Source: an uncultured Anaeromyxobacter sp.
Lineage (GTDB): Bacteria; Myxococcota; Myxococcia; Myxococcales; Anaeromyxobacteraceae
Assembly: GCA_903904005.1 (NCBI GenBank)
Contig: CAIVAR010000021.1
Location: 62,001 to 126,000, forward strand
Reading direction: 5' to 3'
Length of the DNA stretch: 64,000 nucleotides
A program made the position numbers and the translations under genes. Shown in pieces: positions 1 through 64,000 of the stretch. Every line of letters starts with the position of its first letter. Position 1 is the first letter of the stretch. A model generated the notes under the pieces. The model was not told where the DNA came from. It saw only the letters and a program-made list of their open reading frames with translations, and searched no databases.

Positions 1-162
1 GCCACCGGTAAGCGGGCCTTCTACCGCCAGATCGAGCAACCGCTGGTGGGAGCCTACGCGCTCACCACCGAGACCATGGCCTGCGGCATGCTCGAGCCGG
101 ACGCGGCCGAGGGAATCGACGCCTTCCTCGGCAAGCGGCCGGCCCGCTGGCCGCCTCCCTGA
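1..162 (+). CDS. Enoyl-CoA hydratase/isomerase family, C-terminal fragment
   Basis: Only the last 53 codons are in the window, open from base 1 and ending in TGA at 160-162. The tail carries the helical segment RQIEQPLVGAYALTTETMA followed by a DAAEGIDAFLGKRP stretch, which is the usual C-terminal end of crotonase-fold enoyl-CoA hydratases (the 'D..EGi.AFleKR.p.w' tail). It probably acts on an acyl-CoA. It converges on the ABC ATPase at 178-984, so it may or may not belong with the CoA-ligase operon beyond. Family assignment is good; substrate cannot be given. Confidence 0.8.
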   Translation, partial: ATGKRAFYRQIEQPLVGAYALTTETMACGMLEPDAAEGIDAFLGKRPARWPPP

Positions 163-177
163 CGGGCCCGTCTCGGA

Positions 178-984
178 TCAGATCCGCTCCGCCGGCCCCT
201 CGACGATCCCGGGCCGCTCGATGCGCTCGATGACGTCGTGCCGGTAGAGCCCGGCGATGCGTTCCTCCAGCTCGACGTAGTCGCGCGCGGAGAAGAGTTC
301 CCGCCGGCTCCGCGGCAGGGGGAACGGAACCTCCAGGTCGGCGATGACGCGACCGGGGGCGGTTCCCAGGACGACCACCCGCCCTCCCAGGAGCAGCGCC
401 TCGTCGACGTCGTGGGTGACGAGGAGCACGGTCTTTCGCGGGACACCGGACGACCAGATCTCGAGCAGCAGGTCCTGGAGACGGGCACGGTTCAAGGGGT
501 CGAGCGCCCCGAATGGCTCGTCGAGCAGGAGCAGTTCCGAGCCGAGCGCCAGGACGCGTGCGATGGCGCCCCGCTGGCGCATGCCTCCGGAGAGTTCGTG
601 CGGGTACTTGGCCACGGCATCGGCGAGCCCCACCAGCCGGAGGTAGTCCTCCGCCAGATCCCGCCGCTCGCTCCGCCCCAGGCCCGGCCGGGCCTTGCGA
701 ACTGCCAGTTCCACGTTTCCGCGGAGGCTCATCCAGGGAAAGAGGGCGTAGTCCTGGAAGACGATGGCGCGCCGGAGAGACGGGCCCGCCACCGGCTCGC
801 CGGCCCAGCGCACCACGCCCTCGGTCGGGTGCTCCAGCCCGGCTGCGAGGCGAAGCAGCGTGCTCTTGCCCGACCCGCTCGGCCCGAGCAGCGAGACGAG
901 CTGCCCCCGGGGAACGATCAGGTCGATGGCCTGGAGCACGGGCTCCCCGCCGTAGGAAAAGGTCAGGCCGCGGATCTCGAGCAC
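178..984 (-). CDS. NitT/TauT-type ABC transporter ATP-binding protein (SsuB/TauB-like)
   Basis: A 268-residue ATPase subunit with Walker A GPSGSGKST near residue 36, signature LSGGMRQR, Walker B LLLLDEPFGALD and switch His in VTHDVDEA. Length and sequence fit the nitrate/sulfonate/taurine importer ATPases. The binding protein and permease are encoded on the other strand at 2549-4421, so the importer is split over a divergent promoter region. The start is GTG at 984. A TTGACC/GATACA promoter places the transcript start at or next to the GTG, so the mRNA is probably leaderless. An inverted repeat (994-1007) lies between -35 and -10, which suggests repression. The substrate is inferred (sulfonate or similar organic anion), not shown. 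Confidence 0.9.
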   Translation of the reverse strand: MLEIRGLTFSYGGEPVLQAIDLIVPRGQLVSLLGPSGSGKSTLLRLAAGLEHPTEGVVRWAGEPVAGPSLRRAIVFQDYALFPWMSLRGNVELAVRKARPGLGRSERRDLAEDYLRLVGLADAVAKYPHELSGGMRQRGAIARVLALGSELLLLDEPFGALDPLNRARLQDLLLEIWSSGVPRKTVLLVTHDVDEALLLGGRVVVLGTAPGRVIADLEVPFPLPRSRRELFSARDYVELEERIAGLYRHDVIERIERPGIVEGPAERI

Positions 985-989
985 GCTCC

Positions 990-1018
990 TGTATCCGTCA
1001 TAACGGATTTTCGGTCAA
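990..1018 (-). promoter_or_regulatory. Promoter of the ABC ATPase gene
   Basis: Read on the minus strand: -35 TTGACC (1018-1013), 17-base spacer, -10 GATACA (995-990), then 5 bases to the GTG at 984. Transcription would start on or beside the start codon, giving a leaderless mRNA. The spacer contains the 14-base inverted repeat at 994-1007. Confidence 0.5.
994..1007. promoter_or_regulatory. Inverted-repeat operator TCCGTCATAACGGA
   Basis: Perfect 5-base arms TCCGT/ACGGA around CATA. It sits between -35 and -10 of the ABC ATPase promoter, a repressor position. The same motif occurs at 1134-1147 and, with one arm change, at 6890-6903; a half-match is at 1116-1129. The binding protein is unknown; an Rrf2/CymR-, TetR- or GntR-type repressor would fit. 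Confidence 0.6.
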
Positions 1019-1100
1019 CAGCCTCCGGCTACGGAACGGGCCGTCCGGGTTATTTACCGCTTGAATGCGGACGAAGGACGCTTCTCTGTGAATCAGACGC

Positions 1101-1128
1101 TTGACAAGATATCTGTCCGTTATACAAG
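1101..1128 (+). promoter_or_regulatory. Promoter of the CoA ligase/importer operon
   Basis: A consensus -35 TTGACA at 1101-1106 is followed 16 bases later by TACAAG (1123-1128), with TATACA at 1121 as an alternative -10. The start would fall near 1135, inside the inverted repeat at 1134-1147. Two operator-like sites overlap the -10 and start region. Confidence 0.5.
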
Positions 1129-1129
1129 A
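1116..1129. promoter_or_regulatory. Operator half-match TCCGTTATACAAGA
   Basis: The left arm TCCGT and the ATA core match the operator consensus; the right arm (CAAGA) does not. It overlaps the -10 of the ligase promoter and is 18 bases upstream of the full site at 1134-1147, so it may be a weak second site. Confidence 0.4.
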
Positions 1130-1133
1130 TGCT

Positions 1134-1147
1134 TCCGTAATAACGGA
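1134..1147. promoter_or_regulatory. Inverted-repeat operator TCCGTAATAACGGA
   Basis: Perfect TCCGT/ACGGA arms around AATA, ending 7 bases before the ATG at 1155 and covering the predicted transcription start of the ligase operon. Same motif as 994-1007. Confidence 0.6.
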
Positions 1148-1154
1148 TTCCGCC

Positions 1155-2534
1155 ATGGTCCCCCCACGCACCGTCGCCGCCCTCGCGGCCTCCCACCCCG
1201 CCACCCGGGGTCCCCAACCGGCGCTGCGCCGGTACTGGGACGAGGGGATCGAGACGCTCCCCCGGCACGATCTGGAGCGGCTCCAGTCCTCGCTGCTGCG
1301 GGAACACCTGGACCACGCCTACCGCGGCTCCCGGTGGTACCGGCAGGCGTTCGACGCGGCCGGGGTCTCCCCCGGCGAGATCCGTTCCGTCGCCGACCTC
1401 GCGCGACTCCCCTTCGTGGACAAGCGAATCGTCCGCGACCGGCAGGTGGCCGCGCCGCTCCTCGGCGACCTCGCCGCCGTCGACGAGCGCGACGTCGTCT
1501 ACGTCTCCGCCTCGAGCGGTTCGACCGGCGTCCCCACGCTCTCGCCGTTCACGGCGGAGGACTTCGATCACTTCCAGGACGTCCAGGCCCGGCTCTTCTG
1601 GGCCACCGGCCTTCGCCCCCAGGATCGGTACTGCCACGCCCTCAACTTCTCCCTCTTCGTCGGCGGTCCGGACGTCATCGGAGCCCAGCGCGTCGGGGCG
1701 CTCTGCATCTGGGCCGGAACGGTGCCCGCCGACCGGCTGCTCTTCCTCTTCCAGCAGTTCCAGCCGACCACGACGTGGACCACACCGTCCTACGCCTGGT
1801 ACCTGGGCGAGACCGCACGGGCCCAGGGCATCGATCCGGCGCGCGACCTTTCCCTGTCGCGCATCATCGTGGCGGGCGAGCCGGGAGGGTCGATCCCGGC
1901 CACCCGCCGCGCCATCGAGGATCTCTGGGACGCGGATCTCTACGACTTCTACGGAATCTCCGACATCTTCGGGGCCAGCGCCGGGATGTGCCAGGAGAAG
2001 GACGGCCTCCACCTGGCCGAGGACCACCACCTCCTCGAGGTGATCGACCCGGCCACGGGCGCCGAGGTCCCGGACGGCCAGCCCGGGGAGATGGTCCTCA
2101 CCACGCTCCGGAAGCGTGCCCGCCCGATGATCCGGTTCCGCACCGGCGACGTCGTGACGCGCGACCGCACGCCCTGCGCCTGCGGGCGGACGCACTCCCG
2201 GATCTACATCCGCGGCCGGACCGACGACATGTTCATCGTGAACGGGGTCAACGTCTTCCCGTCGGACGTCGAGGTGGTGGTCCGCTCCATCGAGGAACTG
2301 TCCGGGGAGTACCGGATCACCCTTCACCGCGAGAACCACCTCACCCGGTTCGACCTCGAGGTCGAGGAGCGGAAGGGGCCGTCGCTCCCGACGGCGGGGC
2401 TCCCGGAAGCCATCCGGGCGGCCTTCCGGAGCCGGCTCGGGCTGGCCCCGCGGGGGGTCGTGGTCCTCCCCGACGGGACGCTGCCGCGTTCCGTCCACAA
2501 GGCGAAGCGGGTCGTCGATCGTCGTCAAGACTGA
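1155..2534 (+). CDS. Phenylacetate-CoA ligase (PaaK)-like adenylate-forming enzyme
   Basis: A 459-residue ANL-superfamily acyl/aryl-CoA ligase. It shows the AMP-binding loop SSGSTGVPT, the YDFYGISDIFGA segment, the hinge motif RFRTGD and the C-terminal IRGRTDDMFIVNGVNVFP. It would activate a carboxylate with ATP and CoA. The ATG at 1155 is chosen because the reading frame upstream (to 1101) runs through the promoter and operator. The gene heads an operon with an importer and a 4-hydroxybutyryl-CoA-dehydratase-family protein, so the imported compound is probably converted to a CoA thioester and then acted on by that protein. The acid is unknown. Confidence 0.88.
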   Translation: MVPPRTVAALAASHPATRGPQPALRRYWDEGIETLPRHDLERLQSSLLREHLDHAYRGSRWYRQAFDAAGVSPGEIRSVADLARLPFVDKRIVRDRQVAAPLLGDLAAVDERDVVYVSASSGSTGVPTLSPFTAEDFDHFQDVQARLFWATGLRPQDRYCHALNFSLFVGGPDVIGAQRVGALCIWAGTVPADRLLFLFQQFQPTTTWTTPSYAWYLGETARAQGIDPARDLSLSRIIVAGEPGGSIPATRRAIEDLWDADLYDFYGISDIFGASAGMCQEKDGLHLAEDHHLLEVIDPATGAEVPDGQPGEMVLTTLRKRARPMIRFRTGDVVTRDRTPCACGRTHSRIYIRGRTDDMFIVNGVNVFPSDVEVVVRSIEELSGEYRITLHRENHLTRFDLEVEERKGPSLPTAGLPEAIRAAFRSRLGLAPRGVVVLPDGTLPRSVHKAKRVVDRRQD

Positions 2535-2548
2535 CAAAGGAGAAGCAC

Positions 2549-3589
2549 ATGGTCGTGTTCAGGAAGGGATTCACCCTGGCTCTCGTGAGCCTGTCGCTGC
2601 TCGCCGCAACCCCGGCGCGCGCGGCCGAGAAGCTGCGCATCGGGTACCTGCCCGTCACGGGGCACGCGAAGTTCTTCGTGGCCAAGGAGCAGGGATTCTT
2701 CACCCGGGAAGGGCTCGACGTGGAACTGGTGGAGTTCGTCAACTCCGCCGACGGCATCAACGCCCTCAACGCCGGGAAGATCGACGTGGGGGCCTTCGGG
2801 ACCACCGCACCGCTCGTCCACATCTCGAAGGGAACCGACCTGCGCGTCATCGGCGGGATCATGGGCGAGGACGCGGCGCTGGTGATCGCCCCGGCCAGTG
2901 CGAGCAGCATCAAGGGGGTTGCCGACCTGCGCGGGAAGAAGGTGGCGACCGTCCGCCTCGCCAGCGGCGACGCCGTGCTTCGCGGGGCCCTGCACGACGC
3001 CGGGCTCGACTGGAAGAAGGACGTCCAGATCTTCGAGCTGAAGAACCCGCCCGCGGTGCTCGAGGCGGTGAAGTCCGGACAGGTCGACGCCGGCGTGATC
3101 TGGGGTCCTCACGATCTGAGGGCCGAGGACCAGGGGCTGCTCGTCGTGGCGCGCAGCCGCACCCTGCAGCCCGGCCATCCCTGCTGCCGCCTCACCGTGT
3201 CGGCGAGCCGCCTCCCGGAGCGGACGACCTGGGTGCACCTGCTCCGCGCCATCCTGCTCGCCGAGAGGTATGCCCAGGAGCATCGGCCGGAGACGGTGGC
3301 CGCGATCGTGAAGTACCTGAAGCTCGATCCGAAGCTGGTCGAGAGGGCCTACTACAGCGGCTACCTCGAGCAGGGCACCGACCCCAACCTCAAGGGGATC
3401 CAGAAGTTCTGGCGCATCATGAAGGAGAGCGAGTTCATCGACCTCTCCGCGCCGGGGTCCCGGGATCCGATCGAGGGGCACGTCGAGCTCGCCCTCTACC
3501 GCACCGCGCTCGACGGCCTCGCCAGCGAGAACCCCAAGGACCCGTACTGGGCGACGCTCCAGCGGAAGTTCGTCGAGCGGAACCTCTAG
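2549..3589 (+). CDS. ABC transporter substrate-binding protein (NitT/TauT, SsuA-like)
   Basis: A 346-residue periplasmic binding protein. It has a Sec signal peptide (hydrophobic ALVSLSLLAATPARA, cleavage after ARA), then KLRIGYLPVTGHAKFFVAKEQGFF and the EGLDVELVEF segment typical of NMT1/OpuAC-type binding proteins for nitrate, sulfonates, taurine or pyrimidines. AAAGGAGA 6 bases before the ATG at 2549 fixes the start. It follows the ligase by 14 bases and precedes the permease by 10, so all are one operon. It partners the ATPase at 178-984. Confidence 0.9.
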   Translation: MVVFRKGFTLALVSLSLLAATPARAAEKLRIGYLPVTGHAKFFVAKEQGFFTREGLDVELVEFVNSADGINALNAGKIDVGAFGTTAPLVHISKGTDLRVIGGIMGEDAALVIAPASASSIKGVADLRGKKVATVRLASGDAVLRGALHDAGLDWKKDVQIFELKNPPAVLEAVKSGQVDAGVIWGPHDLRAEDQGLLVVARSRTLQPGHPCCRLTVSASRLPERTTWVHLLRAILLAERYAQEHRPETVAAIVKYLKLDPKLVERAYYSGYLEQGTDPNLKGIQKFWRIMKESEFIDLSAPGSRDPIEGHVELALYRTALDGLASENPKDPYWATLQRKFVERNL

Positions 3590-3599
3590 CCGGCGCCCG

Positions 3600-4421
3600 A
3601 TGAGCGGACCGACCCTCACCGCCGATCCCGGCACGGCCACCGCCGGCCGCAGGGACGCACGCCCTCGCCCTCCCCGTGGCCTGCTGCGGGGAAGCGAGGC
3701 GGCGCTGCTCTTCGCCCTCCTGCTGGCCGGCTGGCAGATCACGACGGCCCTGGCCCGGCAGGAGGGCAACCCCCTCCTGCCCTCCCCGGCGACGACGATG
3801 CGAGCGCTCTGGGCCTCCCTGCCGGAGTTGCTGCTGGGGACCTTGTCCTCGTTCCTGATCCTGGTTCCGGGGTGGCTCCTCGCGGTGGTGGCCGGGATCG
3901 CGACGGGGCTGGCGGTGGCCACCACGCCCTGGCTCGAGCGGGCCTTCATGCCGCTGGCCCGGGTATCCTCCCCCATTCCACCCACGGTGTACGTTCCGTA
4001 CGCCATCGCCGTGCTCCCCTCCTTCCGGCTCTCGGCCATCTTCGTGGTCTTCGTGGGGGGATTCTGGCCGGTGTTCCTCAACACCGCCGCGGGGGCGATG
4101 GCACTCGACTCCCGGTACCGCGACGGCGCGCGGGTGCTCGAGATCCGCGGGCTCGAGTACGTCCTCCGGATCGTCCTGCCGGGCGCGCTCCCCCACGTCT
4201 TCTCGGGCGTGGCGGTGGCGCTGGTCCTCTCCTTCATCCTGCTCACCGTGGCGGAGCTCTTCGGCGCCAACGCCGGCCTGGGGCGGTTCGTGCAGTACTA
4301 CGCCGACTACGCCGACTATCCCCGCATGGTGGCGGGGATCCTCTACACCGGGGCGATCACCTTCCTCTCCATGGAGCTGCTCGACCGGTTGAAGCGGCGG
4401 CTCCTCTTCTGGGTGCGCTAG
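3600..4421 (+). CDS. ABC transporter permease (SsuC/TauC-like)
   Basis: A 273-residue inner-membrane permease with about six transmembrane helices. It carries the BPD-transporter loop (GARVLEIRGLEYVLRIVLPGALPH) that docks on the ATPase. The residue order matches SsuC/TauC permeases of the NitT/TauT class. The first 35 residues are polar and Arg/Pro-rich. It completes the importer with the ATPase on the opposite strand and the binding protein just upstream. Confidence 0.9.
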   Translation: MSGPTLTADPGTATAGRRDARPRPPRGLLRGSEAALLFALLLAGWQITTALARQEGNPLLPSPATTMRALWASLPELLLGTLSSFLILVPGWLLAVVAGIATGLAVATTPWLERAFMPLARVSSPIPPTVYVPYAIAVLPSFRLSAIFVVFVGGFWPVFLNTAAGAMALDSRYRDGARVLEIRGLEYVLRIVLPGALPHVFSGVAVALVLSFILLTVAELFGANAGLGRFVQYYADYADYPRMVAGILYTGAITFLSMELLDRLKRRLLFWVR

Positions 4422-4437
4422 CACCCGCGGAACCTCC

Positions 4438-5889
4438 ATGTCCCTTCGCGACGGCGACAGCTACCGGCGCAGCCTGCAGCGGCTGCGCCCGAACGTTCAC
4501 AAGTGGGGGCGGCCCATCGAGGACGTCACCGTCCACCCGGCCACCCGCCTTCACGTCCAGTCCGTGGCCGCGTCCTTCGACGCCGCCTTCGATCCGGAAC
4601 GGGCGCCGCTCTTCACCGCCACCTCGCACCTGACGGGGGACCGGGCCCACCGCTGGAACACCCTGATGCGCAGCGCCGACGACGTCCTCGGCAACGCACG
4701 GATGAAGCGGGCCCAGTTCTCCTGGACCGGGACCTGCCAGGGCGCGACCTGTGCGGGCTGGACCGCGCTGAACGCCCTCTGGGCGGTCTCGCACGAGAGC
4801 GACGCCCGGCTCGGCACGGACTACCACGCGCGCCTCCGCGACTACTTCCGCTTCGTCGAGGACACCGCGCCGGCGCTGGCCGGAGCGCTCACCGACGCGA
4901 AGGGGGACCGATCGCTGCGGGCCTCCCGCCAGCCCGACCCGGACACCTACCTCCACGTGGTCGAGGAGCGCGACGACGGGATCGTGGTGCGCGGCGTGAA
5001 GGCCCAGATCTGCGCGGTGGCCGCCTCGAACGAGATCGTGGTCGTCCCTGGCACCGCCCATGGCGAGACCGAGCGCCGGAACGCGGTCGCCTTCGCGGTT
5101 CCGAGGGACGTGGCGGGACTCACCATCGTCGAGACGCGGCGCCCCTCCGATACCCGCGACGAGGAGGAGGGCTGGGACGCCCCGAAGGCGGGGGGGATCA
5201 CCCAGGCCTGGCTCCTCTTCGACGACGTCTTCGTCCCCCGTGACCGGGTCTTCCTCTGCGGGGAGCACGCCTCCACCGGGCGCTTCATCTCGATCTTCTC
5301 GGCCATCTACCGCGCCGCCATCGGGGCCTGCGTGGCCGGCCAGGGCGACGTCATGATCGGGGGCGCCATCGCGCTGGCGCGCGCCAACGGCCTCTCCCAG
5401 AAGGTCTTCCAGGACCGTCTCACCCAGATGAAGGTGAACAACGAGACCACCTTCGGCCTGGGCGTCGGCGCCATCGCGCTCGGGCAGGCCCATCCGTCCG
5501 GGCTCTTCGTGCCGGACCCGCTGCTCGCCCACGTGAACAAGGTGCTGGTCGCACGGCTCCCCTACGAGACGAAGGTGCTCGCCCAGGACATCTCCGGGGG
5601 CATCGCCGAGACCGGCTGCCTGCCCTCCTTCGCCGACCTCGGGTCACCGGTGTACGGGGAGAAGCTGCTGGCGGCCGCGGCCGGCGCAGTGGACGGCGAG
5701 ACCCGCGCCCGGCTGGCCCGCCTGGTCGAGTGGCTCACCATCGGCGGAGGGGTGCCGGGATGCATGCATGGGGGCGGCTCTCCGGACGGCGCCCGGCTCG
5801 CCATCCGGGGGCTCGTCGACTGGGAACGCTCCGTGGGGGACGCCCGCCGGATTGCCGGGGTCTCGCGCGAGCTGCCCGACCCCCGGTAG
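4438..5889 (+). CDS. 4-hydroxybutyryl-CoA dehydratase / 4-HPA 3-hydroxylase family protein
   Basis: A 483-residue flavoprotein-family enzyme. It matches the 4-hydroxybutyryl-CoA dehydratase/vinylacetyl-CoA isomerase branch throughout: YRRSLQRLRPNVHKWGRPIE at the start, LTDAKGDRSL (151-160), DGIVVRGVKAQICAVAASNE (180-199) and FDDVFVPRDRVFLCGEH (261-277). From memory, the Clostridium enzyme binds its [4Fe-4S] cluster with C99, C103, H292 and C299. The matching positions here are C100, C105, Y291 and C298, so the His ligand is absent and the first Cys pair has one extra spacer residue. It may keep a modified cluster or only flavin chemistry. It is the last gene of the ligase/importer operon, so a CoA-bound acid is the likely substrate. 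Confidence 0.8.
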   Translation: MSLRDGDSYRRSLQRLRPNVHKWGRPIEDVTVHPATRLHVQSVAASFDAAFDPERAPLFTATSHLTGDRAHRWNTLMRSADDVLGNARMKRAQFSWTGTCQGATCAGWTALNALWAVSHESDARLGTDYHARLRDYFRFVEDTAPALAGALTDAKGDRSLRASRQPDPDTYLHVVEERDDGIVVRGVKAQICAVAASNEIVVVPGTAHGETERRNAVAFAVPRDVAGLTIVETRRPSDTRDEEEGWDAPKAGGITQAWLLFDDVFVPRDRVFLCGEHASTGRFISIFSAIYRAAIGACVAGQGDVMIGGAIALARANGLSQKVFQDRLTQMKVNNETTFGLGVGAIALGQAHPSGLFVPDPLLAHVNKVLVARLPYETKVLAQDISGGIAETGCLPSFADLGSPVYGEKLLAAAAGAVDGETRARLARLVEWLTIGGGVPGCMHGGGSPDGARLAIRGLVDWERSVGDARRIAGVSRELPDPR

Positions 5890-5892
5890 CCG

Positions 5893-6831
5893 TCAGATCC
5901 CCCCACCCTGCTCGAAGCGCTCCTGGCGCACCTCGGCCTGGGTGACCCGGCTTCCCGGCGGCACACCGTGGGTGAGCCAGACGTTCCCGCCGATGGAGGA
6001 CCCCTTCCCGATGGTGATGCGCCCGAGCACCGTGGCCCCCGAGTAGATGACCACGTCGTCCTCGATGATGGGGTGACGGTCGATTCCCTTGATGGGGATG
6101 CCCTTCTCGTCGAGCGGGAAGCTCTTCGCACCCAGCGTGACCCCCTGGTAGATGCGCACGCGGCTCCCGATGCGGCTGGTCTCGCCGATGACCACCCCGG
6201 TCCCGTGGTCGATGAAGAAGCGCTCCCCGATGCGGGCGCCGGGGTGGATGTCGATGCCGGTCGCCCCGTGGGCATGCTCGGAGATGATGCGGGGGATGAG
6301 GGGCACGCCGAGCAGGAAGAGCTCGTGGGCGATGCGCTGCTCGGTGATGGCGTAGACGCCCGGGTAGCTGAAGATGGCCTCCTCCTTGATCTGGAGGGCC
6401 GGGTCGCCGTCGAAGGCGGCGTCGATGTCCGAGCCGAGCAGCCGCCGCACCTCGGGGAGGCGCGCCAGGAAGGCCAGGGTCGCCCCCTCGGCGGTGCTCC
6501 GGCAGTGGGTGCAGGTCCCCAGGTCGTGCTTCGAGGCGAAGGCCACGGCGCGCGTGATCTGCTCCTCGAGCGCGTGGAGCACCCGGTCGAGCGTGGCGCC
6601 GACGTGGTAGTGGAGCGCCTGCTCCCGGAGATCGGCGTTCCCGAAGTAGCCCGGGAAGAAGACCTGCCGGATCCCCTCGACCGCCGCCAGCACGGCGTCG
6701 CGCGAGGGAAGCACGGCGCGCCCGTTCCAGCGCGGACCGCTGGCCCGCACGGCCTCCGCGCTCAGTTCCTCGAGCACCCTGGCCAGCGTGGACTGGCGGC
6801 TCGCGGTGGTGGCCTTCTCGACTGTCGACAT
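5893..6831 (-). CDS. epsC: Serine O-acetyltransferase (EpsC type)
   Basis: A 312-residue enzyme making O-acetylserine from serine and acetyl-CoA, the first step of cysteine synthesis. After an alpha-helical N-terminal part of about 190 residues comes a left-handed beta-helix: GIDIHPGARIGERFFIDHGT with the catalytic His, then VVIGETSRIG and NVWLTHGVPPGS. The long N-terminus is that of the EpsC/SrpH subgroup. AAAGAGA 4 bases before the ATG supports the start. It converges on the dehydratase-family gene 3 bases away and diverges from the ATP-sulfurylase-like gene, with the shared operator (6890-6903) between them. Confidence 0.92.
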   Translation of the reverse strand: MSTVEKATTASRQSTLARVLEELSAEAVRASGPRWNGRAVLPSRDAVLAAVEGIRQVFFPGYFGNADLREQALHYHVGATLDRVLHALEEQITRAVAFASKHDLGTCTHCRSTAEGATLAFLARLPEVRRLLGSDIDAAFDGDPALQIKEEAIFSYPGVYAITEQRIAHELFLLGVPLIPRIISEHAHGATGIDIHPGARIGERFFIDHGTGVVIGETSRIGSRVRIYQGVTLGAKSFPLDEKGIPIKGIDRHPIIEDDVVIYSGATVLGRITIGKGSSIGGNVWLTHGVPPGSRVTQAEVRQERFEQGGGI

Positions 6832-6889
6832 GCGATCTCTTTCTCACGGGGGGTGGATCCGGCCGGCACGTCGTGCTACTGGATGTATG

Positions 6890-6903
6890 TCCGTTATAGC
6901 GGA
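6890..6903. promoter_or_regulatory. Inverted-repeat operator TCCGTTATAGCGGA
   Basis: Arms TCCGT/GCGGA around TATA, in the divergent region between epsC (-) and the ATP-sulfurylase-like gene (+). It is the fourth copy of the motif seen at 994, 1116 and 1134. It ends just at the GGAGG ribosome site of the + gene. Confidence 0.55.
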
Positions 6904-6913
6904 GGCATCGCCC

Positions 6914-7843
6914 GTGCACAACATCTCCCCGCCCGCCCGACCCTCGTCCCTCCTTGCGCCCCACGGCGGGGCCCTGGTCGAGTGCCTCGCCACCGGGGCC
7001 GAGGCCGAGGACCTGGTGGCGAGATCGGGATCGCTCCCGTCCGTCGCGCTCGACCCGGGGGAGCACCTCGATCTGGACCTCATCGCCTCCGGCGGCGCCA
7101 GCCCGGTCCGCGGCTTCCTGGGGCAGGCCGACCACCGGGCCGTCCTCGATCGCCGCACCCTCGCCTCCGGGATCCTCTTCCCCCTCCCGCTCACCGTCGC
7201 GGTGCCGGTCGAGCGGCTCGGGGCGATGCGCCCTGGAACCGAGGTGGCCCTCCACTCCTCGCTGGGGCAGCTCCGCGGCGTCCTGACGGTCCGGGACGCC
7301 TTCGTCCGGGACCTGCGCGAGGAGGCCCGCGTGGTCTTCGGCACGGACGATCCCGGCCACCCCGGCGTCCGCGCGCTCCTCTCCCGCCCCTCCGGCGCCC
7401 TGGGCGGGGACGTCCGCGTGCTGCGCCCCCCGGGACGCCGCTTCGAGACGGCCCGCGAGGTCCGGCTAAGGCTGGCGGCGGCGGGCCACCACCGGGTGGC
7501 CGCCGGGCTCGGCGCCGGGATCGTCGAGGCGGCGCGCGCGGCCGTGCCCCACGCCGACGCGCTCCTCGCGCCGGTGCTCCTCGGCGAGGTGGACCTCGAC
7601 GCCCCCCTCCCGATCGTGAGCGCCAGCCTTCCCCTCCCCCGCCGACGGGCCGGCGCCCGGGAGGCGCTGCTCCAGGCCATCGTGCTGCGCAACTTCGGCG
7701 TGAGCCACCTCGTCCTCGGCGCGGCCCGGACCGATCTCAAGACCGCCGACGCGCTGCTGCGCAACCAGGCGGAGCTCGGTCTCGCCTTCATCCGCGGCGA
7801 GGGGCGGACACCCGTGTCGGGGGGCGGCCGCTCGGCCGCCTAG
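6914..7843 (+). CDS. ATP-sulfurylase (Sat)-like protein lacking active-site motifs
   Basis: A 309-residue protein. The start GTG at 6914 has GGAGG 8 bases upstream; an in-frame ATG at 6887 would put the operator inside the gene. Residues 14-180 follow the Sat PUA-like domain closely: LLAPHGGALV, LDLIASGGASPVRGFLG, RTLASGILFPLPLTV, VFGTDDPGHPGVRALL. The catalytic part aligns but its signatures are gone. Where Sat has QxRNPxHxxH this protein reads AAAGHHRVAAGL (188-199), and where Sat has GRDHAG it reads GAARTD (269-274). It is also about 80 residues shorter than usual. The frame is intact, so it looks like a retained pseudoenzyme, perhaps a regulator or binding protein. Family link firm; role unknown. 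Confidence 0.7.
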   Translation: MHNISPPARPSSLLAPHGGALVECLATGAEAEDLVARSGSLPSVALDPGEHLDLDLIASGGASPVRGFLGQADHRAVLDRRTLASGILFPLPLTVAVPVERLGAMRPGTEVALHSSLGQLRGVLTVRDAFVRDLREEARVVFGTDDPGHPGVRALLSRPSGALGGDVRVLRPPGRRFETAREVRLRLAAAGHHRVAAGLGAGIVEAARAAVPHADALLAPVLLGEVDLDAPLPIVSASLPLPRRRAGAREALLQAIVLRNFGVSHLVLGAARTDLKTADALLRNQAELGLAFIRGEGRTPVSGGGRSAA

Positions 7844-9015
7844 GCCCGTCGACCCGCGACCTCGGCGAGGAAGCTCCTCCCCGACCCCGGCTCGACGCCG
7901 AAGAACTCCGCCACCGTGGCCCCCAGGTCGGCGAAGCTCTCCCGCGTCCCGAGCGGCACCCCTTCCCGCCCCGGCACCCGGACCAGCAGCGGCACGTACT
8001 CCCGGGAATGGTCGGTCGAGGGCGTGGTGGGATCGCAACCGTGGTCGGCGGTGATGGCGAGCACGTCCCCTTCCCGCAGCCCCGCCAGCACCGGCGGCAG
8101 CCCGGCGTCCAGCGCCTCCAGCCCGCGCGCGTAGCCCTCCGCGTCGTTGCGGTGCCCCCAGAGGCTGTCGAAGTCGACCAGGTTCACGAAGAGGAGGCCC
8201 CGGTCCATGGTCCCGAGGGCTTCCACGGTCCGTCGCAGCCCGTCGGCATTGCCCTCGGTGTGGACGTCGCCGGAGAGGCCGCGCCTTCCGAAGATGTCGC
8301 CGATCTTCCCCACGCCGATGGCCGGGACCCCCGCCGCCTCGAGCCGCTCGAGCACGGTCGGGTGCGGCGGCACCATGGCGAAGTCCTTCCGGTCGTAGGT
8401 CCTCCGGTACGATCCCGGCGCCCCCGTGAACGGGCGCGCGATGACCCGCGCCACGCGGAGCGGATCGAGCTGGCGCCGCGCCTCCCTGCACCAGGCGTGA
8501 AGGGTGGCGACCGGGACCGTCTCCTCGTGCGCCGCCACCTGGAAGACCGAGTCGGCCGAGGTGTAGACGATGGGCTTGCCGGTGCGCTGGTGCTCGGGCC
8601 CGAGCTCCTCGATGATCTGGGTGCCGCTGGCGGCCCGGTTGGCGAGCACCCCTGGAACGCCGGTCGCCGCGATCCACGGGTCGAGCACCTCGGGCGGGAA
8701 GCCCCCGGGGAAGAAGGCGAACGGCTCCTCGAGCGGGACCCCCATCATCTCCCAGTGACCGGTGATGGTGTCCTTGCCGGGCGACCGCTCCGCCATTCGC
8801 CCCCACGACGCCTCGGGGCACTCCACCGGCGGCACGCCGAGGACGGGGACCACGTTGCCGAGCCCCATCCGTCCCAGGACCGGGAGCGAGAGCCCGCCCA
8901 CCGCCCGGCTCAGGTTCCCGAGCGTGTCGGACCCGGCGTCGCCGTAGTCGGCCGCGTCGGGCAGCGCGCCCGCGCCCACGCTGTCGGCCACCAGGATGAC
9001 GAAGCGTCCGGCCAC
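7840..9015 (-). CDS. deoB: Phosphopentomutase
   Basis: A 391-residue alkaline-phosphatase-superfamily enzyme that interconverts ribose/deoxyribose 1- and 5-phosphates with two Mn ions. The metal-binding start ILVADSVGAGALPDAADYGD, the GHWEMMGV segment and the late metal site ITADHGCDPTTPSTDHSREY are all present. Length is normal. It is the third gene of ttcA-deoC-deoB, 11 bases after deoC, feeding deoxyribose-5-phosphate to DeoC. Its last 4 bases overlap the stop of the convergent Sat-like gene. No nucleoside phosphorylase gene is in the window. Confidence 0.95.
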   Translation of the reverse strand: MAGRFVILVADSVGAGALPDAADYGDAGSDTLGNLSRAVGGLSLPVLGRMGLGNVVPVLGVPPVECPEASWGRMAERSPGKDTITGHWEMMGVPLEEPFAFFPGGFPPEVLDPWIAATGVPGVLANRAASGTQIIEELGPEHQRTGKPIVYTSADSVFQVAAHEETVPVATLHAWCREARRQLDPLRVARVIARPFTGAPGSYRRTYDRKDFAMVPPHPTVLERLEAAGVPAIGVGKIGDIFGRRGLSGDVHTEGNADGLRRTVEALGTMDRGLLFVNLVDFDSLWGHRNDAEGYARGLEALDAGLPPVLAGLREGDVLAITADHGCDPTTPSTDHSREYVPLLVRVPGREGVPLGTRESFADLGATVAEFFGVEPGSGRSFLAEVAGRRA

Positions 9016-9026
9016 GGCAGCCCCTT

Positions 9027-9713
9027 CTAGCCCCCGAAATGCCCCTCGACGATGGCGGGGCCGGAACTCGTGCCGATGCGGTCGGCCCCGGCGCGCACCA
9101 TGCGCAGCGCATCGTCGGCCGTCCGGATCCCGCCCGAGGCCTTCACCCCGACCGATGGCCCCACGGTCGCCCGCAGGAGCGCCACGTCCTCGGGGGTGGC
9201 CCCGCCGCCGGCGTACCCGGTGGAGGTCTTCACCCAGGAGGCGCCGGCCGCCTGCGCGAGCACGCAGGCCGCGATCTTCTCGTCGAGGCTGAGCCGGCTC
9301 GTCTCCAGGATCACCTTCACCGGGACCCGCGCCCCCTTCACCACCTCGGCGAGGTCGCGGAACACGCCGCCGTGGTCGCGGGCCTGGAGCGCCGCACGCC
9401 CCAGCACCACGTCGATCTCGCTGGCCCCGGCCGCAGCGGCCGCGCGGGCCTCCCGCGCCCGGGACTCGGTGCTGCCTCCCCCCGCGGGGAAGTCGACGGT
9501 CGCCACCACCGCCACCCCCGACCCGGCCAGCGCCCGGGCGGCACGGGCCACCTGGCTCGACCGCACGCAGACCGCCGCGAACCGGTGGCGACGGGCCTCC
9601 TCGCAGATCCGCAGGATGTCGGCCTCCACCGCGTCCTCCCGGAGCAGCGTGTGCTCCAGGAGCGGCGCGAGGTCGCGCGGGGTGCGGATCGAATCAGGGG
9701 AAATGGGTGCCAT
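9027..9713 (-). CDS. deoC: Deoxyribose-phosphate aldolase
   Basis: A 228-residue class I aldolase that splits 2-deoxyribose-5-phosphate into glyceraldehyde-3-phosphate and acetaldehyde. The Schiff-base region VPVKVILETSRL and the second active-site Lys region SWVKTSTGYAGGGATPEDV are clear. The TIM-barrel order and length are normal. It lies between ttcA (28-base gap) and deoB (11-base gap) on the same strand, so the deoxynucleoside-sugar pathway is co-transcribed. Confidence 0.95.
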   Translation of the reverse strand: MAPISPDSIRTPRDLAPLLEHTLLREDAVEADILRICEEARRHRFAAVCVRSSQVARAARALAGSGVAVVATVDFPAGGGSTESRAREARAAAAAGASEIDVVLGRAALQARDHGGVFRDLAEVVKGARVPVKVILETSRLSLDEKIAACVLAQAAGASWVKTSTGYAGGGATPEDVALLRATVGPSVGVKASGGIRTADDALRMVRAGADRIGTSSGPAIVEGHFGG

Positions 9714-9741
9714 GGTTGGCCTCCTCCTCAGCCTGCGCTGC

Positions 9742-10545
9742 CTACCCTGCCTCGACCTCGAACCAGGGATCCCGGCCGGTGGTCTCGCCGAGCCGCCTCT
9801 GGAGATCCCGGTCGAGCAGGTGGCTCGGGACCACCTTGGAGAGCGCGGTGAGCAGGTTGCCCTTCACGGCGGGGTGCTCGGCCTGGAGTCCGGCCAGCAG
9901 CGCCTTCACCCGCTTGCGCTGGAGGTTGGGCTGGGACCCGCAGAGATCGCAGGGCACGATCGGGAAGCCCATGGCCTCCGAGAAGGCGGCGATCTCCTCC
10001 TCGGCTGCGTAGGCCAGCGGACGGATGACCACGTTGCGCCCGTCGTCGGAGCGGAGCTTCACCGGCATGGTGGCGAGCCGCCCCGCGTAGAGCGCCGAGA
10101 GCAGCAGCGTCTCGATGAGGTCGTCGCGGTGGTGGCCGAGCGCGATCTTGTTGCAGCCCATCTCCACGGCGGCGTTGTAGAGGATGCCCCGGCGCAGCCG
10201 GGAACAGGCCGAGCAGTAGGTGCCTCCCTCCGGGACGATCCGCTTCACGATGGTGAGGGTGTCCTGGCGGAGCATCCGGTAGGGGACGCCGACCTTCTTG
10301 AAGTGCTCCTCGACGACGTGGGCGGGGAAGCCGGGGTGACCCTGGTCGAGGTTCACCGCCACCAGGTCGAACCCGATGGGCGCACGCTCCCGGAGGCGGG
10401 AAAGCAGGTGCAGGAGCGTGTAACTGTCCTTGCCGCCCGACACCGCGACGAGGATCTTGTCCCCCTCCTCCACGAGCTCGAAATCCTGGATCGCGCACGC
10501 CGTGTCCTTGAGCAGGCGCCGCTCCAGCCGTTCGGTCTCGTTCAT
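9742..10545 (-). CDS. ttcA: tRNA 2-thiocytidine(32) synthetase TtcA
   Basis: A 267-residue PP-loop enzyme that thiolates C32 of certain tRNAs. It has the ATP motif SGGKDS near residue 38, then two CxxC motifs (YCSACSRLRRG and PCDLCGSQPN) that hold the Fe-S cluster. The ATG at 10545 is preceded by GCTATACC, whose TATACC (10560-10555) makes a plausible -10 only 9 bases away, so the transcript leader would be about 3 bases. It leads the ttcA-deoC-deoB set; the functional link to deo genes is not evident. Confidence 0.92.
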   Translation of the reverse strand: MNETERLERRLLKDTACAIQDFELVEEGDKILVAVSGGKDSYTLLHLLSRLRERAPIGFDLVAVNLDQGHPGFPAHVVEEHFKKVGVPYRMLRQDTLTIVKRIVPEGGTYCSACSRLRRGILYNAAVEMGCNKIALGHHRDDLIETLLLSALYAGRLATMPVKLRSDDGRNVVIRPLAYAAEEEIAAFSEAMGFPIVPCDLCGSQPNLQRKRVKALLAGLQAEHPAVKGNLLTALSKVVPSHLLDRDLQRRLGETTGRDPWFEVEAG

Positions 10546-10554
10546 GCAAGGCGA

Positions 10555-10560
10555 GGTATA
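10555..10560 (-). promoter_or_regulatory. -10 box of ttcA
   Basis: TATACC on the minus strand, 9 bases before the ATG, implying a leader of about 3 bases. No good -35 is visible. It falls inside a 9-base-arm inverted repeat (10548-10556 / 10581-10589), most of which would then not be transcribed. Confidence 0.35.
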
Positions 10561-10594
10561 GCCCAGGCTTCGGTGGGGGGCCTCGCCTTTTCCT

Positions 10595-10623
10595 TTGACG
10601 GACCCCGGCGCTTTGGATAAACG
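10595..10623 (+). promoter_or_regulatory. Promoter of the FYDLN-acid gene
   Basis: TTGACG (10595-10600), 17-base spacer, TAAACG (10618-10623). The same TTGAC-N17-TAAA pattern appears before ctaA (11638) and the tRNA gene (13950), which supports all three as housekeeping promoters. Confidence 0.5.
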
Positions 10624-10648
10624 GCGCGCACGTCCGCAGGGGAGAGCA

Positions 10649-10906
10649 ATGGCGCCGAAGGATCTCGGAAACAAGCACACCTGCTTCAAGTGCCAGACGA
10701 AGTTCTACGATCTGCGCAAGCCCGTCGCGGTCTGCCCGAAGTGCGGGGCAGACCAGCGGGAGTGCCCGGTCATCAAGGCGCCGCCGGGGGAGAAGCGCGC
10801 CCGCGCGGCTCAGCGGAAGCCGGAGGCGGCCGTCGAACCGCTCGACGGAGAGGACGAGGTTCCCCTCGAGGAGGATGAAGAGGCCGTCGAGGAAGAGGAC
10901 TCGTAG
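10649..10906 (+). CDS. FYDLN-acid zinc-ribbon protein (TIGR02300 type)
   Basis: An 85-residue protein. The zinc ribbon CFKC ... CPKC brackets the family hallmark KFYDLRKP. A basic stretch ([10 protein letters not shown]) follows, and then a very acidic tail ([14 protein letters not shown]). GGGGAGAG before the ATG at 10649 supports the start. It has its own promoter and is single. The family occurs widely in alpha- and deltaproteobacteria and has no defined role that I know. Confidence 0.85.
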
Positions 10907-10912
10907 CCCCGT

Positions 10913-11575
10913 TCAGTTGCCGAAGGTGAAGTCGAGCACGGCCGCCCCCGACGCGGGGACGGTCGCGCTGCCCTTCCGCTCCCCCAGCTTCTCGTGCCAC
11001 GCCGTCACCTCGTAGGTGCCTGGCGGGATCCCCGCGATCGAGAAGGCGCCGTCGGCGCCGCTCACCGCCGCAGGTCCCTCCACCACCCAGACGAACGCGC
11101 TCATCCAGGCGTGGACGTCGCAGCGGACCACCACGAGCCCCGGCTTCTTCAGCTGGCGCGACAGCCGGGAGTCCTTCGACGGCATGGCCAGGTTGAAGGC
11201 AGTGGCCTGCCCCAGGTAGCCGTGGACGTTGTGGAGCGTCGGGTCGCCGTTCACCACGTCGAGCGTGCTGCCGACGGGAAGGGCCTGCACGTGGGGCAGG
11301 TACCGGCAACCGTGCTGGTCGAGCGTCCCCTTGCCCGGAGCCGGGGCCGGCACCCCCTTCACGACCACGACCACGTTCCGGAGCATGCCCGCCGCCACCT
11401 GCACCGCCTCGTCGGGCACCGAGTCGCCGCAGATGGCCCGCTCCTTGGTCGTCTCGAGCGTGGCCGCCGGCGGCGGCGCCCCCTGGAACCGGACCACGCC
11501 GCGGAGGTCCCCGGCCGGGGTGGTCAGGGGTGCGATGGCGAGGAGCAGGGCTGCGACGAGGACGGGTCGGTTCAT
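10913..11575 (-). CDS. Exported cupredoxin-like / carboxypeptidase-regulatory-like protein
   Basis: A 220-residue protein counted from MNRPVL; another ATG lies 4 codons upstream (11587). A Sec signal peptide (VLVAALLLAIAPLTTPAG) is followed by a beta-sandwich. Its TLHNVHGYL and VRCDVHAWMSAF give a His plus Cys-x2-His-x2-Met arrangement resembling a type 1 copper site. The C-terminal half has a carboxypeptidase-regulatory-like fold (GAFSIAGIPPGTYEVTAWHE). It diverges from ctaA, so a link to cytochrome oxidase copper or electron transfer is plausible but unproven. An FNR-like box lies in the shared upstream region. Confidence 0.65.
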   Translation of the reverse strand: MNRPVLVAALLLAIAPLTTPAGDLRGVVRFQGAPPPAATLETTKERAICGDSVPDEAVQVAAGMLRNVVVVVKGVPAPAPGKGTLDQHGCRYLPHVQALPVGSTLDVVNGDPTLHNVHGYLGQATAFNLAMPSKDSRLSRQLKKPGLVVVRCDVHAWMSAFVWVVEGPAAVSGADGAFSIAGIPPGTYEVTAWHEKLGERKGSATVPASGAAVLDFTFGN

Positions 11576-11637
11576 GCCCCGATCCATACCCCGTCCGGAG
11601 CCCGGAGCGGACCCCCTGGCGGGTGCTCCACGACCCC

Positions 11638-11651
11638 TTGACCTGGATCAG
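11638..11651. promoter_or_regulatory. FNR/DNR-like box TTGACCTGGATCAG
   Basis: TTGAC-N4-ATCAG is close to the CRP/FNR-family anaerobic box TTGAT-N4-ATCAA. It coincides with the ctaA -35, where binding would repress heme A synthesis without oxygen. It may also act on the divergent cupredoxin-like gene 63 bases away. Confidence 0.45.
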
Positions 11652-11666
11652 GCTGCTTCTTAAATG
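11638..11666 (+). promoter_or_regulatory. ctaA promoter
   Basis: TTGACC at 11638-11643, then a 17-base spacer and TAAATG at 11661-11666 (TTAAAT one base earlier is a closer -10). The ATG is at 11678, so the leader is only a few bases and no ribosome site is seen. Confidence 0.5.
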
Positions 11667-11677
11667 ACCGTTCACCC

Positions 11678-12598
11678 ATGCTGGAGTTCCGCCTCGCCAG
11701 GGCCACGGCCGCCGCCACCTTCGCCCTCCTCGTCATCGGGGGCATGGTGCACGCCACCGGCTCCTCCCTCGCCTGCCCGGACTGGCCCCTCTGCTACGGC
11801 CAGTTCTTCCCGGCGATGGAGGGAGGCGTCCTCTTCGAGCACGGCCACCGGCTCGTCGCCCTCGCCGTCTCGGTCCTCACCCTCTCGCTCGCGGTGACCG
11901 TGTGGCGCCGGCGGCGGGAGACGGCGGTGCGGGTGGGCGCGCTCGTCGCGCTCGGGCTGGTGCTCTTCCAGGCCTCGCTCGGCGCCCTCACCGTGGTGTG
12001 GAAGCTGCCGCTCGTCGTCTCCTCCGGACACCTCGCAACCTCGATGGCCTTCTTCTCGGTGCTCGTCTGGCTCACCTGGCGGCTCGCGCCCGGGACCGGG
12101 GGGTCCGCCGACGCCCCGGCGCCGGCCGGCGTGCGCGCGATCGCCGGGGCCGCGGCGCTCGCCACCTACCTCCAGATCGTCCTCGGCGCCCTCGTCCGCC
12201 ACACCGGCTCCGGGCTCGCCTGCGGCACGACCGTGGTCCTCTGCGAGGGCGCGGCCTGGCCGGCGGGAGGTCCTGCCCAGCTGGTCACGCTCCACCGGTT
12301 CGCCGGCGTGCTCGTCGCGCTGCTGGTCATCGCCGCCGCCGTCGCAGCCCTTCGCTCGGGACCGCTCCGGGCTCGCCCCGCCGCGCGGATCGCTCCCGCC
12401 CTGGTCGTCGTCCAGGTGCTCCTCGGCGCCTGGACCGTCTGGAGCATGATCTCGGTTGGCGCGGTCAGCCTGCACCTCGCCGGCGGCGCCCTGCTCCTCG
12501 CCGATTCCCTCCTGCTGTTCCTCCTCCTCGGTCCCCAGCCGGTCGCCCAGCGCGCCGGCGGTGACCGCGTTCCCGGACTCGTACCCGCTGCGGGGTGA
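11678..12598 (+). CDS. ctaA: Heme A synthase
   Basis: A 306-residue membrane enzyme that oxidises the C8 methyl of heme O to make heme A for cytochrome aa3 oxidase. About eight helices are arranged as two similar four-helix halves. The heme-ligand His regions FEHGHRLVAL and VTLHRFAGVLVAL and the repeated HATGSSLACPDWPLC / HTGSGLACGTTVVLC motifs with paired Cys are present. ctaB follows within 10 bases. Confidence 0.93.
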   Translation: MLEFRLARATAAATFALLVIGGMVHATGSSLACPDWPLCYGQFFPAMEGGVLFEHGHRLVALAVSVLTLSLAVTVWRRRRETAVRVGALVALGLVLFQASLGALTVVWKLPLVVSSGHLATSMAFFSVLVWLTWRLAPGTGGSADAPAPAGVRAIAGAAALATYLQIVLGALVRHTGSGLACGTTVVLCEGAAWPAGGPAQLVTLHRFAGVLVALLVIAAAVAALRSGPLRARPAARIAPALVVVQVLLGAWTVWSMISVGAVSLHLAGGALLLADSLLLFLLLGPQPVAQRAGGDRVPGLVPAAG

Positions 12599-12604
12599 GA
12601 CGTG

Positions 12605-13513
12605 ATGCCGACCCAGAGCCGAACCGCCGCACATACCCTTCCTTCTCCCCTGCAGGCGCTGCGCGGGCTCGGCGACCTCTTCGCCCTCGCCAAGCCCCGC
12701 CTCTCCGGCATGGTGGTCTCGACCACCGCGGCCGGGCTCTGGCTCGCCCCGGAGCAGCCCTCGGCCCCCCGCGCCGCGGCCGTGCTCGTCGGCACCGGCA
12801 TGGTGGTCGGCGCGGCCAACGTGCTCAACAACTACCTCGAGCGTGACGTCGACTCGCTCATGCGCCGCACCTGGGGGCGCCCGCTCCCGGCCGGACGGAT
12901 CGAGCCGGCCACGGCGCTGGCGCTCGGCATCGGGATGCCGGCCTTCGCCATCCCCATGCTGGCCTACGCGGCGAACCCGCTCACCGCCCTCCTCGCCCTC
13001 GTCGCGCTCGTCAGCTACGCCTTCGTCTACACCCCCATGAAGCGCTGGACCACCGCTGCGCTCTTCGTCGGGGCCATCCCCGGCGCCATCCCCCCGCTCA
13101 TGGGCTGGACGGCGGCCACCGGCGGCATCGACGCCCGCGGTCTCGCCCTCTTCGCGCTGCTCTTCGTCTGGCAGCTGCCCCACTTCCTCGCCATCTCCAT
13201 CTACCTGAAGGAGGACTACGCGCGCGGCGGCCTCAAGGTCTTCGCGCTCGTCCACGGGGAGCGTTCGGCGAAGATCTGGGCGCTCGGCACGAGCGCGCTG
13301 CTCGTCCCGGTGGGGATGCTCCCCGCCTTCCTGGGCATGGCCAGCTGGGGTTACGGCGCGGTGGCCGCCCTGCTCGGCGGCGGGCTCTCGCTCGCGGCGG
13401 CGAGCGGACTCGGGCGCCCCGAGGGGGAGGCGCGCTGGGCGCGGAACTTCTTCCTCTCCACGCTGCTCTACCTCGTGGCCATCTTCATCGCCCTGTTCCT
13501 GGGCGCGCGGTAG
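12605..13513 (+). CDS. ctaB: Protoheme IX farnesyltransferase (heme O synthase)
   Basis: A 302-residue UbiA-family prenyltransferase with about eight or nine helices that adds farnesyl to heme B. The Asp-rich motif NNYLERDVDSLMRRTWGRP and the second motif YTPMKRWT are clear. GTG at 12602 directly before the ATG is an alternative start. It lies between ctaA and a DUF420 gene, giving the heme A branch as one operon. Confidence 0.93.
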   Translation: MPTQSRTAAHTLPSPLQALRGLGDLFALAKPRLSGMVVSTTAAGLWLAPEQPSAPRAAAVLVGTGMVVGAANVLNNYLERDVDSLMRRTWGRPLPAGRIEPATALALGIGMPAFAIPMLAYAANPLTALLALVALVSYAFVYTPMKRWTTAALFVGAIPGAIPPLMGWTAATGGIDARGLALFALLFVWQLPHFLAISIYLKEDYARGGLKVFALVHGERSAKIWALGTSALLVPVGMLPAFLGMASWGYGAVAALLGGGLSLAAASGLGRPEGEARWARNFFLSTLLYLVAIFIALFLGAR

Positions 13514-13521
13514 CCCGCCCC

Positions 13522-13953
13522 ATGAACCTCGGGGAGATCCTTCCGCCGGTGAACGCCGGCATGAACGCCACCAGCGCGGTGCTGCTCGTGATGGGCTGGC
13601 GTGCCGTCCGCGCCGGCGATCGGGTCCGCCACCGCGCCCTCATGCTCTCGGCGCTGGGCGTGTCGGCGCTCTTCCTCGTCGGGTACCTGACCCGGGTCGC
13701 CCTCACCGGCACCCACCGCTTCCCCGGCACCGGCGCGCTGCGGACCGCCTACCTGCTTCTCCTCGGCTCCCACACCGTCCTCGCGGCCGCGATCGTGCCG
13801 CTCATCGGCTTCGCCCTCTTCCACGCCTGGAAGGGAAACTTCGAGTCCCACCGGCGGGTGGCCCGCTACACCTTCCCGGCCTGGCTCTACGTCTCGGTGA
13901 CCGGCGTCCTCGTCTACGTGATGCTCTACTGGGTGGCGCCGAAGGTCTCTTGA
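13522..13953 (+). CDS. DUF420 membrane protein (CtaM/YozB-like)
   Basis: A 143-residue protein with four helices. It has the family's conserved His positions (DRVRHRALM, GTHRFPGT, SHTVLAA, FESHRRVARYTFPAWLYVSVTG). DUF420 proteins are needed for cytochrome oxidase assembly in Firmicutes (CtaM). It starts 9 bases after ctaB. Its stop codon overlaps the TTGACA of the tRNA promoter. Confidence 0.8.
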   Translation: MNLGEILPPVNAGMNATSAVLLVMGWRAVRAGDRVRHRALMLSALGVSALFLVGYLTRVALTGTHRFPGTGALRTAYLLLLGSHTVLAAAIVPLIGFALFHAWKGNFESHRRVARYTFPAWLYVSVTGVLVYVMLYWVAPKVS

Positions 13954-13978
13954 CACCCGCCGTCCCGACCCGTAAACA
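13950..13978 (+). promoter_or_regulatory. tRNA-Ala promoter
   Basis: A consensus TTGACA (13950-13955), 17-base spacer, TAAACA (13973-13978), 37 bases before the mature tRNA. The -35 overlaps the stop codon of the DUF420 gene. Confidence 0.5.
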
Positions 13979-13983
13979 AGCCC

Positions 13984-14004
13984 CCTCCCCGCTTCCCGGG
14001 GAGG
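13984..14004 (+). terminator. GC hairpin between DUF420 gene and tRNA
   Basis: CCTCCCC / GGGGAGG, 7-base arms with a 7-base loop. Only CTTTGA follows, so as a terminator for the cta operon it is weak. If the promoter at 13950 is right, it is instead a hairpin in the tRNA leader. Confidence 0.35.
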
Positions 14005-14015
14005 CTTTGAGGTAC

Positions 14016-14091
14016 GGGGCTGTAGCTCAGCTGGGAGAGCGCTAGAATCGCACTCTAGAGGTCTGGGGTTCGATCCCCCACAGCTCCACCA
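14016..14091 (+). tRNA. tRNA-Ala (CGC)
   Basis: A 76-base cloverleaf. Acceptor GGGGCTG pairs with CAGCTCC, including the G3-U70 wobble that defines alanine tRNAs. The D stem is GCTC/GAGC, the anticodon stem CTAGA/TCTAG has loop ATCGCAC (anticodon CGC, reads GCG), and the T arm is TGGGG TTCGATC CCCCA. The CCA end is encoded. Confidence 0.96.
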
Positions 14092-14109
14092 TTTTACGAA
14101 GGAATACCG

Positions 14110-14145
14110 GGCGGTTCGGAGACAACTCCGGACCGCCTCTTCTTT
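14110..14145 (+). terminator. Intrinsic terminator after tRNA-Ala
   Basis: A 12-base-pair stem GGCGGTTCGGAG/CTCCGGACCGCC, loop ACAA, followed by TCTTCTTT. It lies 18 bases after the tRNA and faces the convergent lipoprotein gene. Confidence 0.85.
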
Positions 14146-14167
14146 GACGCTCCGTGACTCTGCCCCG

Positions 14168-17100
14168 TCACTTCCCGGTCAGGCGAGAGCAGATGCTCGT
14201 GCCCGCCCACGCCCCCATGGCGGCATCCATGATGCCAACCAGGTCGGCCACCTTCGAGGCCGCGTCCGCCCCGGCGGCACCGAGCACCGGACCCACGGCG
14301 CCGGTGGCGATGGCGCAGGCCAGGTCGTCGACGTTCCCGATGTCCCCGGGCTGGACCTCGAGCGTGGCGAGGGTGAGCGTGGCGTCGTGCAGCTTCGAGA
14401 GCTTGGTCTGCTCCAGCGAGAGCAGCACCCCGAAGCCGAAGCTCGCGCCCATGACCGAGGCGGCCACCCCGACGTTGTTGAGAATGTTCGTGGCCCGGTT
14501 GTAGACCGCGTCGATCTCCTGGACCTCGCCCCCGCCGCTCCCGTCGGGCAGCACACCGAGCAGCGTGCCGTTCCGCGGCGTCACCGCCCAGAAGGCGGCC
14601 GAGGAAGCATCCTGCGCCACGTAGCGCACACGCGCCCGCCACGCCGGATCGTCGGCCATCCCGGAGAGCGACGCGAGCGCCACGGCGTCCACTCCCTTGA
14701 GCACGCTCTCGACCTTCCGCCCGGCCGGGACGAGGACCAGCTCCTTCCCCGCCAGCAGCGACCCGGTCGAGGTCGTGTAGCGCGCCTGCTCCACGAGCGC
14801 GAGACGGGCCGTCCGCTCCATCGTGCGCTGCGTGCCCGCCTCCGCCCCCGCCCCCACCGTCGCCACGCGCAGGAGGGGCAGGACGTCCACCCGGCGAAGG
14901 CCGGGGAGGCCCGGCCGCCGGCGGGAGGTGGTGAGCACCGCGCTCAGCCCCTGCGAGAAGGTCACCAGGTCGCCGTCCCCGGAGCGCCAGAGCCGGGGGA
15001 AGAAGGCGAATGGCTCGGGCGTGACGCCGTACGTCGCCCGGCCGAGCTCGGCGACGATCGCCTTCCGATCACGGGACTTCACCGCCCGCAACAGCGGCTC
15101 CTGGGCGAGCATGCCGGTGAGCACGTCGTCGATCCACGCCGACGGCGTGGGGGCATCACCCTCGAAGCTCAGCAGGGCCGTGCCGAGGAGGGCCGCCTCC
15201 ACCTCACCGGGAGCCCCCTCCACCAGCGGGCGGAGGTAGCGGTTGGCCCCGGACTGGACGCTCACGTAGAGGCCGGAGAGCGCGTCGGGCGCCACCCGGT
15301 CGGAGACGGCCGGGACGGTGTACTTCGCGGTGGCCGACACGTCCCGCCCGGCGATCTCGACGCGCACGGTCCGCTCCCCGGTGGCATCCGCCGGCGCGGT
15401 GTACCGGAGACGGTGCGCCGCCGCGGTGCGGGCCGCGACCAGGCGCTGGATCGCCCGGATCGCGTCGTCCGGATTGGCGGCCGTCACCGCCTCGCCGCCC
15501 GCTGCTGCGGCCAGCGCGGCGAGCGACTTCCCGTCGGTCTTTCCCACGCCGACCACCACCGCCGGCGGACCCACGGCGATGTTCGAGAGGAACTCCGGGG
15601 TCGGCCGGTCGGTCGCCGCACCGTCGGTGATGAGCACCACCACGGTCGGGTCGGCGGCGGTGCGCGCCTGGGACATCGTCTGCCAGAGCCGCGACTCGAA
15701 GGTCTTGGGGAGGTGGCGGCGGGCCGAGGCCTCGATGTCGGCGGGGGCGGTGAGCCAGGGCTCGGCGACCGGGCTCTCGCCCACCGCACGGACGCCCAGC
15801 CGCAGCGTGGGGTCGTCGCCCAGGAGCCTCTCGGCGAGCGCGCGCGTGAGTTCGACCGCGCCGCGGTCGCGGAAGGCCTCCGGCAGGCTTCGCGACCCGT
15901 CGAGCAGCAGGAGGACGCGGGGTGCCGGGTGGTTGCGGGTGAGCAGCGCCACCACCGGCGCGTCGTCCCGGACGACGAAGGCGCTGGCGGGAAGACCGTC
16001 CACGAGCGCGCCCTTGGCGTCCCGGGCTGTGACGGCCAGGCTCACCGTCGGGAAGCTGACGGGGCGGGCCCGCGCCTCCAGCGAGGCGACCCGGGCCGAG
16101 AGCGCGGCGCTCCCTTCCGGCTCGGCCACCGGCTCGTCGTCGATGCGCACCGAGCCGTCGCCGCCGACGTCGATGACGGAGCCGCCCAGGGTGACGGCGC
16201 GCCCGGTGCGGGTCTGCGCCGCGTAGTCGGCCACCGGGATGTCGGCGCCGCGCAGCGCCAGCATGGGAACCACCACCCGCACGTCGCCCACCCGCATCGA
16301 GAGCAGCCGCTCCGCCTTGACCGGTGGCGCGAATCCTACGACCACCTGCCGCCCCGCGAGCTCGTCGGCGCGCCACTCCGCGCCGACCAGCTCGACCAGT
16401 TCCGCGGGGGCGGAGGCGCGGGTCATGTGGATGGCGAGGCGGACCGTCGGCGTCGGGGAGGGCTCGGGGGCGGCCGATGGCTTCCCGATGAGCTGCGGGC
16501 GGTCGAACTCGGCCCCGGGGAGGCTGGGGCTCGCGAGCCGGTCTCCCTTGGGCGTCGACACGCGGACCAGCGGGAGCTCGATCGACTTGAGCGACCGGGG
16601 AGCCGAGCTCGTCCCTCGCGCGTCACCGGCGAGACCGAGGAGCCGCCCGGCGAGCGCCGCGGCGCCCCGATCGTCGGGGTCGAGCGGTGCCACCCGCGCC
16701 GGAGGGGCGGCGCCGGAGAGCGAGGCGGTGACGGCAGCCTCCTCGCCGGGCGCGAACCGCGGCGCGAAGGGCGGACGCTCCGGTCCGCGCAGGAGCACGA
16801 GCGGGTCACCGTCCGGGAGGGCGACGCGCCCCACGACGACGGAGGCCTCGAACCCGGCCTCTCGGTAGAGCTGCGCCAGGAGCTCGGCCTTCTCGCGCGG
16901 CGTGCCCGCGCCGTAGCGGAGCGCCCCGCGGGTGCCCCATCGCATCGCACGCGTCGGGGCGGAGAATCCGTCCTCGCCGTCGGGGAGCGTGCGGATCTGG
17001 TCGCGCACGAAGAGGTGCAACCCCTCGACGTCCTTCTTCGCCACCATGCCGCGGGCGACGACGGCGAGGTGATCGGGGGAGCGTCGCACCGTCTCCCGGA

Positions 17101-17242
17101 AGATCCGCATGGCGTCGAACGGGGAGCCGACGACCACCGGGACCGCCGGGGCAGCGGCTGGCGGAGCCGACGGCCGGCACCCCGACAGGCCGAGGATGAG
17201 GGCAGCGGACAGGAGGATCTGGCGTCGGGCGTGCGGGCGCAT
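14168..17242 (-). CDS. Large lipoprotein with transglutaminase-like and vWA-type domains
   Basis: A 1024-residue protein. The start at MRPHARRQ gives a lipoprotein signal with lipobox LSGC. Residues about 40-130 (RSPDHLAVVARGMV ... REKAELLAQLYREAGFEA) resemble the helical start of transglutaminase-like domains, although a full Cys-His-Asp triad is not obvious. Around residues 430-600 is a von Willebrand A-type fold: LLLLDGSRSL (MIDAS DxSxS near 447) and VVLITDGAAT. The C-terminal 300 residues contain hydrophobic segments and are unrecognised. It is probably periplasmic or surface-held. It diverges from the exported protein at 17406. Confidence 0.7.
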   Translation of the reverse strand: MRPHARRQILLSAALILGLSGCRPSAPPAAAPAVPVVVGSPFDAMRIFRETVRRSPDHLAVVARGMVAKKDVEGLHLFVRDQIRTLPDGEDGFSAPTRAMRWGTRGALRYGAGTPREKAELLAQLYREAGFEASVVVGRVALPDGDPLVLLRGPERPPFAPRFAPGEEAAVTASLSGAAPPARVAPLDPDDRGAAALAGRLLGLAGDARGTSSAPRSLKSIELPLVRVSTPKGDRLASPSLPGAEFDRPQLIGKPSAAPEPSPTPTVRLAIHMTRASAPAELVELVGAEWRADELAGRQVVVGFAPPVKAERLLSMRVGDVRVVVPMLALRGADIPVADYAAQTRTGRAVTLGGSVIDVGGDGSVRIDDEPVAEPEGSAALSARVASLEARARPVSFPTVSLAVTARDAKGALVDGLPASAFVVRDDAPVVALLTRNHPAPRVLLLLDGSRSLPEAFRDRGAVELTRALAERLLGDDPTLRLGVRAVGESPVAEPWLTAPADIEASARRHLPKTFESRLWQTMSQARTAADPTVVVLITDGAATDRPTPEFLSNIAVGPPAVVVGVGKTDGKSLAALAAAAGGEAVTAANPDDAIRAIQRLVAARTAAAHRLRYTAPADATGERTVRVEIAGRDVSATAKYTVPAVSDRVAPDALSGLYVSVQSGANRYLRPLVEGAPGEVEAALLGTALLSFEGDAPTPSAWIDDVLTGMLAQEPLLRAVKSRDRKAIVAELGRATYGVTPEPFAFFPRLWRSGDGDLVTFSQGLSAVLTTSRRRPGLPGLRRVDVLPLLRVATVGAGAEAGTQRTMERTARLALVEQARYTTSTGSLLAGKELVLVPAGRKVESVLKGVDAVALASLSGMADDPAWRARVRYVAQDASSAAFWAVTPRNGTLLGVLPDGSGGGEVQEIDAVYNRATNILNNVGVAASVMGASFGFGVLLSLEQTKLSKLHDATLTLATLEVQPGDIGNVDDLACAIATGAVGPVLGAAGADAASKVADLVGIMDAAMGAWAGTSICSRLTGK

Positions 17243-17405
17243 GGGTCGGGGAACTCTGTCGCAGATCGCCGGACGGGGGAAGCCGGGCCCTGCGAACTTC
17301 ACTCACGAGATGACGCCCCTCGCCTTGACCCCTTCTCCCCCGACTTCATACGGTTGTCCCCGGCCGACGCACGAAGTCCATCGACGAAGCGAAGGAGTGG
17401 CACGC

Positions 17406-18521
17406 ATGATCCCGACCGCACGAACCATCGCCGGAAGTATCCTGCTCGCGCTCCTGGTCCCCACGGCCGCGGCGGGGACCCCGCCGGTGGCCACCTTCTC
17501 GGCGACCCTGGAGGTTTCCCTGAAGAAGACGTGGAGCATGCGGCTTGGGGAGATCGACTGGAAGTGCAACGGAACCAAGTGCCAGGGTCGAGGCGCCACC
17601 ACCGACGCCGAGGCCTCCTGCCGCGCCCTGGCCGGGCAGTTGAGCCCGGTGAAGACCTTCAAGACCGGCAGCACGATCCTGAACGGCTGCCTCCTCCCGC
17701 ACGCCGCGACGGGGCAGGTGCAGAAGAGCAACCCTCCGCCCGGGCAGGTCCAGAAGAGCAACCCGCCGCCTTCCGGCGGGGCGACGACCATGCAGCAGGG
17801 CGGCTCGGCGGGCGCCACGACGACGGTGGTCGTGCACCCGGGCGGCGCAAGTCCAGCGGCCGGTTCCCCGGCGAACGGAAGCACGACGCTGGGCAGCAGC
17901 GCATCGGTCCGCTCGGCCGCGGCCGCGCCCATCAAGACGACCGACCTCGTGATCGAGGATGTGGTCTGGGACTACCGCGGCGGCGGCAGCAAGGGCCACG
18001 GCCCGGCGCCGGAGGCGATCGGCGTCGTCCGCCCCAAGGTGAAGGTCACCATCCGGAACGACGGGACCGCGCGCTGGGCATCCTCCGGAAAGGTCGTGGT
18101 CGTGATGAAGCCGGGGACGCCGAGGGAACTCGCCGCAGCCGCATCCGGCCGCGAAGGCGTCAGCGTCGCGTCGGGGGGATCTGGAAGTGCATTTCCCAAC
18201 GCCTCCAACCCTCCCTTCGAGGGCAGCGGGTCGATCCCCGGCAGCCTGGCGCCGGGCGCGAAGAAGACGGTCCAGTTCCAGATCCGGGGGCTTCACGGGA
18301 GCGACATGAGCCGAGACCTCCTGCGGATCGAGGTGGACAAGTACTACACGATGAAGGTGGACCTCCGGGTTTCGGGCGAGGACCAGGGGAAGAACGACGG
18401 GGCGGACCTGGTGCTCCGGTTGAACCGGCTGGGACAGGCGGTCGAACCCGTCCTCACGCAGCGCCGGACCGACACGTCGGGTCGCGGGACGGTCGAGGTC
18501 CGGGCTCCTCCAGGGAGATGA
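17406..18521 (+). CDS. Exported protein with CARDB-like domain, unknown function
   Basis: A 371-residue protein with a Sec signal peptide (TIAGSILLALLVPTAAAG). The first 100 residues hold four Cys (WKCNGTKC, ASCRAL, LNGC) that could form disulfides. Then come two copies of GQVQKSNPPP and a Gly/Ser/Thr linker. A beta-sandwich near 180-340 (VRPKVKVTIRNDGTARW, LAPGAKKTVQFQIRGL) looks like a CARDB/adhesion-type module. GGAG 9 bases upstream supports the ATG at 17406. Its function is not recognised. Confidence 0.65.
   Translation: MIPTARTIAGSILLALLVPTAAAGTPPVATFSATLEVSLKKTWSMRLGEIDWKCNGTKCQGRGATTDAEASCRALAGQLSPVKTFKTGSTILNGCLLPHAATGQVQKSNPPPGQVQKSNPPPSGGATTMQQGGSAGATTTVVVHPGGASPAAGSPANGSTTLGSSASVRSAAAAPIKTTDLVIEDVVWDYRGGGSKGHGPAPEAIGVVRPKVKVTIRNDGTARWASSGKVVVVMKPGTPRELAAAASGREGVSVASGGSGSAFPNASNPPFEGSGSIPGSLAPGAKKTVQFQIRGLHGSDMSRDLLRIEVDKYYTMKVDLRVSGEDQGKNDGADLVLRLNRLGQAVEPVLTQRRTDTSGRGTVEVRAPPGR
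17712..17771 (+). repeat. Tandem 30-base duplication
   Basis: Two adjacent 30-base units (17712-17741 and 17742-17771) differ at a few third-codon positions. Each encodes GQVQKSNPPP in the exported protein. The synonymous differences suggest the duplication is not very recent. Confidence 0.9.
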
Positions 18522-18543
18522 GCAGGGCTGGGAGCCGGAAGCC

Positions 18544-18969
18544 CTACCCTCCCCGGCGCATGTTCACGAACCCCGCGGTCATGGCGTCCATCGACTGGAT
18601 GTGGGCCACGAACCAGGCGGGCACCGCCTCGGCCACGTAGCTCCAGAGGCGCGCCGTGTCGCCCGTCTCGCGGAAATGGACCTCCTCCGCCTCCATCTCC
18701 TCGAGCACCCGGTCGTGCTCCCCCTTGTGCACCGGGTAGGGTGGGAAGTTCGCCTGCCGCATGGCCTCCTCCTCCCGCCCGAAGTGCTCCTGGGTGTGGG
18801 CGAAGAGCGCCTCGAAGCGGTGCAGGACGGTCTCGACCGGCACCTTCCCGGTCCGGTGCCCCTTCACCGCGTCGCCGAGCTCGTTCAGGAGGCGCGCCTC
18901 CTCCCGGTGGTCCTCGTTCATGAAGGGCAGCGTGACCTGCGGGATGGCTTCGAGATCCACGATCGACAC
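18544..18969 (-). CDS. Hemerythrin-domain protein
   Basis: A 141-residue four-helix oxygen/iron-binding protein. All di-iron ligands of a bacteriohemerythrin can be placed: H21, H62, E66 (HFGRE), H81, H85 (HKGEH), H123 and D128 (HIQSMD). It has no signal peptide or fused signalling domain, so it is a free cytoplasmic hemerythrin for O2 binding, storage or sensing. It stands alone, convergent with the gene at 17406. Confidence 0.9.
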   Translation of the reverse strand: MSIVDLEAIPQVTLPFMNEDHREEARLLNELGDAVKGHRTGKVPVETVLHRFEALFAHTQEHFGREEEAMRQANFPPYPVHKGEHDRVLEEMEAEEVHFRETGDTARLWSYVAEAVPAWFVAHIQSMDAMTAGFVNMRRGG

Positions 18970-19033
18970 GGTGGCCTCCGGGCGGCCCGGTGGGGTGACT
19001 GCGGACGGGCCACGCTTCTGTTAATCGTACGCG

Positions 19034-19921
19034 ATGCTCGACGCCTCCATCTCCCGCGCCCGCGCCTTCGCCTGGCTGGCGGTCGCCTACGTCGTCGCCC
19101 TCGCCGTGGGCATCGTCACCGCGATCGCCGTCCCGGCCTGGAGCCCGCTCGTCGTCGCCCTCGTCGCCGACCTGGCCGCGACCGTGGCCGTCTTCGGCTT
19201 CAGCATGGCCTTCGACAACTCCAGCATGTACGACCCGTACTGGAGCCTCGCCCCCATCCCCATCGTCCTCTACTGGACCTTCGCCCCGGGCGGCGGGGAC
19301 GCGGTCGCGCTCCGCCAGGCGCTCGTCATCGGGCTCGTCGCGGCCTGGGCGCTCCGCCTCACCGGCAACCAGCTGGCCCGCTGGCACGGCCTCGGCGACG
19401 AGGACTTCCGCTACGTCGACATCCGTAAGAAAACCGGCCGCTTCTACTGGCCGGCGAGCCTGGTGAGCCTCCACCTCTTCCCCACCCTCTGGGTCTTCCT
19501 GGCGCTCCTGGGGGCCTGGCCGGCGCTCTCCGGCCCCGGTCTTCGGGTCGGCTGGCTCGACCTGGTCGCGGTGGCCGTGGCGGTCGCCTCCATCGCCATC
19601 GAGACCGTGGCCGACCTGGAACTGCGCCGTTTCATGTCCTCGCGCCGGGAGCGGGGGGCGATGCTCGACTCCGGGATCTGGGCCTGGTGCCGCCACCCCA
19701 ACTACCTGGGGGAGATGGGTTTCTGGTGGGGGCTCTGGATCCTCGGCTACGCCGCGCAGCCGGGCCGCTGGTGGACGCTCGTCGGACCGCTCTCCATCAC
19801 CCTGCTCTTCGTCGCCATCTCCGGCCCCATGAAGGACCGGCGCATGCTCGAGAACCACCCGGAGTGGGCGGCGCGCATGAAGGCGAAGTGGGCCTTCCTG
19901 CCGCTGCCGCCGCGCGGCTGA
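19034..19921 (+). CDS. DUF1295 (steroid 5-alpha-reductase-like) membrane protein
   Basis: A 295-residue protein with about seven to nine helices. The family core is visible: NSSMYDPYWSLAPI, GNQLARWHGLGDEDFRYVDI, the C-terminal WCRHPNYLGEMGFWWGLWI and MLENHPEWAARMKAKWAFLP. DUF1295 proteins share the ICMT/steroid-reductase membrane fold and are usually of unknown substrate. It is a single gene, convergent with the MMPL exporter. Confidence 0.85.
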   Translation: MLDASISRARAFAWLAVAYVVALAVGIVTAIAVPAWSPLVVALVADLAATVAVFGFSMAFDNSSMYDPYWSLAPIPIVLYWTFAPGGGDAVALRQALVIGLVAAWALRLTGNQLARWHGLGDEDFRYVDIRKKTGRFYWPASLVSLHLFPTLWVFLALLGAWPALSGPGLRVGWLDLVAVAVAVASIAIETVADLELRRFMSSRRERGAMLDSGIWAWCRHPNYLGEMGFWWGLWILGYAAQPGRWWTLVGPLSITLLFVAISGPMKDRRMLENHPEWAARMKAKWAFLPLPPRG

Positions 19922-19934
19922 CCCGGGGAGCGGG

Positions 19935-22217
19935 CTACTTCCCGACGCTGGTCGGTCGCACCCGCGAGAGCAGCCAGAGGGATGCGGGCAGCGCCGTGAA
20001 GTCGGCCACCATCGAGAGCAGGAACGCCGCCGAGGTGATGACCCCGAACTGGCGCAGCGGCGGGAAGCTGGAGACCGAGAGCGCCAGGAACCCGGCCGCG
20101 TTGATGAGGGTGGCGAAGACGATGGCCCGCCCCGATACACGCAGCGTGTAGCGGAGCGCCTCCTCGAAGGTCATCCCCTCCTGCCGCCCCTCCTGCAGGT
20201 GGTAGAAGAAGTGGATCTGGTCGTTCTCGGTGGTTCCCAGCACGGTCGTGGCGATGAGGATGGTGGCCACGTTGAGCGAGGCGCCGAGGAGCCGCATCCC
20301 CAGGAACGTGGCCAGGATGGCGAAGACCGACGGGATCATCGCCATGAGCCGCGCCGAGGGGCTGCGGAAGACGAACAGGAAGGCGAGGAAGATGAGCCCG
20401 GCGGTGAGCGCGAAGCTCTCGGTGAGGGTGGGAACCAGGCTCGCGCCCACCTTGGACTGGAGCAGCGACTCGCCCACCACCTGCATCTCCACGCCGCGGA
20501 AGGCCGGATCGCCCGCGGTGGCCTTCTCCCAGGCCCCGCGGAGCCGGGCGATGAGGTCGTGGAACTCCTTCTCCTCCACGCCGGCGAAGACGACGGTGAG
20601 CGTGGCGTTGCCGAGCGTCCCCACGTCGAGGAAGGCCCGCAGCTCGGGCTCGGTGAGGAGCAGCTGCTCCACGTCGGCGGCGGCCGCCTCGAAGGTCTCC
20701 CGGTCCTGGGGCAGCCGATCCCCCTGGCCGGCCATGTAGCGCCGCATCCGGAGGAAGGTGGTGGGACCGACCACCGCCGAGACCTGCGGCATGGCGTCGA
20801 CGGCCGTGGCGAAGCGGTCGATGCCGCGCAGGAACTCGGGATCGACGGCGACGCCGGGCGGGGTCCGGACCCAGACCCGGGCCACGTTGAGCCCGGCCAC
20901 GTTCTTCCGGAACCAGAGCATGTCCTTGTGGATGGCCAGGTCCGGGTCGACGTAGTCGAGCGAGTCGACCCCCACCCGCATGGGCGGGACCAGGCCCGGG
21001 AACCCGAACAGCCCGACGGCCCCCGCCCCCGAGACGACGAGCGAGCCCACCACGAGCAGCCAGCGGTACCGCCAGGTGAAGACCGGGAGCACCTCGGCGA
21101 GCCGATCGTAGAACCGGGTCCGGATGGCCACCGTCCGGCCGGTGGGCGTGCGCAGGAGCTTCTGCAGGGCAGGGAACAGGGTGAAGGCGACCACCCAGCC
21201 GAGCGCCAGCCCCACCGCCGTCCAGATCCCCATCTCGCGGACCGGAAGGATCCGGGAGACGGCGAGCGCCCCGAACCCCAGGACCGCGGCGACCGTGGAG
21301 GCGGTCACCGGGAGGAACTTGTTGGCCAGCGCGAAGGCCTGGTGGGCGTCGACGTCGGTGCCTTCGGGCTGGTCGACGAAGCGGGACTGGAGGTAGACGA
21401 GGGTGGCGAGGGTCGTGACCATCACGGTGAGCGGCACGAGCGCCGAGACCACCGTGAAGGAGAAGCCGAGCAGGGCCCCCGCCCCCACCCCCATGGCCAC
21501 CGCGGTCCCGAGCGCGAGCAGGAGCGCCACCAGGGTGCGCCAGGAGCGGTAGAGGAAGAGCGCGATGACCACCACGAAGATGCCGAAGAGCGGGAAGTAG
21601 CGGGCCGAGGCCGACCCGCTCTCGTGCTCGATCCAGGACTCTACGAAGGGCGCGCCGACCCGGCGGATGGTGGTCACCCCCGGACCGGGCGGCCCGATCG
21701 CCTGCTCGATCGCAGCGAGCGTCCCGGCCCGCTCCCGGGGCGTGCCCCCGAAGCCGGCCACCACCCCCAGGAACCGGTCCCCCACGAGCCCCTGCCGCCG
21801 GAGGATGTCGGTGCCTGTGGCGAACTTCTTGAACGCCGCGGCCGAGGCTGCGTCGGGCTGGAAGCCCGGCTGGACGCGCCGGTAGATGTCGAGCGCCGAG
21901 ACCGGGTGCACGCCGGGCACCTTGCCGAGCCGCTCCTCGAGCGCGACCGCCTGCCGCAGCACCTCCGGGCTCCACGGGTCGTCCGACTCGAGGAGGAGCA
22001 GCACCACCTGCCCCTCCGGGAAGACCTTCTGGAAGGCGCGGGTGGCGACGAAGTCGGGGTCGGAGGGGACGATGAGCCGGTCGATGGCCCCCTCGGACGG
22101 GATGCGCAGGGCGAGCGCGATCGCCACGGGCAGGAGGACCGCGTAGAGGGCCAGGATGGGGAGGCGCAGCGCCACGATTCGGCGGAAGACGCGCTCCAGC
22201 AGGGGGTGTCGGTCCAT
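19935..22217 (-). CDS. MMPL/RND-family exporter
   Basis: A 760-residue inner-membrane protein with the RND pattern: a first helix, a large periplasmic loop (about 50-230), a block of about five helices, a second loop and a second helix block. The start MDRHPLLERVFRRIVALRLP is chosen over an upstream in-frame ATG because it begins at the usual amphipathic helix. Motifs TVMVTTLATLVYL and TIATTVLGTTENDQIHF resemble the RND/MMPL TM4 and TM10 regions. Such proteins export lipids, hopanoids or hydrophobic compounds. It diverges from nikR across 52 bases. Confidence 0.85.
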   Translation of the reverse strand: MDRHPLLERVFRRIVALRLPILALYAVLLPVAIALALRIPSEGAIDRLIVPSDPDFVATRAFQKVFPEGQVVLLLLESDDPWSPEVLRQAVALEERLGKVPGVHPVSALDIYRRVQPGFQPDAASAAAFKKFATGTDILRRQGLVGDRFLGVVAGFGGTPRERAGTLAAIEQAIGPPGPGVTTIRRVGAPFVESWIEHESGSASARYFPLFGIFVVVIALFLYRSWRTLVALLLALGTAVAMGVGAGALLGFSFTVVSALVPLTVMVTTLATLVYLQSRFVDQPEGTDVDAHQAFALANKFLPVTASTVAAVLGFGALAVSRILPVREMGIWTAVGLALGWVVAFTLFPALQKLLRTPTGRTVAIRTRFYDRLAEVLPVFTWRYRWLLVVGSLVVSGAGAVGLFGFPGLVPPMRVGVDSLDYVDPDLAIHKDMLWFRKNVAGLNVARVWVRTPPGVAVDPEFLRGIDRFATAVDAMPQVSAVVGPTTFLRMRRYMAGQGDRLPQDRETFEAAAADVEQLLLTEPELRAFLDVGTLGNATLTVVFAGVEEKEFHDLIARLRGAWEKATAGDPAFRGVEMQVVGESLLQSKVGASLVPTLTESFALTAGLIFLAFLFVFRSPSARLMAMIPSVFAILATFLGMRLLGASLNVATILIATTVLGTTENDQIHFFYHLQEGRQEGMTFEEALRYTLRVSGRAIVFATLINAAGFLALSVSSFPPLRQFGVITSAAFLLSMVADFTALPASLWLLSRVRPTSVGK

Positions 22218-22269
22218 ACGGTCCCGCGATTCGTAGCATTTTGGCCGCCGGGGCGGGTAGTGTTCACAC

Positions 22270-22686
22270 ATGCTGGAACGCATCGGGATCTCGCTGGAGC
22301 AGGACCTCCTCGCCCAGTTCGACCGACTGATCGCCGAGAAGGGCTACGTGAACCGCTCCGAGGCCGTCCGCGACCTGATCCGCGACTCGCTCGTCCAGCG
22401 GGAGTGGGCGTCGAAGGGGCGGGAGGAGAAGGTCGCGGTCGTCACGCTCGTCTACGACCACGACTCCTCGAGCCTGGCCCAGAAGCTCGCCCACATCCAG
22501 CACGAGAACCACCGCGCCGTCGTCTCGGCGCTCCACGTCCACCTCGATCCCCACAACTGCCTCGAGGTGCTCGTGCTCCGGGGGCGCGGCGGCGAGATCT
22601 CGGCCATGGGGGACGGCCTCGTCTCCACGAAGGGCGTGAAGTACGGCAAGGTCGTGCCCGCCACCACCGGCGAGGCGCTGCGCTGA
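22270..22686 (+). CDS. nikR: Nickel-responsive regulator NikR
   Basis: A 138-residue ribbon-helix-helix repressor. Residues 1-45 form the DNA-binding RHH (RIGISLEQDLLAQFDRLI ... NRSEAVRDLIR). The ACT-like tetramer domain carries the Ni ligands: HIQHENH, HVH (equivalents of E. coli H87/H89) and NC (C95). The ATG is preceded by GTGTTCACAC (22259-22268), a short inverted repeat that may be an operator half, though NikR operators are usually two spaced half-sites. No nickel uptake or hydrogenase gene is in the window. Confidence 0.93.
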   Translation: MLERIGISLEQDLLAQFDRLIAEKGYVNRSEAVRDLIRDSLVQREWASKGREEKVAVVTLVYDHDSSSLAQKLAHIQHENHRAVVSALHVHLDPHNCLEVLVLRGRGGEISAMGDGLVSTKGVKYGKVVPATTGEALR

Positions 22687-22698
22687 GGATCCGCGCGC

Positions 22699-25194
22699 CT
22701 ACTTCCCCGGGGGCGGTGCGCCCCGCAGGGCCGCGGCCGCTCCCTCGTCCACCGAGACCACGCGCAGGTCACGCTGCGGGAACGGGATGGCGATCCCGGC
22801 CTCGGCGAGCGCAGTGCTGATCGAGGTGCGGACCTCGCTCCCGACCATCAGGTACCGGTCGAAGCGGGCGGTCCAGAAGCGGAGCTGGAATCCGAGCGCG
22901 CTGTCCCCGAAGCCGGTGAAGAGCGCCACGGGCTCGGGGCTGGGAAGGACGTCGGCGTGGACACGGGCCGCCTGCACCAGGATCTCCTGCACCTTCACCA
23001 CGTCGCTGCCGTAGGCGACGCCGACGTCGATGTCGACCCGGCGGACGTGGTCGGAGAGGGTCCAGTTGGTGAGCTGGTTCGAGACCAGGGTGGAGTTGGG
23101 CATCACCACCTCGGCGCCCTGGAAGGTCTTGATGGTGCTGGAGCGGATGCCGATGTGACTCACCGTTCCGACGGCGGTCCCCACGTCGATGACGTCGCCG
23201 ACGCGGATGGGGCGCTCGTAGAGCAGGATCAGGCCGGAGACGAAGTTGTTCACCACGTTCTGCAGGCCGAAGCCGATGCCGACCGAGAGCGTGCCCAGGA
23301 TGACGGTGAAGCGGGTCACGTCCATCCCGGAGGCGAGGATCGCCACCAGGAAGCCCAGCCCCACGATGGCGTAGGCCACGGACTTGGAGATGGCCACGGC
23401 CACCCCCGGGGGCATGCGCCCCGCCCTGTCGAGCCAGGCCTCCAGCCCGACCCGGAGCAGCCGGGCGAGCTGCACCGCCAGCCAGAGGGTGAGGGCGAAG
23501 GCGACCAGGTCTCCGAGCGAGACATCGAGGCCGCCCACCTGCAGACGGGCAGTCAGCGCCGCCGTGAGGCCATCCGCCACGACGGTGTAGACCTTGAAGA
23601 CGTGCAGGGTCCCCAAGCTCCAGAGCAGGAGCGCGGCCCAGTCGATGAAGACCTTGCCGCGCCCAACGATGAGGTCGGCATTGTCGGCGACCTCGGGGAT
23701 GCGCCGGAACTCCGGCATGCGCATGGCGCCGGTGAGCAGCGCCCGCAGGACCGCCGCCACCGCGGCGAGGAGGAGCGCGATCATGACGGTCGAGAGCGAT
23801 CCGTCGGAGAGGCGCCGCGCCAGGCTCACGTTCCCGACGACGTTCGCGACCAGGCCTCCGGCGAGCAGGGCGGCGATGGCGCCGGCGACGATGCGGACCT
23901 GGCTCCGGCGTCGCGGCCGCTCGATTGCCCGGGTCCAGGGCGCGCCCTTGCGGAACATGCGGAGCGCGCCCACGAGCCCGACCACGGCCACCAGCAGGAT
24001 GACGAGCCGCCCGGGCATGGAGCTCTCCGGGAGCAGGGCCCCGAAGCGGACGGCGGCGTAGAGCACCGTGAAGCCGTAGAGGGGAGGCCTGAGCTCCGGC
24101 GCGAGCAGGTTCCGGGCCAGGATCAGGAACGGCGGGAGCATGAGCAGCACCGCAAGCTCGGTGAAGGCTCCGGGCGCCCGTGGGAGCAGCCAGGAGGTGA
24201 GGCTCAGCGCCACCAGGATCCCCGCCGAGACCGGATGGGCGAGCACCTCGGCCGGCGCAGCCAGGTCGGGGGCGACCGCCGCGCGCGCGGCGAAGGCCCG
24301 GCCGGCCCAGGTCACGAAGGCCACGACCGCGACGAAGATGGCGAGCACCCAGAAGAAGGACGAGCCCTCCTCCCGGGTGAAGGCGGCCATGGCGGAGACG
24401 TTGTGCTCGAAGAGACGCCTCCCCTGGACCCCGAAGTCGCGCAAGGGTTCCGGGCGCGAGAAGAGGGTCCAGATTGGCTTCGCCTCGATCTCGAAGAGCT
24501 GCTGCTCCCGGGCGACGTCGACCTTGTCCACCGCTCCCATCCAGCCCACGATCTCGATGCGCAGCGTCCCCACCCGGGCCTGGGCGGCGAGGAGCCGGTC
24601 CAGCCGGCCCCTCACCTTCACCTCGAGGTCGCCGATCTCCTTGCGCACCGCCTGCGCCCGCTCGACGAGCGACGGGGTGGCCCCCTCGGCCACCGCCTGC
24701 TCCTCGGTGAGCCGCCAGACCGTGGCCATGCGCTCCAGCTCCTTCCGGGAGCCATACGTCGCCTTGACCGTGTCCTCGAGCTTGCCGCTCCACCGGGCGA
24801 GCTGGGCGTCCTGGCGGAGCATCTCCTGCCGGAAGTCGACGAGGTCCCGGTCGGAGACCCTTTCCATGGGCTGGCTGACCAGCTGGGCCCCCGCCTTCTC
24901 GATGACACTCGCCGCCTCGTCGAACGGGGCGAGCCGGTCGTCGATCTCCGCCTCCGAGGCCGTCCTCGCCCCGATGGCCTCGAGCGTCCGGTAGGCATCC
25001 ACCGCCGCCGGCACCAGGCGGGGCAGCGGAATGGCCTCCGGAGGGGGCGTCGCCGGCCCCTTCGCCGCCGGCTTCGCCTCCGGGGCCGGAGCGGGCGGGG
25101 CGAGGAGGTCGAGCGGTCCCGCTGCCCGGGCACCGGCGGCCCACAGGAGCAGGGCCACCGCGCAGGCGGAACGGGCCGTCGTTGGGGAGACCAT
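22699..25194 (-). CDS. Large MscS-family mechanosensitive channel
   Basis: An 831-residue protein with a Sec signal (ACAVALLLWAAGARA), an Ala/Pro-rich segment, then a coiled-coil-like periplasmic part to about residue 245. About ten helices follow, then the MscS core. The core has a pore-lining TM3 (RFTVILGTLSVGIGFGLQNV), the beta domain (ISGLILLYERPIRVGDVIDV, FQGAEVVMPNSTLVSNQLTNW) and a C-terminal alpha/beta part. It resembles MscK/YbiO-type channels that open on hypo-osmotic shock. It is convergent with nikR, 12 bases apart. Confidence 0.9.
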   Translation of the reverse strand: MVSPTTARSACAVALLLWAAGARAAGPLDLLAPPAPAPEAKPAAKGPATPPPEAIPLPRLVPAAVDAYRTLEAIGARTASEAEIDDRLAPFDEAASVIEKAGAQLVSQPMERVSDRDLVDFRQEMLRQDAQLARWSGKLEDTVKATYGSRKELERMATVWRLTEEQAVAEGATPSLVERAQAVRKEIGDLEVKVRGRLDRLLAAQARVGTLRIEIVGWMGAVDKVDVAREQQLFEIEAKPIWTLFSRPEPLRDFGVQGRRLFEHNVSAMAAFTREEGSSFFWVLAIFVAVVAFVTWAGRAFAARAAVAPDLAAPAEVLAHPVSAGILVALSLTSWLLPRAPGAFTELAVLLMLPPFLILARNLLAPELRPPLYGFTVLYAAVRFGALLPESSMPGRLVILLVAVVGLVGALRMFRKGAPWTRAIERPRRRSQVRIVAGAIAALLAGGLVANVVGNVSLARRLSDGSLSTVMIALLLAAVAAVLRALLTGAMRMPEFRRIPEVADNADLIVGRGKVFIDWAALLLWSLGTLHVFKVYTVVADGLTAALTARLQVGGLDVSLGDLVAFALTLWLAVQLARLLRVGLEAWLDRAGRMPPGVAVAISKSVAYAIVGLGFLVAILASGMDVTRFTVILGTLSVGIGFGLQNVVNNFVSGLILLYERPIRVGDVIDVGTAVGTVSHIGIRSSTIKTFQGAEVVMPNSTLVSNQLTNWTLSDHVRRVDIDVGVAYGSDVVKVQEILVQAARVHADVLPSPEPVALFTGFGDSALGFQLRFWTARFDRYLMVGSEVRTSISTALAEAGIAIPFPQRDLRVVSVDEGAAAALRGAPPPGK

Positions 25195-25220
25195 CGGAGC
25201 CAATCTAACCGAACGGCGCC

Positions 25221-26693
25221 TCAGCGCGAGCGCCGGGAGGGTGCCGCCCGGCGGCGTGCGCCCACCAGGGACACGCCGGTCCTGCCCGGGGCGCAGGTGT
25301 CGCAGCTCGCCCCGCACGGGGGCAGGTCCTCGCCGAAGTGGCGGCCCAGCAGCCGGTGGCGACATCCGGCCGACTCGGCCCACTCGAACATGGCCCGCGC
25401 CTTCAGGCGCTGGAGGCGGGCCGTGGCCGCATCGTCGGTGCCCTCGGCGAGCCGGTCGTGGGCCATCACGTCGGCCCAGGAGTAGAGGAGCACGCAGTCG
25501 GAGGCCTCCCCGTCGCGCCCGGCGCGGCCGATCTCCTGGCAGTAGCCCTCCACCGAGCCCGGCATGTCGCGGTGGATCACGTAGCGGATGTCGGGCTTGT
25601 CGATGCCCATGCCGAAGGCCACCGTGGCCACCACCACGTCGGCGCTGCCGCCCAGGAAGGCGTCCTGCACCCGCTCCCGCTCCCCCGCCTCGAGTCCGGC
25701 GTGGTAGGCCAGAGCCTTCACCTTCCGTGAACGGAGGAACTCGGCCACCGACTCGGCCGACTTCCGGGCGATGCAGTAGACGATGCCGCTCTCGCCGCGC
25801 CGGGCCCGGACCCGGGAGAGGATCTCGTCCCGGGAACCCGGGCCGTCCCCCCCCTTCTTCACGGCCTCGAGCCGGAGGTTGGGACGGAAGACCGAACCGC
25901 GGAAGAGCGCCGGATCGCGCATGCCGAGCTGCTCGGCGATGTCGGTGGCCACCTTCGGGGTGGCCGTGGCGGTGAGCGCCAGCACCGGCGCTCCGCCGAA
26001 GCGGGCCCGGAGCCCGGCCAGGTTGCGGTAGGCCGGGCGGAAGTCGTGCCCCCAGTGGCTGATGCAGTGGGCCTCGTCCACCGCCACGAGGGAGAGGCGG
26101 GCCCCGGCGAGCGCCGCCCCGGCGGCCCCCTCGAGCCCCTCCGGCGCCGCGTAGACGAGTTCGTACTCGCCGCGCCGGACGGCGGCCACGCGGGTGCGCC
26201 GTTCCTCGGCGTCGAGCGCCGAATTGAGGAAGGTGGCGCGCAGCCCCACCCTGCCCATCGCCTCGACCTGGTCCTTCATGAGGGCGATGAGCGGAGAGAC
26301 CACGAGCGTGACCCCGCCCAGCATCCGGGCCGGAAGCTGGTAGGTGAGCGACTTCCCCGAGCCGGTGGGCAGCACCCCGAGGGCGTCGCGCCCGGCCAGC
26401 ACGGCGTCGACGAGCTCCCGCTGCCCCGGCCGGAACGAGGGGAAGCCGAAGACCTCCCGCAGCACCGCGTCGGGGTTTCCGGCCGGCGGGGAGCGCCGCT
26501 CCGGGGCGGCGGCCGGCCCCGGCGCGGGGCGGACCAGCCGTGCCGCCTCGGGCGAGAAGAGGTCCGGCCGGTCGCGGCGCAGGCTCTTGAGCGCGGCGAC
26601 GGTCGCTCCGATGCGGGACCGGAGCTCGTCGTCCCCGCCGGGCGGATCGCGCCAGGCGGCGAGGAGGGAGGCCACGTCCGGGTGGTGCTTCAT
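25221..26693 (-). CDS. recQ: ATP-dependent DNA helicase RecQ
   Basis: A 490-residue SF2 helicase. It has Walker A LPTGSGKSLTYQLPA, DEAH box VAVDEAHCISHWGHDFRP, motif III LTATATPK and motif VI QEIGRAGRDG. The four-Cys zinc site (CRHRLLGRHF ... PPCGASCDTC) is also present. A winged helix is mostly missing and no HRDC domain follows, so this is a short RecQ. About 100 extra residues precede the helicase core. It acts in repair and recombination. A single gene upstream of mscS. Confidence 0.93.
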   Translation of the reverse strand: MKHHPDVASLLAAWRDPPGGDDELRSRIGATVAALKSLRRDRPDLFSPEAARLVRPAPGPAAAPERRSPPAGNPDAVLREVFGFPSFRPGQRELVDAVLAGRDALGVLPTGSGKSLTYQLPARMLGGVTLVVSPLIALMKDQVEAMGRVGLRATFLNSALDAEERRTRVAAVRRGEYELVYAAPEGLEGAAGAALAGARLSLVAVDEAHCISHWGHDFRPAYRNLAGLRARFGGAPVLALTATATPKVATDIAEQLGMRDPALFRGSVFRPNLRLEAVKKGGDGPGSRDEILSRVRARRGESGIVYCIARKSAESVAEFLRSRKVKALAYHAGLEAGERERVQDAFLGGSADVVVATVAFGMGIDKPDIRYVIHRDMPGSVEGYCQEIGRAGRDGEASDCVLLYSWADVMAHDRLAEGTDDAATARLQRLKARAMFEWAESAGCRHRLLGRHFGEDLPPCGASCDTCAPGRTGVSLVGARRRAAPSRRSR

Positions 26694-26747
26694 CGGGGGC
26701 GCAACGTAGCACCTCCCTCCCCCGGGAGGTTAGAGTCGGACGACACC

Positions 26748-28088
26748 ATGCGAACGAGCCCCGCAACAGCACTCGCCGCCCTTGCGGCGACCTTCCTCGC
26801 ATCCTGCTCCACGTTCTCCACGGGGATGGGCTACGTCACCGGCTCGACCCAGCAGAAGGAGCAGGAGGCGGAGGTCGCCCGGATCCAGGCCGAGGTCATG
26901 AGCTTCGCCGACGTCTACGTGGGCGAGCTCCTCGACGCGACCTCCCGCATCCGACCCACCTCCCCGGTGGACCAGGCCCGGGTCCTCTCCTTCGAGGTCC
27001 GGCAGGCCACCGCCGCCTACGAGATCGCCTCCGGAGGGAGCCCCATCGCCGACATGGTCGACATGGTGGTGGTGGTGACGGCCACGCGCGCGATGGTCGA
27101 CGCAAGGGGGGGCGACTGGCTGCTCGGCGCCAACGGGGAGCTCCTGTCCCGGGTCCTCCACCGGATGGAGACCAAGATCTGGATGATCGCGGGCCGGGTC
27201 ATGGATGCCGACCAGGAGAAGAAGCTGCGCCAGTTCATCGAGACCTGGCTGGCCCGGAACCCGGAGGTCCGCGACGCATCCTCCATCCGGCTCGCCGATC
27301 TGGGCGCGTTGCCGGGGAGCAGCGCCGCCGGGCTCGGAACCCCCACCGACGTCCTCCGGTCCATCGGGCTCGATCCCTTCGGCGGCATCGACCCTGCGGT
27401 GCAGGAGGTCCAGCGCAGCCGGCTCCTCGCCGAGCGGGCCTTCTACTTCGCGAAGCGATGGCCCCGGATCCTCGAGCTGCAGACCCGCCTCCTCACCCTG
27501 CACCTCGCGGCGCAGCCGGCCTCGACGCAGATGCTCGCCGACGCCGACCGGGTGTCGCGCGCCGCCGAGTCGTTCGCCAGGACGGCCGAGGGGCTTCCCG
27601 CGCTGGTCGACCGGGAGCGGGAGGCCGCCATCCGGCAGTTCCTCGACGCCCTCTCCGCCCAGGAGACCCGGGCCCGGGCGATGCTGGTCGAGCTGCGCCG
27701 CACGCTCGACGCGGGAACCGGCGCCGCCGAAGCCGTGCAGGGCGCCCTCGGCTCGCTCGACGCCGTCATCGCCCTCACGAACCGCCCCTCCCCCCCGGGC
27801 GCCACGCCGGCGCGCCCCTTCGACGTGACCGAGTACACCCGCGCCCTCGAGCAGCTCGGGCGATCCGCCACCGAGCTCGAGAAGCTGCTGCGCGCGGTGA
27901 ACCAGGACGCGCCGCGCGTCGCCGCCCTCATCGGCGATGCCGGCCGGGAGGCGTCCGATCGCGGGCGGGCGCTCGTCGACCACGCCTTCGGGCGGGCCCT
28001 GACGCTCGTGCTCGTGCTCGTTGGCTCGGTGCTCGCCGCGGCGCTGGCCTACCGCTGGGCGGCGAACCGCATGAACCGGTCGGCCTGA
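26748..28088 (+). CDS. Lipoprotein of unknown function with C-terminal membrane anchor
   Basis: A 446-residue protein with a lipoprotein signal (lipobox LASC) and a long helical body rich in Ala, Arg and Glu. Near residues 290-320 it has coiled-coil-like character (SRAAESFARTAEGLPALVDR). A transmembrane helix near 415-435 (FGRALTLVLVLVGSVLAAALAY) ends in a short basic tail. Having both a lipid anchor and a C-terminal helix is unusual; it might span the periplasm. I do not recognise the family. It diverges from recQ. Confidence 0.7.
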   Translation: MRTSPATALAALAATFLASCSTFSTGMGYVTGSTQQKEQEAEVARIQAEVMSFADVYVGELLDATSRIRPTSPVDQARVLSFEVRQATAAYEIASGGSPIADMVDMVVVVTATRAMVDARGGDWLLGANGELLSRVLHRMETKIWMIAGRVMDADQEKKLRQFIETWLARNPEVRDASSIRLADLGALPGSSAAGLGTPTDVLRSIGLDPFGGIDPAVQEVQRSRLLAERAFYFAKRWPRILELQTRLLTLHLAAQPASTQMLADADRVSRAAESFARTAEGLPALVDREREAAIRQFLDALSAQETRARAMLVELRRTLDAGTGAAEAVQGALGSLDAVIALTNRPSPPGATPARPFDVTEYTRALEQLGRSATELEKLLRAVNQDAPRVAALIGDAGREASDRGRALVDHAFGRALTLVLVLVGSVLAAALAYRWAANRMNRSA

Positions 28089-28107
28089 ACTCCCGCCCGG
28101 ACAGCCG

Positions 28108-28686
28108 CTACCAGTGGCGGACGCGCCCGGTGTCGACGTGCACGAAATCGGATCCGGGGTAGTACCCCACGCCGCCCCGGCGCAGGTCGAGGGCCGCGTC
28201 CCGGATCGAGGCGGTCGAGACGTCGGCGAGGCGGAAATCGATGGCCTGGCCGGTCATGTGGAGGCTGTGGCTCGCCTGTCCGCCGCGGGTCGCCCGGAGC
28301 TCCGCGTTGGTGCTGGGGGAGCGGTAGGCGCTGACCACCTGGAACGGGGCTCGGGTCCCGGTGGCGAGCGCCAGCTCGTGGAGCTCGTCGAGGAGGGTCG
28401 GGTCGATGGGGTACCGCTCGCCGGTGCGAAAATCGCGGAGGAAGTCGTCGACGCGAGCGAGCTCTCCGTCGAGGTAGGCACCGTCTCCCCAGTAGGTCGT
28501 GGAGAAACGCTCGCCGGTATGGGTGTGGACGAAGGAGATCCGGCGCTCCCCGCGCGACGTGGAGGCGGAGAACGCCCGGGAGGGCACGAGGAGCGCCCCA
28601 CCAAGGACCGCCAGCCCGCCGAGAAATCGGCGACGGGAGAGCCGGTTGGCAGGGGGCCAGGCGCCTGGATTCTCTGAACTTTCCAT
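28108..28686 (-). CDS. Tat-exported MepK-like (DUF882) murein endopeptidase
   Basis: A 192-residue protein. The twin-arginine signal NRLSRRRFLGGLAVLGGALL targets it to the Tat system. The catalytic domain is the M15/LAS-type DUF882 fold: SAYRSPSTNAELR, then SHSLHMTGQAIDF with zinc His and Asp, and DFVHVDTGRVR with the last His. MepK of E. coli cleaves L,D 3-3 cross-links. Its divergent neighbour is a YkuD L,D-transpeptidase that would make such links, which supports the assignment. TatA is encoded at 31146. Confidence 0.88.
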   Translation of the reverse strand: MESSENPGAWPPANRLSRRRFLGGLAVLGGALLVPSRAFSASTSRGERRISFVHTHTGERFSTTYWGDGAYLDGELARVDDFLRDFRTGERYPIDPTLLDELHELALATGTRAPFQVVSAYRSPSTNAELRATRGGQASHSLHMTGQAIDFRLADVSTASIRDAALDLRRGGVGYYPGSDFVHVDTGRVRHW

Positions 28687-28764
28687 CGAGGGTTTTGAAT
28701 TCTACCGCAGAGCGCCCCGCATTCAACCGAAACGTCGCCGGGGACGGTATCGTCTCCTCGAGCC

Positions 28765-30441
28765 ATGCACGTCGCCCTCCGAGTCGCGCTTCTCGCCACG
28801 GGCATGGTCGTCGCCGTTCCGGCAGCATTCGCCGGGCAGCCCTGGCCGGAGGCGGGCGCGGCGGCCCTGGCCCTGCTCCACTCGGGGGCCGCTCCCGCGC
28901 TCGGCCCACCGATCGCGACGGCCGACCTCCCTTCGCTGAAGGTCATGTACGCGGCCGAGCCGGGCGCCCTCTTCTGGTTCGACGGCGTGTCGCCGCGCGG
29001 GGCGGTGGCAGGCTGCATCGACATGCTGGCGCGCGCCGACCTGAGCGGCCTCGATCCCGCCGACTACGGCGCCTCCTCCCTTTCCGCCCGCTGGGCGGCC
29101 CTGACGGCTGGCCCCCGCCCCTCGGCGGCGGAGGCCGCGCAGTTCGACGTCGGGCTCTCCGCCGCGCTCATGCGCCTCCTCGGCGACGTGCACCAGGGGC
29201 GCGTCGATCCCCGCAGCGTGGCCTTCGACATCGACGTGAGCGGCAAGCGGCTCGACCTCCCGGCGGTGCTCCGATCGGCGCGGGACGGTGGCGGGTGCGC
29301 CGCCGCGTTCGCGGCCGCGGAGCCACCCTTCGCAGCCTACAGGCGGCTCGTCCAGGCCCTCGCCGGGTATCGCGCCATGGCCGCCCAGGGAGAGCCTCCT
29401 CTCCTCCCGGATCTCGGACCCCGGGTGAAGAAGATCGAGCCGGGAAAGCCCTGGCCAGGGGTCTCCCCGCTCGACGCCCGACTGCGCGCGCTCGGGGATC
29501 TGCCGATGAGCGCCCCCCCGCCCTCCACCGCGCCCGACGGGACGCCCCTCTACGCCGGTGCGATCGTCGACGGCGTGAAGCACTACCAGGACCGCCACGC
29601 GCTGGAACCGGACGGAGTGATCGGGCCGGGAACCATCACCGCCCTCAACACCCCGTTCACCGCCCGCATCCGGCAGATCGAGCTGGCCCTCGAGCGCATG
29701 CGCTGGCTTCCGCTCCTGCCGGACGCCTCGGCGATCTTCGTGAACATTCCGCTCTTCATGCTCTGGGCCCTCGAGCGCGACCGGCCAAACAGCGTGTTCC
29801 GGATGCGGGTCGTCGCCGGGAAGTCGGCGGGGCATGCCACGCCGATCTTCATCGGGAAGCTGAAGTACGTGGTCTTCCGCCCCTACTGGAACCCGCCCCC
29901 GAACATCGTGAAGAGGGAGATCGTCCCGCACGCGCGGCGCGACCCGGGCTACCTCGATCGCCAGAACATGGAGATCGTGGAGAGCGGCGCCGACGACGCC
30001 CCGGCACTTCCGGCCACTCCCGAGAACCTCTCCCGGGTCCTCGCCGGCAAGCTGACCCTCCGTCAGCGACCCGGGGAGAAGAACTCACTCGGTCTCGCGA
30101 AGTTCATCTTCCCCAACGCGAACAACGTCTACATGCACGGCACCCCGGTGCCGTCGCTCTTCTCCCGGGCACGCCGGGATTTCAGCCACGGGTGCATCCG
30201 GGTCGAGGATCCGACCCGCCTGGCCGAATGGGTGCTTCGCGACGACCCCCAATGGACCCGTGCCCGGATCGAGAAGGCCATGGCGGGTGACCGGCCGCTC
30301 CAGGTCAACTTGAAGGTCCCCATCCCCGTGATCGTCTTCTACGACACGGTCATGGTCGACGCCGAGGGCACCGTCCACTTCTCCGACGACTACTACAAGC
30401 ACGACGCGAGGCTCGCCGAGGCGCTTCGGCGCCCCCGCTGA
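28765..30441 (+). CDS. L,D-transpeptidase (YcbB/LdtD-like)
   Basis: A 558-residue exported enzyme with a Sec signal (GMVVAVPAAFA). The order is that of YcbB: an N-terminal scaffold, a peptidoglycan-binding module near 250-295 (GVKHYQDRHALEPDGVIGPG) and the YkuD domain. YkuD motifs are MHGTPVPSLFSRARRDF and SHGCIRVEDPTRLAEWV, with Cys as nucleophile. It would form 3-3 cross-links in murein. It diverges from the MepK-like gene by 78 bases, so linkage-making and linkage-cutting enzymes share a control region. Confidence 0.92.
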   Translation: MHVALRVALLATGMVVAVPAAFAGQPWPEAGAAALALLHSGAAPALGPPIATADLPSLKVMYAAEPGALFWFDGVSPRGAVAGCIDMLARADLSGLDPADYGASSLSARWAALTAGPRPSAAEAAQFDVGLSAALMRLLGDVHQGRVDPRSVAFDIDVSGKRLDLPAVLRSARDGGGCAAAFAAAEPPFAAYRRLVQALAGYRAMAAQGEPPLLPDLGPRVKKIEPGKPWPGVSPLDARLRALGDLPMSAPPPSTAPDGTPLYAGAIVDGVKHYQDRHALEPDGVIGPGTITALNTPFTARIRQIELALERMRWLPLLPDASAIFVNIPLFMLWALERDRPNSVFRMRVVAGKSAGHATPIFIGKLKYVVFRPYWNPPPNIVKREIVPHARRDPGYLDRQNMEIVESGADDAPALPATPENLSRVLAGKLTLRQRPGEKNSLGLAKFIFPNANNVYMHGTPVPSLFSRARRDFSHGCIRVEDPTRLAEWVLRDDPQWTRARIEKAMAGDRPLQVNLKVPIPVIVFYDTVMVDAEGTVHFSDDYYKHDARLAEALRRPR

Positions 30442-30516
30442 CGCGCGTGGGGCGACGGCGCAACCTTTCGACCGGTCCCGGGTCGGACAGGGAAACAACC
30501 CATCCCGGAGCTTCCC

Positions 30517-31089
30517 GTGACCTTCCGACCCGCGCTCGCAGCCATCCTCCTCCTCGCCGCCTCCCCCGCCGCCGCCCGCCCGCTCGCGCCCTCGCCCGAG
30601 GTCGCCGCGCTGCGCGCCGAGATCGCCGCGCTCCAGGTCGACCACGCCCTCGCCCTCACGCCCGACCAGGCCCGCGCCCTCCTCCCGGTGCTCCAGCAGG
30701 CCGCCGCCCAGGTCGGGGCCTTCCGCGCCCGCGTCGAGGCGACCGACCCCGCCCTCGTCGCCGCCCTCACCCGCGCCCGTAATGAGCTTCGCGCCGGAGG
30801 CCCGGTCTCCCCCGAGACCTCCCAGGCCATCCGCGAGGCCCGCCGGTCCGGCATGGCCCCCGACCGTGCCGCCGGGAAGGCGCTGCGCGCCCAGGCCTTC
30901 GCCATCCTCACGCCCGCGCAGGTGGCCGCTCTCCAGGCCGTCCCGCTCGGCGCCGGTCCCGGCTTCCAGGGCGGCAAGGGGCCGGCGGACGAGGCCGGTC
31001 GCGGGCGGGGCGGTGGCAAGCGCCTCCTCATGCTCGGCGTCCTCACCTCCGACCCTTTCCTGGCGCTCGTCGAGGCCCGGGCCCGATAG
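30517..31089 (+). CDS. Spy/CpxP-like periplasmic protein
   Basis: A 190-residue protein with GTG start at 30517. A Sec signal (AAILLLAASPAAA) precedes an all-helical body with two LTPDQARAL/LTPAQVAAL segments, the LTxxQ-type motif of Spy and CpxP periplasmic chaperones and stress regulators. The C-terminal part is Gly/Lys/Arg-rich (GFQGGKGPADEAGRGRGGGK). It sits between murein enzymes and tatA, consistent with an envelope role. Confidence 0.65.
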   Translation: MTFRPALAAILLLAASPAAARPLAPSPEVAALRAEIAALQVDHALALTPDQARALLPVLQQAAAQVGAFRARVEATDPALVAALTRARNELRAGGPVSPETSQAIREARRSGMAPDRAAGKALRAQAFAILTPAQVAALQAVPLGAGPGFQGGKGPADEAGRGRGGGKRLLMLGVLTSDPFLALVEARAR

Positions 31090-31133
31090 GGGCCGCGGAC
31101 GCGGTTCGGGTGGTGTGGCCCCCTCCCCGATGC

Positions 31134-31139
31134 TATACG
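31134..31139 (+). promoter_or_regulatory. -10 box giving a leaderless tatA transcript
   Basis: TGC-TATACG with exactly 6 bases between the hexamer and the ATG at 31146, so transcription should start on the A of the start codon. No strong -35 and no ribosome site are seen. The same arrangement occurs before the M28 peptidase gene (34119-34124). Confidence 0.45.
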
Positions 31140-31145
31140 GGCGCC

Positions 31146-31394
31146 ATGAGACTCGGGTTCGGCGAGATCCTGCTCATCCTGGCCGTGGCGCTGCTCATCT
31201 TCGGGCCGTCGAAGCTTCCCCAGCTCGGCGAGGCCCTCGGCAAGGGCATCCGGAACTTCAAGAAGTCCTCCGAGGGCAACGACGACGCGCCCCCGGCGAA
31301 GGAGCCGGTGGCCTCGGAATTGCCGGCCCACGCTCCGGGACCCACCGTCTCCACCACGAGCCAGACCGTGTCGAGCGAGCGGAAGCCGTCGTAG
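31146..31394 (+). CDS. tatA: Sec-independent protein translocase TatA
   Basis: An 82-residue protein. One N-terminal helix (GEILLILAVALLIFG) is followed by the hallmark FGPSKLPQLGEALGKGIRNFKK amphipathic helix and a polar tail. It forms the Tat pore with TatBC, which are not in this window. At least two Tat substrates are encoded here (28108-28686 and 56693-58270). Confidence 0.93.
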   Translation: MRLGFGEILLILAVALLIFGPSKLPQLGEALGKGIRNFKKSSEGNDDAPPAKEPVASELPAHAPGPTVSTTSQTVSSERKPS

Positions 31395-31411
31395 CCCCAC
31401 CCTCTCCCCGG

Positions 31412-32275
31412 TCAGCCCGCCGTGCCGTGTCCGGAGCCCCGCGTGTAGTCGTACTCGGAGCCGAAGATGCTGTGGGGGATGAAGTAGACCGCCAGCGTCA
31501 CCGCGGTGGCCGCGATCACGGCGCCCCGCGCGACCCTGGGGTTCCGGGAAGTGAGCACCACGGCCGCCGCCACGAGCCAGCCTGCGAGCTCCACCAGCAC
31601 CTTGTTGTCGGTCCAGTCGTATCCGAAGGGCACGCCGGACCACCACACGCCGAAGGCGTACTTCTGGACGATGGGGCCGAGGACGAACGCCCCGAGCAGG
31701 AGCGAGCCGATGGTGGCCCAGACGAGCCCCCGCACCTCGCCCCCGGCGATGGCCTGCATGCCGGTGCGCAGCGCGAGCGTCATGGAGAGGAAGACGAGCA
31801 GGATGTGAACGAGGAGCACCGCATGGGGAACGGGCGCCTTGTAGCGCGCGTAGACCGGCCGCTCCCCGGTGACCGACCTCGGGCCGGTGCCGTCGTCGAC
31901 GAGGACCACGTACTCGTACTTGCCGGCCCGCTCGGGGAGCGACGGCAGCGTCGCGCCCACGCCGCGCACCTCCTCCGCCGTGCCTCGCCGGGAGAAGCGG
32001 AAGGTGCCGGGCGCCATGGGCTTCTCGCTCCAGCCGTCGTTCGACTTGTACCGGCGGTACCGCACGGTCGCCGAGACACCGGCGGGAACCGGGTCGCGGA
32101 GCATGATCTGGAGACCATTTCCGATCTCCTCGCTGCGCAGGAACTTGAAGGCCACCTCGCCCCGCGCGGTCTTCCAGGTTCCCTCGAGCGGGTAGGTGGG
32201 CCCGGTACGGTTCTGGAAGGCGAAGCAGGCGAGCGTGAGCGCGATGGCGGCGAGCCAGGGCAGGATCCGTTTCAC
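31412..32275 (-). CDS. Membrane protein of unknown function
   Basis: A 287-residue protein. The N-terminus is a signal-like helix (LPWLAAIALTLACFAF) followed by a periplasmic beta-rich domain of about 125 residues. After it come four helices in the second half (HAVLLVHILLVFLSMTLAL; LVWATIGSLLLGAFVLGPIV; VLVELAGWLVAAAVVLTS; GAVIAATAVTLAVYFIPHS). It is 16 bases downstream of the M28 peptidase gene on the same strand, so the two probably form an operon. Not recognised. Confidence 0.75.
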   Translation of the reverse strand: MKRILPWLAAIALTLACFAFQNRTGPTYPLEGTWKTARGEVAFKFLRSEEIGNGLQIMLRDPVPAGVSATVRYRRYKSNDGWSEKPMAPGTFRFSRRGTAEEVRGVGATLPSLPERAGKYEYVVLVDDGTGPRSVTGERPVYARYKAPVPHAVLLVHILLVFLSMTLALRTGMQAIAGGEVRGLVWATIGSLLLGAFVLGPIVQKYAFGVWWSGVPFGYDWTDNKVLVELAGWLVAAAVVLTSRNPRVARGAVIAATAVTLAVYFIPHSIFGSEYDYTRGSGHGTAG

Positions 32276-32291
32276 GTCGTTCCTCCCGGGG

Positions 32292-34112
32292 CTACTTGCG
32301 CTCGGCGAGCGTGACCGAGACGACCGTGGACTTGCCGTCGCGGAGGTACTCCACCTCCACCACGTCGCCCGGCCGGTGATCGGTGAGCGCGTACTGCATG
32401 TCCTGGAGGTTCAGGATCTTCTTCGTCCCGAGCCGCAGCAGGACGTCTCCCCCCTTCATGCCCGCCTTCTCCGCCGGGCTCCCCGGGACGGTGCCGGTGA
32501 GCAGCACGCCCGGATCCTTCCGCTCGGCGAAGTCGGGGATGGTACCGAGCGAGGGCCGGCTTCCCCGCCCGCCGCCGCCCGCCGGGGGCTGGGCCCGGGC
32601 CACCTTCACCACCTCGATGCGCTCCGGCAGGTCGGCCGCCGCGCGCGCCGCCCGCCAGCCGAGCCGAGCCGCCTCGGCGAGACCCGCCGCGTCGATCTTG
32701 TCGGGCGTGTCGGATACGCGGTGGTAGTCGGTATGGGCGCCGTTGAAGAGGAAGAGCACCGGGACGTCCCGCGCGTAGAAGCTCGCGTTGTCGGAGGATC
32801 CGAAACCCTCACCGCCCATCTCGACCTTGAGCGCGATGGGCGGGGCCTCGCCGGCGAGCTTCATCACCAGCTCGCGCAGCCCCTTCCCGGTGTCCACGCC
32901 GTGGACGTAGAGCTTGCCCTGCTGGGGGCGCCCCACCATGTCGAGGTTCACCATGAGTTGCATCTTCGGCACCGTGCAGCCGGCCGGCGGGTTCTTCACG
33001 AAGAAGGCCGAGCCGAGCACCCCGAGCTCCTCCCCCGAGAAGGCGGCGAAGATCACGGTCCGGCGCGGGGCGGGCTGGGAGGCGAAGGCGCGGGCCACGG
33101 CGAGCAGCGCGGCCGTCCCGGAGGCGTTGTCGTCCGCGCCCAGGTGCGGCTGCCCGATCTGCTCGGGGGAGGCGGAGCTCTCGCCGCCCAGCCCCAGGTG
33201 GTCGTAGTGCGCGCCGACCACCACGCACTCGTCGGCGACGGCCGGGTCGGAGCCGGCGATCCGGCCGACCAGGTTGGCGGTCCTCGCGCGGTCGTGGGCC
33301 ACCGCCACCTGCAGCGCGGCCCTGATCGGGAGCACCTTCGACCGCGGCTTCAGGTCGGCGGCGATGGGGATGGCGAGCGCGGGGACGTCGACGCCGGCCT
33401 CCTTCAGCGCCGCCAGGGTGACCCGGGCCGCCACGAGCCCGGCCCGCGAACTCGGCGAGCCCTTCCAGGCCGGGATGTCGTCCTTGCCGGGGTGGTTCCA
33501 GTCGTCGCGGACCGCGAGCACCGCCGCCGCCCCGTGGTCGCGGGCGTTCGTGACCTTGTAGCGCCACTCGCCGTAGCGGTGGTTCTTCGGATCGCGGAAC
33601 GGCGACTTGGGGTCGGCCTCCCCCGGGAAGTCCTGGGCGACGAGGACGATCTTTCCCTTCACGTCGATCCCGGCGTAGTCGTCGTAGGCGAGGTCGGCGG
33701 CGGTGATGCCGTAGCCGGCGAACACGACCTCCGCCTCCACCTTGCCGTCGTCGCTGAAGGTGAAGGGCAGCCAGTCGAGCAAGAGCCGCTCGGCGCGGCC
33801 GCCCAGGGCCAGCGTGTTGCCGTCGAGGAGCCGGGCTCCCACCGGGGCGTCGAAGACCTGCCGGTAGCCCTCCGCCCCGGCCGGGGCCAGGCCGATGGCC
33901 TTCATCTGCGCCTCGATCCAGTCGGCCGCCGCGTCGATCCCGGGCGTGCCCACGCCGCGCCCCGTCCGAGCCGGGTCGGCGAGCCAGGTGACCTCGGACT
34001 TGGCCCGCGCCCCGTCGAAGCGGGGCTCGGCCGCCGTGGGGACGGGACGGGAGGAACTGCATGCGGAGAGGGCGATCGCGGCGATCGCCGAGGCCAGGGT
34101 CGGTCGGAGCAT
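32292..34112 (-). CDS. M28-family zinc aminopeptidase with PDZ domain, lipoprotein
   Basis: A 606-residue exported peptidase with lipobox LSAC. A PA-type insert (about 150-270, GIDVKGKIVLVAQDFPG) precedes the M28 core: VVVGAHYDHLGLG, LGADDNASGTAALLAVA, FAAFSGEELGVLGS (Glu-Glu catalytic/metal) and MVNLDMVGR. A C-terminal PDZ domain follows (TGTVPGSPAEKAGMKGGDVLLRLG). It trims peptides at the cell surface or in the periplasm. Start is the ATG at 34112. A -10 TATAAG exactly 6 bases upstream implies a leaderless mRNA. Confidence 0.92.
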   Translation of the reverse strand: MLRPTLASAIAAIALSACSSSRPVPTAAEPRFDGARAKSEVTWLADPARTGRGVGTPGIDAAADWIEAQMKAIGLAPAGAEGYRQVFDAPVGARLLDGNTLALGGRAERLLLDWLPFTFSDDGKVEAEVVFAGYGITAADLAYDDYAGIDVKGKIVLVAQDFPGEADPKSPFRDPKNHRYGEWRYKVTNARDHGAAAVLAVRDDWNHPGKDDIPAWKGSPSSRAGLVAARVTLAALKEAGVDVPALAIPIAADLKPRSKVLPIRAALQVAVAHDRARTANLVGRIAGSDPAVADECVVVGAHYDHLGLGGESSASPEQIGQPHLGADDNASGTAALLAVARAFASQPAPRRTVIFAAFSGEELGVLGSAFFVKNPPAGCTVPKMQLMVNLDMVGRPQQGKLYVHGVDTGKGLRELVMKLAGEAPPIALKVEMGGEGFGSSDNASFYARDVPVLFLFNGAHTDYHRVSDTPDKIDAAGLAEAARLGWRAARAAADLPERIEVVKVARAQPPAGGGGRGSRPSLGTIPDFAERKDPGVLLTGTVPGSPAEKAGMKGGDVLLRLGTKKILNLQDMQYALTDHRPGDVVEVEYLRDGKSTVVSVTLAERK

Positions 34113-34118
34113 CGGAGC

Positions 34119-34124
34119 CTTATA
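34119..34124 (-). promoter_or_regulatory. -10 box giving a leaderless M28-peptidase transcript
   Basis: TATAAG on the minus strand, 6 bases before the ATG at 34112. No convincing -35 at 17 bases. Confidence 0.45.
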
Positions 34125-34202
34125 CGGAAACCGGCATCGGGACGGAAGGACGGTGTGGCCGCGATCTGGCAACGGCCGGGGCGTTCTGTCAGACTCTGTC
34201 CC

Positions 34203-34589
34203 GTGGATCTGGTACCCACCGGCCCGGGGAGTTTTCGAGAACGGATCCTGGAGATGCTTCCCGCGCGCCCCTCCTACCGGCGGATCCTGGCCCCCATCTA
34301 CCACCGGCCCACCTCCTGGTTCGCCCAGGGGCTCCTCCGGGGAAGCGACCGGGGCACCGGCCTGGGCCTGGGCCTCCGGTCCTACTCCGACGACGCGCTG
34401 AAGGCCGGTCGGTTGCTGGAGCTCGACGTCTTCCTTCCCGCCGGGGGGCACGTCACGGCCCTCATCCAGGTCGAGTGGTGCGATCCCCTCCCCCGCGGCG
34501 GGCCGGCCAACTTCGACGTGGGAATGCGGGTCGTCCAGATCGAGCCCGATGCCCGGGCCGCACTCGACGCCGTCCTCGCCCCGACCTGA
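34203..34589 (+). CDS. PilZ-like small protein
   Basis: A 128-residue protein if started at GTG 34203; an ATG at 34254 (111 residues, GGATCCTGGAG just before) is as likely. The sequence RPSYRRILAPIYHRP, then GLGLGLRSYSDDALKAGRLLELDVFLP and TALIQVEWCDPL follows the beta-barrel pattern of PilZ domains. The RxxxR and [D/N]xSxxG c-di-GMP signatures are imperfect, so binding is uncertain. It is single, between the M28 and cytochrome c operons. Confidence 0.6.
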   Translation: MDLVPTGPGSFRERILEMLPARPSYRRILAPIYHRPTSWFAQGLLRGSDRGTGLGLGLRSYSDDALKAGRLLELDVFLPAGGHVTALIQVEWCDPLPRGGPANFDVGMRVVQIEPDARAALDAVLAPT

Positions 34590-34602
34590 TGGCCTTCGCC
34601 GG

Positions 34603-35067
34603 CTACGTTGCCTTGCCCTTGGGGGGCTCGACGAAGTCGTTGGCGAGCGTCGTGGCCGACGCCACCTTCCATCGCCCGCCCTCGCGCACGAGGTCGTAGC
34701 GCATCTTCATGTCGGCGACGAACTCGGGGCCGGGCGGCTCGCCCGGACGCAGGCGACGGTCGTGGTAGCGCCACCGCTCCCGGGTCTCCACCGTGGCGGT
34801 GTCCCCGCTCGACGAGGCGCTCGTCACCTCGAACGACTCGATCCGGCTCTCGAGGACCAGCTTCCCGGCCACCTTGAGGTCGATGAGCACCTGGACGCGC
34901 GCCAGTTCCTTGTCGGTGGCGACCCCGGCGAGCCGCGACGCGTCGTTTCCGGCGTAGGCGCGGACGAGCGCGTCGTCGTAGGCGCGGACCGCCTTGGCCG
35001 CCTCCCCCGCCCCGCCGGAGCAGCCGGCGAGGAGGGCGAGGGCGAGGAGCGACCCGCCCCGGCGCAT
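34603..35067 (-). CDS. Small lipoprotein downstream of ccsA
   Basis: A 154-residue protein with lipobox LAGC. The body looks like an NTF2/SnoaL-like or IMS-import-type fold (AVRAYDDALVRAYAGNDASR; RWKVASATTL) common in periplasmic accessory proteins. Its ATG overlaps the ccsA stop by one base, so it is translationally coupled to cytochrome c maturation genes. The role is unknown; a heme or apocytochrome-handling function is only suggested by position. Confidence 0.75.
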   Translation of the reverse strand: MRRGGSLLALALLAGCSGGAGEAAKAVRAYDDALVRAYAGNDASRLAGVATDKELARVQVLIDLKVAGKLVLESRIESFEVTSASSSGDTATVETRERWRYHDRRLRPGEPPGPEFVADMKMRYDLVREGGRWKVASATTLANDFVEPPKGKAT

Positions 35068-35879
35068 CAGCTGCCCACCATGTAGGAGTTGTGGATGGTC
35101 GGGACCAGGATGGCGACCACGAACAGGGTGACCACGGCGAATCCCAGCGCCACGAAGGTGAGCCAGGCCATCCGGCGGCCCGTCCACCGGTGCAGCACCC
35201 GGAAGTGCAGGACGATCCCGAAGACGATCCAGGTCACGAGCGCGCTCGTCTCGATGGGGTCCCATCCCCAGTAGCGCCCCCAGGACTGGTGGGCCCACAG
35301 GGCCCCCGCCACGATCATCACGCCCAGGAAGAGGAACGAGACGATCATGAACTGGTGCGCGTAGAGGTCGAGCTTCTCCGTCGAGGGCAGGCTCGAGAGC
35401 GCCGACGGGTTCCGCTCCTTGATGAGCCAGGCGGCGGCGCAGCAGGCGGCGAGCAGGATCGCGGCGAAGAAGAGCTTGGCGAAGCCGATGTGCATCACCA
35501 GCCACCACGACTTGAAGATGATGGGCACCTCGCGCTTCAGCTCGAAGGTGCTCACCGCCCAGCCCATGAGCAGGAAGGCCGAGGGGGCCACGAACACGCC
35601 GAGCCCGCGCAGGCCCCGGGCCACCAGCGTGGCGACCAGCCAGACAGCCACCAGGATGAAGGTGTCGGCGGAGATCACCTCGTACCGGGTGTTGTAGGGG
35701 CCGTGCCCGACCTCGACCCAGCGCAGGGCGAGCGACCCGGCGTGGGGCAGGAGCCCTGCCGCCAGCAGTGCGGTCCCGGCCCCAGCGCCCCATTTCCGCC
35801 CGAACGCCGCCCAGGCGAACCAGGCGACCGTGGCGAGCGCATAGAGGGTGACGGCACTCCAGAAGAGGATGCTCTGCAC
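35067..35879 (-). CDS. ccsA: Cytochrome c biogenesis protein CcsA (ResC)
   Basis: A 270-residue membrane protein with about eight helices. The heme-handling WWD-type motif is read in WAHQSWGRYWGWDPIETSAL, and conserved His residues flank it (AHQFMIVSFL, LHFRVLHRWTG). With ResB it makes the system II synthase that exports heme and ligates it to CxxCH of apocytochromes. It follows resB by 10 bases. Confidence 0.92.
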   Translation of the reverse strand: MQSILFWSAVTLYALATVAWFAWAAFGRKWGAGAGTALLAAGLLPHAGSLALRWVEVGHGPYNTRYEVISADTFILVAVWLVATLVARGLRGLGVFVAPSAFLLMGWAVSTFELKREVPIIFKSWWLVMHIGFAKLFFAAILLAACCAAAWLIKERNPSALSSLPSTEKLDLYAHQFMIVSFLFLGVMIVAGALWAHQSWGRYWGWDPIETSALVTWIVFGIVLHFRVLHRWTGRRMAWLTFVALGFAVVTLFVVAILVPTIHNSYMVGS

Positions 35880-35889
35880 GGTGGACTCC

Positions 35890-37101
35890 TCAGGCCGGCG
35901 GACCGGCTCGCTTCCATTCGGCGACCAGGGCCGGACCGCCGCGGACGGTGAAGACTACCGCAGCAGCCCCCTCCCCGGGCCTTCCAAGCCGGGCCACCCC
36001 GGCAGGGAATGCGAGCAGGGTGCAGCCGGCCAGGATCGCCCCGAAGCCCGTGAAGACTCCCCAGAGCCAGGGCGTACGGGTGTAGGTGAAGCGGCCCCAG
36101 CGCCCCATCGCGAGGACGCGCGCCTCGCCGGCGCCGAACGGGAACGGCATTCCCGGCAGGAGGGCGCGCCGGGTCCCGCGGCTCTCCATCCAGACGAGCA
36201 GCTTCCCCGGTCCGGCCGCGCCGTCGATGTCGCGCTCCGCCTCCACCACGAACCGGGCGGGCATGCCGACCGGATCGGTGACCTCGGCAGCCGCGCGCCT
36301 CGGGGTCTCCTCGGTGAGCCGCACCGTGCGCATTCCCATGCCGGGGATCTCGAACGTCATGGCCATCCCGGTGGGGATGGCCTGGAAGATCTCCACGCCC
36401 CCGGCGCGGATGCCGGACGCCCGGTCCACCGTCTCCACCAGCGGCGCCTCGCCCGGGAGGGTGATCTCCAGTTCCGAGAGCCGGTCGCTGGAGTAGCCGT
36501 GCTGCTTGCGGAAGGGGTCGAAGCGGACGAGCGCCACCTGCACGTCGGGCAGGGCCTCCGGCGCGAGCGGCCCGCGCTCCCGCCCGAAGACCGTCCCGTG
36601 TGCCGCCAGGCTCGCCCGTTCCCCCTCGGAGAGGTCGAAGGTACCCGAGTCGGAGAAGGCGTGCTGGACCAGCACCGTGGCGATGAGCACGAGCAGCCCC
36701 ACGTGCAGGAGCCACCCGCCCCAGAGCGCCGGGGCGAACCGGGTGAGGACCTCTCCGTGCCCGCGGAACCCCTCGGCGGCGAGGAAGGCGCGCACGTCCC
36801 CCTCTCCAGGCGGGAGGCGGGTGGCGGAGGGGGGAAGCTCCCCGCGCCCGATGGCGACCACCCGGGCCCGTCGCCCCCACGTGCAGGCGAACGTGCTCGC
36901 GAAGAGCAGCGCGATCCCGACGAGGAAGGCCCAGGCGGTGAACGGGTGGTCGAGCCCCACGGCCACGGCCCAGGCGGGCGCCGGAGGGCCGCCCGGCTGG
37001 ATCCAGGGCGCCCACGCCCCGACCCCGGTCCAGGCGGCCAGGAAGCCGATGACCGACAGCGCGAGGCGCGGCGAGCGCAGCAGCGAGACGAGACGGGACA
37101 C
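35890..37101 (-). CDS. resB: Cytochrome c biogenesis protein ResB
   Basis: A 403-residue protein. Three N-terminal helices (LALSVIGFLAAWTGVGAWAP; PFTAWAFLVGIALLFASTFA; LWGGWLLHVGLLVLIATVLV), a large periplasmic domain and a last helix (LWGVFTGFGAILAGCTLLAF) match ResB/Ccs1. The GTG start at 37101 shares its G with the TAG stop of the radical SAM gene, so the two are coupled. It is the partner of CcsA. Confidence 0.9.
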   Translation of the reverse strand: MSRLVSLLRSPRLALSVIGFLAAWTGVGAWAPWIQPGGPPAPAWAVAVGLDHPFTAWAFLVGIALLFASTFACTWGRRARVVAIGRGELPPSATRLPPGEGDVRAFLAAEGFRGHGEVLTRFAPALWGGWLLHVGLLVLIATVLVQHAFSDSGTFDLSEGERASLAAHGTVFGRERGPLAPEALPDVQVALVRFDPFRKQHGYSSDRLSELEITLPGEAPLVETVDRASGIRAGGVEIFQAIPTGMAMTFEIPGMGMRTVRLTEETPRRAAAEVTDPVGMPARFVVEAERDIDGAAGPGKLLVWMESRGTRRALLPGMPFPFGAGEARVLAMGRWGRFTYTRTPWLWGVFTGFGAILAGCTLLAFPAGVARLGRPGEGAAAVVFTVRGGPALVAEWKRAGPPA

Positions 37102-38600
37102 TACCCGACCGCGGCGGCCCCGGTTCCTGGGACCTCCATGCCGATCTCGGCCAGCATCTCCTTCACCGAGTCCGGCATGCTGGCATGGCCCGCCATCCGC
37201 TTCATCTCCGCGCCCAGGTAGCTGTTCTCGATGAGGAGCTTCAGCACCTTGATCATGAAGCGGCGCTTCTCGGGCGTGAGCTTCCCGAGGTTCTTGAACT
37301 TGTCGTGGAAGAAGTGGCCGGTGGCCCGGTGGAGCTCGCCGTGGAGCTCCTCGATGGTCATGTTGTCCGGCTTCATCACCGGTTCGACGAGGTTGTAGCG
37401 CCGGTAGTCCTTGGTGACGAGGCGGCTCTCCATCTCCGGGCCGATCTCGGAGTAGGGCCAGGGCGTGAGCGCGAGGAAGAAGGCCATGTCGGGCGCGTAC
37501 CACTTGGCGAGCTCGACGGTCTCCCGGACCGAAGCCGTCGTCTCGTCGGGGGTGCCGAGCACGAAGGAGGTCTCGGACACCATGCCGAACTGGTTGATGA
37601 GGTCGATGGCCTTCTTCGACTCGGTGACCTTGATGTCCTTCTTGTAGAGGTCGAGCGTGGCCTGGGACGTCGACTCGACGCCCAGGTAGACGTGCGAGAC
37701 CCCGGCCTTCACGTACTTCGAGAGGATGTCCTCGTCGCGCAGGACGTCGTCGACCCGCGTCTCCATGAGCAGTTCGAGACCGCTCTGCCGCTCGGCGAGC
37801 AGGTCGAGGACCTTCTCCCAGCGGGCCCGGTCGGTGGTGGGCGTCTCGTCGGAGAGCATGGCCACCGCCACGCCGTACCGGTCGCGGAGCATCTCGAGCT
37901 CGGTGACGAACTTGAGCGGGTCGCGCCCGCGCCAGCTTCGCCCCCAGAACTTCTGCTGGGAGCAGAAGGAGCAGCGCTGCGCACAGCCGCGCGCGGAGCT
38001 GACGATGGCGAGCTTGCCCTGGGGGCTCGGGCGGTACCAGTAGAGCGGCCAGTCGACGAGGTCGAAGGCGGGCTGGAACCGGTCGAGGTCGAAGCAGAGC
38101 ATCCGAGCCGGGGTGGAGAAGGGGACGCCGTCCTTGCGGAAGGCGAGCCCGGCGATGCGCTCGTACCCCTCCCCTGCCGCCACCGCCTGGACCAGCTCGG
38201 CGATGGTCCGCTCCCCCTCCCCGCGCACCACGAAGTCGACGCTGGGGTCGTCCTTGAGGATGTCCTCCCAGCAGTAGGTGGCGTGGACGTTGCCGATGAC
38301 CGTCTTCACGGCGGGGTTCCAGGCCTTGGCCGTGGCGCAGATCACCCGGGCGTCGGGCTCGGTGGCGGTGATGGCGGAGGTCCCGACGATGTCGGGCTTG
38401 AACTCCGCGATCTTCTTCGCGATGTCGTCGTGGGAGACGAACATCGACATGGCGTCGTAGATCTCGACCTCGGCCCCGGCAGCCCGGGCCTCGCCGGCCA
38501 CGTAGACCATGGCGAGCGGCATCCAGGTCCCGGCGGCCTCGACCACGCCGGCGTGGTACGGCGACGTGATGAGCAGAAGGCGTGGCTTTCTACCGGGCAT
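37101..38600 (-). CDS. B12-binding radical SAM protein
   Basis: A 499-residue enzyme. Residues 5-140 form a cobalamin-binding Rossmann domain (LLLITSPYHAG ... DIVGTSAITATEPDA) without the classic DxHxxG His. Near residue 200 the Fe-S motif ARGCAQRCSFCSQQKF (Cx3CxxC) begins the radical SAM barrel, and VYLGVESTSQATLDLYKK follows. It belongs to the broad BchE/HpnP/MiaB-like B12 group. AGAGGAT before the ATG at 38600 fixes the start. It is the first gene of an operon with resB, ccsA and a lipoprotein, so a heme- or cytochrome-related modification is suggested, not shown. Confidence 0.85.
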   Translation of the reverse strand: MPGRKPRLLLITSPYHAGVVEAAGTWMPLAMVYVAGEARAAGAEVEIYDAMSMFVSHDDIAKKIAEFKPDIVGTSAITATEPDARVICATAKAWNPAVKTVIGNVHATYCWEDILKDDPSVDFVVRGEGERTIAELVQAVAAGEGYERIAGLAFRKDGVPFSTPARMLCFDLDRFQPAFDLVDWPLYWYRPSPQGKLAIVSSARGCAQRCSFCSQQKFWGRSWRGRDPLKFVTELEMLRDRYGVAVAMLSDETPTTDRARWEKVLDLLAERQSGLELLMETRVDDVLRDEDILSKYVKAGVSHVYLGVESTSQATLDLYKKDIKVTESKKAIDLINQFGMVSETSFVLGTPDETTASVRETVELAKWYAPDMAFFLALTPWPYSEIGPEMESRLVTKDYRRYNLVEPVMKPDNMTIEELHGELHRATGHFFHDKFKNLGKLTPEKRRFMIKVLKLLIENSYLGAEMKRMAGHASMPDSVKEMLAEIGMEVPGTGAAAVG

Positions 38601-38810
38601 CGATATCCTCTCTCTCGAGTCCACTTTAGCTAGCACGTTTGGAGCCAGCGGTCACGACATCATGACTACCTGATTTCATTGACCTTCCCGGATCGGCAGG
38701 CGCGTTTTCTTCGCTCCGCACCGCCCTCACGCAAGGGTTGCGCGGGTTCGGATGTCCCGCGCTCACGGGACCCCGTCCGGGGGTTTGGAGGGCTCGACCC
38801 ACCCACCCGG

Positions 38811-39161
38811 TCAGAAGTAGGCGATCGCGACCTGCCAGGCGGTTCCCGCCAGGAAGACCACGCCAAGGATGGCGTGCTTCACCTTGAGGAGGCGGATGCG
38901 GTCGCGCGCCACGTCGCCGGTCCAGCCGAAGACCTTCCAGGTGACCATGCGCACCACGCCGGTGAGCACGATGACAACGAGGCTCACCCAGGTGACCCAC
39001 ATGAATTTTCCGGCGAGCGGGCGGACCAGGTGGGCGGCCTGGGCCCACTCCGGGCTCGCGACCTGGGCGTGGAGGATGGAGAGGAGGACGAGCGACCCGA
39101 TCCAGGTTCCGGTGGCCACGTCGTGGACGAAGGCATTCAGGATGGTGAGCTTTTCCTGCAT
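38811..39161 (-). CDS. CopD-like four-helix membrane protein
   Basis: A 116-residue integral membrane protein with four helices. An N-terminal His (NAFVHDVATGTWIGSLVLLSILHA) and KVKHAILGVVFLAGTAWQ resemble the CopD/DUF4149-type small membrane proteins, where His may bind copper or heme. It lies 210 bases upstream of the radical SAM-resB-ccsA operon on the same strand. The intergenic piece 38601-38810 shows nothing I can assign. Confidence 0.6.
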   Translation of the reverse strand: MQEKLTILNAFVHDVATGTWIGSLVLLSILHAQVASPEWAQAAHLVRPLAGKFMWVTWVSLVVIVLTGVVRMVTWKVFGWTGDVARDRIRLLKVKHAILGVVFLAGTAWQVAIAYF

Positions 39162-39394
39162 GGCACCCTCACGGGATGGAAGGAAGCGGCGTGGGGCGGC
39201 ATCTTACACCCGGACCCCGGGGCGCCTCCTCGAGCGGGCGCGCGGCGCTGCCGGGCGGGACGGCCGACCCACGGTGTCGGCACGACCTCTGCCCGGAAGG
39301 GTCGTCCCCGCCCCTCCCACACGCCGGACTTCGCGGGGTTGACGCGACGTGAAGTCTGGCAGGGGCGATGCACATCTCTGTTGGGTTCTCATCG

Positions 39395-39736
39395 ATGGGA
39401 GCCCCCGTGACGAAGATCATCGCCCTCCTCGCCCTCCTCGCCGCCCCCGGCGTCGCCGCCGCCGACGACCATTTCGCCCGCGAGGTCCAGGAGCGGTTCG
39501 GCGTCCCCTCGACCCGGGACGTGGTCGAATGTGGGAGCACCGCCGCGGGCGCCACCCTCCGCTGCGTCCGCTGGGGGTACGACACCGGCAGGCAACACGC
39601 CGTCTTCTACTTCGAGCAGGGAACCAACCGGCTGCTCGAGGTCTTCACCTACGACGAGTCGCACCGCGAGGCGACCAACACTTCCGATCAGGTGCGGCGC
39701 CTGCTCGACTCGTCGCGCAAGGCAGCCGAGTTCTGA
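39395..39736 (+). CDS. Small secreted protein of unknown function
   Basis: 113 residues from ATG 39395; GTG at 39407 with GGGAG 5 bases upstream is also likely, and an ATG at 39368 exists. A Sec signal (IIALLALLAAPGVAAA) precedes a mature part of about 88 residues. That part has two Cys (VVECGST, LRCVRWG) spaced for one disulfide and a beta-rich pattern (GRQHAVFYFEQGTNRLLEVFTYDES). It lies 240 bases upstream of the PqqD operon on the same strand. I do not recognise it. Confidence 0.6.
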   Translation: MGAPVTKIIALLALLAAPGVAAADDHFAREVQERFGVPSTRDVVECGSTAAGATLRCVRWGYDTGRQHAVFYFEQGTNRLLEVFTYDESHREATNTSDQVRRLLDSSRKAAEF

Positions 39737-39976
39737 TCCGCCTCGCAGGTGCGGGTACGACAGAGCGTGTAGCCGAGGCCATGGACCGGCTCGACGCGGG
39801 CGCGGAGGATCTCCTCCTGCTGCTCCGTTGACGCGTCCGGGTCCTTCCAGGGGAACGTTTTCCGAGGATTCCCGAAGGCTTGGCCGTCTCCTCGATTCCT
39901 CCCCCATCCCTCCATCAGGACACCAAGGTCCTCCGGCAGATTCCCCGTCCAGGAAGGGAACCCGACAGGAGAGACC

Positions 39977-40225
39977 ATGGACGGAATCGACATGAAGCGC
40001 ACGAAGGACCTGGTGCTGGGCAAGGACGGCGCCGCCTTCGACACCAAGACCGGCCGGACCTACCGGCTGAACCCGAGCGGGGAGATGGCGCTGCGCCTCC
40101 TGCAGGAGGGGTTGCCCGAGGACGAGGTCGTCGGCCGGCTCGCGACCCACTTCGCCCAGCACGCGGCGGTGGTCGCCGCCGGCACCGAGGCCTTCGTGGG
40201 CCAGCTGCGGAGGTACCTGCCATGA
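39977..40225 (+). CDS. PqqD-family (RiPP recognition element) protein
   Basis: An 82-residue stand-alone PqqD-like protein. It has the winged-helix RRE pattern: a short beta part (LVLGKDGAAFDTKTGRTYRL), then NPSGEMALRLLQEGLPEDEVVGRL and a C-terminal helix. PqqD proteins bind a leader peptide or partner enzyme in RiPP pathways, and some relatives serve other ligases. AGGAGAG 4 bases before the ATG is a strong ribosome site. It overlaps the ATP-grasp gene by an ATGA, so the two are translated together. No precursor-peptide gene is evident in 39737-39976. Confidence 0.85.
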   Translation: MDGIDMKRTKDLVLGKDGAAFDTKTGRTYRLNPSGEMALRLLQEGLPEDEVVGRLATHFAQHAAVVAAGTEAFVGQLRRYLP

Positions 40226-41352
40226 CCGCCCGACGCGACCGGCGCCCCTGGACGCAGTGGACGGTCGGCCTCACCGGCGTGAACGCCCGCCCGGACAACC
40301 CTGGACCCGGCTGCGCGGTGGCGCGGTGCCTGAGCGAGGCCGGCGGGTTCCGCGGCCGCATCGTCGGGCTCGGCTACGGGACGCTCGACCCCGGCCTCTA
40401 CCACCCGGACGACGGCGACGGAGGGCACCTCCTCCCCTACCCGGCCGCCGGCGCCGACGCCCTCATGGAGCGGCTGGAGGAGATCCTTGCCGTGGAGCCC
40501 CTCGACGCCATCATCCCCAGCCTCGACGCCGAGCTCCCCAACTTCATCGCGCTCCAGCCGGAGCTGGCCCGGCGCGGGGTGCGCATGGTCCTCCCCGGGC
40601 GCGACCAGCTGCGCAGCCGCGACAAGGACCGGCTTCCGGCCCTCTGCGCGCGGGCCGGCGTGGCCACGCCACGGGTCCGCCCGGTGACCGACCCCGGGTT
40701 CTTCGAGCGCTGCACCGCCGAGGACGAGGGCGCCTGGCGCTATCCACTCGTCGTGAAAGGTGTCTTCTACGACGCCTACGTGGTCCACGAGCCGGCCGAG
40801 GCCGCCTACCGCTTCGGGCAGATCGCCCGCACCTGGGGCTACCCGGTGCTGGTCCAGGCCCACGTCGTCGGCGAGGAGGTCAACCTGGCCGCGCTCGGCG
40901 ACGGCAGCGGCGCGCTGGTGGGGCCGGTGATGATGCGCAAGCAGGCCCTCACCGAGAAGGGCAAGGCCTGGGCCGGGGTGGCCATCGACGACGGCGACCT
41001 GCTCTCCGCCGGAGAGCGGCTCATGCAGGCCCTCCGGTGGAACGGACCGCTCGAGCTGGAGATGCTTCGCGATGGCTCGGGGACGCTCCACCTCATCGAG
41101 ATCAACCCGCGCTTCCCGGCCTGGATCTACCTCTCCCACGCCGTGGGCAGGAACCTCCCGGCGGCGCTGCTGGCGCTCCAGCAGGGGGTGCGGAGGGAGG
41201 ACCTGCCGCTCTCCCCGCCCCGCCCCGGCGTCACCTTCATCCGCCACGCCCGCGAGATCATCGTCTCCATGGAGGAGATCGTGAGCGTGAGCATGAACGG
41301 CTCCACCCTTCCCCGCACCCTCCCCGATCCCCGCCGACGCCTCTCGGCCTGA
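40222..41352 (+). CDS. ATP-grasp ligase (carbamoyl-phosphate-synthase-like)
   Basis: A 376-residue ATP-grasp enzyme. An N-terminal Rossmann-like preATP domain (VGLTGVNARPDNPGPGCAVA) and DAIIPSLDAELPNFIALQ lead to the ATP-grasp core: YPLVVKGVFYDAYV, VLVQAHVVGEEVNLAALG and the Mg-binding LHLIEINPRFPAWIYL. Such enzymes join a carboxylate to an amine through an acyl phosphate. It is the second gene of the PqqD operon and precedes a PLP enzyme by 22 bases. A peptide, amino acid or polyamine substrate is plausible. I know no characterised close homologue. Confidence 0.88.
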   Translation: MTARRDRRPWTQWTVGLTGVNARPDNPGPGCAVARCLSEAGGFRGRIVGLGYGTLDPGLYHPDDGDGGHLLPYPAAGADALMERLEEILAVEPLDAIIPSLDAELPNFIALQPELARRGVRMVLPGRDQLRSRDKDRLPALCARAGVATPRVRPVTDPGFFERCTAEDEGAWRYPLVVKGVFYDAYVVHEPAEAAYRFGQIARTWGYPVLVQAHVVGEEVNLAALGDGSGALVGPVMMRKQALTEKGKAWAGVAIDDGDLLSAGERLMQALRWNGPLELEMLRDGSGTLHLIEINPRFPAWIYLSHAVGRNLPAALLALQQGVRREDLPLSPPRPGVTFIRHAREIIVSMEEIVSVSMNGSTLPRTLPDPRRRLSA

Positions 41353-41374
41353 ACCGCTTCAACGGAGAACCGCC

Positions 41375-42772
41375 ATGTCCAGGAACGAATGGGAAGCGCC
41401 CCGCATCACCCCGATGGAGTTCCACCAGCTGAACAAGTTCGGCGAGCGCCGGGTCGGGAGCAACGCCCAGGAGGCCATCGACGGCGTGCCCGTGGCGACG
41501 CTGGTCGAGCGCTTCGGCTCGCCGCTCTTCGTCACCTCCGAGCAGCGGCTGCGCAACAACGTCCGCCGGCTCCACCAGGCGTTCGCCTCGCGCGGGGTGA
41601 AGGTCATCCACGGATGGTCCTACAAGACCAACTACAACGGAGCGGTGTGCAACGTGCTCCACCAGGAGGGCTCCTGGGCCGAGGTGGTCTCGCGCTTCGA
41701 GTACGAGAAGGCGCGCCGGCTCGGTGTCCCCGGGAACCGCATCCTCTTCAACGGCCCGAACAAGCCGCGCGCCATCCTGGAGCGGGCCATCGCCGAGGGC
41801 GCACACCTGCACGTGGACCACCTGGACGAGCTGGCGACCATCGAGGACATCGCCCGACGCCGCGGCAAGCCGGTCCCGGTCGCGCTGCGCCTGAACTTCG
41901 ACACCGGGTTCTCCGAGCCCTGGAGCCGCTTCGGCTTCCACCTGGAGTCGGGTCAGGCCCGCGAGGCCATCGCCACCGTCCAGTCGAGCCCGCACCTCGA
42001 GCTGGTCGGGCTGCACAGCCACATCGGCACCTTCATCCTCGACCCGCGCGCCTACGCGGCGCAGGTGCGGGTCCTGTGCGGGCTCATGAAGGAGGTCGAG
42101 GCCGACGGGCGAACCCGCCTCGACTACCTCGACATCGGCGGGGGCTTCCCGTCCCGGAACGCGCTGCAGGGGATCTACCTGCCGCCCGAGCAGGTGGTGC
42201 CCGACCGCGAGGAGTTCGCCGAGGCCATCTGCACCGCCTTCCTGGAGGGGACCGCCCACCGCGTCGAGAGGGGCGACGAGCGGCCGGCGCTGGTCTTCGA
42301 GAGCGGCCGGGCCGTGGTCGACGACGCCCAGGTGCTCGTCACCTCGGTGGTCGGCCGCAAGCAGCTTCCCGGTGGGGGCCCGGCGGCGATCCTCGACGCC
42401 GGCATCAACCTGCTCTTCACCGCCTTCTGGTACAACCACGACGTCCGGCTGGCCTCGCCCCCGCGCGGGGAGCCGCGAGAGACCGTGCTGTACGGGCCGA
42501 TGTGCATGAACATCGACGTCGTTCGCGCCTCGGTCCAGCTCCCTCCTCTCCAGCCCGGTGACCGGCTCGTCATCTCCCCGGTCGGCGCCTACAACAACAC
42601 CCAGTGGATGCAGTTCATCGAGTACCGGCCCGCGGTGGTGATGATCCACCCCGACCGGGCGGTGAGCGTCATCCGCACCGCCGAGGACCTCGACAGCATG
42701 TGCGCCCACGAGCGGATGCCCGCACACCTGGCCCATCCCGACAACGTCATCCCCTTCCCGGCGGTCGGCTGA
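41375..42772 (+). CDS. Fold-type III PLP decarboxylase-like enzyme (LysA/NspC family)
   Basis: A 465-residue PLP enzyme. The Schiff-base Lys is K84 in GWSYKTNYNG. The alpha/beta barrel shows HSHIGTFILDPRAYAAQV and YLDIGGGFPS (phosphate-binding Gly loop); the C-terminal domain carries ESGRAVV and YGPMCMNIDVV with the active-site Cys-Asp region. This is the diaminopimelate/ornithine-decarboxylase group. The first 40 residues are extra. GGAG 8 bases before the ATG sets the start. Its place after an ATP-grasp ligase suggests that it decarboxylates or epimerises an amino-acid part of the product. Confidence 0.85.
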   Translation: MSRNEWEAPRITPMEFHQLNKFGERRVGSNAQEAIDGVPVATLVERFGSPLFVTSEQRLRNNVRRLHQAFASRGVKVIHGWSYKTNYNGAVCNVLHQEGSWAEVVSRFEYEKARRLGVPGNRILFNGPNKPRAILERAIAEGAHLHVDHLDELATIEDIARRRGKPVPVALRLNFDTGFSEPWSRFGFHLESGQAREAIATVQSSPHLELVGLHSHIGTFILDPRAYAAQVRVLCGLMKEVEADGRTRLDYLDIGGGFPSRNALQGIYLPPEQVVPDREEFAEAICTAFLEGTAHRVERGDERPALVFESGRAVVDDAQVLVTSVVGRKQLPGGGPAAILDAGINLLFTAFWYNHDVRLASPPRGEPRETVLYGPMCMNIDVVRASVQLPPLQPGDRLVISPVGAYNNTQWMQFIEYRPAVVMIHPDRAVSVIRTAEDLDSMCAHERMPAHLAHPDNVIPFPAVG

Positions 42773-42773
42773 C

Positions 42774-44912
42774 GTGCGCGCCCTGCTCACGGCCGCCGGG
42801 TCCCTCTTCCTGGCATCGTCGCCCGCGGTCGGCGCACTCGTGCTCGCGGCGACCCTGCTCGACCCGTCGGTGGGCCTCCTGGGCCTGGCGGCGGCACTCT
42901 CGGCAATGGGGGTCCGGGCGCTCCTGCGCCTGCCCGGCCTGGCTGGCGAGACGGAACTCCTGAACGCGCTCTACGTGGGGCTCGTGCTGGGCGCCTTCCA
43001 CCCGGCGGACGGGCGCCTGGTCTTCCTGGCGTCGCTGGGCGGAGGGCTCGTGGTGCTCCTCGGATCGGCGCTCGGCCCCGTGCTGCGGAGGGCCCACGAC
43101 CTGCCGCTGCTCGGCGCGCCGTTCCTCTGCACCGCCTGGACGCTGCTCCCCGCGGCGACGGCGCTGGGGATCCCGTTGCGGGGCCCCGCCCCGTCGGTCC
43201 TCTTTCCGGCCTGGCTCGGCCCGCAGCTGACCAGCGCGCTCTCCACCGTCGGCGCGCTGCTCTACGTTCCCAATCCGCTCTCCGGGGCGACGGTCGTCGC
43301 CGCGTTGCTGCTCGCCTCTCCGGTCCTCGGGCTCCTCGCGCTCGGCGGCGGTGGCCTGGCCTGGGTCCTCGTCGCGGCGGGAGGGGCGCCGGCCGGCTCC
43401 TCGCTGCCGATGCTGGCGGCCTTCAACGGGGCGCTGGTGGCGCTCGTCCTGGGCACCCATGCCACGGCCGCGCGGCGCAGCCTGGCGGTCGTCGCCGCCG
43501 GAGTGGTCGCGTCGACCGCCCTTTCGGCGGGGCTCCTCGCCACCCTCTGGCCCCTCGGCCTGCCGCCCCTCTCCGCGCCGTTCCTGCTCTCGGTGTGGCT
43601 CGTCCGCGCCGCCCTGCGGGCCGAGCACGGCCTGACCTGGTCCCGGTTCTGGCTCCCTGCTCCGGCGAGGCCGGAGGAGAGCCTGAGCCGGCTGCGGCTG
43701 GCGAGGGCGCGGGGCGTCGACCCCACCAGCATCGGGCTTCGCCCTCCCTTCCTCGCGCGCATGGAGGTCTCCCAGCCGATGGGGGGCGCCCTCACCCACC
43801 ACGGCCCGTGGCGGTACGCGCTCGACTTCGTCCGGACCGAGGAGGGGCGAAGCTTCCTGGGCGGAGGCGAACGGCTCGAGGACTTCCACGCCTTCGACCT
43901 TCCGGTGGTCTCCCCGGCCTGGGGAACGGTACTCTCCTGTCGCGGCGACGTGCCGGACAACCCGCCCGGCGGGATCAACCTGCAGGACAACTGGGGCAAC
44001 CACGTGCTCTTCCAGCTTCCGGGTGGCCCATCGGTCCTGCTCGCGCACCTGCGCCAGGGGAGCGTTGCCGTCGTGCCCGGTCAGTGGGTCGTCCCCGGCA
44101 CGCCGATCGGCCGCTGCGGCAACAGCGGACGCTCCACCCAGCCCCACCTGCACCTCCAGGTCCAGCAGGGCGGCTGGCTCGGGGCGCCCACCCGACCCTT
44201 CCACCTGTCCGGCTACCTCGACCGGGACGGGGGGCTCGTCCTGGACGGCACCCCCGCGGCCGGCGAGGCGGTGGAGCACGCTCCGGTGAACGGTTCCCTG
44301 ACCGGAGCCCTGGGGCTGCCTCCCGGACGGGAATGGCGCTTCGCGATCGACGACGGCACCTGGGGGCTCTCGGTCCGGCTCGGGCTCCTCGGCGAGACCA
44401 CGCTGGTCTCCGACCGTGGCGGGAACGTGCAGGCCTTCCAGGGGGACCTGCTCTTCTCCCTCTTCCGCCGCGCCGGCCCCGCCGATCCGGTGCTCGACGC
44501 CTTCGCCCTGGCCTTCGGCCTCACACCCCTCGCGGAGGGGTGCCGCTCCTGGCGGGATTCACCCGAGGTGAACCTCATGGGGCTCACCCCCCTGGAGCGG
44601 CTCCGGGTCGCCCTGCGCCACCCCCTGGGGACCAACCTGGTGAGCCGCTACGAGCGCAGGTGGGACGGCCGGGCCGGCCTGTGGATCCAGCGGGGAGAGC
44701 ACCGCCTGCCGGCGCTCGGCGGCGACATCCTCGCCGAGAGCGAGGGCCGGCTCGACGAGACCGAAGGTCCGGTCGGGTTCCGCCTGTCGGTCGCCGGTCG
44801 CCGGGAGATCCGCGCCGGACTGGCCGGACTGGGCAACCGGGGCGACCACGGGATCCCCGGGTGGTCTGTCGACGTGCCCCCCCGAACTGCCGCCTCCTTC
44901 TCGACGCCATGA
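42774..44912 (+). CDS. Urea-transporter / M23-peptidase-like fusion protein
   Basis: A 712-residue protein, GTG start one base after the previous stop. Residues 1-290 form a urea-transporter-family domain of about ten helices, with internal repeats (LLNALYVGLVLGAF; MLAAFNGALVALVLG). Residues about 335-470 are an M23 fold with D351, H425 (LLAHLRQG) and the HxH pair H458/H460 (PHLHLQV). The position of the first zinc His (HxxxD) is Arg347 in WRYALD, so normal zinc binding may be lost or use H342/H343. The last 240 residues are unrecognised. It overlaps the kinase gene by an ATGA. It may move the operon's product or sense envelope state. Confidence 0.85.
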   Translation: MRALLTAAGSLFLASSPAVGALVLAATLLDPSVGLLGLAAALSAMGVRALLRLPGLAGETELLNALYVGLVLGAFHPADGRLVFLASLGGGLVVLLGSALGPVLRRAHDLPLLGAPFLCTAWTLLPAATALGIPLRGPAPSVLFPAWLGPQLTSALSTVGALLYVPNPLSGATVVAALLLASPVLGLLALGGGGLAWVLVAAGGAPAGSSLPMLAAFNGALVALVLGTHATAARRSLAVVAAGVVASTALSAGLLATLWPLGLPPLSAPFLLSVWLVRAALRAEHGLTWSRFWLPAPARPEESLSRLRLARARGVDPTSIGLRPPFLARMEVSQPMGGALTHHGPWRYALDFVRTEEGRSFLGGGERLEDFHAFDLPVVSPAWGTVLSCRGDVPDNPPGGINLQDNWGNHVLFQLPGGPSVLLAHLRQGSVAVVPGQWVVPGTPIGRCGNSGRSTQPHLHLQVQQGGWLGAPTRPFHLSGYLDRDGGLVLDGTPAAGEAVEHAPVNGSLTGALGLPPGREWRFAIDDGTWGLSVRLGLLGETTLVSDRGGNVQAFQGDLLFSLFRRAGPADPVLDAFALAFGLTPLAEGCRSWRDSPEVNLMGLTPLERLRVALRHPLGTNLVSRYERRWDGRAGLWIQRGEHRLPALGGDILAESEGRLDETEGPVGFRLSVAGRREIRAGLAGLGNRGDHGIPGWSVDVPPRTAASFSTP

Positions 44913-46405
44913 TCCGGCTCACCATCCAGCGGAAGGCCTTCCTCGCCACCTTCGCCCTGGCGGGGGCCATGGCCGTCCTGCTCACCGGCCTCTACAGGGT
45001 GAACCTCGAGAAGGGCTTCCGCCGCTACGTGGTCGAGACCGAGATCGGACGGCTCGGCTGGCTGGTGACGGGCATCGAGGGGGCATACGCCCGGACCGGG
45101 AACTGGGACTTCCTCCGGAACAGCTCCGAGCCCTGGGACCGCGCCGGCGAGGCGCTCGGCGCGTTCGAGGCCGGAGCGCCCCGCCCCCCCGGCGACGGGC
45201 ACCCACCCCCCTTCCGCGGCCCGCCCGGATCCGGGGACCGCCCACCGCCGCCCCTCGCCGACGGACGGCCGCCCCATCCCGGTCCGCCCGGCGGCGGCCG
45301 CCCTCCCGACACCCTGGGATTCCGGCCTCGCCTCTCGCTCCTCGACGGCGAGGGCAAGCTCCTGGGCGGCGAGCCGCCACCCGACGGGTCCTCGGCCCGC
45401 CGCCCCATCCGCCACCGGGGCGAGACGGTGGGCTGGCTCGTGCTCCGGTCGCCCCCCACGGGGGAAGCCCTCGACCTGGCCTTCCTGGATACCCAGGCGC
45501 GCGGCCTGTGGATGTCGGGGCTCGCGGCGCTGGTCCTCTCCCTGGTCGCGGCCTGGCTCATCGCGCGCCAGCTCCTGGGCCCGATCCGCGACCTCACCCA
45601 GGGTGCACGCCACATCGCCCAGGGGCGGTTCTCGGAGCCGATCCCGGTGCGGGGGAACGACGAGCTCGGCGAGCTGGCCGCCGGCTTCAACGCCATGGCG
45701 GCCATGCTGGCCCGGGAGGAGGAGTCGAGGCGTCAGTGGATCGCCGACAGCTCCCACGAGCTGCGCACCCCCATCGCCGTCCTGCGCGCCGAGATCGAGG
45801 CCCTCCAGGACGCCGTCCGCACCGCCGACGAGCCCACGCTCGCGCGCCTGCACCGCAACGTCATGCAGATGGGCAAGCTCGTCGACGACCTGCGACAGAC
45901 CCTCGACCGGGACGACGGGAAGCCCGATCTCGAGCTCGCCTCGATCGACCCGGTGCCCCTCCTCCGCGAGGCGGCGGAAGGCTTCCGGGAACGGCTCCAG
46001 GCGGTCGGGATCGCGCTCGACCTCACCCGCCTGCCCGGACCGGGCCCGGGCTGGCGCGTCCGGGGCGACTCCGATCGCCTCCTCCAGGTCTTCGGGAACC
46101 TGCTCGAGAACACGCTCCGCTACACCGATCCGGGCGGCCGCCTCGAGGTGGCCGCGACGGCGCGCGGCGGAACGCTCCTCGTCACCTTCGACGACACGGC
46201 ACCCGCACCACCGGAGAAGGCCATGCAGCGTCTCTTCGAACGGTTCTTCCGGGCCGAGCCCTCGCGCAGCCGCCAGCACGGCGGCTCCGGCCTGGGGCTC
46301 GCCATCTGCAGGCGCATCGTCCAGGGGCACGGCGGGACGATCTCCGCAGCGCCGTCCCCGCTGGGCGGCCTCTCCATCCGCATCGAGCTGCCCCTGGAGT
46401 CCTGA
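44909..46405 (+). CDS. Sensor histidine kinase with Pro/Gly-rich periplasmic loop
   Basis: A 498-residue BaeS/EnvZ-like kinase. First helix 10-30 (FLATFALAGAMAVLLTGLYR), periplasmic region, second helix near 200-220, a HAMP domain (LGPIRDLTQGARHIAQGRF), HisKA box SSHELRTPIAVLR (His near 284) and HATPase_c motifs N (NLLENTLRY), F and G2 (GGSGLGLAICRRIV). The periplasmic loop has a striking stretch (about 90-140) made mostly of Pro, Gly, Asp and His (GDGHPPPF, DGRPPHPGPPGG), which could bind metal or interact with wall polymers. It is coupled to the UT-M23 gene and to the regulator. Confidence 0.9.
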   Translation: MIRLTIQRKAFLATFALAGAMAVLLTGLYRVNLEKGFRRYVVETEIGRLGWLVTGIEGAYARTGNWDFLRNSSEPWDRAGEALGAFEAGAPRPPGDGHPPPFRGPPGSGDRPPPPLADGRPPHPGPPGGGRPPDTLGFRPRLSLLDGEGKLLGGEPPPDGSSARRPIRHRGETVGWLVLRSPPTGEALDLAFLDTQARGLWMSGLAALVLSLVAAWLIARQLLGPIRDLTQGARHIAQGRFSEPIPVRGNDELGELAAGFNAMAAMLAREEESRRQWIADSSHELRTPIAVLRAEIEALQDAVRTADEPTLARLHRNVMQMGKLVDDLRQTLDRDDGKPDLELASIDPVPLLREAAEGFRERLQAVGIALDLTRLPGPGPGWRVRGDSDRLLQVFGNLLENTLRYTDPGGRLEVAATARGGTLLVTFDDTAPAPPEKAMQRLFERFFRAEPSRSRQHGGSGLGLAICRRIVQGHGGTISAAPSPLGGLSIRIELPLES

Positions 46406-46406
46406 C

Positions 46407-47096
46407 ATGGAGAAGACCCGGATCCTGCTGGTCGAGGACGAGCCGGACCTGGCGCAGGTCCTCGCCGACTACCTCGTCCGCGACGGGTACGAGGCCTCGG
46501 TGGAGGGAAACGGGGCGAGGGCCCTGGAGCGGATCCGGCGGGAGCCACCCGACCTGCTGCTCCTCGACCTCATGCTCCCCGACCTCGATGGCCTCTCCAT
46601 CCTCCGCGAGGTGCGCCGGACGTCCCGGCTCCCCATCATCCTCGTCACCGCGCGGGTGGAGGAGATCGACCGGCTCCTCGGCCTCGATCTGGGGGCCGAC
46701 GACTACGTCTGCAAGCCCTACTCGCCCCGCGAGGTGCTGGCGCGGGTGAAGGCCGTCCTGCGCCGGTCCTCCGGCGCGGCGCCAGCGGGCGCAGGAGACC
46801 CCGTCCCACCTCCGCTCGTCGAGATCGACGCCGAGAACTGGATCGCCCGGGTCTCGGGGCAACGGCTCGACCTCACGCCCAAGGAGCTCCGGCTCCTCCA
46901 GGCCCTGTCGTCCCGCCCCGGGCGCGTCCTCTCCCGCGCCCAGCTCCTCGACCTCGTCTACAAGGACGACCTCGACGTGAGCGAGCGGGCCGTCGACAGC
47001 CACATGAAGAACCTGCGCCGGAAGCTCTCCCAGGCGGTGCCGGAGCGGGAGCTCATCCGCTCGGTGTACGGCGTGGGCTTCGCCTACGAGCCGTGA
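46407..47096 (+). CDS. OmpR/BaeR-type response regulator
   Basis: A 229-residue regulator. The receiver has acidic D11/E12, phosphoacceptor D54 (LLLLDLMLPDLDG), Thr in LVTARVEE and Lys in CKPYSPRE. A winged helix follows (LTPKELRLLQALSSRPGRVL ... VDSHMKNLRRKL ... IRSVYGVGFAYEP). It begins one base after the kinase stop, so it is the output half of the pair. The natural target would be the promoter upstream of the PqqD gene. It is the last gene of the operon. Confidence 0.93.
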   Translation: MEKTRILLVEDEPDLAQVLADYLVRDGYEASVEGNGARALERIRREPPDLLLLDLMLPDLDGLSILREVRRTSRLPIILVTARVEEIDRLLGLDLGADDYVCKPYSPREVLARVKAVLRRSSGAAPAGAGDPVPPPLVEIDAENWIARVSGQRLDLTPKELRLLQALSSRPGRVLSRAQLLDLVYKDDLDVSERAVDSHMKNLRRKLSQAVPERELIRSVYGVGFAYEP

Positions 47097-47252
47097 GCGC
47101 CCGGCGGGCTTTCCTTCGCTCCCGGTGATAGGATCGGGACTCGTCTCCTCCCCTTTCGCCCGTCGGGCGCGACCGGTCCGGACGTGATCCCGGTGCGGCG
47201 CGCTTCCGCCCGGGACCATCGCAGCCACCAGGGCGAGTCGGGGAGAATCACC

Positions 47253-47537
47253 ATGCATTCCACGGACGGGATCCGCGCCGCGGTCGACACGGTCGACCGG
47301 GAGATGGCGCTCCTGGGAGAACCGGCCGCCGCCGGCAAGTCCAGGGACATGGACGCCCTGCGCGCGTCCTGGGGCGCACTCGTGGCGGAGCTGGCGCTCG
47401 GCCCCGCCCCCGAGTACCGCGCGTGCCCGCACTGCGGCGCCACGGGGATGCGCGCCGCCACCCGCTGCGGCTCCTGCTGGGAGAAGCTCGTCCCGCCACC
47501 CGCCTCCGAGGTCGGGCACGGGGGGCAGGCCACGTGA
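47253..47537 (+). CDS. Small zinc-ribbon protein
   Basis: A 94-residue protein. An N-terminal helical half of about 55 residues (GIRAAVDTVDREMALLG ... MDALRASWGALVAELAL) is followed by a Cys4 ribbon CPHCGATGMRAATRCGSCWE. GGGGAGA 6 bases before the ATG fixes the start. It overlaps the next small gene by a GTGA. The function is not recognised. Confidence 0.75.
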   Translation: MHSTDGIRAAVDTVDREMALLGEPAAAGKSRDMDALRASWGALVAELALGPAPEYRACPHCGATGMRAATRCGSCWEKLVPPPASEVGHGGQAT

Positions 47538-47803
47538 GTGGCTGGGCCCGGACGACGGACGGGTGGGCGCTCAACCTCGACGGCTCGAACGGGGCGCTCG
47601 TCTTCTCGCTTCCGCGCCTCGAACTCCGTTCCAGCTCGACGGGATGGCGAAGCCTCTGCTTCCTCGTCGATGGGTCGCAGCGGGAACGCGCCGCCGGCTC
47701 GGCCGACTCGCTGATGGCAGCCAAGGCCGCCGCGGTGGAGCAGGCGCGCGCCCTGCTGGGCCCCGCTCACGCGGGCGCGCTGGATGGAGCCGCCGTCCGC
47801 TAG
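47534..47803 (+). CDS. Small protein of unknown function
   Basis: An 89-residue protein, GTG start overlapping the TGA of the zinc-ribbon gene. The first half is beta-like and Trp-rich (VSGWARTTDGWALNLDGSNGA; TGWRSLCFLVDGS), the second half is an Ala-rich helix (SLMAAKAAAVEQARALLG). It is probably co-translated with, and perhaps a partner of, the ribbon protein. Confidence 0.65.
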   Translation: MSGWARTTDGWALNLDGSNGALVFSLPRLELRSSSTGWRSLCFLVDGSQRERAAGSADSLMAAKAAAVEQARALLGPAHAGALDGAAVR

Positions 47804-47909
47804 CCCGCGGCCTGGACGGGCCGTTCGCCACCCGGGGTGAAAGGGGCTATGGGTGGGTCATCGATCCGGCGCGCCTTCCGCGCACCGCCTCGCGGAAGGC
47901 GGTGGATTC

Positions 47910-48128
47910 TTGGGCATTCTCCTGGAGGTGCTGGTCCGTTTCATCCCGTCGCTCGGCGGCTGGGCACGCAGCGTCTGGTGCCGGCACCAGCGGCGGCAGC
48001 TCGTCGGCGTCACCACCCGGGTCCTCTGGGTGGCCCCGGACAAGGTGCCCTGGGCGGTCTGGGGTGCCGAGCACCGGTACTTCGACGCGGAATGGGCGGG
48101 GAGCCTGCTCTACCTTCGCGGACGGTGA
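47910..48128 (+). CDS. Possible small Trp/Arg-rich protein
   Basis: A 72-residue reading frame, start uncertain (TTG 47910 or GTG 47853). The sequence VWCRHQRRQLVGVTTRVLW ... WAVWGAEHRYFDAEWAGSLLYL looks protein-like and amphipathic, with many Trp. The ribosome site is poor. It follows two small genes on the same strand. It may be real but is weakly supported. Confidence 0.4.
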   Translation: MGILLEVLVRFIPSLGGWARSVWCRHQRRQLVGVTTRVLWVAPDKVPWAVWGAEHRYFDAEWAGSLLYLRGR

Positions 48129-48141
48129 ACGAGGGGAGCCG

Positions 48142-48729
48142 TCAACGCCGGACCAGCGCCTCCATCTCCTTCACCGCGGCGGCGAGCTCGGCGGCGATCG
48201 GCCCCACCTTCGACCGCTGGAAGACCTGGACCAGCTCCTGGAAGTACCAGACGGTCTCGTACTTGCCGTTGAAGCGCTCGAGCGTCTTCGCGCCATGTAC
48301 GCGAAGGTCGGCGACGATGGCCCGCGCGTTGTCGAGCTTGTCGGCGGCGGAGACGAGCTGGGAGCGGGTCGGCTTCCCGGGGAGCGCGGCCAGGTAGGCC
48401 TCCTTGCGGGCCTTCCAGGGCGGCTTCACCTTCTCGAAGGTGTCGGTGCAGTCCTCCACCATCCGCGCCACGTCGCGCCCGAACCGCCCGCGGATCTTCT
48501 CGAGCCGGGGACGGCCTCCCCGGTCCTCGGCCGCGTCGTGGAGGAGCGCGGCGATGGCCTGAGCCTCGTCCCCCTCGAAGTGGAGGACGATCCCGGCCGT
48601 TCCGAGCAGGTGGGCGGCGTAGGGTACCTCCTTCCCCTTCCGCTTCTGCTTCCGGTGGAGCTTGAGCGCGTGGACGAGCGCGTCGTCGAACCGCTTCCCC
48701 AGCCGTCGATTCCGTTCCAGCTTCGCCAT
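48142..48729 (-). CDS. HD-domain phosphohydrolase (RelA/SpoT-type HD)
   Basis: A 195-residue protein of the (p)ppGpp-hydrolase-like HD family. The metal site is visible as [31 protein letters not shown] (the HD pair) and [16 protein letters not shown]. There is no synthetase or TGS domain, so it is a free HD enzyme that could hydrolyse ppGpp or another nucleotide. GGAGGA precedes the ATG at 48729. It diverges from the esterase with overlapping -10 boxes. Confidence 0.87.
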
Positions 48730-48747
48730 GGATTCCTCCGTTCCGTT

Positions 48748-48755
48748 TGTATACT
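48748..48755. promoter_or_regulatory. Overlapping divergent -10 boxes
   Basis: TATACT on + (48750-48755) for the esterase and TATACA on - (48753-48748) for the HD gene share the same bases, so only one polymerase could use the site at a time. No clear -35 for either. Confidence 0.4.
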
Positions 48756-48773
48756 GCTTCAGGAGCGTCCCCC

Positions 48774-50360
48774 ATGCCCGCACCGCACCTCCTCCTCGTT
48801 CTTTTCTCGACCCTCGCCGGCGCGTCCCCCGACCCGACCCTGGTGCGCACCGCCACGGGCCTGGTTCGCGGCGTCGCCGGGGACGCCGTCCTGGAGTGGA
48901 AGGGCATCCCCTACGCCCGCCCCCCGCTCGGGGACCTCCGCTGGGCGCTCCCCCGCCCCGCGCCCTCCTGGAGGGGCGAGCGGGACGCCACCCGGTTCCG
49001 GAGCGCCTGCCCCCAGGCGTCGCGGTATGGCCTGACCGCGGCCAGCTCCGACGAGGATTGCCTGTACGTGAACGTCACCGTGCCCGCCGAGGCCGGGAAG
49101 GCGGCAGCGGGGCGCCCGGTCATCGTCTGGATCCACGGCGGGGCCTTCGTGGGGGGCTCGAGCGACCTCTACCCGCTCGGCCCCATGGCCCGGTCCGGAG
49201 ATTCCGTGGTGGTCTCCTTCAACTACCGGATCGGGGTGCTCGGGTTCATGCCCCATCCCGCCTTCGACGCCGCGCACTCCGGCGGGTACGGGCTCGAGGA
49301 CCAGCGGGCCGCCCTTCGCTGGGTGAAGCGCAACGTCGCCGCCTTCGGTGGCGATCCCGGAAACGTCACCATCGCCGGGGAGTCGGCCGGTGCGTCCAGC
49401 GTCTGCATGCACCTCATCGCCCCCGACGAGACGAGCGGGCTCTTCCACCGGGCCATCGTGCAGAGCGGCGGCTGCGCCCACCACCTGCGCACGGTGGCGG
49501 AGGCCTCGGAGATCGGCCGGAAGGTGGCGGCGCAGGTCGGCTGCGACGGGACCGGCGCCGCGGCGCTCGCCTGCCTGCGCGGCAAGCCGGTGAAGGATCT
49601 GCTCGAGGCCGGCTCGAAGGTCGCAGGCTCCGACCTCATGGCCTTCGCCCCCGCCGTCGGGGCCCGGACCGTTCCGCGCCAGGGTGCCGATGCGCTGGCC
49701 TCCGGCAAGTTCGTGCGGGTTCCCGTCCTGAACGGCGGCAACCGGGACGAGATGCGGCTCTACGTCGCCTACGAGGTCCAGGCGGGCGCCACGGTGACGG
49801 CGGAGAACTACCTCGGGCACCTCCGCAAGGCCTACGGCACGAACGCGGAGGCCGTCCTGGCCGAGTACCCGCTCTCCGGCTTCTCCTCCCCGGCCGCGGC
49901 GCTCGGCACGGTCGAGTCCGATTTCAACCCGGCCGTGGGGCTGAACAACTGCATCTTCCTCCGGGGCGCCGCCCTCGCCGCGCGGTACGTGCCGGTCTTC
50001 GAGTACGAGTTCACCGATCGTGCCGCGCCACCGGTGACCACCGATCCCGGCTTCGAGATGGGAGCGGTCCACTCCGCGGAGCTGCCGTACCAGTTCCCGC
50101 ACTTCTCCAACACGAGCCAGGTCGACGGGCCGGACCTGGCCGCGCCATCGCAGCAGCTCGCCGGCCAGATGATGGCGTACTGGACCTCCTTCGCCCGCAC
50201 CGGAAGGCCCTCGGGCACCGGCCTGCCCGCCTGGAAGCCCTTCAAGTCGGACCGCTCCGTGATGCGCCTCGAGCCCGGCAAGGTGGGCGACTTCGATGCC
50301 GGGGCGGCCCACCACTGCGCCTTCTGGCGCCGGCTCTATCCGGAGGCCCTGGGAAGATGA
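48774..50360 (+). CDS. Type B carboxylesterase
   Basis: A 528-residue secreted alpha/beta hydrolase. The signal peptide is short ([13 protein letters not shown]). Classic type B motifs are [26 protein letters not shown], oxyanion [11 protein letters not shown], nucleophile elbow [11 protein letters not shown] (Ser near 204), [10 protein letters not shown] and [11 protein letters not shown] near the end (His). AGGAG 8 bases before the ATG at 48774 selects the start. It hydrolyses carboxylic esters; the substrate is unknown. It overlaps the next gene by an ATGA. Confidence 0.93.
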
Positions 50361-50806
50361 CCACGCTCCTCCACGATCAGCGGATCCTCGTCCTCGCCAC
50401 TGCCGACCCGGACCCCTGGTCGGCGCCGGTCTACTTCGCCTTCCTCCGCGGCCGCCTCTACTTCCTCTCCAGCCCGCGAAGCCGCCACGTCACCGCGTCG
50501 CTCGCCGCCCGGCGCTGCGCCGGATCGGTCCACCGCGACCATGCCGACTGGCGGGAGATCCAGGGGCTGCAGCTGGACGGGACGATCGAGGAGATCTCCG
50601 GAGGGCCGGAGGGCGTCAACGCGATCGCCGCCTACCTGGGCAAGTTTCCGGACGTGAAGGCTCTCGTCGGGGGAGAGGCGCCGGACCTGGCCGTCTTCAC
50701 CGCGCGCCTCCGCGCCCGGCTCTACGCCTTCGTGCCGGCACGGGCCTTCCTCGTGGACAACCGCTCCGGTCTCTCCGGGCGGCGCGAGATCCCGCTTCCC
50801 CGCTGA
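50357..50806 (+). CDS. Pyridoxamine-phosphate-oxidase-like flavin-binding protein
   Basis: A 149-residue protein with the split-barrel PNPOx-like fold: [31 protein letters not shown], then [11 protein letters not shown]. Members bind FMN, F420 or heme and some are general reductases. It overlaps the esterase stop by ATGA, so the two are co-expressed. Reaction not assignable. Confidence 0.82.
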
Positions 50807-50869
50807 GGCGATCCCCCTTTCTGCTACCATTCCCTCCGCCGTCCGCACTCGCCCCCGGGAGCCCCTCAC

Positions 50870-51484
50870 GTGCCGATCGTCTGCCTCGACCTCGAAGGCG
50901 TCCTCGTCCCGGAGATCTGGATCGCATTCTCGGAACGTACGGGCATCGCCGAGCTTCGCCGCACCACGCGTGACGAGCCCGACTACGACAAGCTGATGCG
51001 GGGACGGCTCGAGCTCTTGCGCCGGCACCGGCTGGGGCTACCGGACATCCAGAAGGTCATCGCCGACATGGGGCCGGAACCGGGCGCCCGGACCTTCCTC
51101 GACGCGCTCCGGCTTCGCTACCAGGTCGTGATCCTGTCCGACACCTTCTACGAGTTCGCCATGCCGCTCATGGCGCAGCTGGGGCAGCCGACCCTCTTCT
51201 GCCACCGGCTCTCCACCGACGCGGCGGGCTTCGTCTCGGCCTACCACCTCCGGATGCCCGACCAGAAGCGCGCCGCGGTGAAGGCCTTCCAGGGATTGGC
51301 CTTCCAGGTGATCGCCGCGGGGGACTCGTACAACGACACCGCCATGCTGGGCGCGGCCGACGCGGGCATCCTCTTCCGGCCGCCGCAGAACGTCATCGAC
51401 GCCTTCCCCCAGTACCCGGTGGTCCGGGAATACGACGCGCTCCGCGAGCGGATCGACGAGGCCGCCCGCCGCATCGGCGGGTGA
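50870..51484 (+). CDS. thrH: ThrH phosphoserine phosphatase / homoserine phosphotransferase
   Basis: A 204-residue HAD enzyme, GTG start. The catalytic loop CLDLEGVLVPEIWIAFSE carries DxE rather than DxD, as in ThrH. Motif II is VILSDTFYEF, and the late acidic pair lies in AAGDSYNDTAMLG. ThrH dephosphorylates phosphoserine and can transfer the phosphate to homoserine. The gene at 51488 follows after 3 bases. Confidence 0.92.
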   Translation: MPIVCLDLEGVLVPEIWIAFSERTGIAELRRTTRDEPDYDKLMRGRLELLRRHRLGLPDIQKVIADMGPEPGARTFLDALRLRYQVVILSDTFYEFAMPLMAQLGQPTLFCHRLSTDAAGFVSAYHLRMPDQKRAAVKAFQGLAFQVIAAGDSYNDTAMLGAADAGILFRPPQNVIDAFPQYPVVREYDALRERIDEAARRIGG

Positions 51485-51487
51485 CGG

Positions 51488-52042
51488 ATGCACGGCGATC
51501 CCGCACCCACCCCGCCCCGGAGCCCGACCTGGCTCCAGAAGCTGAAGCACGAGACCGCGGAGTACCTCGCCGTCTTCGCCTACATGGCGGCGATCCTCCT
51601 CGCCTTCGCGATCTACAACAGCGCCATCCTCGCCGAGTACGGCGTGGCCTACCTGCCCATCGCCTTCGGACTCCTGGAGGCCGCCATCCTCGCCAAGATC
51701 GTGGTCATCGGCCAGGCCTTCCACTTCGGCGTCCGGTTCGACGGTCGGCCGCTCGCGTGGACGGTCCTCTACCGGTCGATCGTCTTCGCGCTGCTCACGG
51801 CGGCCTTCGCCGTTGCCGAGGAGGGCGTGAAGCGGCTCCTGCACCACCAGAAGCTCATCGAGCACCGGGCGCTCGACGCGCCCTGGGCCTGGGATCGGGC
51901 GGTGGCGCACGCCGTCATCCTCTTCGTGGCCTTCGTTCCGCTCTTCGCCATCCAGGAGCTCGGCAAGGCGCTCGGACCCGGCAAGCTCTCCGGCTACTTC
52001 TTCGGCGACCGGCGCCGGGGACATCCGGAAGCGAAGGGCTGA
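51488..52042 (+). CDS. Four-helix membrane protein, unknown
   Basis: A 184-residue protein with four predicted helices (YLAVFAYMAAILLAFAIYN; YLPIAFGLLEAAILAKIVVIG; LYRSIVFALLTAAFAVAEEG; AVAHAVILFVAFVPLFAIQEL) and polar ends. It is close behind thrH and probably shares its transcript. It is convergent with the oleate hydratase gene 10 bases away. Not recognised. Confidence 0.8.
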   Translation: MHGDPAPTPPRSPTWLQKLKHETAEYLAVFAYMAAILLAFAIYNSAILAEYGVAYLPIAFGLLEAAILAKIVVIGQAFHFGVRFDGRPLAWTVLYRSIVFALLTAAFAVAEEGVKRLLHHQKLIEHRALDAPWAWDRAVAHAVILFVAFVPLFAIQELGKALGPGKLSGYFFGDRRRGHPEAKG

Positions 52043-52052
52043 CCGCCGGGCG

Positions 52053-53645
52053 TCAGCTGCTGATGGCCTTTGCCGCGGCGATCAGGACCTCGGGCTGGTG
52101 GATCGAATCGTAGACCGGCAGGACCTCCTTGCCGGTCTCGTACAGCCCGTACACGGCCATCTGGGCGGTCCTCACCGAGTACTCGACCGTGAAGACGCAG
52201 TCGATCGGCGCCTCGGCGAACTGCCCCAGGAAGGCGAAGTTCTCGGCCCCCTCGGGCAGGACCTTGGGCCGGTCCCCGAGCTTCCGGGGCATGAAGAGGC
52301 TGTCCACGTAGGGCATCGCCACCGGGATGCAGTTCACCTTTCCGGCGTCCATCACCGGCTGCATCCGATCCTGGATGCGGAGGTGGTGCCAGAGCTCCTC
52401 GAGCATCTCCTTGCCGGTGCACTCGGCCATCGTCTTCGGGACGAAGTTGCCCTTCCGGTCGGAATGGAGCCCGTAGCCCCAGAAGATCTTCACGTCGGGC
52501 GGCTGGTTCGGGAAGTGCGGCTGCCGGGCGATCACGAAGGACATGAGCCAGTTCGAGTCGGTCAGCGTCACGAGCCCGCCGGTCCCGTCCACGTTGCCGG
52601 AGAAGTTCTCCATGTAGTCGTGGAAGGTGGCGTCCTTCAGCGTGGCCGTGAAGGACCACCAGCGCTGCAGGTCGATCCGGTCGCAGAAGGGGTCGGGGTC
52701 CCCGAAGGCGGCGTCCTTCGCGGCCAGCCGCTTCCACAGCTGCCAGGAGCCCGACTCGGCGAGCCCCTTCAGCTTCGCCGGCTGGCTCCAGGTTCCGTTG
52801 TCGGTGCTCTCGGTGAGCGAGCCGTTCGTGACGAGCACGCAGTCGTCCTTCCCGAGCACGATCTCGCTGCCGTCCTTCAGGTGGATCAGCGTGGCCCGCT
52901 TCCGGTCGGCCGAGAGGTCGAAGCCGATGTCCACGACCTCCTTGCCGGTGTGGAACCGGACGCCCCGGGCCTCGAGGTAGCGCACCAGCGGGACGACCAC
53001 CGAGTGGTACTGGTTGTACTTGGTCCGCATCACGCCGCCGAGCCGGGGGAGCCCCGCGACCAGGTGGATGAAGCGCTTCATGTAGCGGCGCATCTCGGCC
53101 AGGCTGCTCCACTTCTGGAAGGCGAACATCGACGTCCAGAAGAACCAGAAGTTGGTGGTGAAGAAGTCGTGGTCGAACCAGTCCTCGATCCGCCGGTCGC
53201 CGAGCACCTTCTCCGGGACGAAGGTCAGCTCGAGCAGCTTCATCTGCTGCCGCTTGGAGAGGCCGAAGGAGGAGACGTCGAGCTTCTTCCCCTCCCGGAG
53301 CAGGCGCGCCTGGGCGTTGCTGACGAACCGCTTGTTGAAGTCGAACGACTCGTCCCGCACCGAGACGTTCGGGTCCTCGAACGACGGGATGGCGGAGAGC
53401 AGGTCCCAGTAGCAGGTGTAGTGCATCTCGTGCATGCGCCCACCGCGCACCACGAAGCCCTTCTCGGGATCGCCGGCCCCGTCGAGCGCCCCGCCGAGGA
53501 TGGCGTCCTTCTCGAGAATGTGGATGTTCTTCCCGGGCACGCCGGCGTCCCGCTCCAGGTAGACGGCGCTCGCCAGCGAGGCGATGCCGCTGCCGACGAG
53601 GTAGACGTGGGACAGGGCCGGGTCGATCTTCGGTTTCGCGGACAT
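52053..53645 (-). CDS. ohyA: Oleate hydratase (MCRA family)
   Basis: A 530-residue FAD enzyme that adds water to the cis-9 double bond of unsaturated fatty acids. The FAD-binding start VYLVGSGIASLASAVYLERD, GGRMHEMHYTCYWDLLSAIP, NKRFVSNAQARLL and FVPKTMAECTGKEMLEELW match the 67-kDa myosin-cross-reactive-antigen family throughout. No helper genes are near. It may detoxify free unsaturated fatty acids. The 249 bases upstream (53646-53894) hold nothing I can assign. Confidence 0.95.
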   Translation of the reverse strand: MSAKPKIDPALSHVYLVGSGIASLASAVYLERDAGVPGKNIHILEKDAILGGALDGAGDPEKGFVVRGGRMHEMHYTCYWDLLSAIPSFEDPNVSVRDESFDFNKRFVSNAQARLLREGKKLDVSSFGLSKRQQMKLLELTFVPEKVLGDRRIEDWFDHDFFTTNFWFFWTSMFAFQKWSSLAEMRRYMKRFIHLVAGLPRLGGVMRTKYNQYHSVVVPLVRYLEARGVRFHTGKEVVDIGFDLSADRKRATLIHLKDGSEIVLGKDDCVLVTNGSLTESTDNGTWSQPAKLKGLAESGSWQLWKRLAAKDAAFGDPDPFCDRIDLQRWWSFTATLKDATFHDYMENFSGNVDGTGGLVTLTDSNWLMSFVIARQPHFPNQPPDVKIFWGYGLHSDRKGNFVPKTMAECTGKEMLEELWHHLRIQDRMQPVMDAGKVNCIPVAMPYVDSLFMPRKLGDRPKVLPEGAENFAFLGQFAEAPIDCVFTVEYSVRTAQMAVYGLYETGKEVLPVYDSIHQPEVLIAAAKAISS

Positions 53646-53894
53646 CCCGTCACGGGTAGCAAGCCGCGTTCCACCTAGGCTTCAAGGAAATCATCCACGG
53701 CGACGGCAGGCTGTGGGTCCTCGGGCGCTCTCACACCACGGGTGCCCACCGCCCCAGGGGTGGCGGGGACAGGGACCCGGGGTGGTCGAGGCCCGGCGCC
53801 CAGGTCCTGGGAGGAGTCTGCTCCTTGGGAGAGGTCCCGACGACCCGAAACCACCCGAACCTGGATGAGCGTCGGATGGCTCCGCGGCGGCGCC

Positions 53895-55010
53895 TCACCG
53901 TGCGGTGAGGCTTCTCACCACGTCGGTCGCCTTCGGGTAGGGCAGGTCGGCCACGGCGATGGCGGAGGGCCTGTCGAGGGCGAAGAGCGCGTCGAGATCG
54001 AGCGTCACGAAGGTGAGCCGGTGGTCGTAGTCGGCGATGCGCATCCGGTTGTGCGTGAGGTCCTTGATCGCCACCCACTGGGTGAAGTCGGAGACGACCT
54101 GGGCGCCCTGGCGCGTCTGGGCGATGCCCACCGGCAGGTCCACCGTGTTGAGGACGTGTCCGACGGCCTGGATGGCCTGCTCGCCCGTGGCGGGCGGCGT
54201 GACGTGGTTTCGCAGGAAGGCGGCCCGGACGAAGCGAGCCGGCGGTGTGGAGTCGCCGGGGATCCCGAGGGTGCCGCCTCCCTGGCCGATCTCGGTCACG
54301 TTGACGGATCCCACGGGAACGCTGGCGACCCCGACCGTGGAGAGGTTCAGGTAATTGCGCAGGTTCGTGAGGTGCCAGTCGTAGGTCGGCGCGTTGGTCA
54401 GGACGTGCGCGGCGTTGTCGTACATCCGCAGCTCGCCGTCGACGTACTCGACGACCAGGCCGGCGCCGCTTCGGTCCACGAAGACGAGGTGCACCGTCGG
54501 GGGCGTGGGGCCCGTCGGCAGCGACGGGTCGGTCCACACCTTGATGCGCGGCAGGGCGGCGCGGACCTCGGCGACTGTGGCGTGGTTGCCGAGCACCCAG
54601 CCTGGAAATCCGAGGATCGAGACGTAGCTCGCGTCCTTCGAGGTCACCGTCTGGTAGCGCGTGAAGCCGGGGAGGAAGTTGGCGCTGAACCCGAGCCCCG
54701 CCGAGTTCTGCCCCTCGAGCAGGACGTTTCCCGGGAGCGTGCCGGGGGCGAAGCCGACCATGGCGTAGCGGGTCTGCACGGTCCTCGCGGGCAGCTTCAG
54801 GGCCGGCGGCGCCTCGAGCACCATGGGCGTGCCCTTCGGGATGCTCACCACCCTCCACTGCATGTCGAACGCCCACTCCATCGTGCGTCCGGCGATCACG
54901 GTCCCGTCGGTGGCGACCATGTCGACGGCCGTGCAGGCCTGAGCGGTGCCGTGGAGCGCCGCGGCGGCGAGGACGACGGCTGCGATGGGCTTCCAGGCTC
55001 GAGCGATCAC
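53895..55010 (-). CDS. Choloylglycine-hydrolase-family amide hydrolase (Ntn), exported
   Basis: A 371-residue enzyme. GTG at 55010 with GGAGG 5 bases upstream starts a signal peptide ending at QA; the next residue, C26 (CTAVDMVATDG), becomes the N-terminal nucleophile after cleavage, as in bile-salt hydrolases, penicillin V acylases and acylhomoserine-lactone acylases of this family. GRTMEWAFDMQW and the Asn/Arg regions (NLRNYLNLST) fit. It acts in the periplasm on an amide-linked substrate. It diverges from a porin gene and neighbours a Tat-exported amidohydrolase. Confidence 0.9.
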   Translation of the reverse strand: MIARAWKPIAAVVLAAAALHGTAQACTAVDMVATDGTVIAGRTMEWAFDMQWRVVSIPKGTPMVLEAPPALKLPARTVQTRYAMVGFAPGTLPGNVLLEGQNSAGLGFSANFLPGFTRYQTVTSKDASYVSILGFPGWVLGNHATVAEVRAALPRIKVWTDPSLPTGPTPPTVHLVFVDRSGAGLVVEYVDGELRMYDNAAHVLTNAPTYDWHLTNLRNYLNLSTVGVASVPVGSVNVTEIGQGGGTLGIPGDSTPPARFVRAAFLRNHVTPPATGEQAIQAVGHVLNTVDLPVGIAQTRQGAQVVSDFTQWVAIKDLTHNRMRIADYDHRLTFVTLDLDALFALDRPSAIAVADLPYPKATDVVRSLTAR

Positions 55011-55122
55011 GTGACCCTCCGGAGATGGGTGGCGCGAGGAGGAGTTCCTCCCGCCGGGGCGACCGATCATAGGGCCAGGGCGGCGGGAAACGCGACGGTT
55101 TCCCGCGCCAGAAGGCGCCGAT

Positions 55123-55133
55123 GTACCGATCCG
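55123..55133. promoter_or_regulatory. GTACCGATCCG element between amide hydrolase and porin genes
   Basis: An 11-base sequence identical to the reverse complement of 60429-60439, part of the second palindrome upstream of the Cys-rich lipoprotein gene. It lies in the 276-base divergent region 113 bases from the hydrolase and 154 bases from the porin. The rest of 55011-55286 shows no clear promoter. Confidence 0.4.
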
Positions 55134-55286
55134 GGGCGTAATCACTTCGGGCGATGCCTTCATGGGGAACCCCGGGTCGCGGTGCCGGTTCGCTCCTGGT
55201 GAACGTGCTAGTGGGACGGTCGGCAACCGTGAACACGCGACCAGCATGACGATCCGGAACTTCTCGCCGTCCTCGGAGTCCAGGTG

Positions 55287-56666
55287 ATGCCACAGGGCCG
55301 CTTCTCCCGCTCCCGGCTGCGGGCGGTCACGCCGACGCTGGGCCTCCTCCTCGCCCTCACCACTGCGCCTGCGGCACGGGCCGACGCGGACGCCGACCCC
55401 GCCCCTCCGCCGCCGACCCCTCCGCCTTCCGCCCTGGCACCCGTCTCCACGACGCTGCCGAACGTGACCGGCAATCCCATCAACCTGTTCCTGTTCATGG
55501 GAACGGGCGACCTCGGCGGCTGGGTGGGGCTCCCCGCCGACAGCGCGTTCCGCGTGGGCGGCGTGGCGGTCGGCAACTTCACCGCGCAGCTCGGCGGCGG
55601 GACCACTCCCGGCGCCATCAACTGGGCCGGCTTCATCGTCCTGAGCCTCAGCGTCGACATGGAGAAGGCGGTGGGGTGGAAGGGCGCCAAGTTCGGCATC
55701 GCCGGGCTGCAGTACAACGTCCAGGCGGCCAACGCGGCGGCGGGATCCGTGCAGGGCGTGAACAGCACGGTGTCGGTCAGCCCGAACAACCGGACCGAGC
55801 TCTACAACTACCTGTACGCCCAGAACCTCTTCGACAACCAGCTGCAGGTCGTGGTGGGCAAGCTGATCCCCACCATGAGCTTCGGGAACGTCGCCAGGCC
55901 GGACCCGACCGACCAGACCGGAAGCTTCAACGTCCCCTCGCTCACCGGCCTCATCTACACGCCCATCTTCGTGGTCCCCACGATGCTGGGACGCATCCCC
56001 GGCTACCCCGACTCCGCCTTTGGATTCCAGCTCACCATCGCCCCGAAGGCGCTCGATCGGTTCTACCTCTCGGCCGGCCTCTACGACGGGCGCATGGGAG
56101 CGAACGGCACCAACACCGGGATGGTCGCCCCCGATCTCGCCGGCCCCCTCTTCGCCATCGGCGAGCTGGGCGGTGCCTGGCGCCTCGGGTCTGCGGACTA
56201 CCCCGGGCAGTTCGCCGTGGGCGTCTGGAACCAGTCGGGTCCGCTCCAGGCGGGCACCCTCACCGAGTCGTCGGCTGCCGGCATCTACGCGCAGGGGAGC
56301 CAGCGGCTGATGACCTTCCGCCCCGGGAAGGACTCGAGCGGCCTGAACATGTTCCTGCAGGCCGGCTGGAGCCCGTCGACCACGAACCTGATCAACGGCT
56401 CGGTCGGCGGCGGCGTGACCGTCTGGGGTCCCTTCGAGTCCCGCCCCCGGGACAGCTACGGCATGGGACTCTCCTGGGCCAGGCTCAACGACCGGCCGGG
56501 GGCGGGATACGGCTTCAACGCCGCCGAGCTGTTGATCCAGGCCTACGCCCAGATCCAGTTCGTCGGGAACCTCTTCTTCGAGCCCGTCCTCACCATCCTG
56601 CCCGTGGTCGGGTTCGGGACGGCCGCATCCGTATCGACCACGCTCCAGCTGACCGCCGTGTACTGA
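55287..56666 (+). CDS. Outer-membrane porin-like protein
   Basis: A 459-residue exported beta-barrel protein. A signal peptide (PTLGLLLALTTAPAARA) and a Pro-rich linker (DPAPPPPTPPPS) lead to a barrel with many alternating strands. It contains LQVVVGKLIPTMSFGNVARP, GRIPGYPDSAFGFQLTIAP and a last strand STTLQLTAVY with an aromatic C-terminus, as BamA substrates have. The layout resembles OprB-type porins. It precedes the amidohydrolase by 26 bases, so it probably admits the substrate of that enzyme or takes its product out. Confidence 0.75.
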   Translation: MPQGRFSRSRLRAVTPTLGLLLALTTAPAARADADADPAPPPPTPPPSALAPVSTTLPNVTGNPINLFLFMGTGDLGGWVGLPADSAFRVGGVAVGNFTAQLGGGTTPGAINWAGFIVLSLSVDMEKAVGWKGAKFGIAGLQYNVQAANAAAGSVQGVNSTVSVSPNNRTELYNYLYAQNLFDNQLQVVVGKLIPTMSFGNVARPDPTDQTGSFNVPSLTGLIYTPIFVVPTMLGRIPGYPDSAFGFQLTIAPKALDRFYLSAGLYDGRMGANGTNTGMVAPDLAGPLFAIGELGGAWRLGSADYPGQFAVGVWNQSGPLQAGTLTESSAAGIYAQGSQRLMTFRPGKDSSGLNMFLQAGWSPSTTNLINGSVGGGVTVWGPFESRPRDSYGMGLSWARLNDRPGAGYGFNAAELLIQAYAQIQFVGNLFFEPVLTILPVVGFGTAASVSTTLQLTAVY

Positions 56667-56692
56667 GACCAACCGCTGATCGGAGAATGACC

Positions 56693-58270
56693 ATGAGCGA
56701 CAAGGACAAGAACGAGAAGGCACCGTCGCAGGAGGCTCCCGTGACCGCAGGCATCTCCCGCCGCGGATTCCTCGCGACCGGAGCGTCCATCGGCGTGGGG
56801 CTGGCGCTGGCGGGCGGCCCCTCCGGAGCGGAAGCCCAGGCCGCGCCGGCCAAGAAGCCCGCCGCCGCCACCGGCAGCAAGCGCCCCAAGACCATGCTGG
56901 TGAAGAACGCCACCGTCGTCGTGACGATGGACGGGAGCCGCCGGGAGATCAAGGACGGCGGTCTCTACATCGAGGACGGCATCATCAAGCAGGTGGGACC
57001 GACGAGCAGCCTGCCCAAGACCGCAGAGGAGGTGCTCGACCTCAAGGGGCACGTGCTCCTGCCCGGCCTGGTGAACACCCACCAGCACCTCTACCAGCAC
57101 CTCACCCGCGTGGTTCCCGCCGCGCAGGACGGCAACGTGTGGAACTGGCTCAAGGTGCTGTATCCCATGTGGGCCCGCATGCAGCCGGATGACGTCAAGC
57201 TGGCCATCAAGACGGGGCTCTCCGAGATGGCGCTGACCGGCTGCACGACCGCCTTCGACCACCAGTACGTGTTCCCGAACGGCTGCAAGATCGACGACTC
57301 GATCCAGGCGGCCGCCGAGGTGGGGGTCCGGTTCCACGCTTCCCGGGGCAGCATGTCGCTCGGCGTCTCGAAGGGTGGCCTGCCTCCCGACAGCTGCGTC
57401 GAGGAAGAGCCGGCGATCATGAAGGACTGCGAGCGGGTCATCAAGGCCTACCACGACCCCAAGCACGGAGCGATGACCCGCATCGTGCTCGCGCCCTGCT
57501 CGCCCTTCTCGGTCACCGAAGGGCTCATGGTCGATTCGGCCAAGATGGCCCGGCAGTACAAGGTGAGGCTCCACACCCACCTGGCAGAGTCGCTCGACGA
57601 GGAGCGTTACACCCTGAAGACCTACGGCCTGCGGCCGGTCGGCCTGATGGAGAAGTTCGGGTGGGTCGGCGACGACGTCTGGTTCGCCCACTCGGTCCAC
57701 GTCAACGACGCGGAGATCGCGCTCTACGCCAAGACCGGCTGCGGCGTGGCGCACTGCCCCTGCTCCAACATGCGCCTCGCCTCGGGCATCGCCCCGGTCA
57801 AGAAATACCGGGACGCCGGCGTGAAGGTGGGTCTCGGCGTGGACGGCTCGTCCAGCAACGACGGCTCCCACATGCTCAACGAGGCCCGGCAGGCCATGCT
57901 CCTCGCGCGGCTCAACCTGAGCCTGAACCCCGGTGGGCCGCCCGAGGCGAAGAAGGAGTGGCTGAGCGCCCGCGACGCCCTGGAGATCGCCACCATCGGC
58001 GGGGCCGCCGTCCTCGGCCGCGACGACATCGGCTCGCTCGAGCCCGGCAAGTGCGCCGACTTCTTCGCCGTCAACCTCGAGCAGGTCGGCTTCGCCGGCG
58101 GCAGCATGGTCGACCCCGTCGCGTCGCTGCTCTTCTGCGCTTCCGCCCCTGCCGCCTACACGGTCGTCAACGGTCGGTACATCGTCAAGGAGGGGCGCAT
58201 GACCACGGTCGACCTCCCCAAGGTCATCGCCCAGACCAACCGCGCGGCGATGCGGGTCGTCAACGGGTAG
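56693..58270 (+). CDS. Tat-exported amidohydrolase (AtzB/TrzN/8-oxoguanine-deaminase type)
   Basis: A 525-residue metallo-amidohydrolase with twin-arginine signal ISRRGFLATGASIGVGLALA. The barrel metal motifs are LPGLVNTHQHLYQHLT (HxH), the middle Lys-free HTHLAESLDEERY, FAHSVHVNDAE and GLGVDGSSSNDGSHML with the catalytic Asp. This is the s-triazine hydrolase/guanine-type deaminase group acting on N-heterocycles. A periplasmic site is unusual for such enzymes. GGAGA 7 bases before ATG 56693 chooses this start over ATG 56687. The gene end overlaps the convergent kinase gene by 11 bases. Confidence 0.88.
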   Translation: MSDKDKNEKAPSQEAPVTAGISRRGFLATGASIGVGLALAGGPSGAEAQAAPAKKPAAATGSKRPKTMLVKNATVVVTMDGSRREIKDGGLYIEDGIIKQVGPTSSLPKTAEEVLDLKGHVLLPGLVNTHQHLYQHLTRVVPAAQDGNVWNWLKVLYPMWARMQPDDVKLAIKTGLSEMALTGCTTAFDHQYVFPNGCKIDDSIQAAAEVGVRFHASRGSMSLGVSKGGLPPDSCVEEEPAIMKDCERVIKAYHDPKHGAMTRIVLAPCSPFSVTEGLMVDSAKMARQYKVRLHTHLAESLDEERYTLKTYGLRPVGLMEKFGWVGDDVWFAHSVHVNDAEIALYAKTGCGVAHCPCSNMRLASGIAPVKKYRDAGVKVGLGVDGSSSNDGSHMLNEARQAMLLARLNLSLNPGGPPEAKKEWLSARDALEIATIGGAAVLGRDDIGSLEPGKCADFFAVNLEQVGFAGGSMVDPVASLLFCASAPAAYTVVNGRYIVKEGRMTTVDLPKVIAQTNRAAMRVVNG

Positions 58271-59675
58271 TCCCTCGCCCCTCGGGGATCTCAGGTGGCC
58301 TGGACCGATCGCTTCGCGGGATCGTCCAGGCCACTCGCGTTCCGCCCCCGGGTGCAGCGTCGGCCGAGATCGTTCCACCGTGTGCCTCGATGATGGTCCG
58401 GGCGATGGGGAGCCCCATCCCCATGCCTTCCTCCTTGGTCGTGAAGAAGGGCTCGAAGACACGCTCCGCGTTCCCGGGCGCGATGCCCGGCCCACAGTCG
58501 TCCACGCCCATCTCCAGCCCGCCCGGGGTGCGGCGCGCCCACAGGCGCACCCGGCGCGGCGGTGGCGTCGACTCCATCGCGTCCATCGCATTCACCAGCG
58601 CGATGACGATCACCTGGACGAGTTGCACGCGGTCGCCGGTGACCTCGGGTGCATCGACGGGCAGGTCGGTGGTCAGCGTGATCTCCCGCTTCGCCGCCGC
58701 GTTCTCGACGAGCGCCAGGGACTCGCGTGCCAGCGCAGCCGGGGAGACCCGCTCCCGCCGCGCCTCGCCCCGCCGAAGGTAGTCGCGCAGCCTCTGGATG
58801 ATCTCCGCGGCCCTCTCGGCACCCGCGGTCACCCCGTCGAGCGCCGCACGGACGCCCGCGAGCCCGGGCGGGTCCTGTCCCAGGTATTCCTTGCCCGCGT
58901 AGGCGCTGTTCCGGACGGCGGTCAGGGGCTGGCTGATCTCGTGCGCCAGGGACACCGCGAGGGAGCCCATCCCGCCCGCGCGCTGCACCTGGATGAGCTG
59001 GGACTGGACCTCCTTCACCCGGGCATCGGCCAGCTCCCTCTGGGCGGCGAGCAGCGCCCGCGAGGCCTCCTCGACCGCGAGGAGCGCGGCCCAGCGGCTG
59101 CGCCGGCTGCGCTGGAAGAGGACCGAGGCCCCACCGCCGACGGCGTTGGCGAGTACGAACTCGAGCGTCAAGCGGACCACCTCCACGGGGTGGTACGGGC
59201 GGGACTTGAGCAGCAGCGTCGCCACCGCCCCGGCCGTGACCAGCGCCGCCGAGAGCGCCTGCAGGCGAACCGGCAACGGGAGGAGCACCCAGCAGCTGAC
59301 GATGGCGACGACGTTCATGGCGAAGAGCGGCGAGAGGTGCTCGGGGCGCGTGTAGTTGACGAAGAACCCGCCCGCCACCGAGACGAGGATGGCGACGATC
59401 TGGAAGCCGTCCCGCAGCGCGGGGCGCTGGCTCCGCCGGACGGCCCAGATGGCGGCCAGCAGGGAGCCGATGATCGCCGCACGCACCGCCACGAGCAGGG
59501 CGAGGGTCGGGCCCCGGTGGAGGAGGAAGTCGTTCCGGGCGAAGGCCAGGAAGATGACGACCCAGGTTCCCAGGATCGCCGTGCCGAGGCGGGCCTCCTC
59601 CGGGAGGGAGTCGACCCGGAAGCGGTGCTCGACCTCCGGGTCGGTGAAGCGGGTCTGCAACCGGTTCATCCTCAT
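58260..59675 (-). CDS. Membrane histidine kinase
   Basis: A 471-residue kinase. Residues 1-190 contain about six helices with short loops and no large periplasmic domain, so it senses within the membrane. Then a helix leads to SLAHEISQPLTAVRNSAYAG (His245), and to the ATPase motifs VIVIALVNAMDAME, DDCGPGIAPGNAERVFEPFF and GMGMGLPIARTIIEAHGG. The HEISQPL box is that of FixL/NtrB-like kinases. It diverges from the FixJ-type regulator by 56 bases, its likely partner. Confidence 0.92.
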   Translation of the reverse strand: MRMNRLQTRFTDPEVEHRFRVDSLPEEARLGTAILGTWVVIFLAFARNDFLLHRGPTLALLVAVRAAIIGSLLAAIWAVRRSQRPALRDGFQIVAILVSVAGGFFVNYTRPEHLSPLFAMNVVAIVSCWVLLPLPVRLQALSAALVTAGAVATLLLKSRPYHPVEVVRLTLEFVLANAVGGGASVLFQRSRRSRWAALLAVEEASRALLAAQRELADARVKEVQSQLIQVQRAGGMGSLAVSLAHEISQPLTAVRNSAYAGKEYLGQDPPGLAGVRAALDGVTAGAERAAEIIQRLRDYLRRGEARRERVSPAALARESLALVENAAAKREITLTTDLPVDAPEVTGDRVQLVQVIVIALVNAMDAMESTPPPRRVRLWARRTPGGLEMGVDDCGPGIAPGNAERVFEPFFTTKEEGMGMGLPIARTIIEAHGGTISADAAPGGGTRVAWTIPRSDRSRPPEIPEGRGTTR

Positions 59676-59731
59676 CGGGCGCCATTATGCGAGTGTGGAA
59701 CCGTTCGAGGTAGCCTTTCCGCGAGGACGCG

Positions 59732-60400
59732 ATGACCGATCCGATTCCACGCCGGCAGGTCCACGTCGTCGATGACGACGTCGCCGTCCTCCGTTCCATC
59801 TCGCTGCTGCTCGACCCCCGCGGGATCTCCGCCGTGGAGTGGGCCTCGTCCCGGGAGTTCCTCCGCGCGGCCAGGTTCACGCCGCCCACCTGCGTGATCC
59901 TCGACGTGCGAATGCCCGACCTTTCCGGGCCCGAGGTGCAGGACGAACTGCGCCGGCGGCGGAACCCGGTGCCGGTGGTCTTCCTCACCGCACATGCGGA
60001 CGTGCCCACCACCATCCGGGCCATGAAGGGCGGCGCGGCCGACTTCCTGCTCAAGCCCGTCGACCCGGCGTCCCTGCTCGACGTGGTCCAGCGCGCCATG
60101 CTGCGCAGCGGGACCGAGGCCACCGCGGTGAACCGGTTGAAGTCGCTGCGGCGCCGCTTCGCCAGGCTCACGCCACGGGAGCGGGAGGTGTTCGATCAGG
60201 TCGTTCGCGGGGCATCCAACCGGACGAGCGCGCTCGCACTGGGAGTCACGGAGAACACCCTGAAGGTCCACCGCTCCCGGGTGACGGACAAGATGAAGTC
60301 CGCCTCGATCGCCGACCTCGTCCGGATGGCGGTGGCGCTCGGGGTCCTTCCAGCGGACGCGGCGGACCTGGACGAGGAACCGCCGGGGCGACCCGCGTGA
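59732..60400 (+). CDS. FixJ/TodT-type response regulator (LuxR HTH)
   Basis: A 222-residue regulator. The receiver has HVVDDDVAVL, phosphoacceptor D58 (CVILDVRMPDLSG), Thr in FLTAHADVPTT and Lys in LLKPVDP. The C-terminal LuxR-type helix-turn-helix (LTPREREVFDQVVRGASN ... VTENTLKVHRSRV) is near residues 145-200. It is paired with the kinase at 58260-59675. Two palindromes lie just downstream (60404-60440) but they sit upstream of a sigma-54-like promoter, which FixJ-type proteins do not normally use. Confidence 0.93.
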   Translation: MTDPIPRRQVHVVDDDVAVLRSISLLLDPRGISAVEWASSREFLRAARFTPPTCVILDVRMPDLSGPEVQDELRRRRNPVPVVFLTAHADVPTTIRAMKGGAADFLLKPVDPASLLDVVQRAMLRSGTEATAVNRLKSLRRRFARLTPREREVFDQVVRGASNRTSALALGVTENTLKVHRSRVTDKMKSASIADLVRMAVALGVLPADAADLDEEPPGRPA

Positions 60401-60403
60401 AGC

Positions 60404-60417
60404 GTACCGTCCGGTAC
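60404..60417. promoter_or_regulatory. Palindrome 1, GTACCGTCCGGTAC
   Basis: A perfect 6-base inverted repeat GTACCG/CGGTAC around TC, about 90-105 bases upstream of the sigma-54-like promoter at 60492. Its centre is 22 bases (two helical turns) from the second palindrome, as for tandem activator sites. Confidence 0.55.
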
Positions 60418-60424
60418 ACCTGGG

Positions 60425-60440
60425 CGTACGGATCGGTACG
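60425..60440. promoter_or_regulatory. Palindrome 2, CGTACGGATCGGTACG
   Basis: Inverted repeat CGTAC/GTACG, related to palindrome 1 (GTAC-G-n-CGGTAC). It contains CGGATCGGTAC, whose complement GTACCGATCCG occurs at 55123-55133. Confidence 0.5.
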
Positions 60441-60491
60441 TGATCTCGCGAAGACCGCCGCCAACGTCTTGTATTTCCTGGAGTCCGACGG

Positions 60492-60507
60492 CGGCCCGTG
60501 ACTTGCT
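60492..60507 (+). promoter_or_regulatory. Sigma-54-like promoter
   Basis: CGGCCCG-TGAC-TTGCT fits TGGCACG-N4-TTGCW at 10 of 12 fixed positions, with GG and GC 10 bases apart as required. The start would be near 60518, giving a 45-base leader with GAGGAG before the ATG at 60563. Confidence 0.55.
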
Positions 60508-60562
60508 TTTGGAGGGCGTGTTGCCAGGAACCACCCCTTCCCTTCCGACCGCCGAGGAGCAA

Positions 60563-61435
60563 ATGAAGAACCTGACCGATCACCTCAAGATGCTCGCCAC
60601 CATCGTCGCCGGCCTCGCCACGCTCGCCGTCGTCGCTTGCGGTGGAAGCGCCAAGGTCGACGACGCCGCCGCGAGCGCCACCTCCACGTCCCTCTCCTCG
60701 GCCGTCGCCTCCGGCACCGCCTCCTCCGGAACGCTCATCTGCACGCCGGCCCAGGGGCAGATCGACGCGTGCACCGGCAAGATCAGCGGCGACGCCTGCA
60801 TCCTCACCTCGACGAACGGAACTGCCACCCTCGACGTCGCCGGCACGTGCCGCACGACCATCGATGGCGCGTCGGTCGCCTGCGCCCCCAACCCGCCCGC
60901 CCCTCCGCAGGAACTCGTCGCCGCCTGCACCGGCCTGACCTCCGGCGCCGCCTGCACGGTCACCGAGGCGTTCGGCGACACCCGCTCGGGCGTCTGCATG
61001 ACGGCGAGGGACTCGACGACGCTCGTCTGCGGCCGCGTCCAGGCGCCTCCCCAGGTCGCCATCGACGCCTGCGCCTCGCTCACCGCGGGCGCCACCTGCT
61101 CGATGGGTGCGAGCGGCCACCAGGGCGCCATGAACGGCATCTGCAGCCTGGGCCCCGCCAGCACCGGCCCGCTCGCCTGCGCTCCTTCGCACGACCTCAT
61201 CCCGAACGGACAGGCCGCTTGCACCGGCATCGCCGTGGGCGCGGCCTGCACGCTCGGCCACGGACGCTCGACGGCCTCCGGCACCTGCGTCATGCCTCCG
61301 GCTGGCACCGCCGCGGTCTGCGTGGTCGCCTGCGCCGACCTCGGCGGAGGATTCCGGTGCGGCCCCGGCGGCCCCGGCGGCCCGATGGGTCCCTCCGGTC
61401 CGATGGGCCCGGGCGGCCCGCCGATGCATTACTGA
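60563..61435 (+). CDS. Cys-rich tandem-repeat lipoprotein with collagen-like tail
   Basis: A 290-residue lipoprotein (lipobox VVAC, C26). Residues about 60-265 are four modules of roughly 50 residues, each with the pattern ACxxLxxGAxC ... G.C ... .LxCxP (for example ACTGLTSGAACTV ... GVCMTA ... LVCGR), so four Cys per module and probably two disulfides each. The end is a Gly-Pro-rich stretch (GPGGPGGPMGPSGPMGPGG). It is the first gene of the sigma-54-like unit and looks like a surface protein. GAGGAG 4 bases before the ATG supports the start. Function unknown. Confidence 0.8.
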   Translation: MKNLTDHLKMLATIVAGLATLAVVACGGSAKVDDAAASATSTSLSSAVASGTASSGTLICTPAQGQIDACTGKISGDACILTSTNGTATLDVAGTCRTTIDGASVACAPNPPAPPQELVAACTGLTSGAACTVTEAFGDTRSGVCMTARDSTTLVCGRVQAPPQVAIDACASLTAGATCSMGASGHQGAMNGICSLGPASTGPLACAPSHDLIPNGQAACTGIAVGAACTLGHGRSTASGTCVMPPAGTAAVCVVACADLGGGFRCGPGGPGGPMGPSGPMGPGGPPMHY

Positions 61436-61478
61436 GCCCACCAGGAGCTATACTTCCAGCCGCAGCATCGAGTCTCCC

Positions 61479-61940
61479 ATGAGCCGTCTCCGCCCACTCC
61501 TCCTCACCGGCATCCTGCTCGCGGCGCCCGCCCTCGCCGCCGAGCCGGGGCCGGCCGCGGCGGAGTCGGCGCGTCAGACCATGCGTGAAGCGATGCTGCG
61601 GCTGGCTGCACCACCCGCCCGCCCGGCCACCCTGCCCTCCATGTCTCCGGGCCCCGGAGCGCCGTCACCGGAGCGGGTGGTTCCCCCGAGGCCCGCCGGT
61701 GACCCGGCCACGCAGAAGGCGATGCGCTCCGGGATCCAGGACGCCGACGCGATACGCGCCGAGATGGCGAACCGCGCGGCGAACGGCAGCGCCGCGGGCA
61801 TCACGCGCCAGTCCGGCGGCGACATGCGCAACGCGCCGATGATGCAGCGCTCGCAGGGCATGGACCCGGGGGGCGGCACGATGCCCGGTCCCGGCGGCAT
61901 GGGTCCTGGCGGAACGGGTCCTGGCGGAACGGGCCGGTAG
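61479..61940 (+). CDS. Exported Pro/Gly/Met-rich small protein
   Basis: A 153-residue protein with a Sec signal (LLLTGILLAAPALA). The mature part is low-complexity, rich in Ala, Pro, Gly and Met (PARPATLPSMSPGPGAPSP; GGGTMPGPGGMGPGG) and lacks Cys. The GPGG-type tail resembles the tail of the upstream lipoprotein. It is 43 bases downstream of that gene and 6 bases before a TPR protein, so all are one operon. Confidence 0.7.
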   Translation: MSRLRPLLLTGILLAAPALAAEPGPAAAESARQTMREAMLRLAAPPARPATLPSMSPGPGAPSPERVVPPRPAGDPATQKAMRSGIQDADAIRAEMANRAANGSAAGITRQSGGDMRNAPMMQRSQGMDPGGGTMPGPGGMGPGGTGPGGTGR

Positions 61941-61946
61941 CAAAGG

Positions 61947-62531
61947 GTGTCCGTGATTCCATCCGGTCTCGCGATCCTCCTTGGCCTCGCCCTGGGTGCC
62001 TCCGCGCCCGGGGCGGACGCGCACCTGCTCGCCGGGGCGAGCGCCTTCCGGGAGGAACGCTTCGATCTCGCGCTCGTGGAGTTCCGCGTGGCCCAGTCGC
62101 TCGGGTCCCCCGACGCGTCGATCTACGCGGCCACGACGCTCGTGAAGCTCAACCGGCCCGAGGAGGCCGTCGAGGCCTACGGCCAGGGTGACGCCCCCGG
62201 GCAGGATCCCATCGTCGACTACTACCGCGGCCTCGCCTGCCACGAGGCGCGGCTCTACCAGTGCGCCGAGCGGCTCATGGCCGCGGTGGGGGACCGCGCC
62301 GGTCCTCGCATCGCGGGGCTCGCCGCCGACGTCCGGGCCAAGGCAGCCGCGGCGCTCGCCGCCGAGCCCGGGCGCGAGACCATCGACTGGTACGTCACCC
62401 GGTGCACCGCGGAGCGGCAGGCGAAGCGGCAGGTCCTCGGCGCGGCGTACTGCCGGGAGGCGGCCGGGCTGGCGAAGCGCCGGCCCGACCGGTACAGGCT
62501 GCCCGAGGCAGAGGCGGGAACCAGGGGATGA
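61947..62531 (+). CDS. Exported TPR-like protein
   Basis: A 194-residue protein, GTG start (61947; 61953 also possible). The Sec signal (GLAILLGLALGASAPGADA) precedes TPR-like helix pairs: LLAGASAFREERFDLALVEF, IYAATTLVKLNRPEEAVEAY, YYRGLACHEARLYQCAERLM. Three Cys lie in the second half. It overlaps the TPR-barrel gene by ATGA and shares its N-terminal repeat style, so the two probably act together in the periplasm. Confidence 0.78.
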   Translation: MSVIPSGLAILLGLALGASAPGADAHLLAGASAFREERFDLALVEFRVAQSLGSPDASIYAATTLVKLNRPEEAVEAYGQGDAPGQDPIVDYYRGLACHEARLYQCAERLMAAVGDRAGPRIAGLAADVRAKAAAALAAEPGRETIDWYVTRCTAERQAKRQVLGAAYCREAAGLAKRRPDRYRLPEAEAGTRG

Positions 62532-63931
62532 CGGCGCTCCTGCTCGCGCTGGCCCTCTCCTCCAGCCAGGGTCCGTGCGAACCGGTCCAGCCCGCGGAGC
62601 GGCCCGATCCCGTCACCGCCTCCGCCTACCGGAAGGTCGGGGACCAGGAGCTCGCGGCGGGCGCCCGCGAGACCGCGGCGGCCGCGTACCGGATGGCCGC
62701 TTCCCTCGACCCGTCGGACGAGGGCTCGCGAAAGGCGCTCCGGGAGCTCTGCCTCTCCGGCGACCGTGCCGCGCCGAGTCCATTCCGGCGCGGCCTCGAA
62801 CTCATGGAGCGGGGCGAGCTGCGAGGTGCGGTGGTCGAGTTCCGCCAGGCGCAGTCCCCGATCCCGGACGGGTCGGCGGCGCTGCTCGAGGGCGTGTGCC
62901 TCTACCGGCTCGGCGACGACGCGGAGGCCGCACCAGCCCTGCGGACGGCCGAGGCCGACCCCGCGGTCCGGGACTCCGCGCGCTTCTACCTGGGGCTCAT
63001 CGCGCTCCGACGCGGCGACTCGTCCACCGCGGCACCGATCTTCGACGCCCTCACCCCGAGTTACGGGACGGTCGCCTCCGACATGGCGCTGCTCGCGCGC
63101 CGCAGCGGCATCTTCACGGTCTCGGCGCTCGCCTCGGCCGGCTGGAACTCCAACGTCACGCTCGCCCCGAACGGCTACGCGACCACCGGCGCCTCCGACG
63201 GCTTCGCCTCGATCGCAGCGAGCGCCCTGTGGCGCCCCCTGGGCGAGAGCGGGCCCTACCTCCGGGCCTCTGGCGCCTACCAGCAGCAGTTCCAGTTGAC
63301 CGCCTTCGACATCGGCGCCGTGTCGGGCGCCGCCGGCTGGCAACTCGGCCACGCCAACCGCGCGGTGGTCGCCGAGTACGCCTACTCCTTCGGAGCGCTG
63401 GGTGGGGCTCCCTACCTCTCCTCCAACCGCCTCCTCGCGTCGGGCTGGCTCACCTGGGACAGCTTCACCCTGACCGGCACCTACCTCGCCCGCTTCGAGT
63501 CCTACCGATCGATCTACGAGCCCTTCTCCGGTACGTTGCAATGGGCCGAGGCGAAGGGTGCGTGGTGGTTCGGACCGTTCGCGCGGCTGGGCGTGAGCTA
63601 CCGGCTGGGAGTCGACACCGTGCAGGTGAACTACCTCTCCTGGATCGACCACGGACCGCACGCGGATCTCTTCGCGCAGCTCTCCCGTTCGCTTCGGCTC
63701 GGCCTGGATGCCTCGCTCGCCTTCCGGACCTACGGCGCCGTCGCGCCCGGGCCGGGGGCGGTCCGGAAGGACGTCTATCTCACCGGCACGGCCTCCCTCG
63801 AGTACGACCTCGGCAACCACTGGGCGCTGCAGGCGACCGTCAACGCCCAGCAGTCCTGGTCGAACCTCCCGCAGTTCACCTGGCTCCAGGTCGTGCCGGG
63901 CCTGGGCATCGCCTACCTCGCCGGGTTCTGA
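62528..63931 (+). CDS. TPR plus outer-membrane beta-barrel protein (Slam/DUF560-like layout)
   Basis: A 467-residue protein. A short signal (LLLALALSSSQG) is followed by TPR-like repeats to about residue 185 (ARETAAAAYRMAASLDPSDE; FRRGLELMERGELRGAVVEF; ARFYLGLIALRRGDSSTAAPIF). Then comes a barrel of about 280 residues with alternating strands, starting SALASAGWNSNVTLAP and ending PGLGIAYLAGF with a C-terminal Phe. Length and layout match Slam surface-lipoprotein assembly modulators, and a Cys-rich lipoprotein is encoded in the same operon. An exopolysaccharide-type porin is the alternative. Confidence 0.7.
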   Translation: MTALLLALALSSSQGPCEPVQPAERPDPVTASAYRKVGDQELAAGARETAAAAYRMAASLDPSDEGSRKALRELCLSGDRAAPSPFRRGLELMERGELRGAVVEFRQAQSPIPDGSAALLEGVCLYRLGDDAEAAPALRTAEADPAVRDSARFYLGLIALRRGDSSTAAPIFDALTPSYGTVASDMALLARRSGIFTVSALASAGWNSNVTLAPNGYATTGASDGFASIAASALWRPLGESGPYLRASGAYQQQFQLTAFDIGAVSGAAGWQLGHANRAVVAEYAYSFGALGGAPYLSSNRLLASGWLTWDSFTLTGTYLARFESYRSIYEPFSGTLQWAEAKGAWWFGPFARLGVSYRLGVDTVQVNYLSWIDHGPHADLFAQLSRSLRLGLDASLAFRTYGAVAPGPGAVRKDVYLTGTASLEYDLGNHWALQATVNAQQSWSNLPQFTWLQVVPGLGIAYLAGF

Positions 63932-63937
63932 GGGCGC

Positions 63938-64000
63938 ATGCGGAGAGCGCTCGTCCCACTCGTCGCGGGGCTCCTCGGGCTGGCCGGAACGCTCGGCGCC
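63938..64000 (+). CDS. Start of an exported protein, cut by the window end
   Basis: ATG at 63938 opens a frame of 21 codons to the end of the window. They encode a signal-peptide-like start (MRRALVPLVAGLLGLAGTLG). It begins 6 bases after the TPR-barrel gene, so it is the next operon gene. Nothing more can be said. Confidence 0.6.
   Translation, partial: MRRALVPLVAGLLGLAGTLGA

Follow-up and report, generated by a model that had tools for sequence, protein, structure and literature searches.

BtrJ, the ATP-grasp enzyme of the butirosin system, loads Glu on the BtrI carrier, and the pores of the known urea transporters (UT) pass only urea-sized molecules. Stand-alone RiPP recognition elements (RREs) normally bind precursor peptides (PMC5067487; PMC7470986), and RRE-type folds resemble DNA-binding domains (PMC7470986). 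The RRE-Finder model for stand-alone lasso RREs retrieves almost 8,000 proteins, only about 4,000 of which occur with lasso genes (PMC7470986). Residues of FigC have been described, including the citrate contacts H357 and R387, and the PLP clade includes MccE and BtrK, whose substrates are bound to a peptide or a carrier (PMC7857480). Here we describe a locus that encodes a PqqD-like stand-alone RRE, an ATP-grasp ligase, a PLP decarboxylase and a UT/M23 peptidase fusion. Nothing relevant on this gene set or on the UT/M23 fusion was found among open-licence papers, nor was a curated family for the system found, in agreement with the first-pass annotation, which knew of no characterised pathway with this set.

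Six open reading frames lie on the + strand at positions 39977-47096 of the window, the whole 64,000-nt stretch of DNA that was analysed (Table 1). They are tightly coupled: the PqqD/ATP-grasp and the UT/M23-histidine kinase junctions are ATGA overlaps, the ATP-grasp and PLP genes are 22 bases apart, and a single base separates the PLP gene from the UT/M23 gene and the histidine kinase gene from the response regulator gene. The coupling of six genes by overlaps or gaps of at most 22 bases was thus borne out, and ORF coordinates and Pfam matches confirm each identity. No promoter or terminator was recognised by consensus near the operon, and no riboswitch or other RNA element was found at it. 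A defence system was rejected as a reading, since there was no PADLOC match.

Table 1. Features of the operon (window coordinates) and the evidence for each.
Feature	Position	Strand	Evidence
PqqD-like stand-alone RRE, 82 aa	39977..40225	+	Pfam PqqD 2.7e-8; PDB profile matches TfuB1, TbiB1
ATP-grasp ligase, 376 aa	40222..41352	+	Pfam ATPgrasp_Ter 1.1e-7; AF2 pLDDT 93.6; fold matches
Alanine-racemase-fold PLP decarboxylase, FigC/FslC-like, 465 aa	41375..42772	+	Pfam Orn_Arg_deC_N 9.5e-32; 7kh2, 186 bits
Candidate leader-like N-terminal tail of PLP enzyme, residues 6-23, WEAPRITPMEFHQLNKFG	41390..41443	+	Motif conserved across loci
[YW]xxPx[LI] motif in PLP tail	41390-41407	+	Comparison with leader chains 6jx3_A, 5v1u_E
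Urea-transporter-fold/M23 peptidase fusion, 712 aa	42774..44912	+	Pfam UT 1.6e-26 and Peptidase_M23 6.3e-11; AF2 pLDDT 92.6
M23 peptidase domain of fusion, predicted cytoplasmic	43731..44243	+	Conservation; positive-inside bias 51/51
C-terminal beta-rich domain of UT/M23 fusion	44244..44909	+	AF2 secondary structure
BaeS-like sensor histidine kinase, lineage-specific member	44909..46405	+	Pfam HATPase_c/HAMP/HisKA
BaeR-like OmpR-family response regulator, lineage-specific member	46407..47096	+	Pfam Response_reg/Trans_reg_C

The first four genes form a core whose order recurs in Pseudomonadota, Melainabacteria/Obscuribacterales, Bacteroidota, Ignavibacteriota and Acidobacteriota. The PqqD gene lies immediately 5' of the ATP-grasp gene in 83 of 85 loci, the PLP gene adjoins the ATP-grasp gene in 78 of 80, and a UT-M23 gene is found no more than 6 kb away in 72 of 74; the operon ATP-grasp was located at no fewer than 556 genome loci. 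Since the same order is seen in distant phyla, the association of these genes goes far beyond chance. Gene order in relatives had been named beforehand as a point on which the proposal of a single pathway should be judged, and for the core genes it is conserved across phyla. The four-gene core is a real, uncharacterised bacterial pathway present in hundreds of genomes of several phyla. Iron-oxidising and magnetotactic lineages (Mariprofundus, Gallionella, Ghiorsea, Magnetococcales) are among its hosts. Within the class, the nine genomes with a divergent UT are exactly the nine with the operon ATP-grasp, and ordinary UTs occur in five others; the copy in the source genus was probably gained by horizontal transfer.

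The PqqD-like protein belongs to the PqqD family (Pfam score 34.5 bits, cut-off 23.4), and the best PDB matches of its family profile are the lasso RREs TfuB1 (8e-7) and TbiB1 (5e-4). The leader chains co-crystallised with these two proteins bear YTAPQL and YTAPTL (chains 6jx3_A and 5v1u_E). A motif of this kind is carried by the operon PLP enzymes: all 83 N-terminally complete ones contain the relaxed form [YWF]xxPx[LIVMF] in their N-terminal tail, and the strict form is present in 74 of the 83 loci. Among called genes it was detected in 56/66 PLP genes compared with 7/912 other genes, and in none of the ATP-grasp, PqqD and UT-M23 genes. Three PLP paralogues of the source genome lack the tail. 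In the tail, the glycine comes one or two residues later than it does in lasso leaders. The NCBIfam lasso-leader model does not match the PLP tail, and since no direct HMM similarity between the tail and the solved leaders was found, the claim for the tail rests on a short motif. In the source genome, searching for the motif as a degenerate DNA pattern was uninformative. A Streptomyces ATP-grasp-PLP fusion protein has neither RRE nor tail; this homologue is one remote case, and it has no UT-M23. From the sequences, the RRE seems to dock onto the decarboxylase via the candidate leader-like tail and not onto a precursor peptide, although the tail could be a mere part of the enzyme fold or of a dimer contact.

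Docking of this kind, if it occurs, would explain why a conserved precursor peptide is missing. No conserved small ORF emerged when small ORFs within 3 kb of the operon were clustered over 80 loci; the clusters were local families or reflected a conserved DNA site upstream. This upholds the earlier remark that no precursor peptide adjoins the operon. The B2 leader peptidase and cyclase of lasso systems are absent from the conserved set, an AsnB-like gene occurs at only two loci, no lasso-leader match was obtained in the source genome or genus, and scanning the phylum and eight genomes with the operon for lasso-leader families returned chance matches only. Lasso peptide biosynthesis was therefore rejected, the motif residing on the PLP enzyme instead. 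A role of PqqD as a carrier protein was also rejected, as the family conserves no nucleophile, attachment residue or acidic terminus. A RiPP or scaffold-peptide (pearlin-like) pathway whose RRE-bound precursor is encoded elsewhere, with amino-acid addition by the ligase, decarboxylation by the PLP enzyme and release by the M23 domain, would agree with the usual ligands of stand-alone RREs (PMC5067487; PMC7470986), with the peptide- or carrier-bound substrates of MccE and BtrK (PMC7857480) and with the predicted cytoplasmic M23 domain; there is also precedent for the synthesis of amino acids on a carrier peptide. We nevertheless think it unlikely in view of the missing small ORF and leader matches and of a candidate RRE ligand inside the operon at every locus. 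The PLP tail is likewise a better-supported candidate client than the ligase or a distant peptide, which PqqD had been proposed to serve.

The two-component pair is lineage-specific. Its likeness to BaeSR was confirmed, though both members score below the NCBIfam equivalog cut-offs (kinase, 410 of 500 bits; regulator, 272 of 380 bits). Partners at the same place in Accumulibacter are 52-54% (kinase) and 65-67% (response regulator) identical. Most lineages lack the pair, and many relatives have in its place a TPR protein that is exported and a probable outer-membrane barrel, with a terminal Trp in 23 of 24 barrels; the initial view of six genes as one unit therefore stands for the core but not for the pair. 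At one locus, an outer-membrane efflux protein was seen. In Mariprofundaceae and others TetR_N is fused to PqqD, and a conserved TGAAAGT-N4-ACTTTCA-like site lies upstream of these loci. These fusions, together with the resemblance of RRE-type folds to DNA-binding domains (PMC7470986), would suit a structural PLP tail and a regulatory RRE, with stand-alone PqqD and TetR-PqqD sensing a metabolite or the enzyme and controlling expression without catalytic docking. This is improbable, since the operon PqqD proteins mostly measure 80-95 aa and carry no DNA-binding domain, and the motif in the tail corresponds to what the nearest RREs are known to bind.

The UT/M23 protein has the UT fold by Pfam, AF2 model and fold match (urea transporter 3k3g and M23 domains). 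In most operon family members LPxxTxPF is altered in both halves, with Thr replaced by Ser/Gly and Ala/Ser, and the C-terminal beta-rich domain has no Pfam match. The M23 residues H342, D351, H425, H458 and H460 are invariant, so that the metal and catalytic set is complete. Such domains are usually peptidoglycan hydrolases, and with the TPR and barrel neighbours, the efflux protein at one locus and the BaeSR-like envelope-stress pair of some lineages, this would be in line with a periplasmic M23 that opens peptidoglycan, a trans-envelope conduit of UT, TPR, barrel or regulated partners, and enzymes making a cell-wall or envelope modification. However, the excess of K/R on the face of the UT fold that bears both termini (6.1 per protein against 0.8 on the other face, 51/51 sequences) predicts a C-terminus inside the cell in all 51, and thus an M23 domain in the cytoplasm, and many members are cysteine-rich on that side; an envelope system is improbable.

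The ATP-grasp model (AF2) matches 2pn1, the L-amino-acid ligases 3vot and 4wd3, and PylC (4ffl). Together with the E-x-N metal motif, in which E293 and N295 are invariant, the fold predicts an amide ligase activity. The closest solved relative of the PLP enzyme is the N-citrylornithine decarboxylase 7kh2 (186 bits; BtrK, 80 bits). FigC residues C354 and M355 are retained, H357 and R387 correspond to invariant I380 and Q410, and the NCBIfam FigC score (199.5 of 500 bits) places the enzyme outside that family. Diaminopimelate decarboxylase (LysA) was ruled out by CMNID where LysA has CES, by Thr at the substrate-binding Arg position and by a score under the cut-off (220 of 297.9 bits); a separate paralogue in the genome bears CESSD. 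The original label, ornithine/DAP-decarboxylase-type, is thus right for a PLP decarboxylase (Orn_Arg_deC_N) but not for the active site, which is nearest to N-citrylornithine decarboxylase. A siderophore-type or polyamine-amide pathway, with ATP-grasp in place of the NIS synthetase, a straightforward FigC-like decarboxylase and accessory RRE and UT, fits this kinship and the iron-oxidising and magnetotactic hosts but is very doubtful given the invariant Ile and Gln at the citrate contacts and the lack of a consistent receptor-type neighbour in operon loci.

As the best explanation of the whole, we propose, with a probability of about one half, that the operon specifies a tailoring pathway in the cytoplasm, with the RRE as the element that keeps it together. 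The ATP-grasp enzyme would join an amino acid and a carboxylate by an amide bond, and we infer that the PLP enzyme afterwards decarboxylates the amino-acid part to give an acylated amine, a two-step logic as in N-citrylornithine and butirosin side-chain synthesis. Serving no precursor peptide, the RRE would bind the YxxPxL-like tail and so dock the PLP enzyme to another protein, the ATP-grasp ligase being the likeliest partner. The UT-fold protein with its cytoplasmic M23 domain may trim or release the product and move it, or a small fragment of it, across the inner membrane; the urea-sized pore of known UTs is a poor fit with a large amide product. In many lineages the TPR protein and the barrel would extend the export route, and regulation may be exerted by BaeSR-like or TetR-RRE proteins.

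The operon marks a widespread pathway. There is, in our estimate, an even chance that RREs act as docking modules beyond RiPPs, a lasso-leader-like enzyme tag assembling a ligase-decarboxylase complex in a large unnoticed pathway family. If so, reading of an enzyme-borne tag would be a new use of this peptide-binding module, a stand-alone RRE need not imply a hidden precursor peptide, and part of the lasso-type RREs without lasso genes would be explained; with its 556 or more ATP-grasp loci, the operon could account for some of those retrieved by RRE-Finder.

Compared with known systems, the ATP-grasp protein shares its overall fold and catalytic motif with L-amino-acid ligases and PylC at about 15-21% identity. 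The fusion protein has the UT fold of dvUT (3k3g) and UT-B (target-normalised TM about 0.8) but differs in the replacement of both LPxxTxPF threonines in most members and in the fused M23 and beta domains. As with butirosin BtrJ/BtrK (BtrK: PMC7857480), a ligase would be followed by a decarboxylase of the same clade, but the operon has no acyl carrier and its PqqD no conserved attachment residue. With FigC/FslC (7kh2) the PLP enzyme shares the alanine-racemase fold, the catalytic Cys, the Met355-type loop and the specificity-helix Thr and Tyr; it departs from FigC in the invariant Ile and Gln for H357 and R387, an invariant Trp for T330, the extra leader-like tail and an ATP-grasp neighbour instead of an NIS synthetase. 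Finally, the PqqD fold, the closest solved sequences and the aromatic-xxPx-aliphatic ligand motif are held in common with the lasso RREs (TfuB1-TfuA, TbiB1-TbiA, PadeB1-PadeA), whereas the operon set, without precursor, B2 peptidase or cyclase, carries this motif on the N-terminus of an enzyme.

The six tightly coupled genes proposed by the first-pass annotation were found at the positions listed in the table, with neighbours either overlapping at ATGA or lying no more than 22 bases apart, and their domain identities were all confirmed with Pfam. No promoter, terminator or RNA family was seen in the operon stretch, and its G+C content is not distinct from the surroundings. Immediately upstream, on the opposite strand, lies a B12-binding radical SAM gene adjoined by a ResB-like gene; the upstream gene differs at a same-genus locus (L030). 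No link to the operon was seen for the genes of the other flank.

Coordinates of window genes and of features at loci in other genomes (L numbers)
Locus	Feature	Position	Strand
Window	ResB-like gene	35890-37101	
Window	B12-binding radical SAM protein	37101-38546	-
Window	PqqD/RRE	39977-40225	
Window	ATP-grasp	40222-41352	
Window	PLP decarboxylase (P0002)	41375-42772	
Window	UT/M23 fusion	42774-44912	
Window	BaeS-like histidine kinase	44909-46405	
Window	BaeR-like response regulator	46407-47096	
Window	HD_4 domain protein, carboxylesterase, HAD hydrolase, MCRA-family protein	48142-53645	
L029	ATP-grasp-PLP fusion and two following genes	10040-12900	
L042	Two nitrogenase-component-1-type oxidoreductase genes	13946-16689	
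L046	UT-TPR-UT gene	15710-17029	
L058	UT-TPR-UT gene	15755-17353	
L068	Near-palindrome	8036-8200	
L080	Near-palindrome	8021-8185	
L090	Near-palindrome	149-313	

An alignment of eight ATP-grasp sequences was searched against 84,980 species genomes and yielded 556 or more confirmed loci, from which the 80 best were read. Six-frame profiles over these 80 and the loci of the window's class placed PqqD directly upstream of the ATP-grasp gene in 83 of 85 loci, the PLP gene next to it in 78/80 and UT-M23 within 6 kb in 72/74. In whole-genome searches of the class, nine genomes carried a high-scoring ATP-grasp gene, all with the operon; the same nine had the divergent UT, and five with ordinary UTs all lacked the operon, although these counts are phylogenetically non-independent. 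Given these tallies and the co-occurrence, the core, as judged from sequence, is PqqD/RRE, ATP-grasp, PLP decarboxylase and UT-M23, four of the six proposed genes, while the BaeSR-like pair is present in some lineages. The set almost certainly represents a conserved, uncharacterised pathway.

The window genus, Accumulibacter (kinase 52-54% and regulator 65-67% identical to the window) and several Melainabacteria/Obscuribacterales-type genomes have the pair after UT-M23. Many other loci carry an exported TPR protein of ~208 aa and a second protein of ~300 aa that ends in Trp in 23/24 cases, an ending typical of outer-membrane barrels; same-family and same-order relatives of the window and some Bacteroidota loci have a longer TPR protein instead. 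Two loci (L046, L058) add an asparagine-synthetase-like gene and, beside it, one for a further UT-type protein whose two halves are separated by TPR repeats, and in Allochromatium palmeri (L042) oxidoreductase genes lie immediately downstream. In Mariprofundaceae and others, a TetR-type domain is fused to PqqD, and a conserved TGAAAGT-N4-ACTTTCA-type near-palindrome upstream (L068, L080, L090 and relatives; alignment read by eye) is likely an operator. In the ATP-grasp tree, the window genus groups with Allochromatium and Accumulibacter with full support, apart from same-family and same-order operons, which group with Ignavibacteriota and Bacteroidota; the simplest reading is horizontal gain by the window genus.

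The best matches of the operon PqqD profile are the lasso RREs TfuB1 (8e-7) and TbiB1 (5e-4). The PLP enzyme carries an N-terminal tail of ~25 residues with conserved W/Y6, P9, I/L11, G17 and N20-K21-F22-G23. In relaxed form ([YWF]xxPx[LIVMF]) its core motif occurs in all 83 loci with a complete N-terminus, and in strict form ([YW]xxPx[LI]) in 74 of them; among called genes it marks 56/66 PLP proteins and 7/912 others, and no ATP-grasp, PqqD or UT-M23 protein. The crystallised TfuB1 and TbiB1 leaders read MEKKKYTAPQLAKVGEF and KTYTAPTLVEYGG, the operon tails MEKKRYERPHLVKLDTG (L111), MIRPRYERPTLIRHVAG (L034) and WEAPRI (window), a likeness at motif level, as no HMM-level similarity was found between tail and lasso leaders. 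The tail is absent from PLP paralogues of the window's own genome, and no conserved small ORF was found near the operon. Since the lasso RRE PadeB1 binds its leader at ~5 nM (PMC5067487), tight docking would be plausible. The best reading takes the PLP tail as the client of the RRE (probability roughly 0.6).

The confident ATP-grasp model matches a CarB-like protein, biotin carboxylases, L-amino-acid ligases and PylC, its metal-binding E293 and N295 are invariant, and the enzyme probably forms an amide. A Streptomyces plasmid protein fuses ATP-grasp and PLP decarboxylase, supporting their coupled action; it has neither tail nor RRE, in keeping with docking being needless where both are already joined. 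Next to the fusion on the Streptomyces zaomyceticus plasmid (L029) come a 195-aa protein that belongs to no known family and then a fatty acid desaturase.

The membrane protein keeps the urea-transporter fold, and urea selectivity is doubtful because both threonines of LPxxTxPF are lost in most operon members. With helices assigned from the AlphaFold model and the two-fold UT architecture, positive residues are found on the N- and C-terminal side in 51/51 sequences (6.1 vs 0.8 per protein), which predicts cytoplasmic M23 and beta domains. The M23 catalytic residues are invariant; wall cleavage ranks lower, and from the charge pattern M23 more likely processes the pathway's own intermediate. 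Tentatively, at even odds or less, ATP-grasp ligation would form an amide, the PLP enzyme, docked by the RRE through its tail, would decarboxylate the product, M23 would process the intermediate, and export would follow.

The nearest solved structure to P0002 is the N-citrylornithine decarboxylase FigC (186 bits), with diaminopimelate decarboxylases more distant (at most 131 bits); the LysA motif CESSD occurs in another paralogue, encoded elsewhere in the window's own genome. The clade includes MccE and BtrK, which act on peptide-linked and carrier-linked substrates, respectively. Mapping with the FigC residues of PMC7857480 places the catalytic C354, M355, T327, Y331 and R290 at C377, M378, T349, Y353 and R312 of P0002. 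In contrast, invariant I380 and Q410 take the places of the citrate-contacting H357 and R387, and invariant W352 that of T330, suggesting that the substrate is larger and acylated but lacks citrate.
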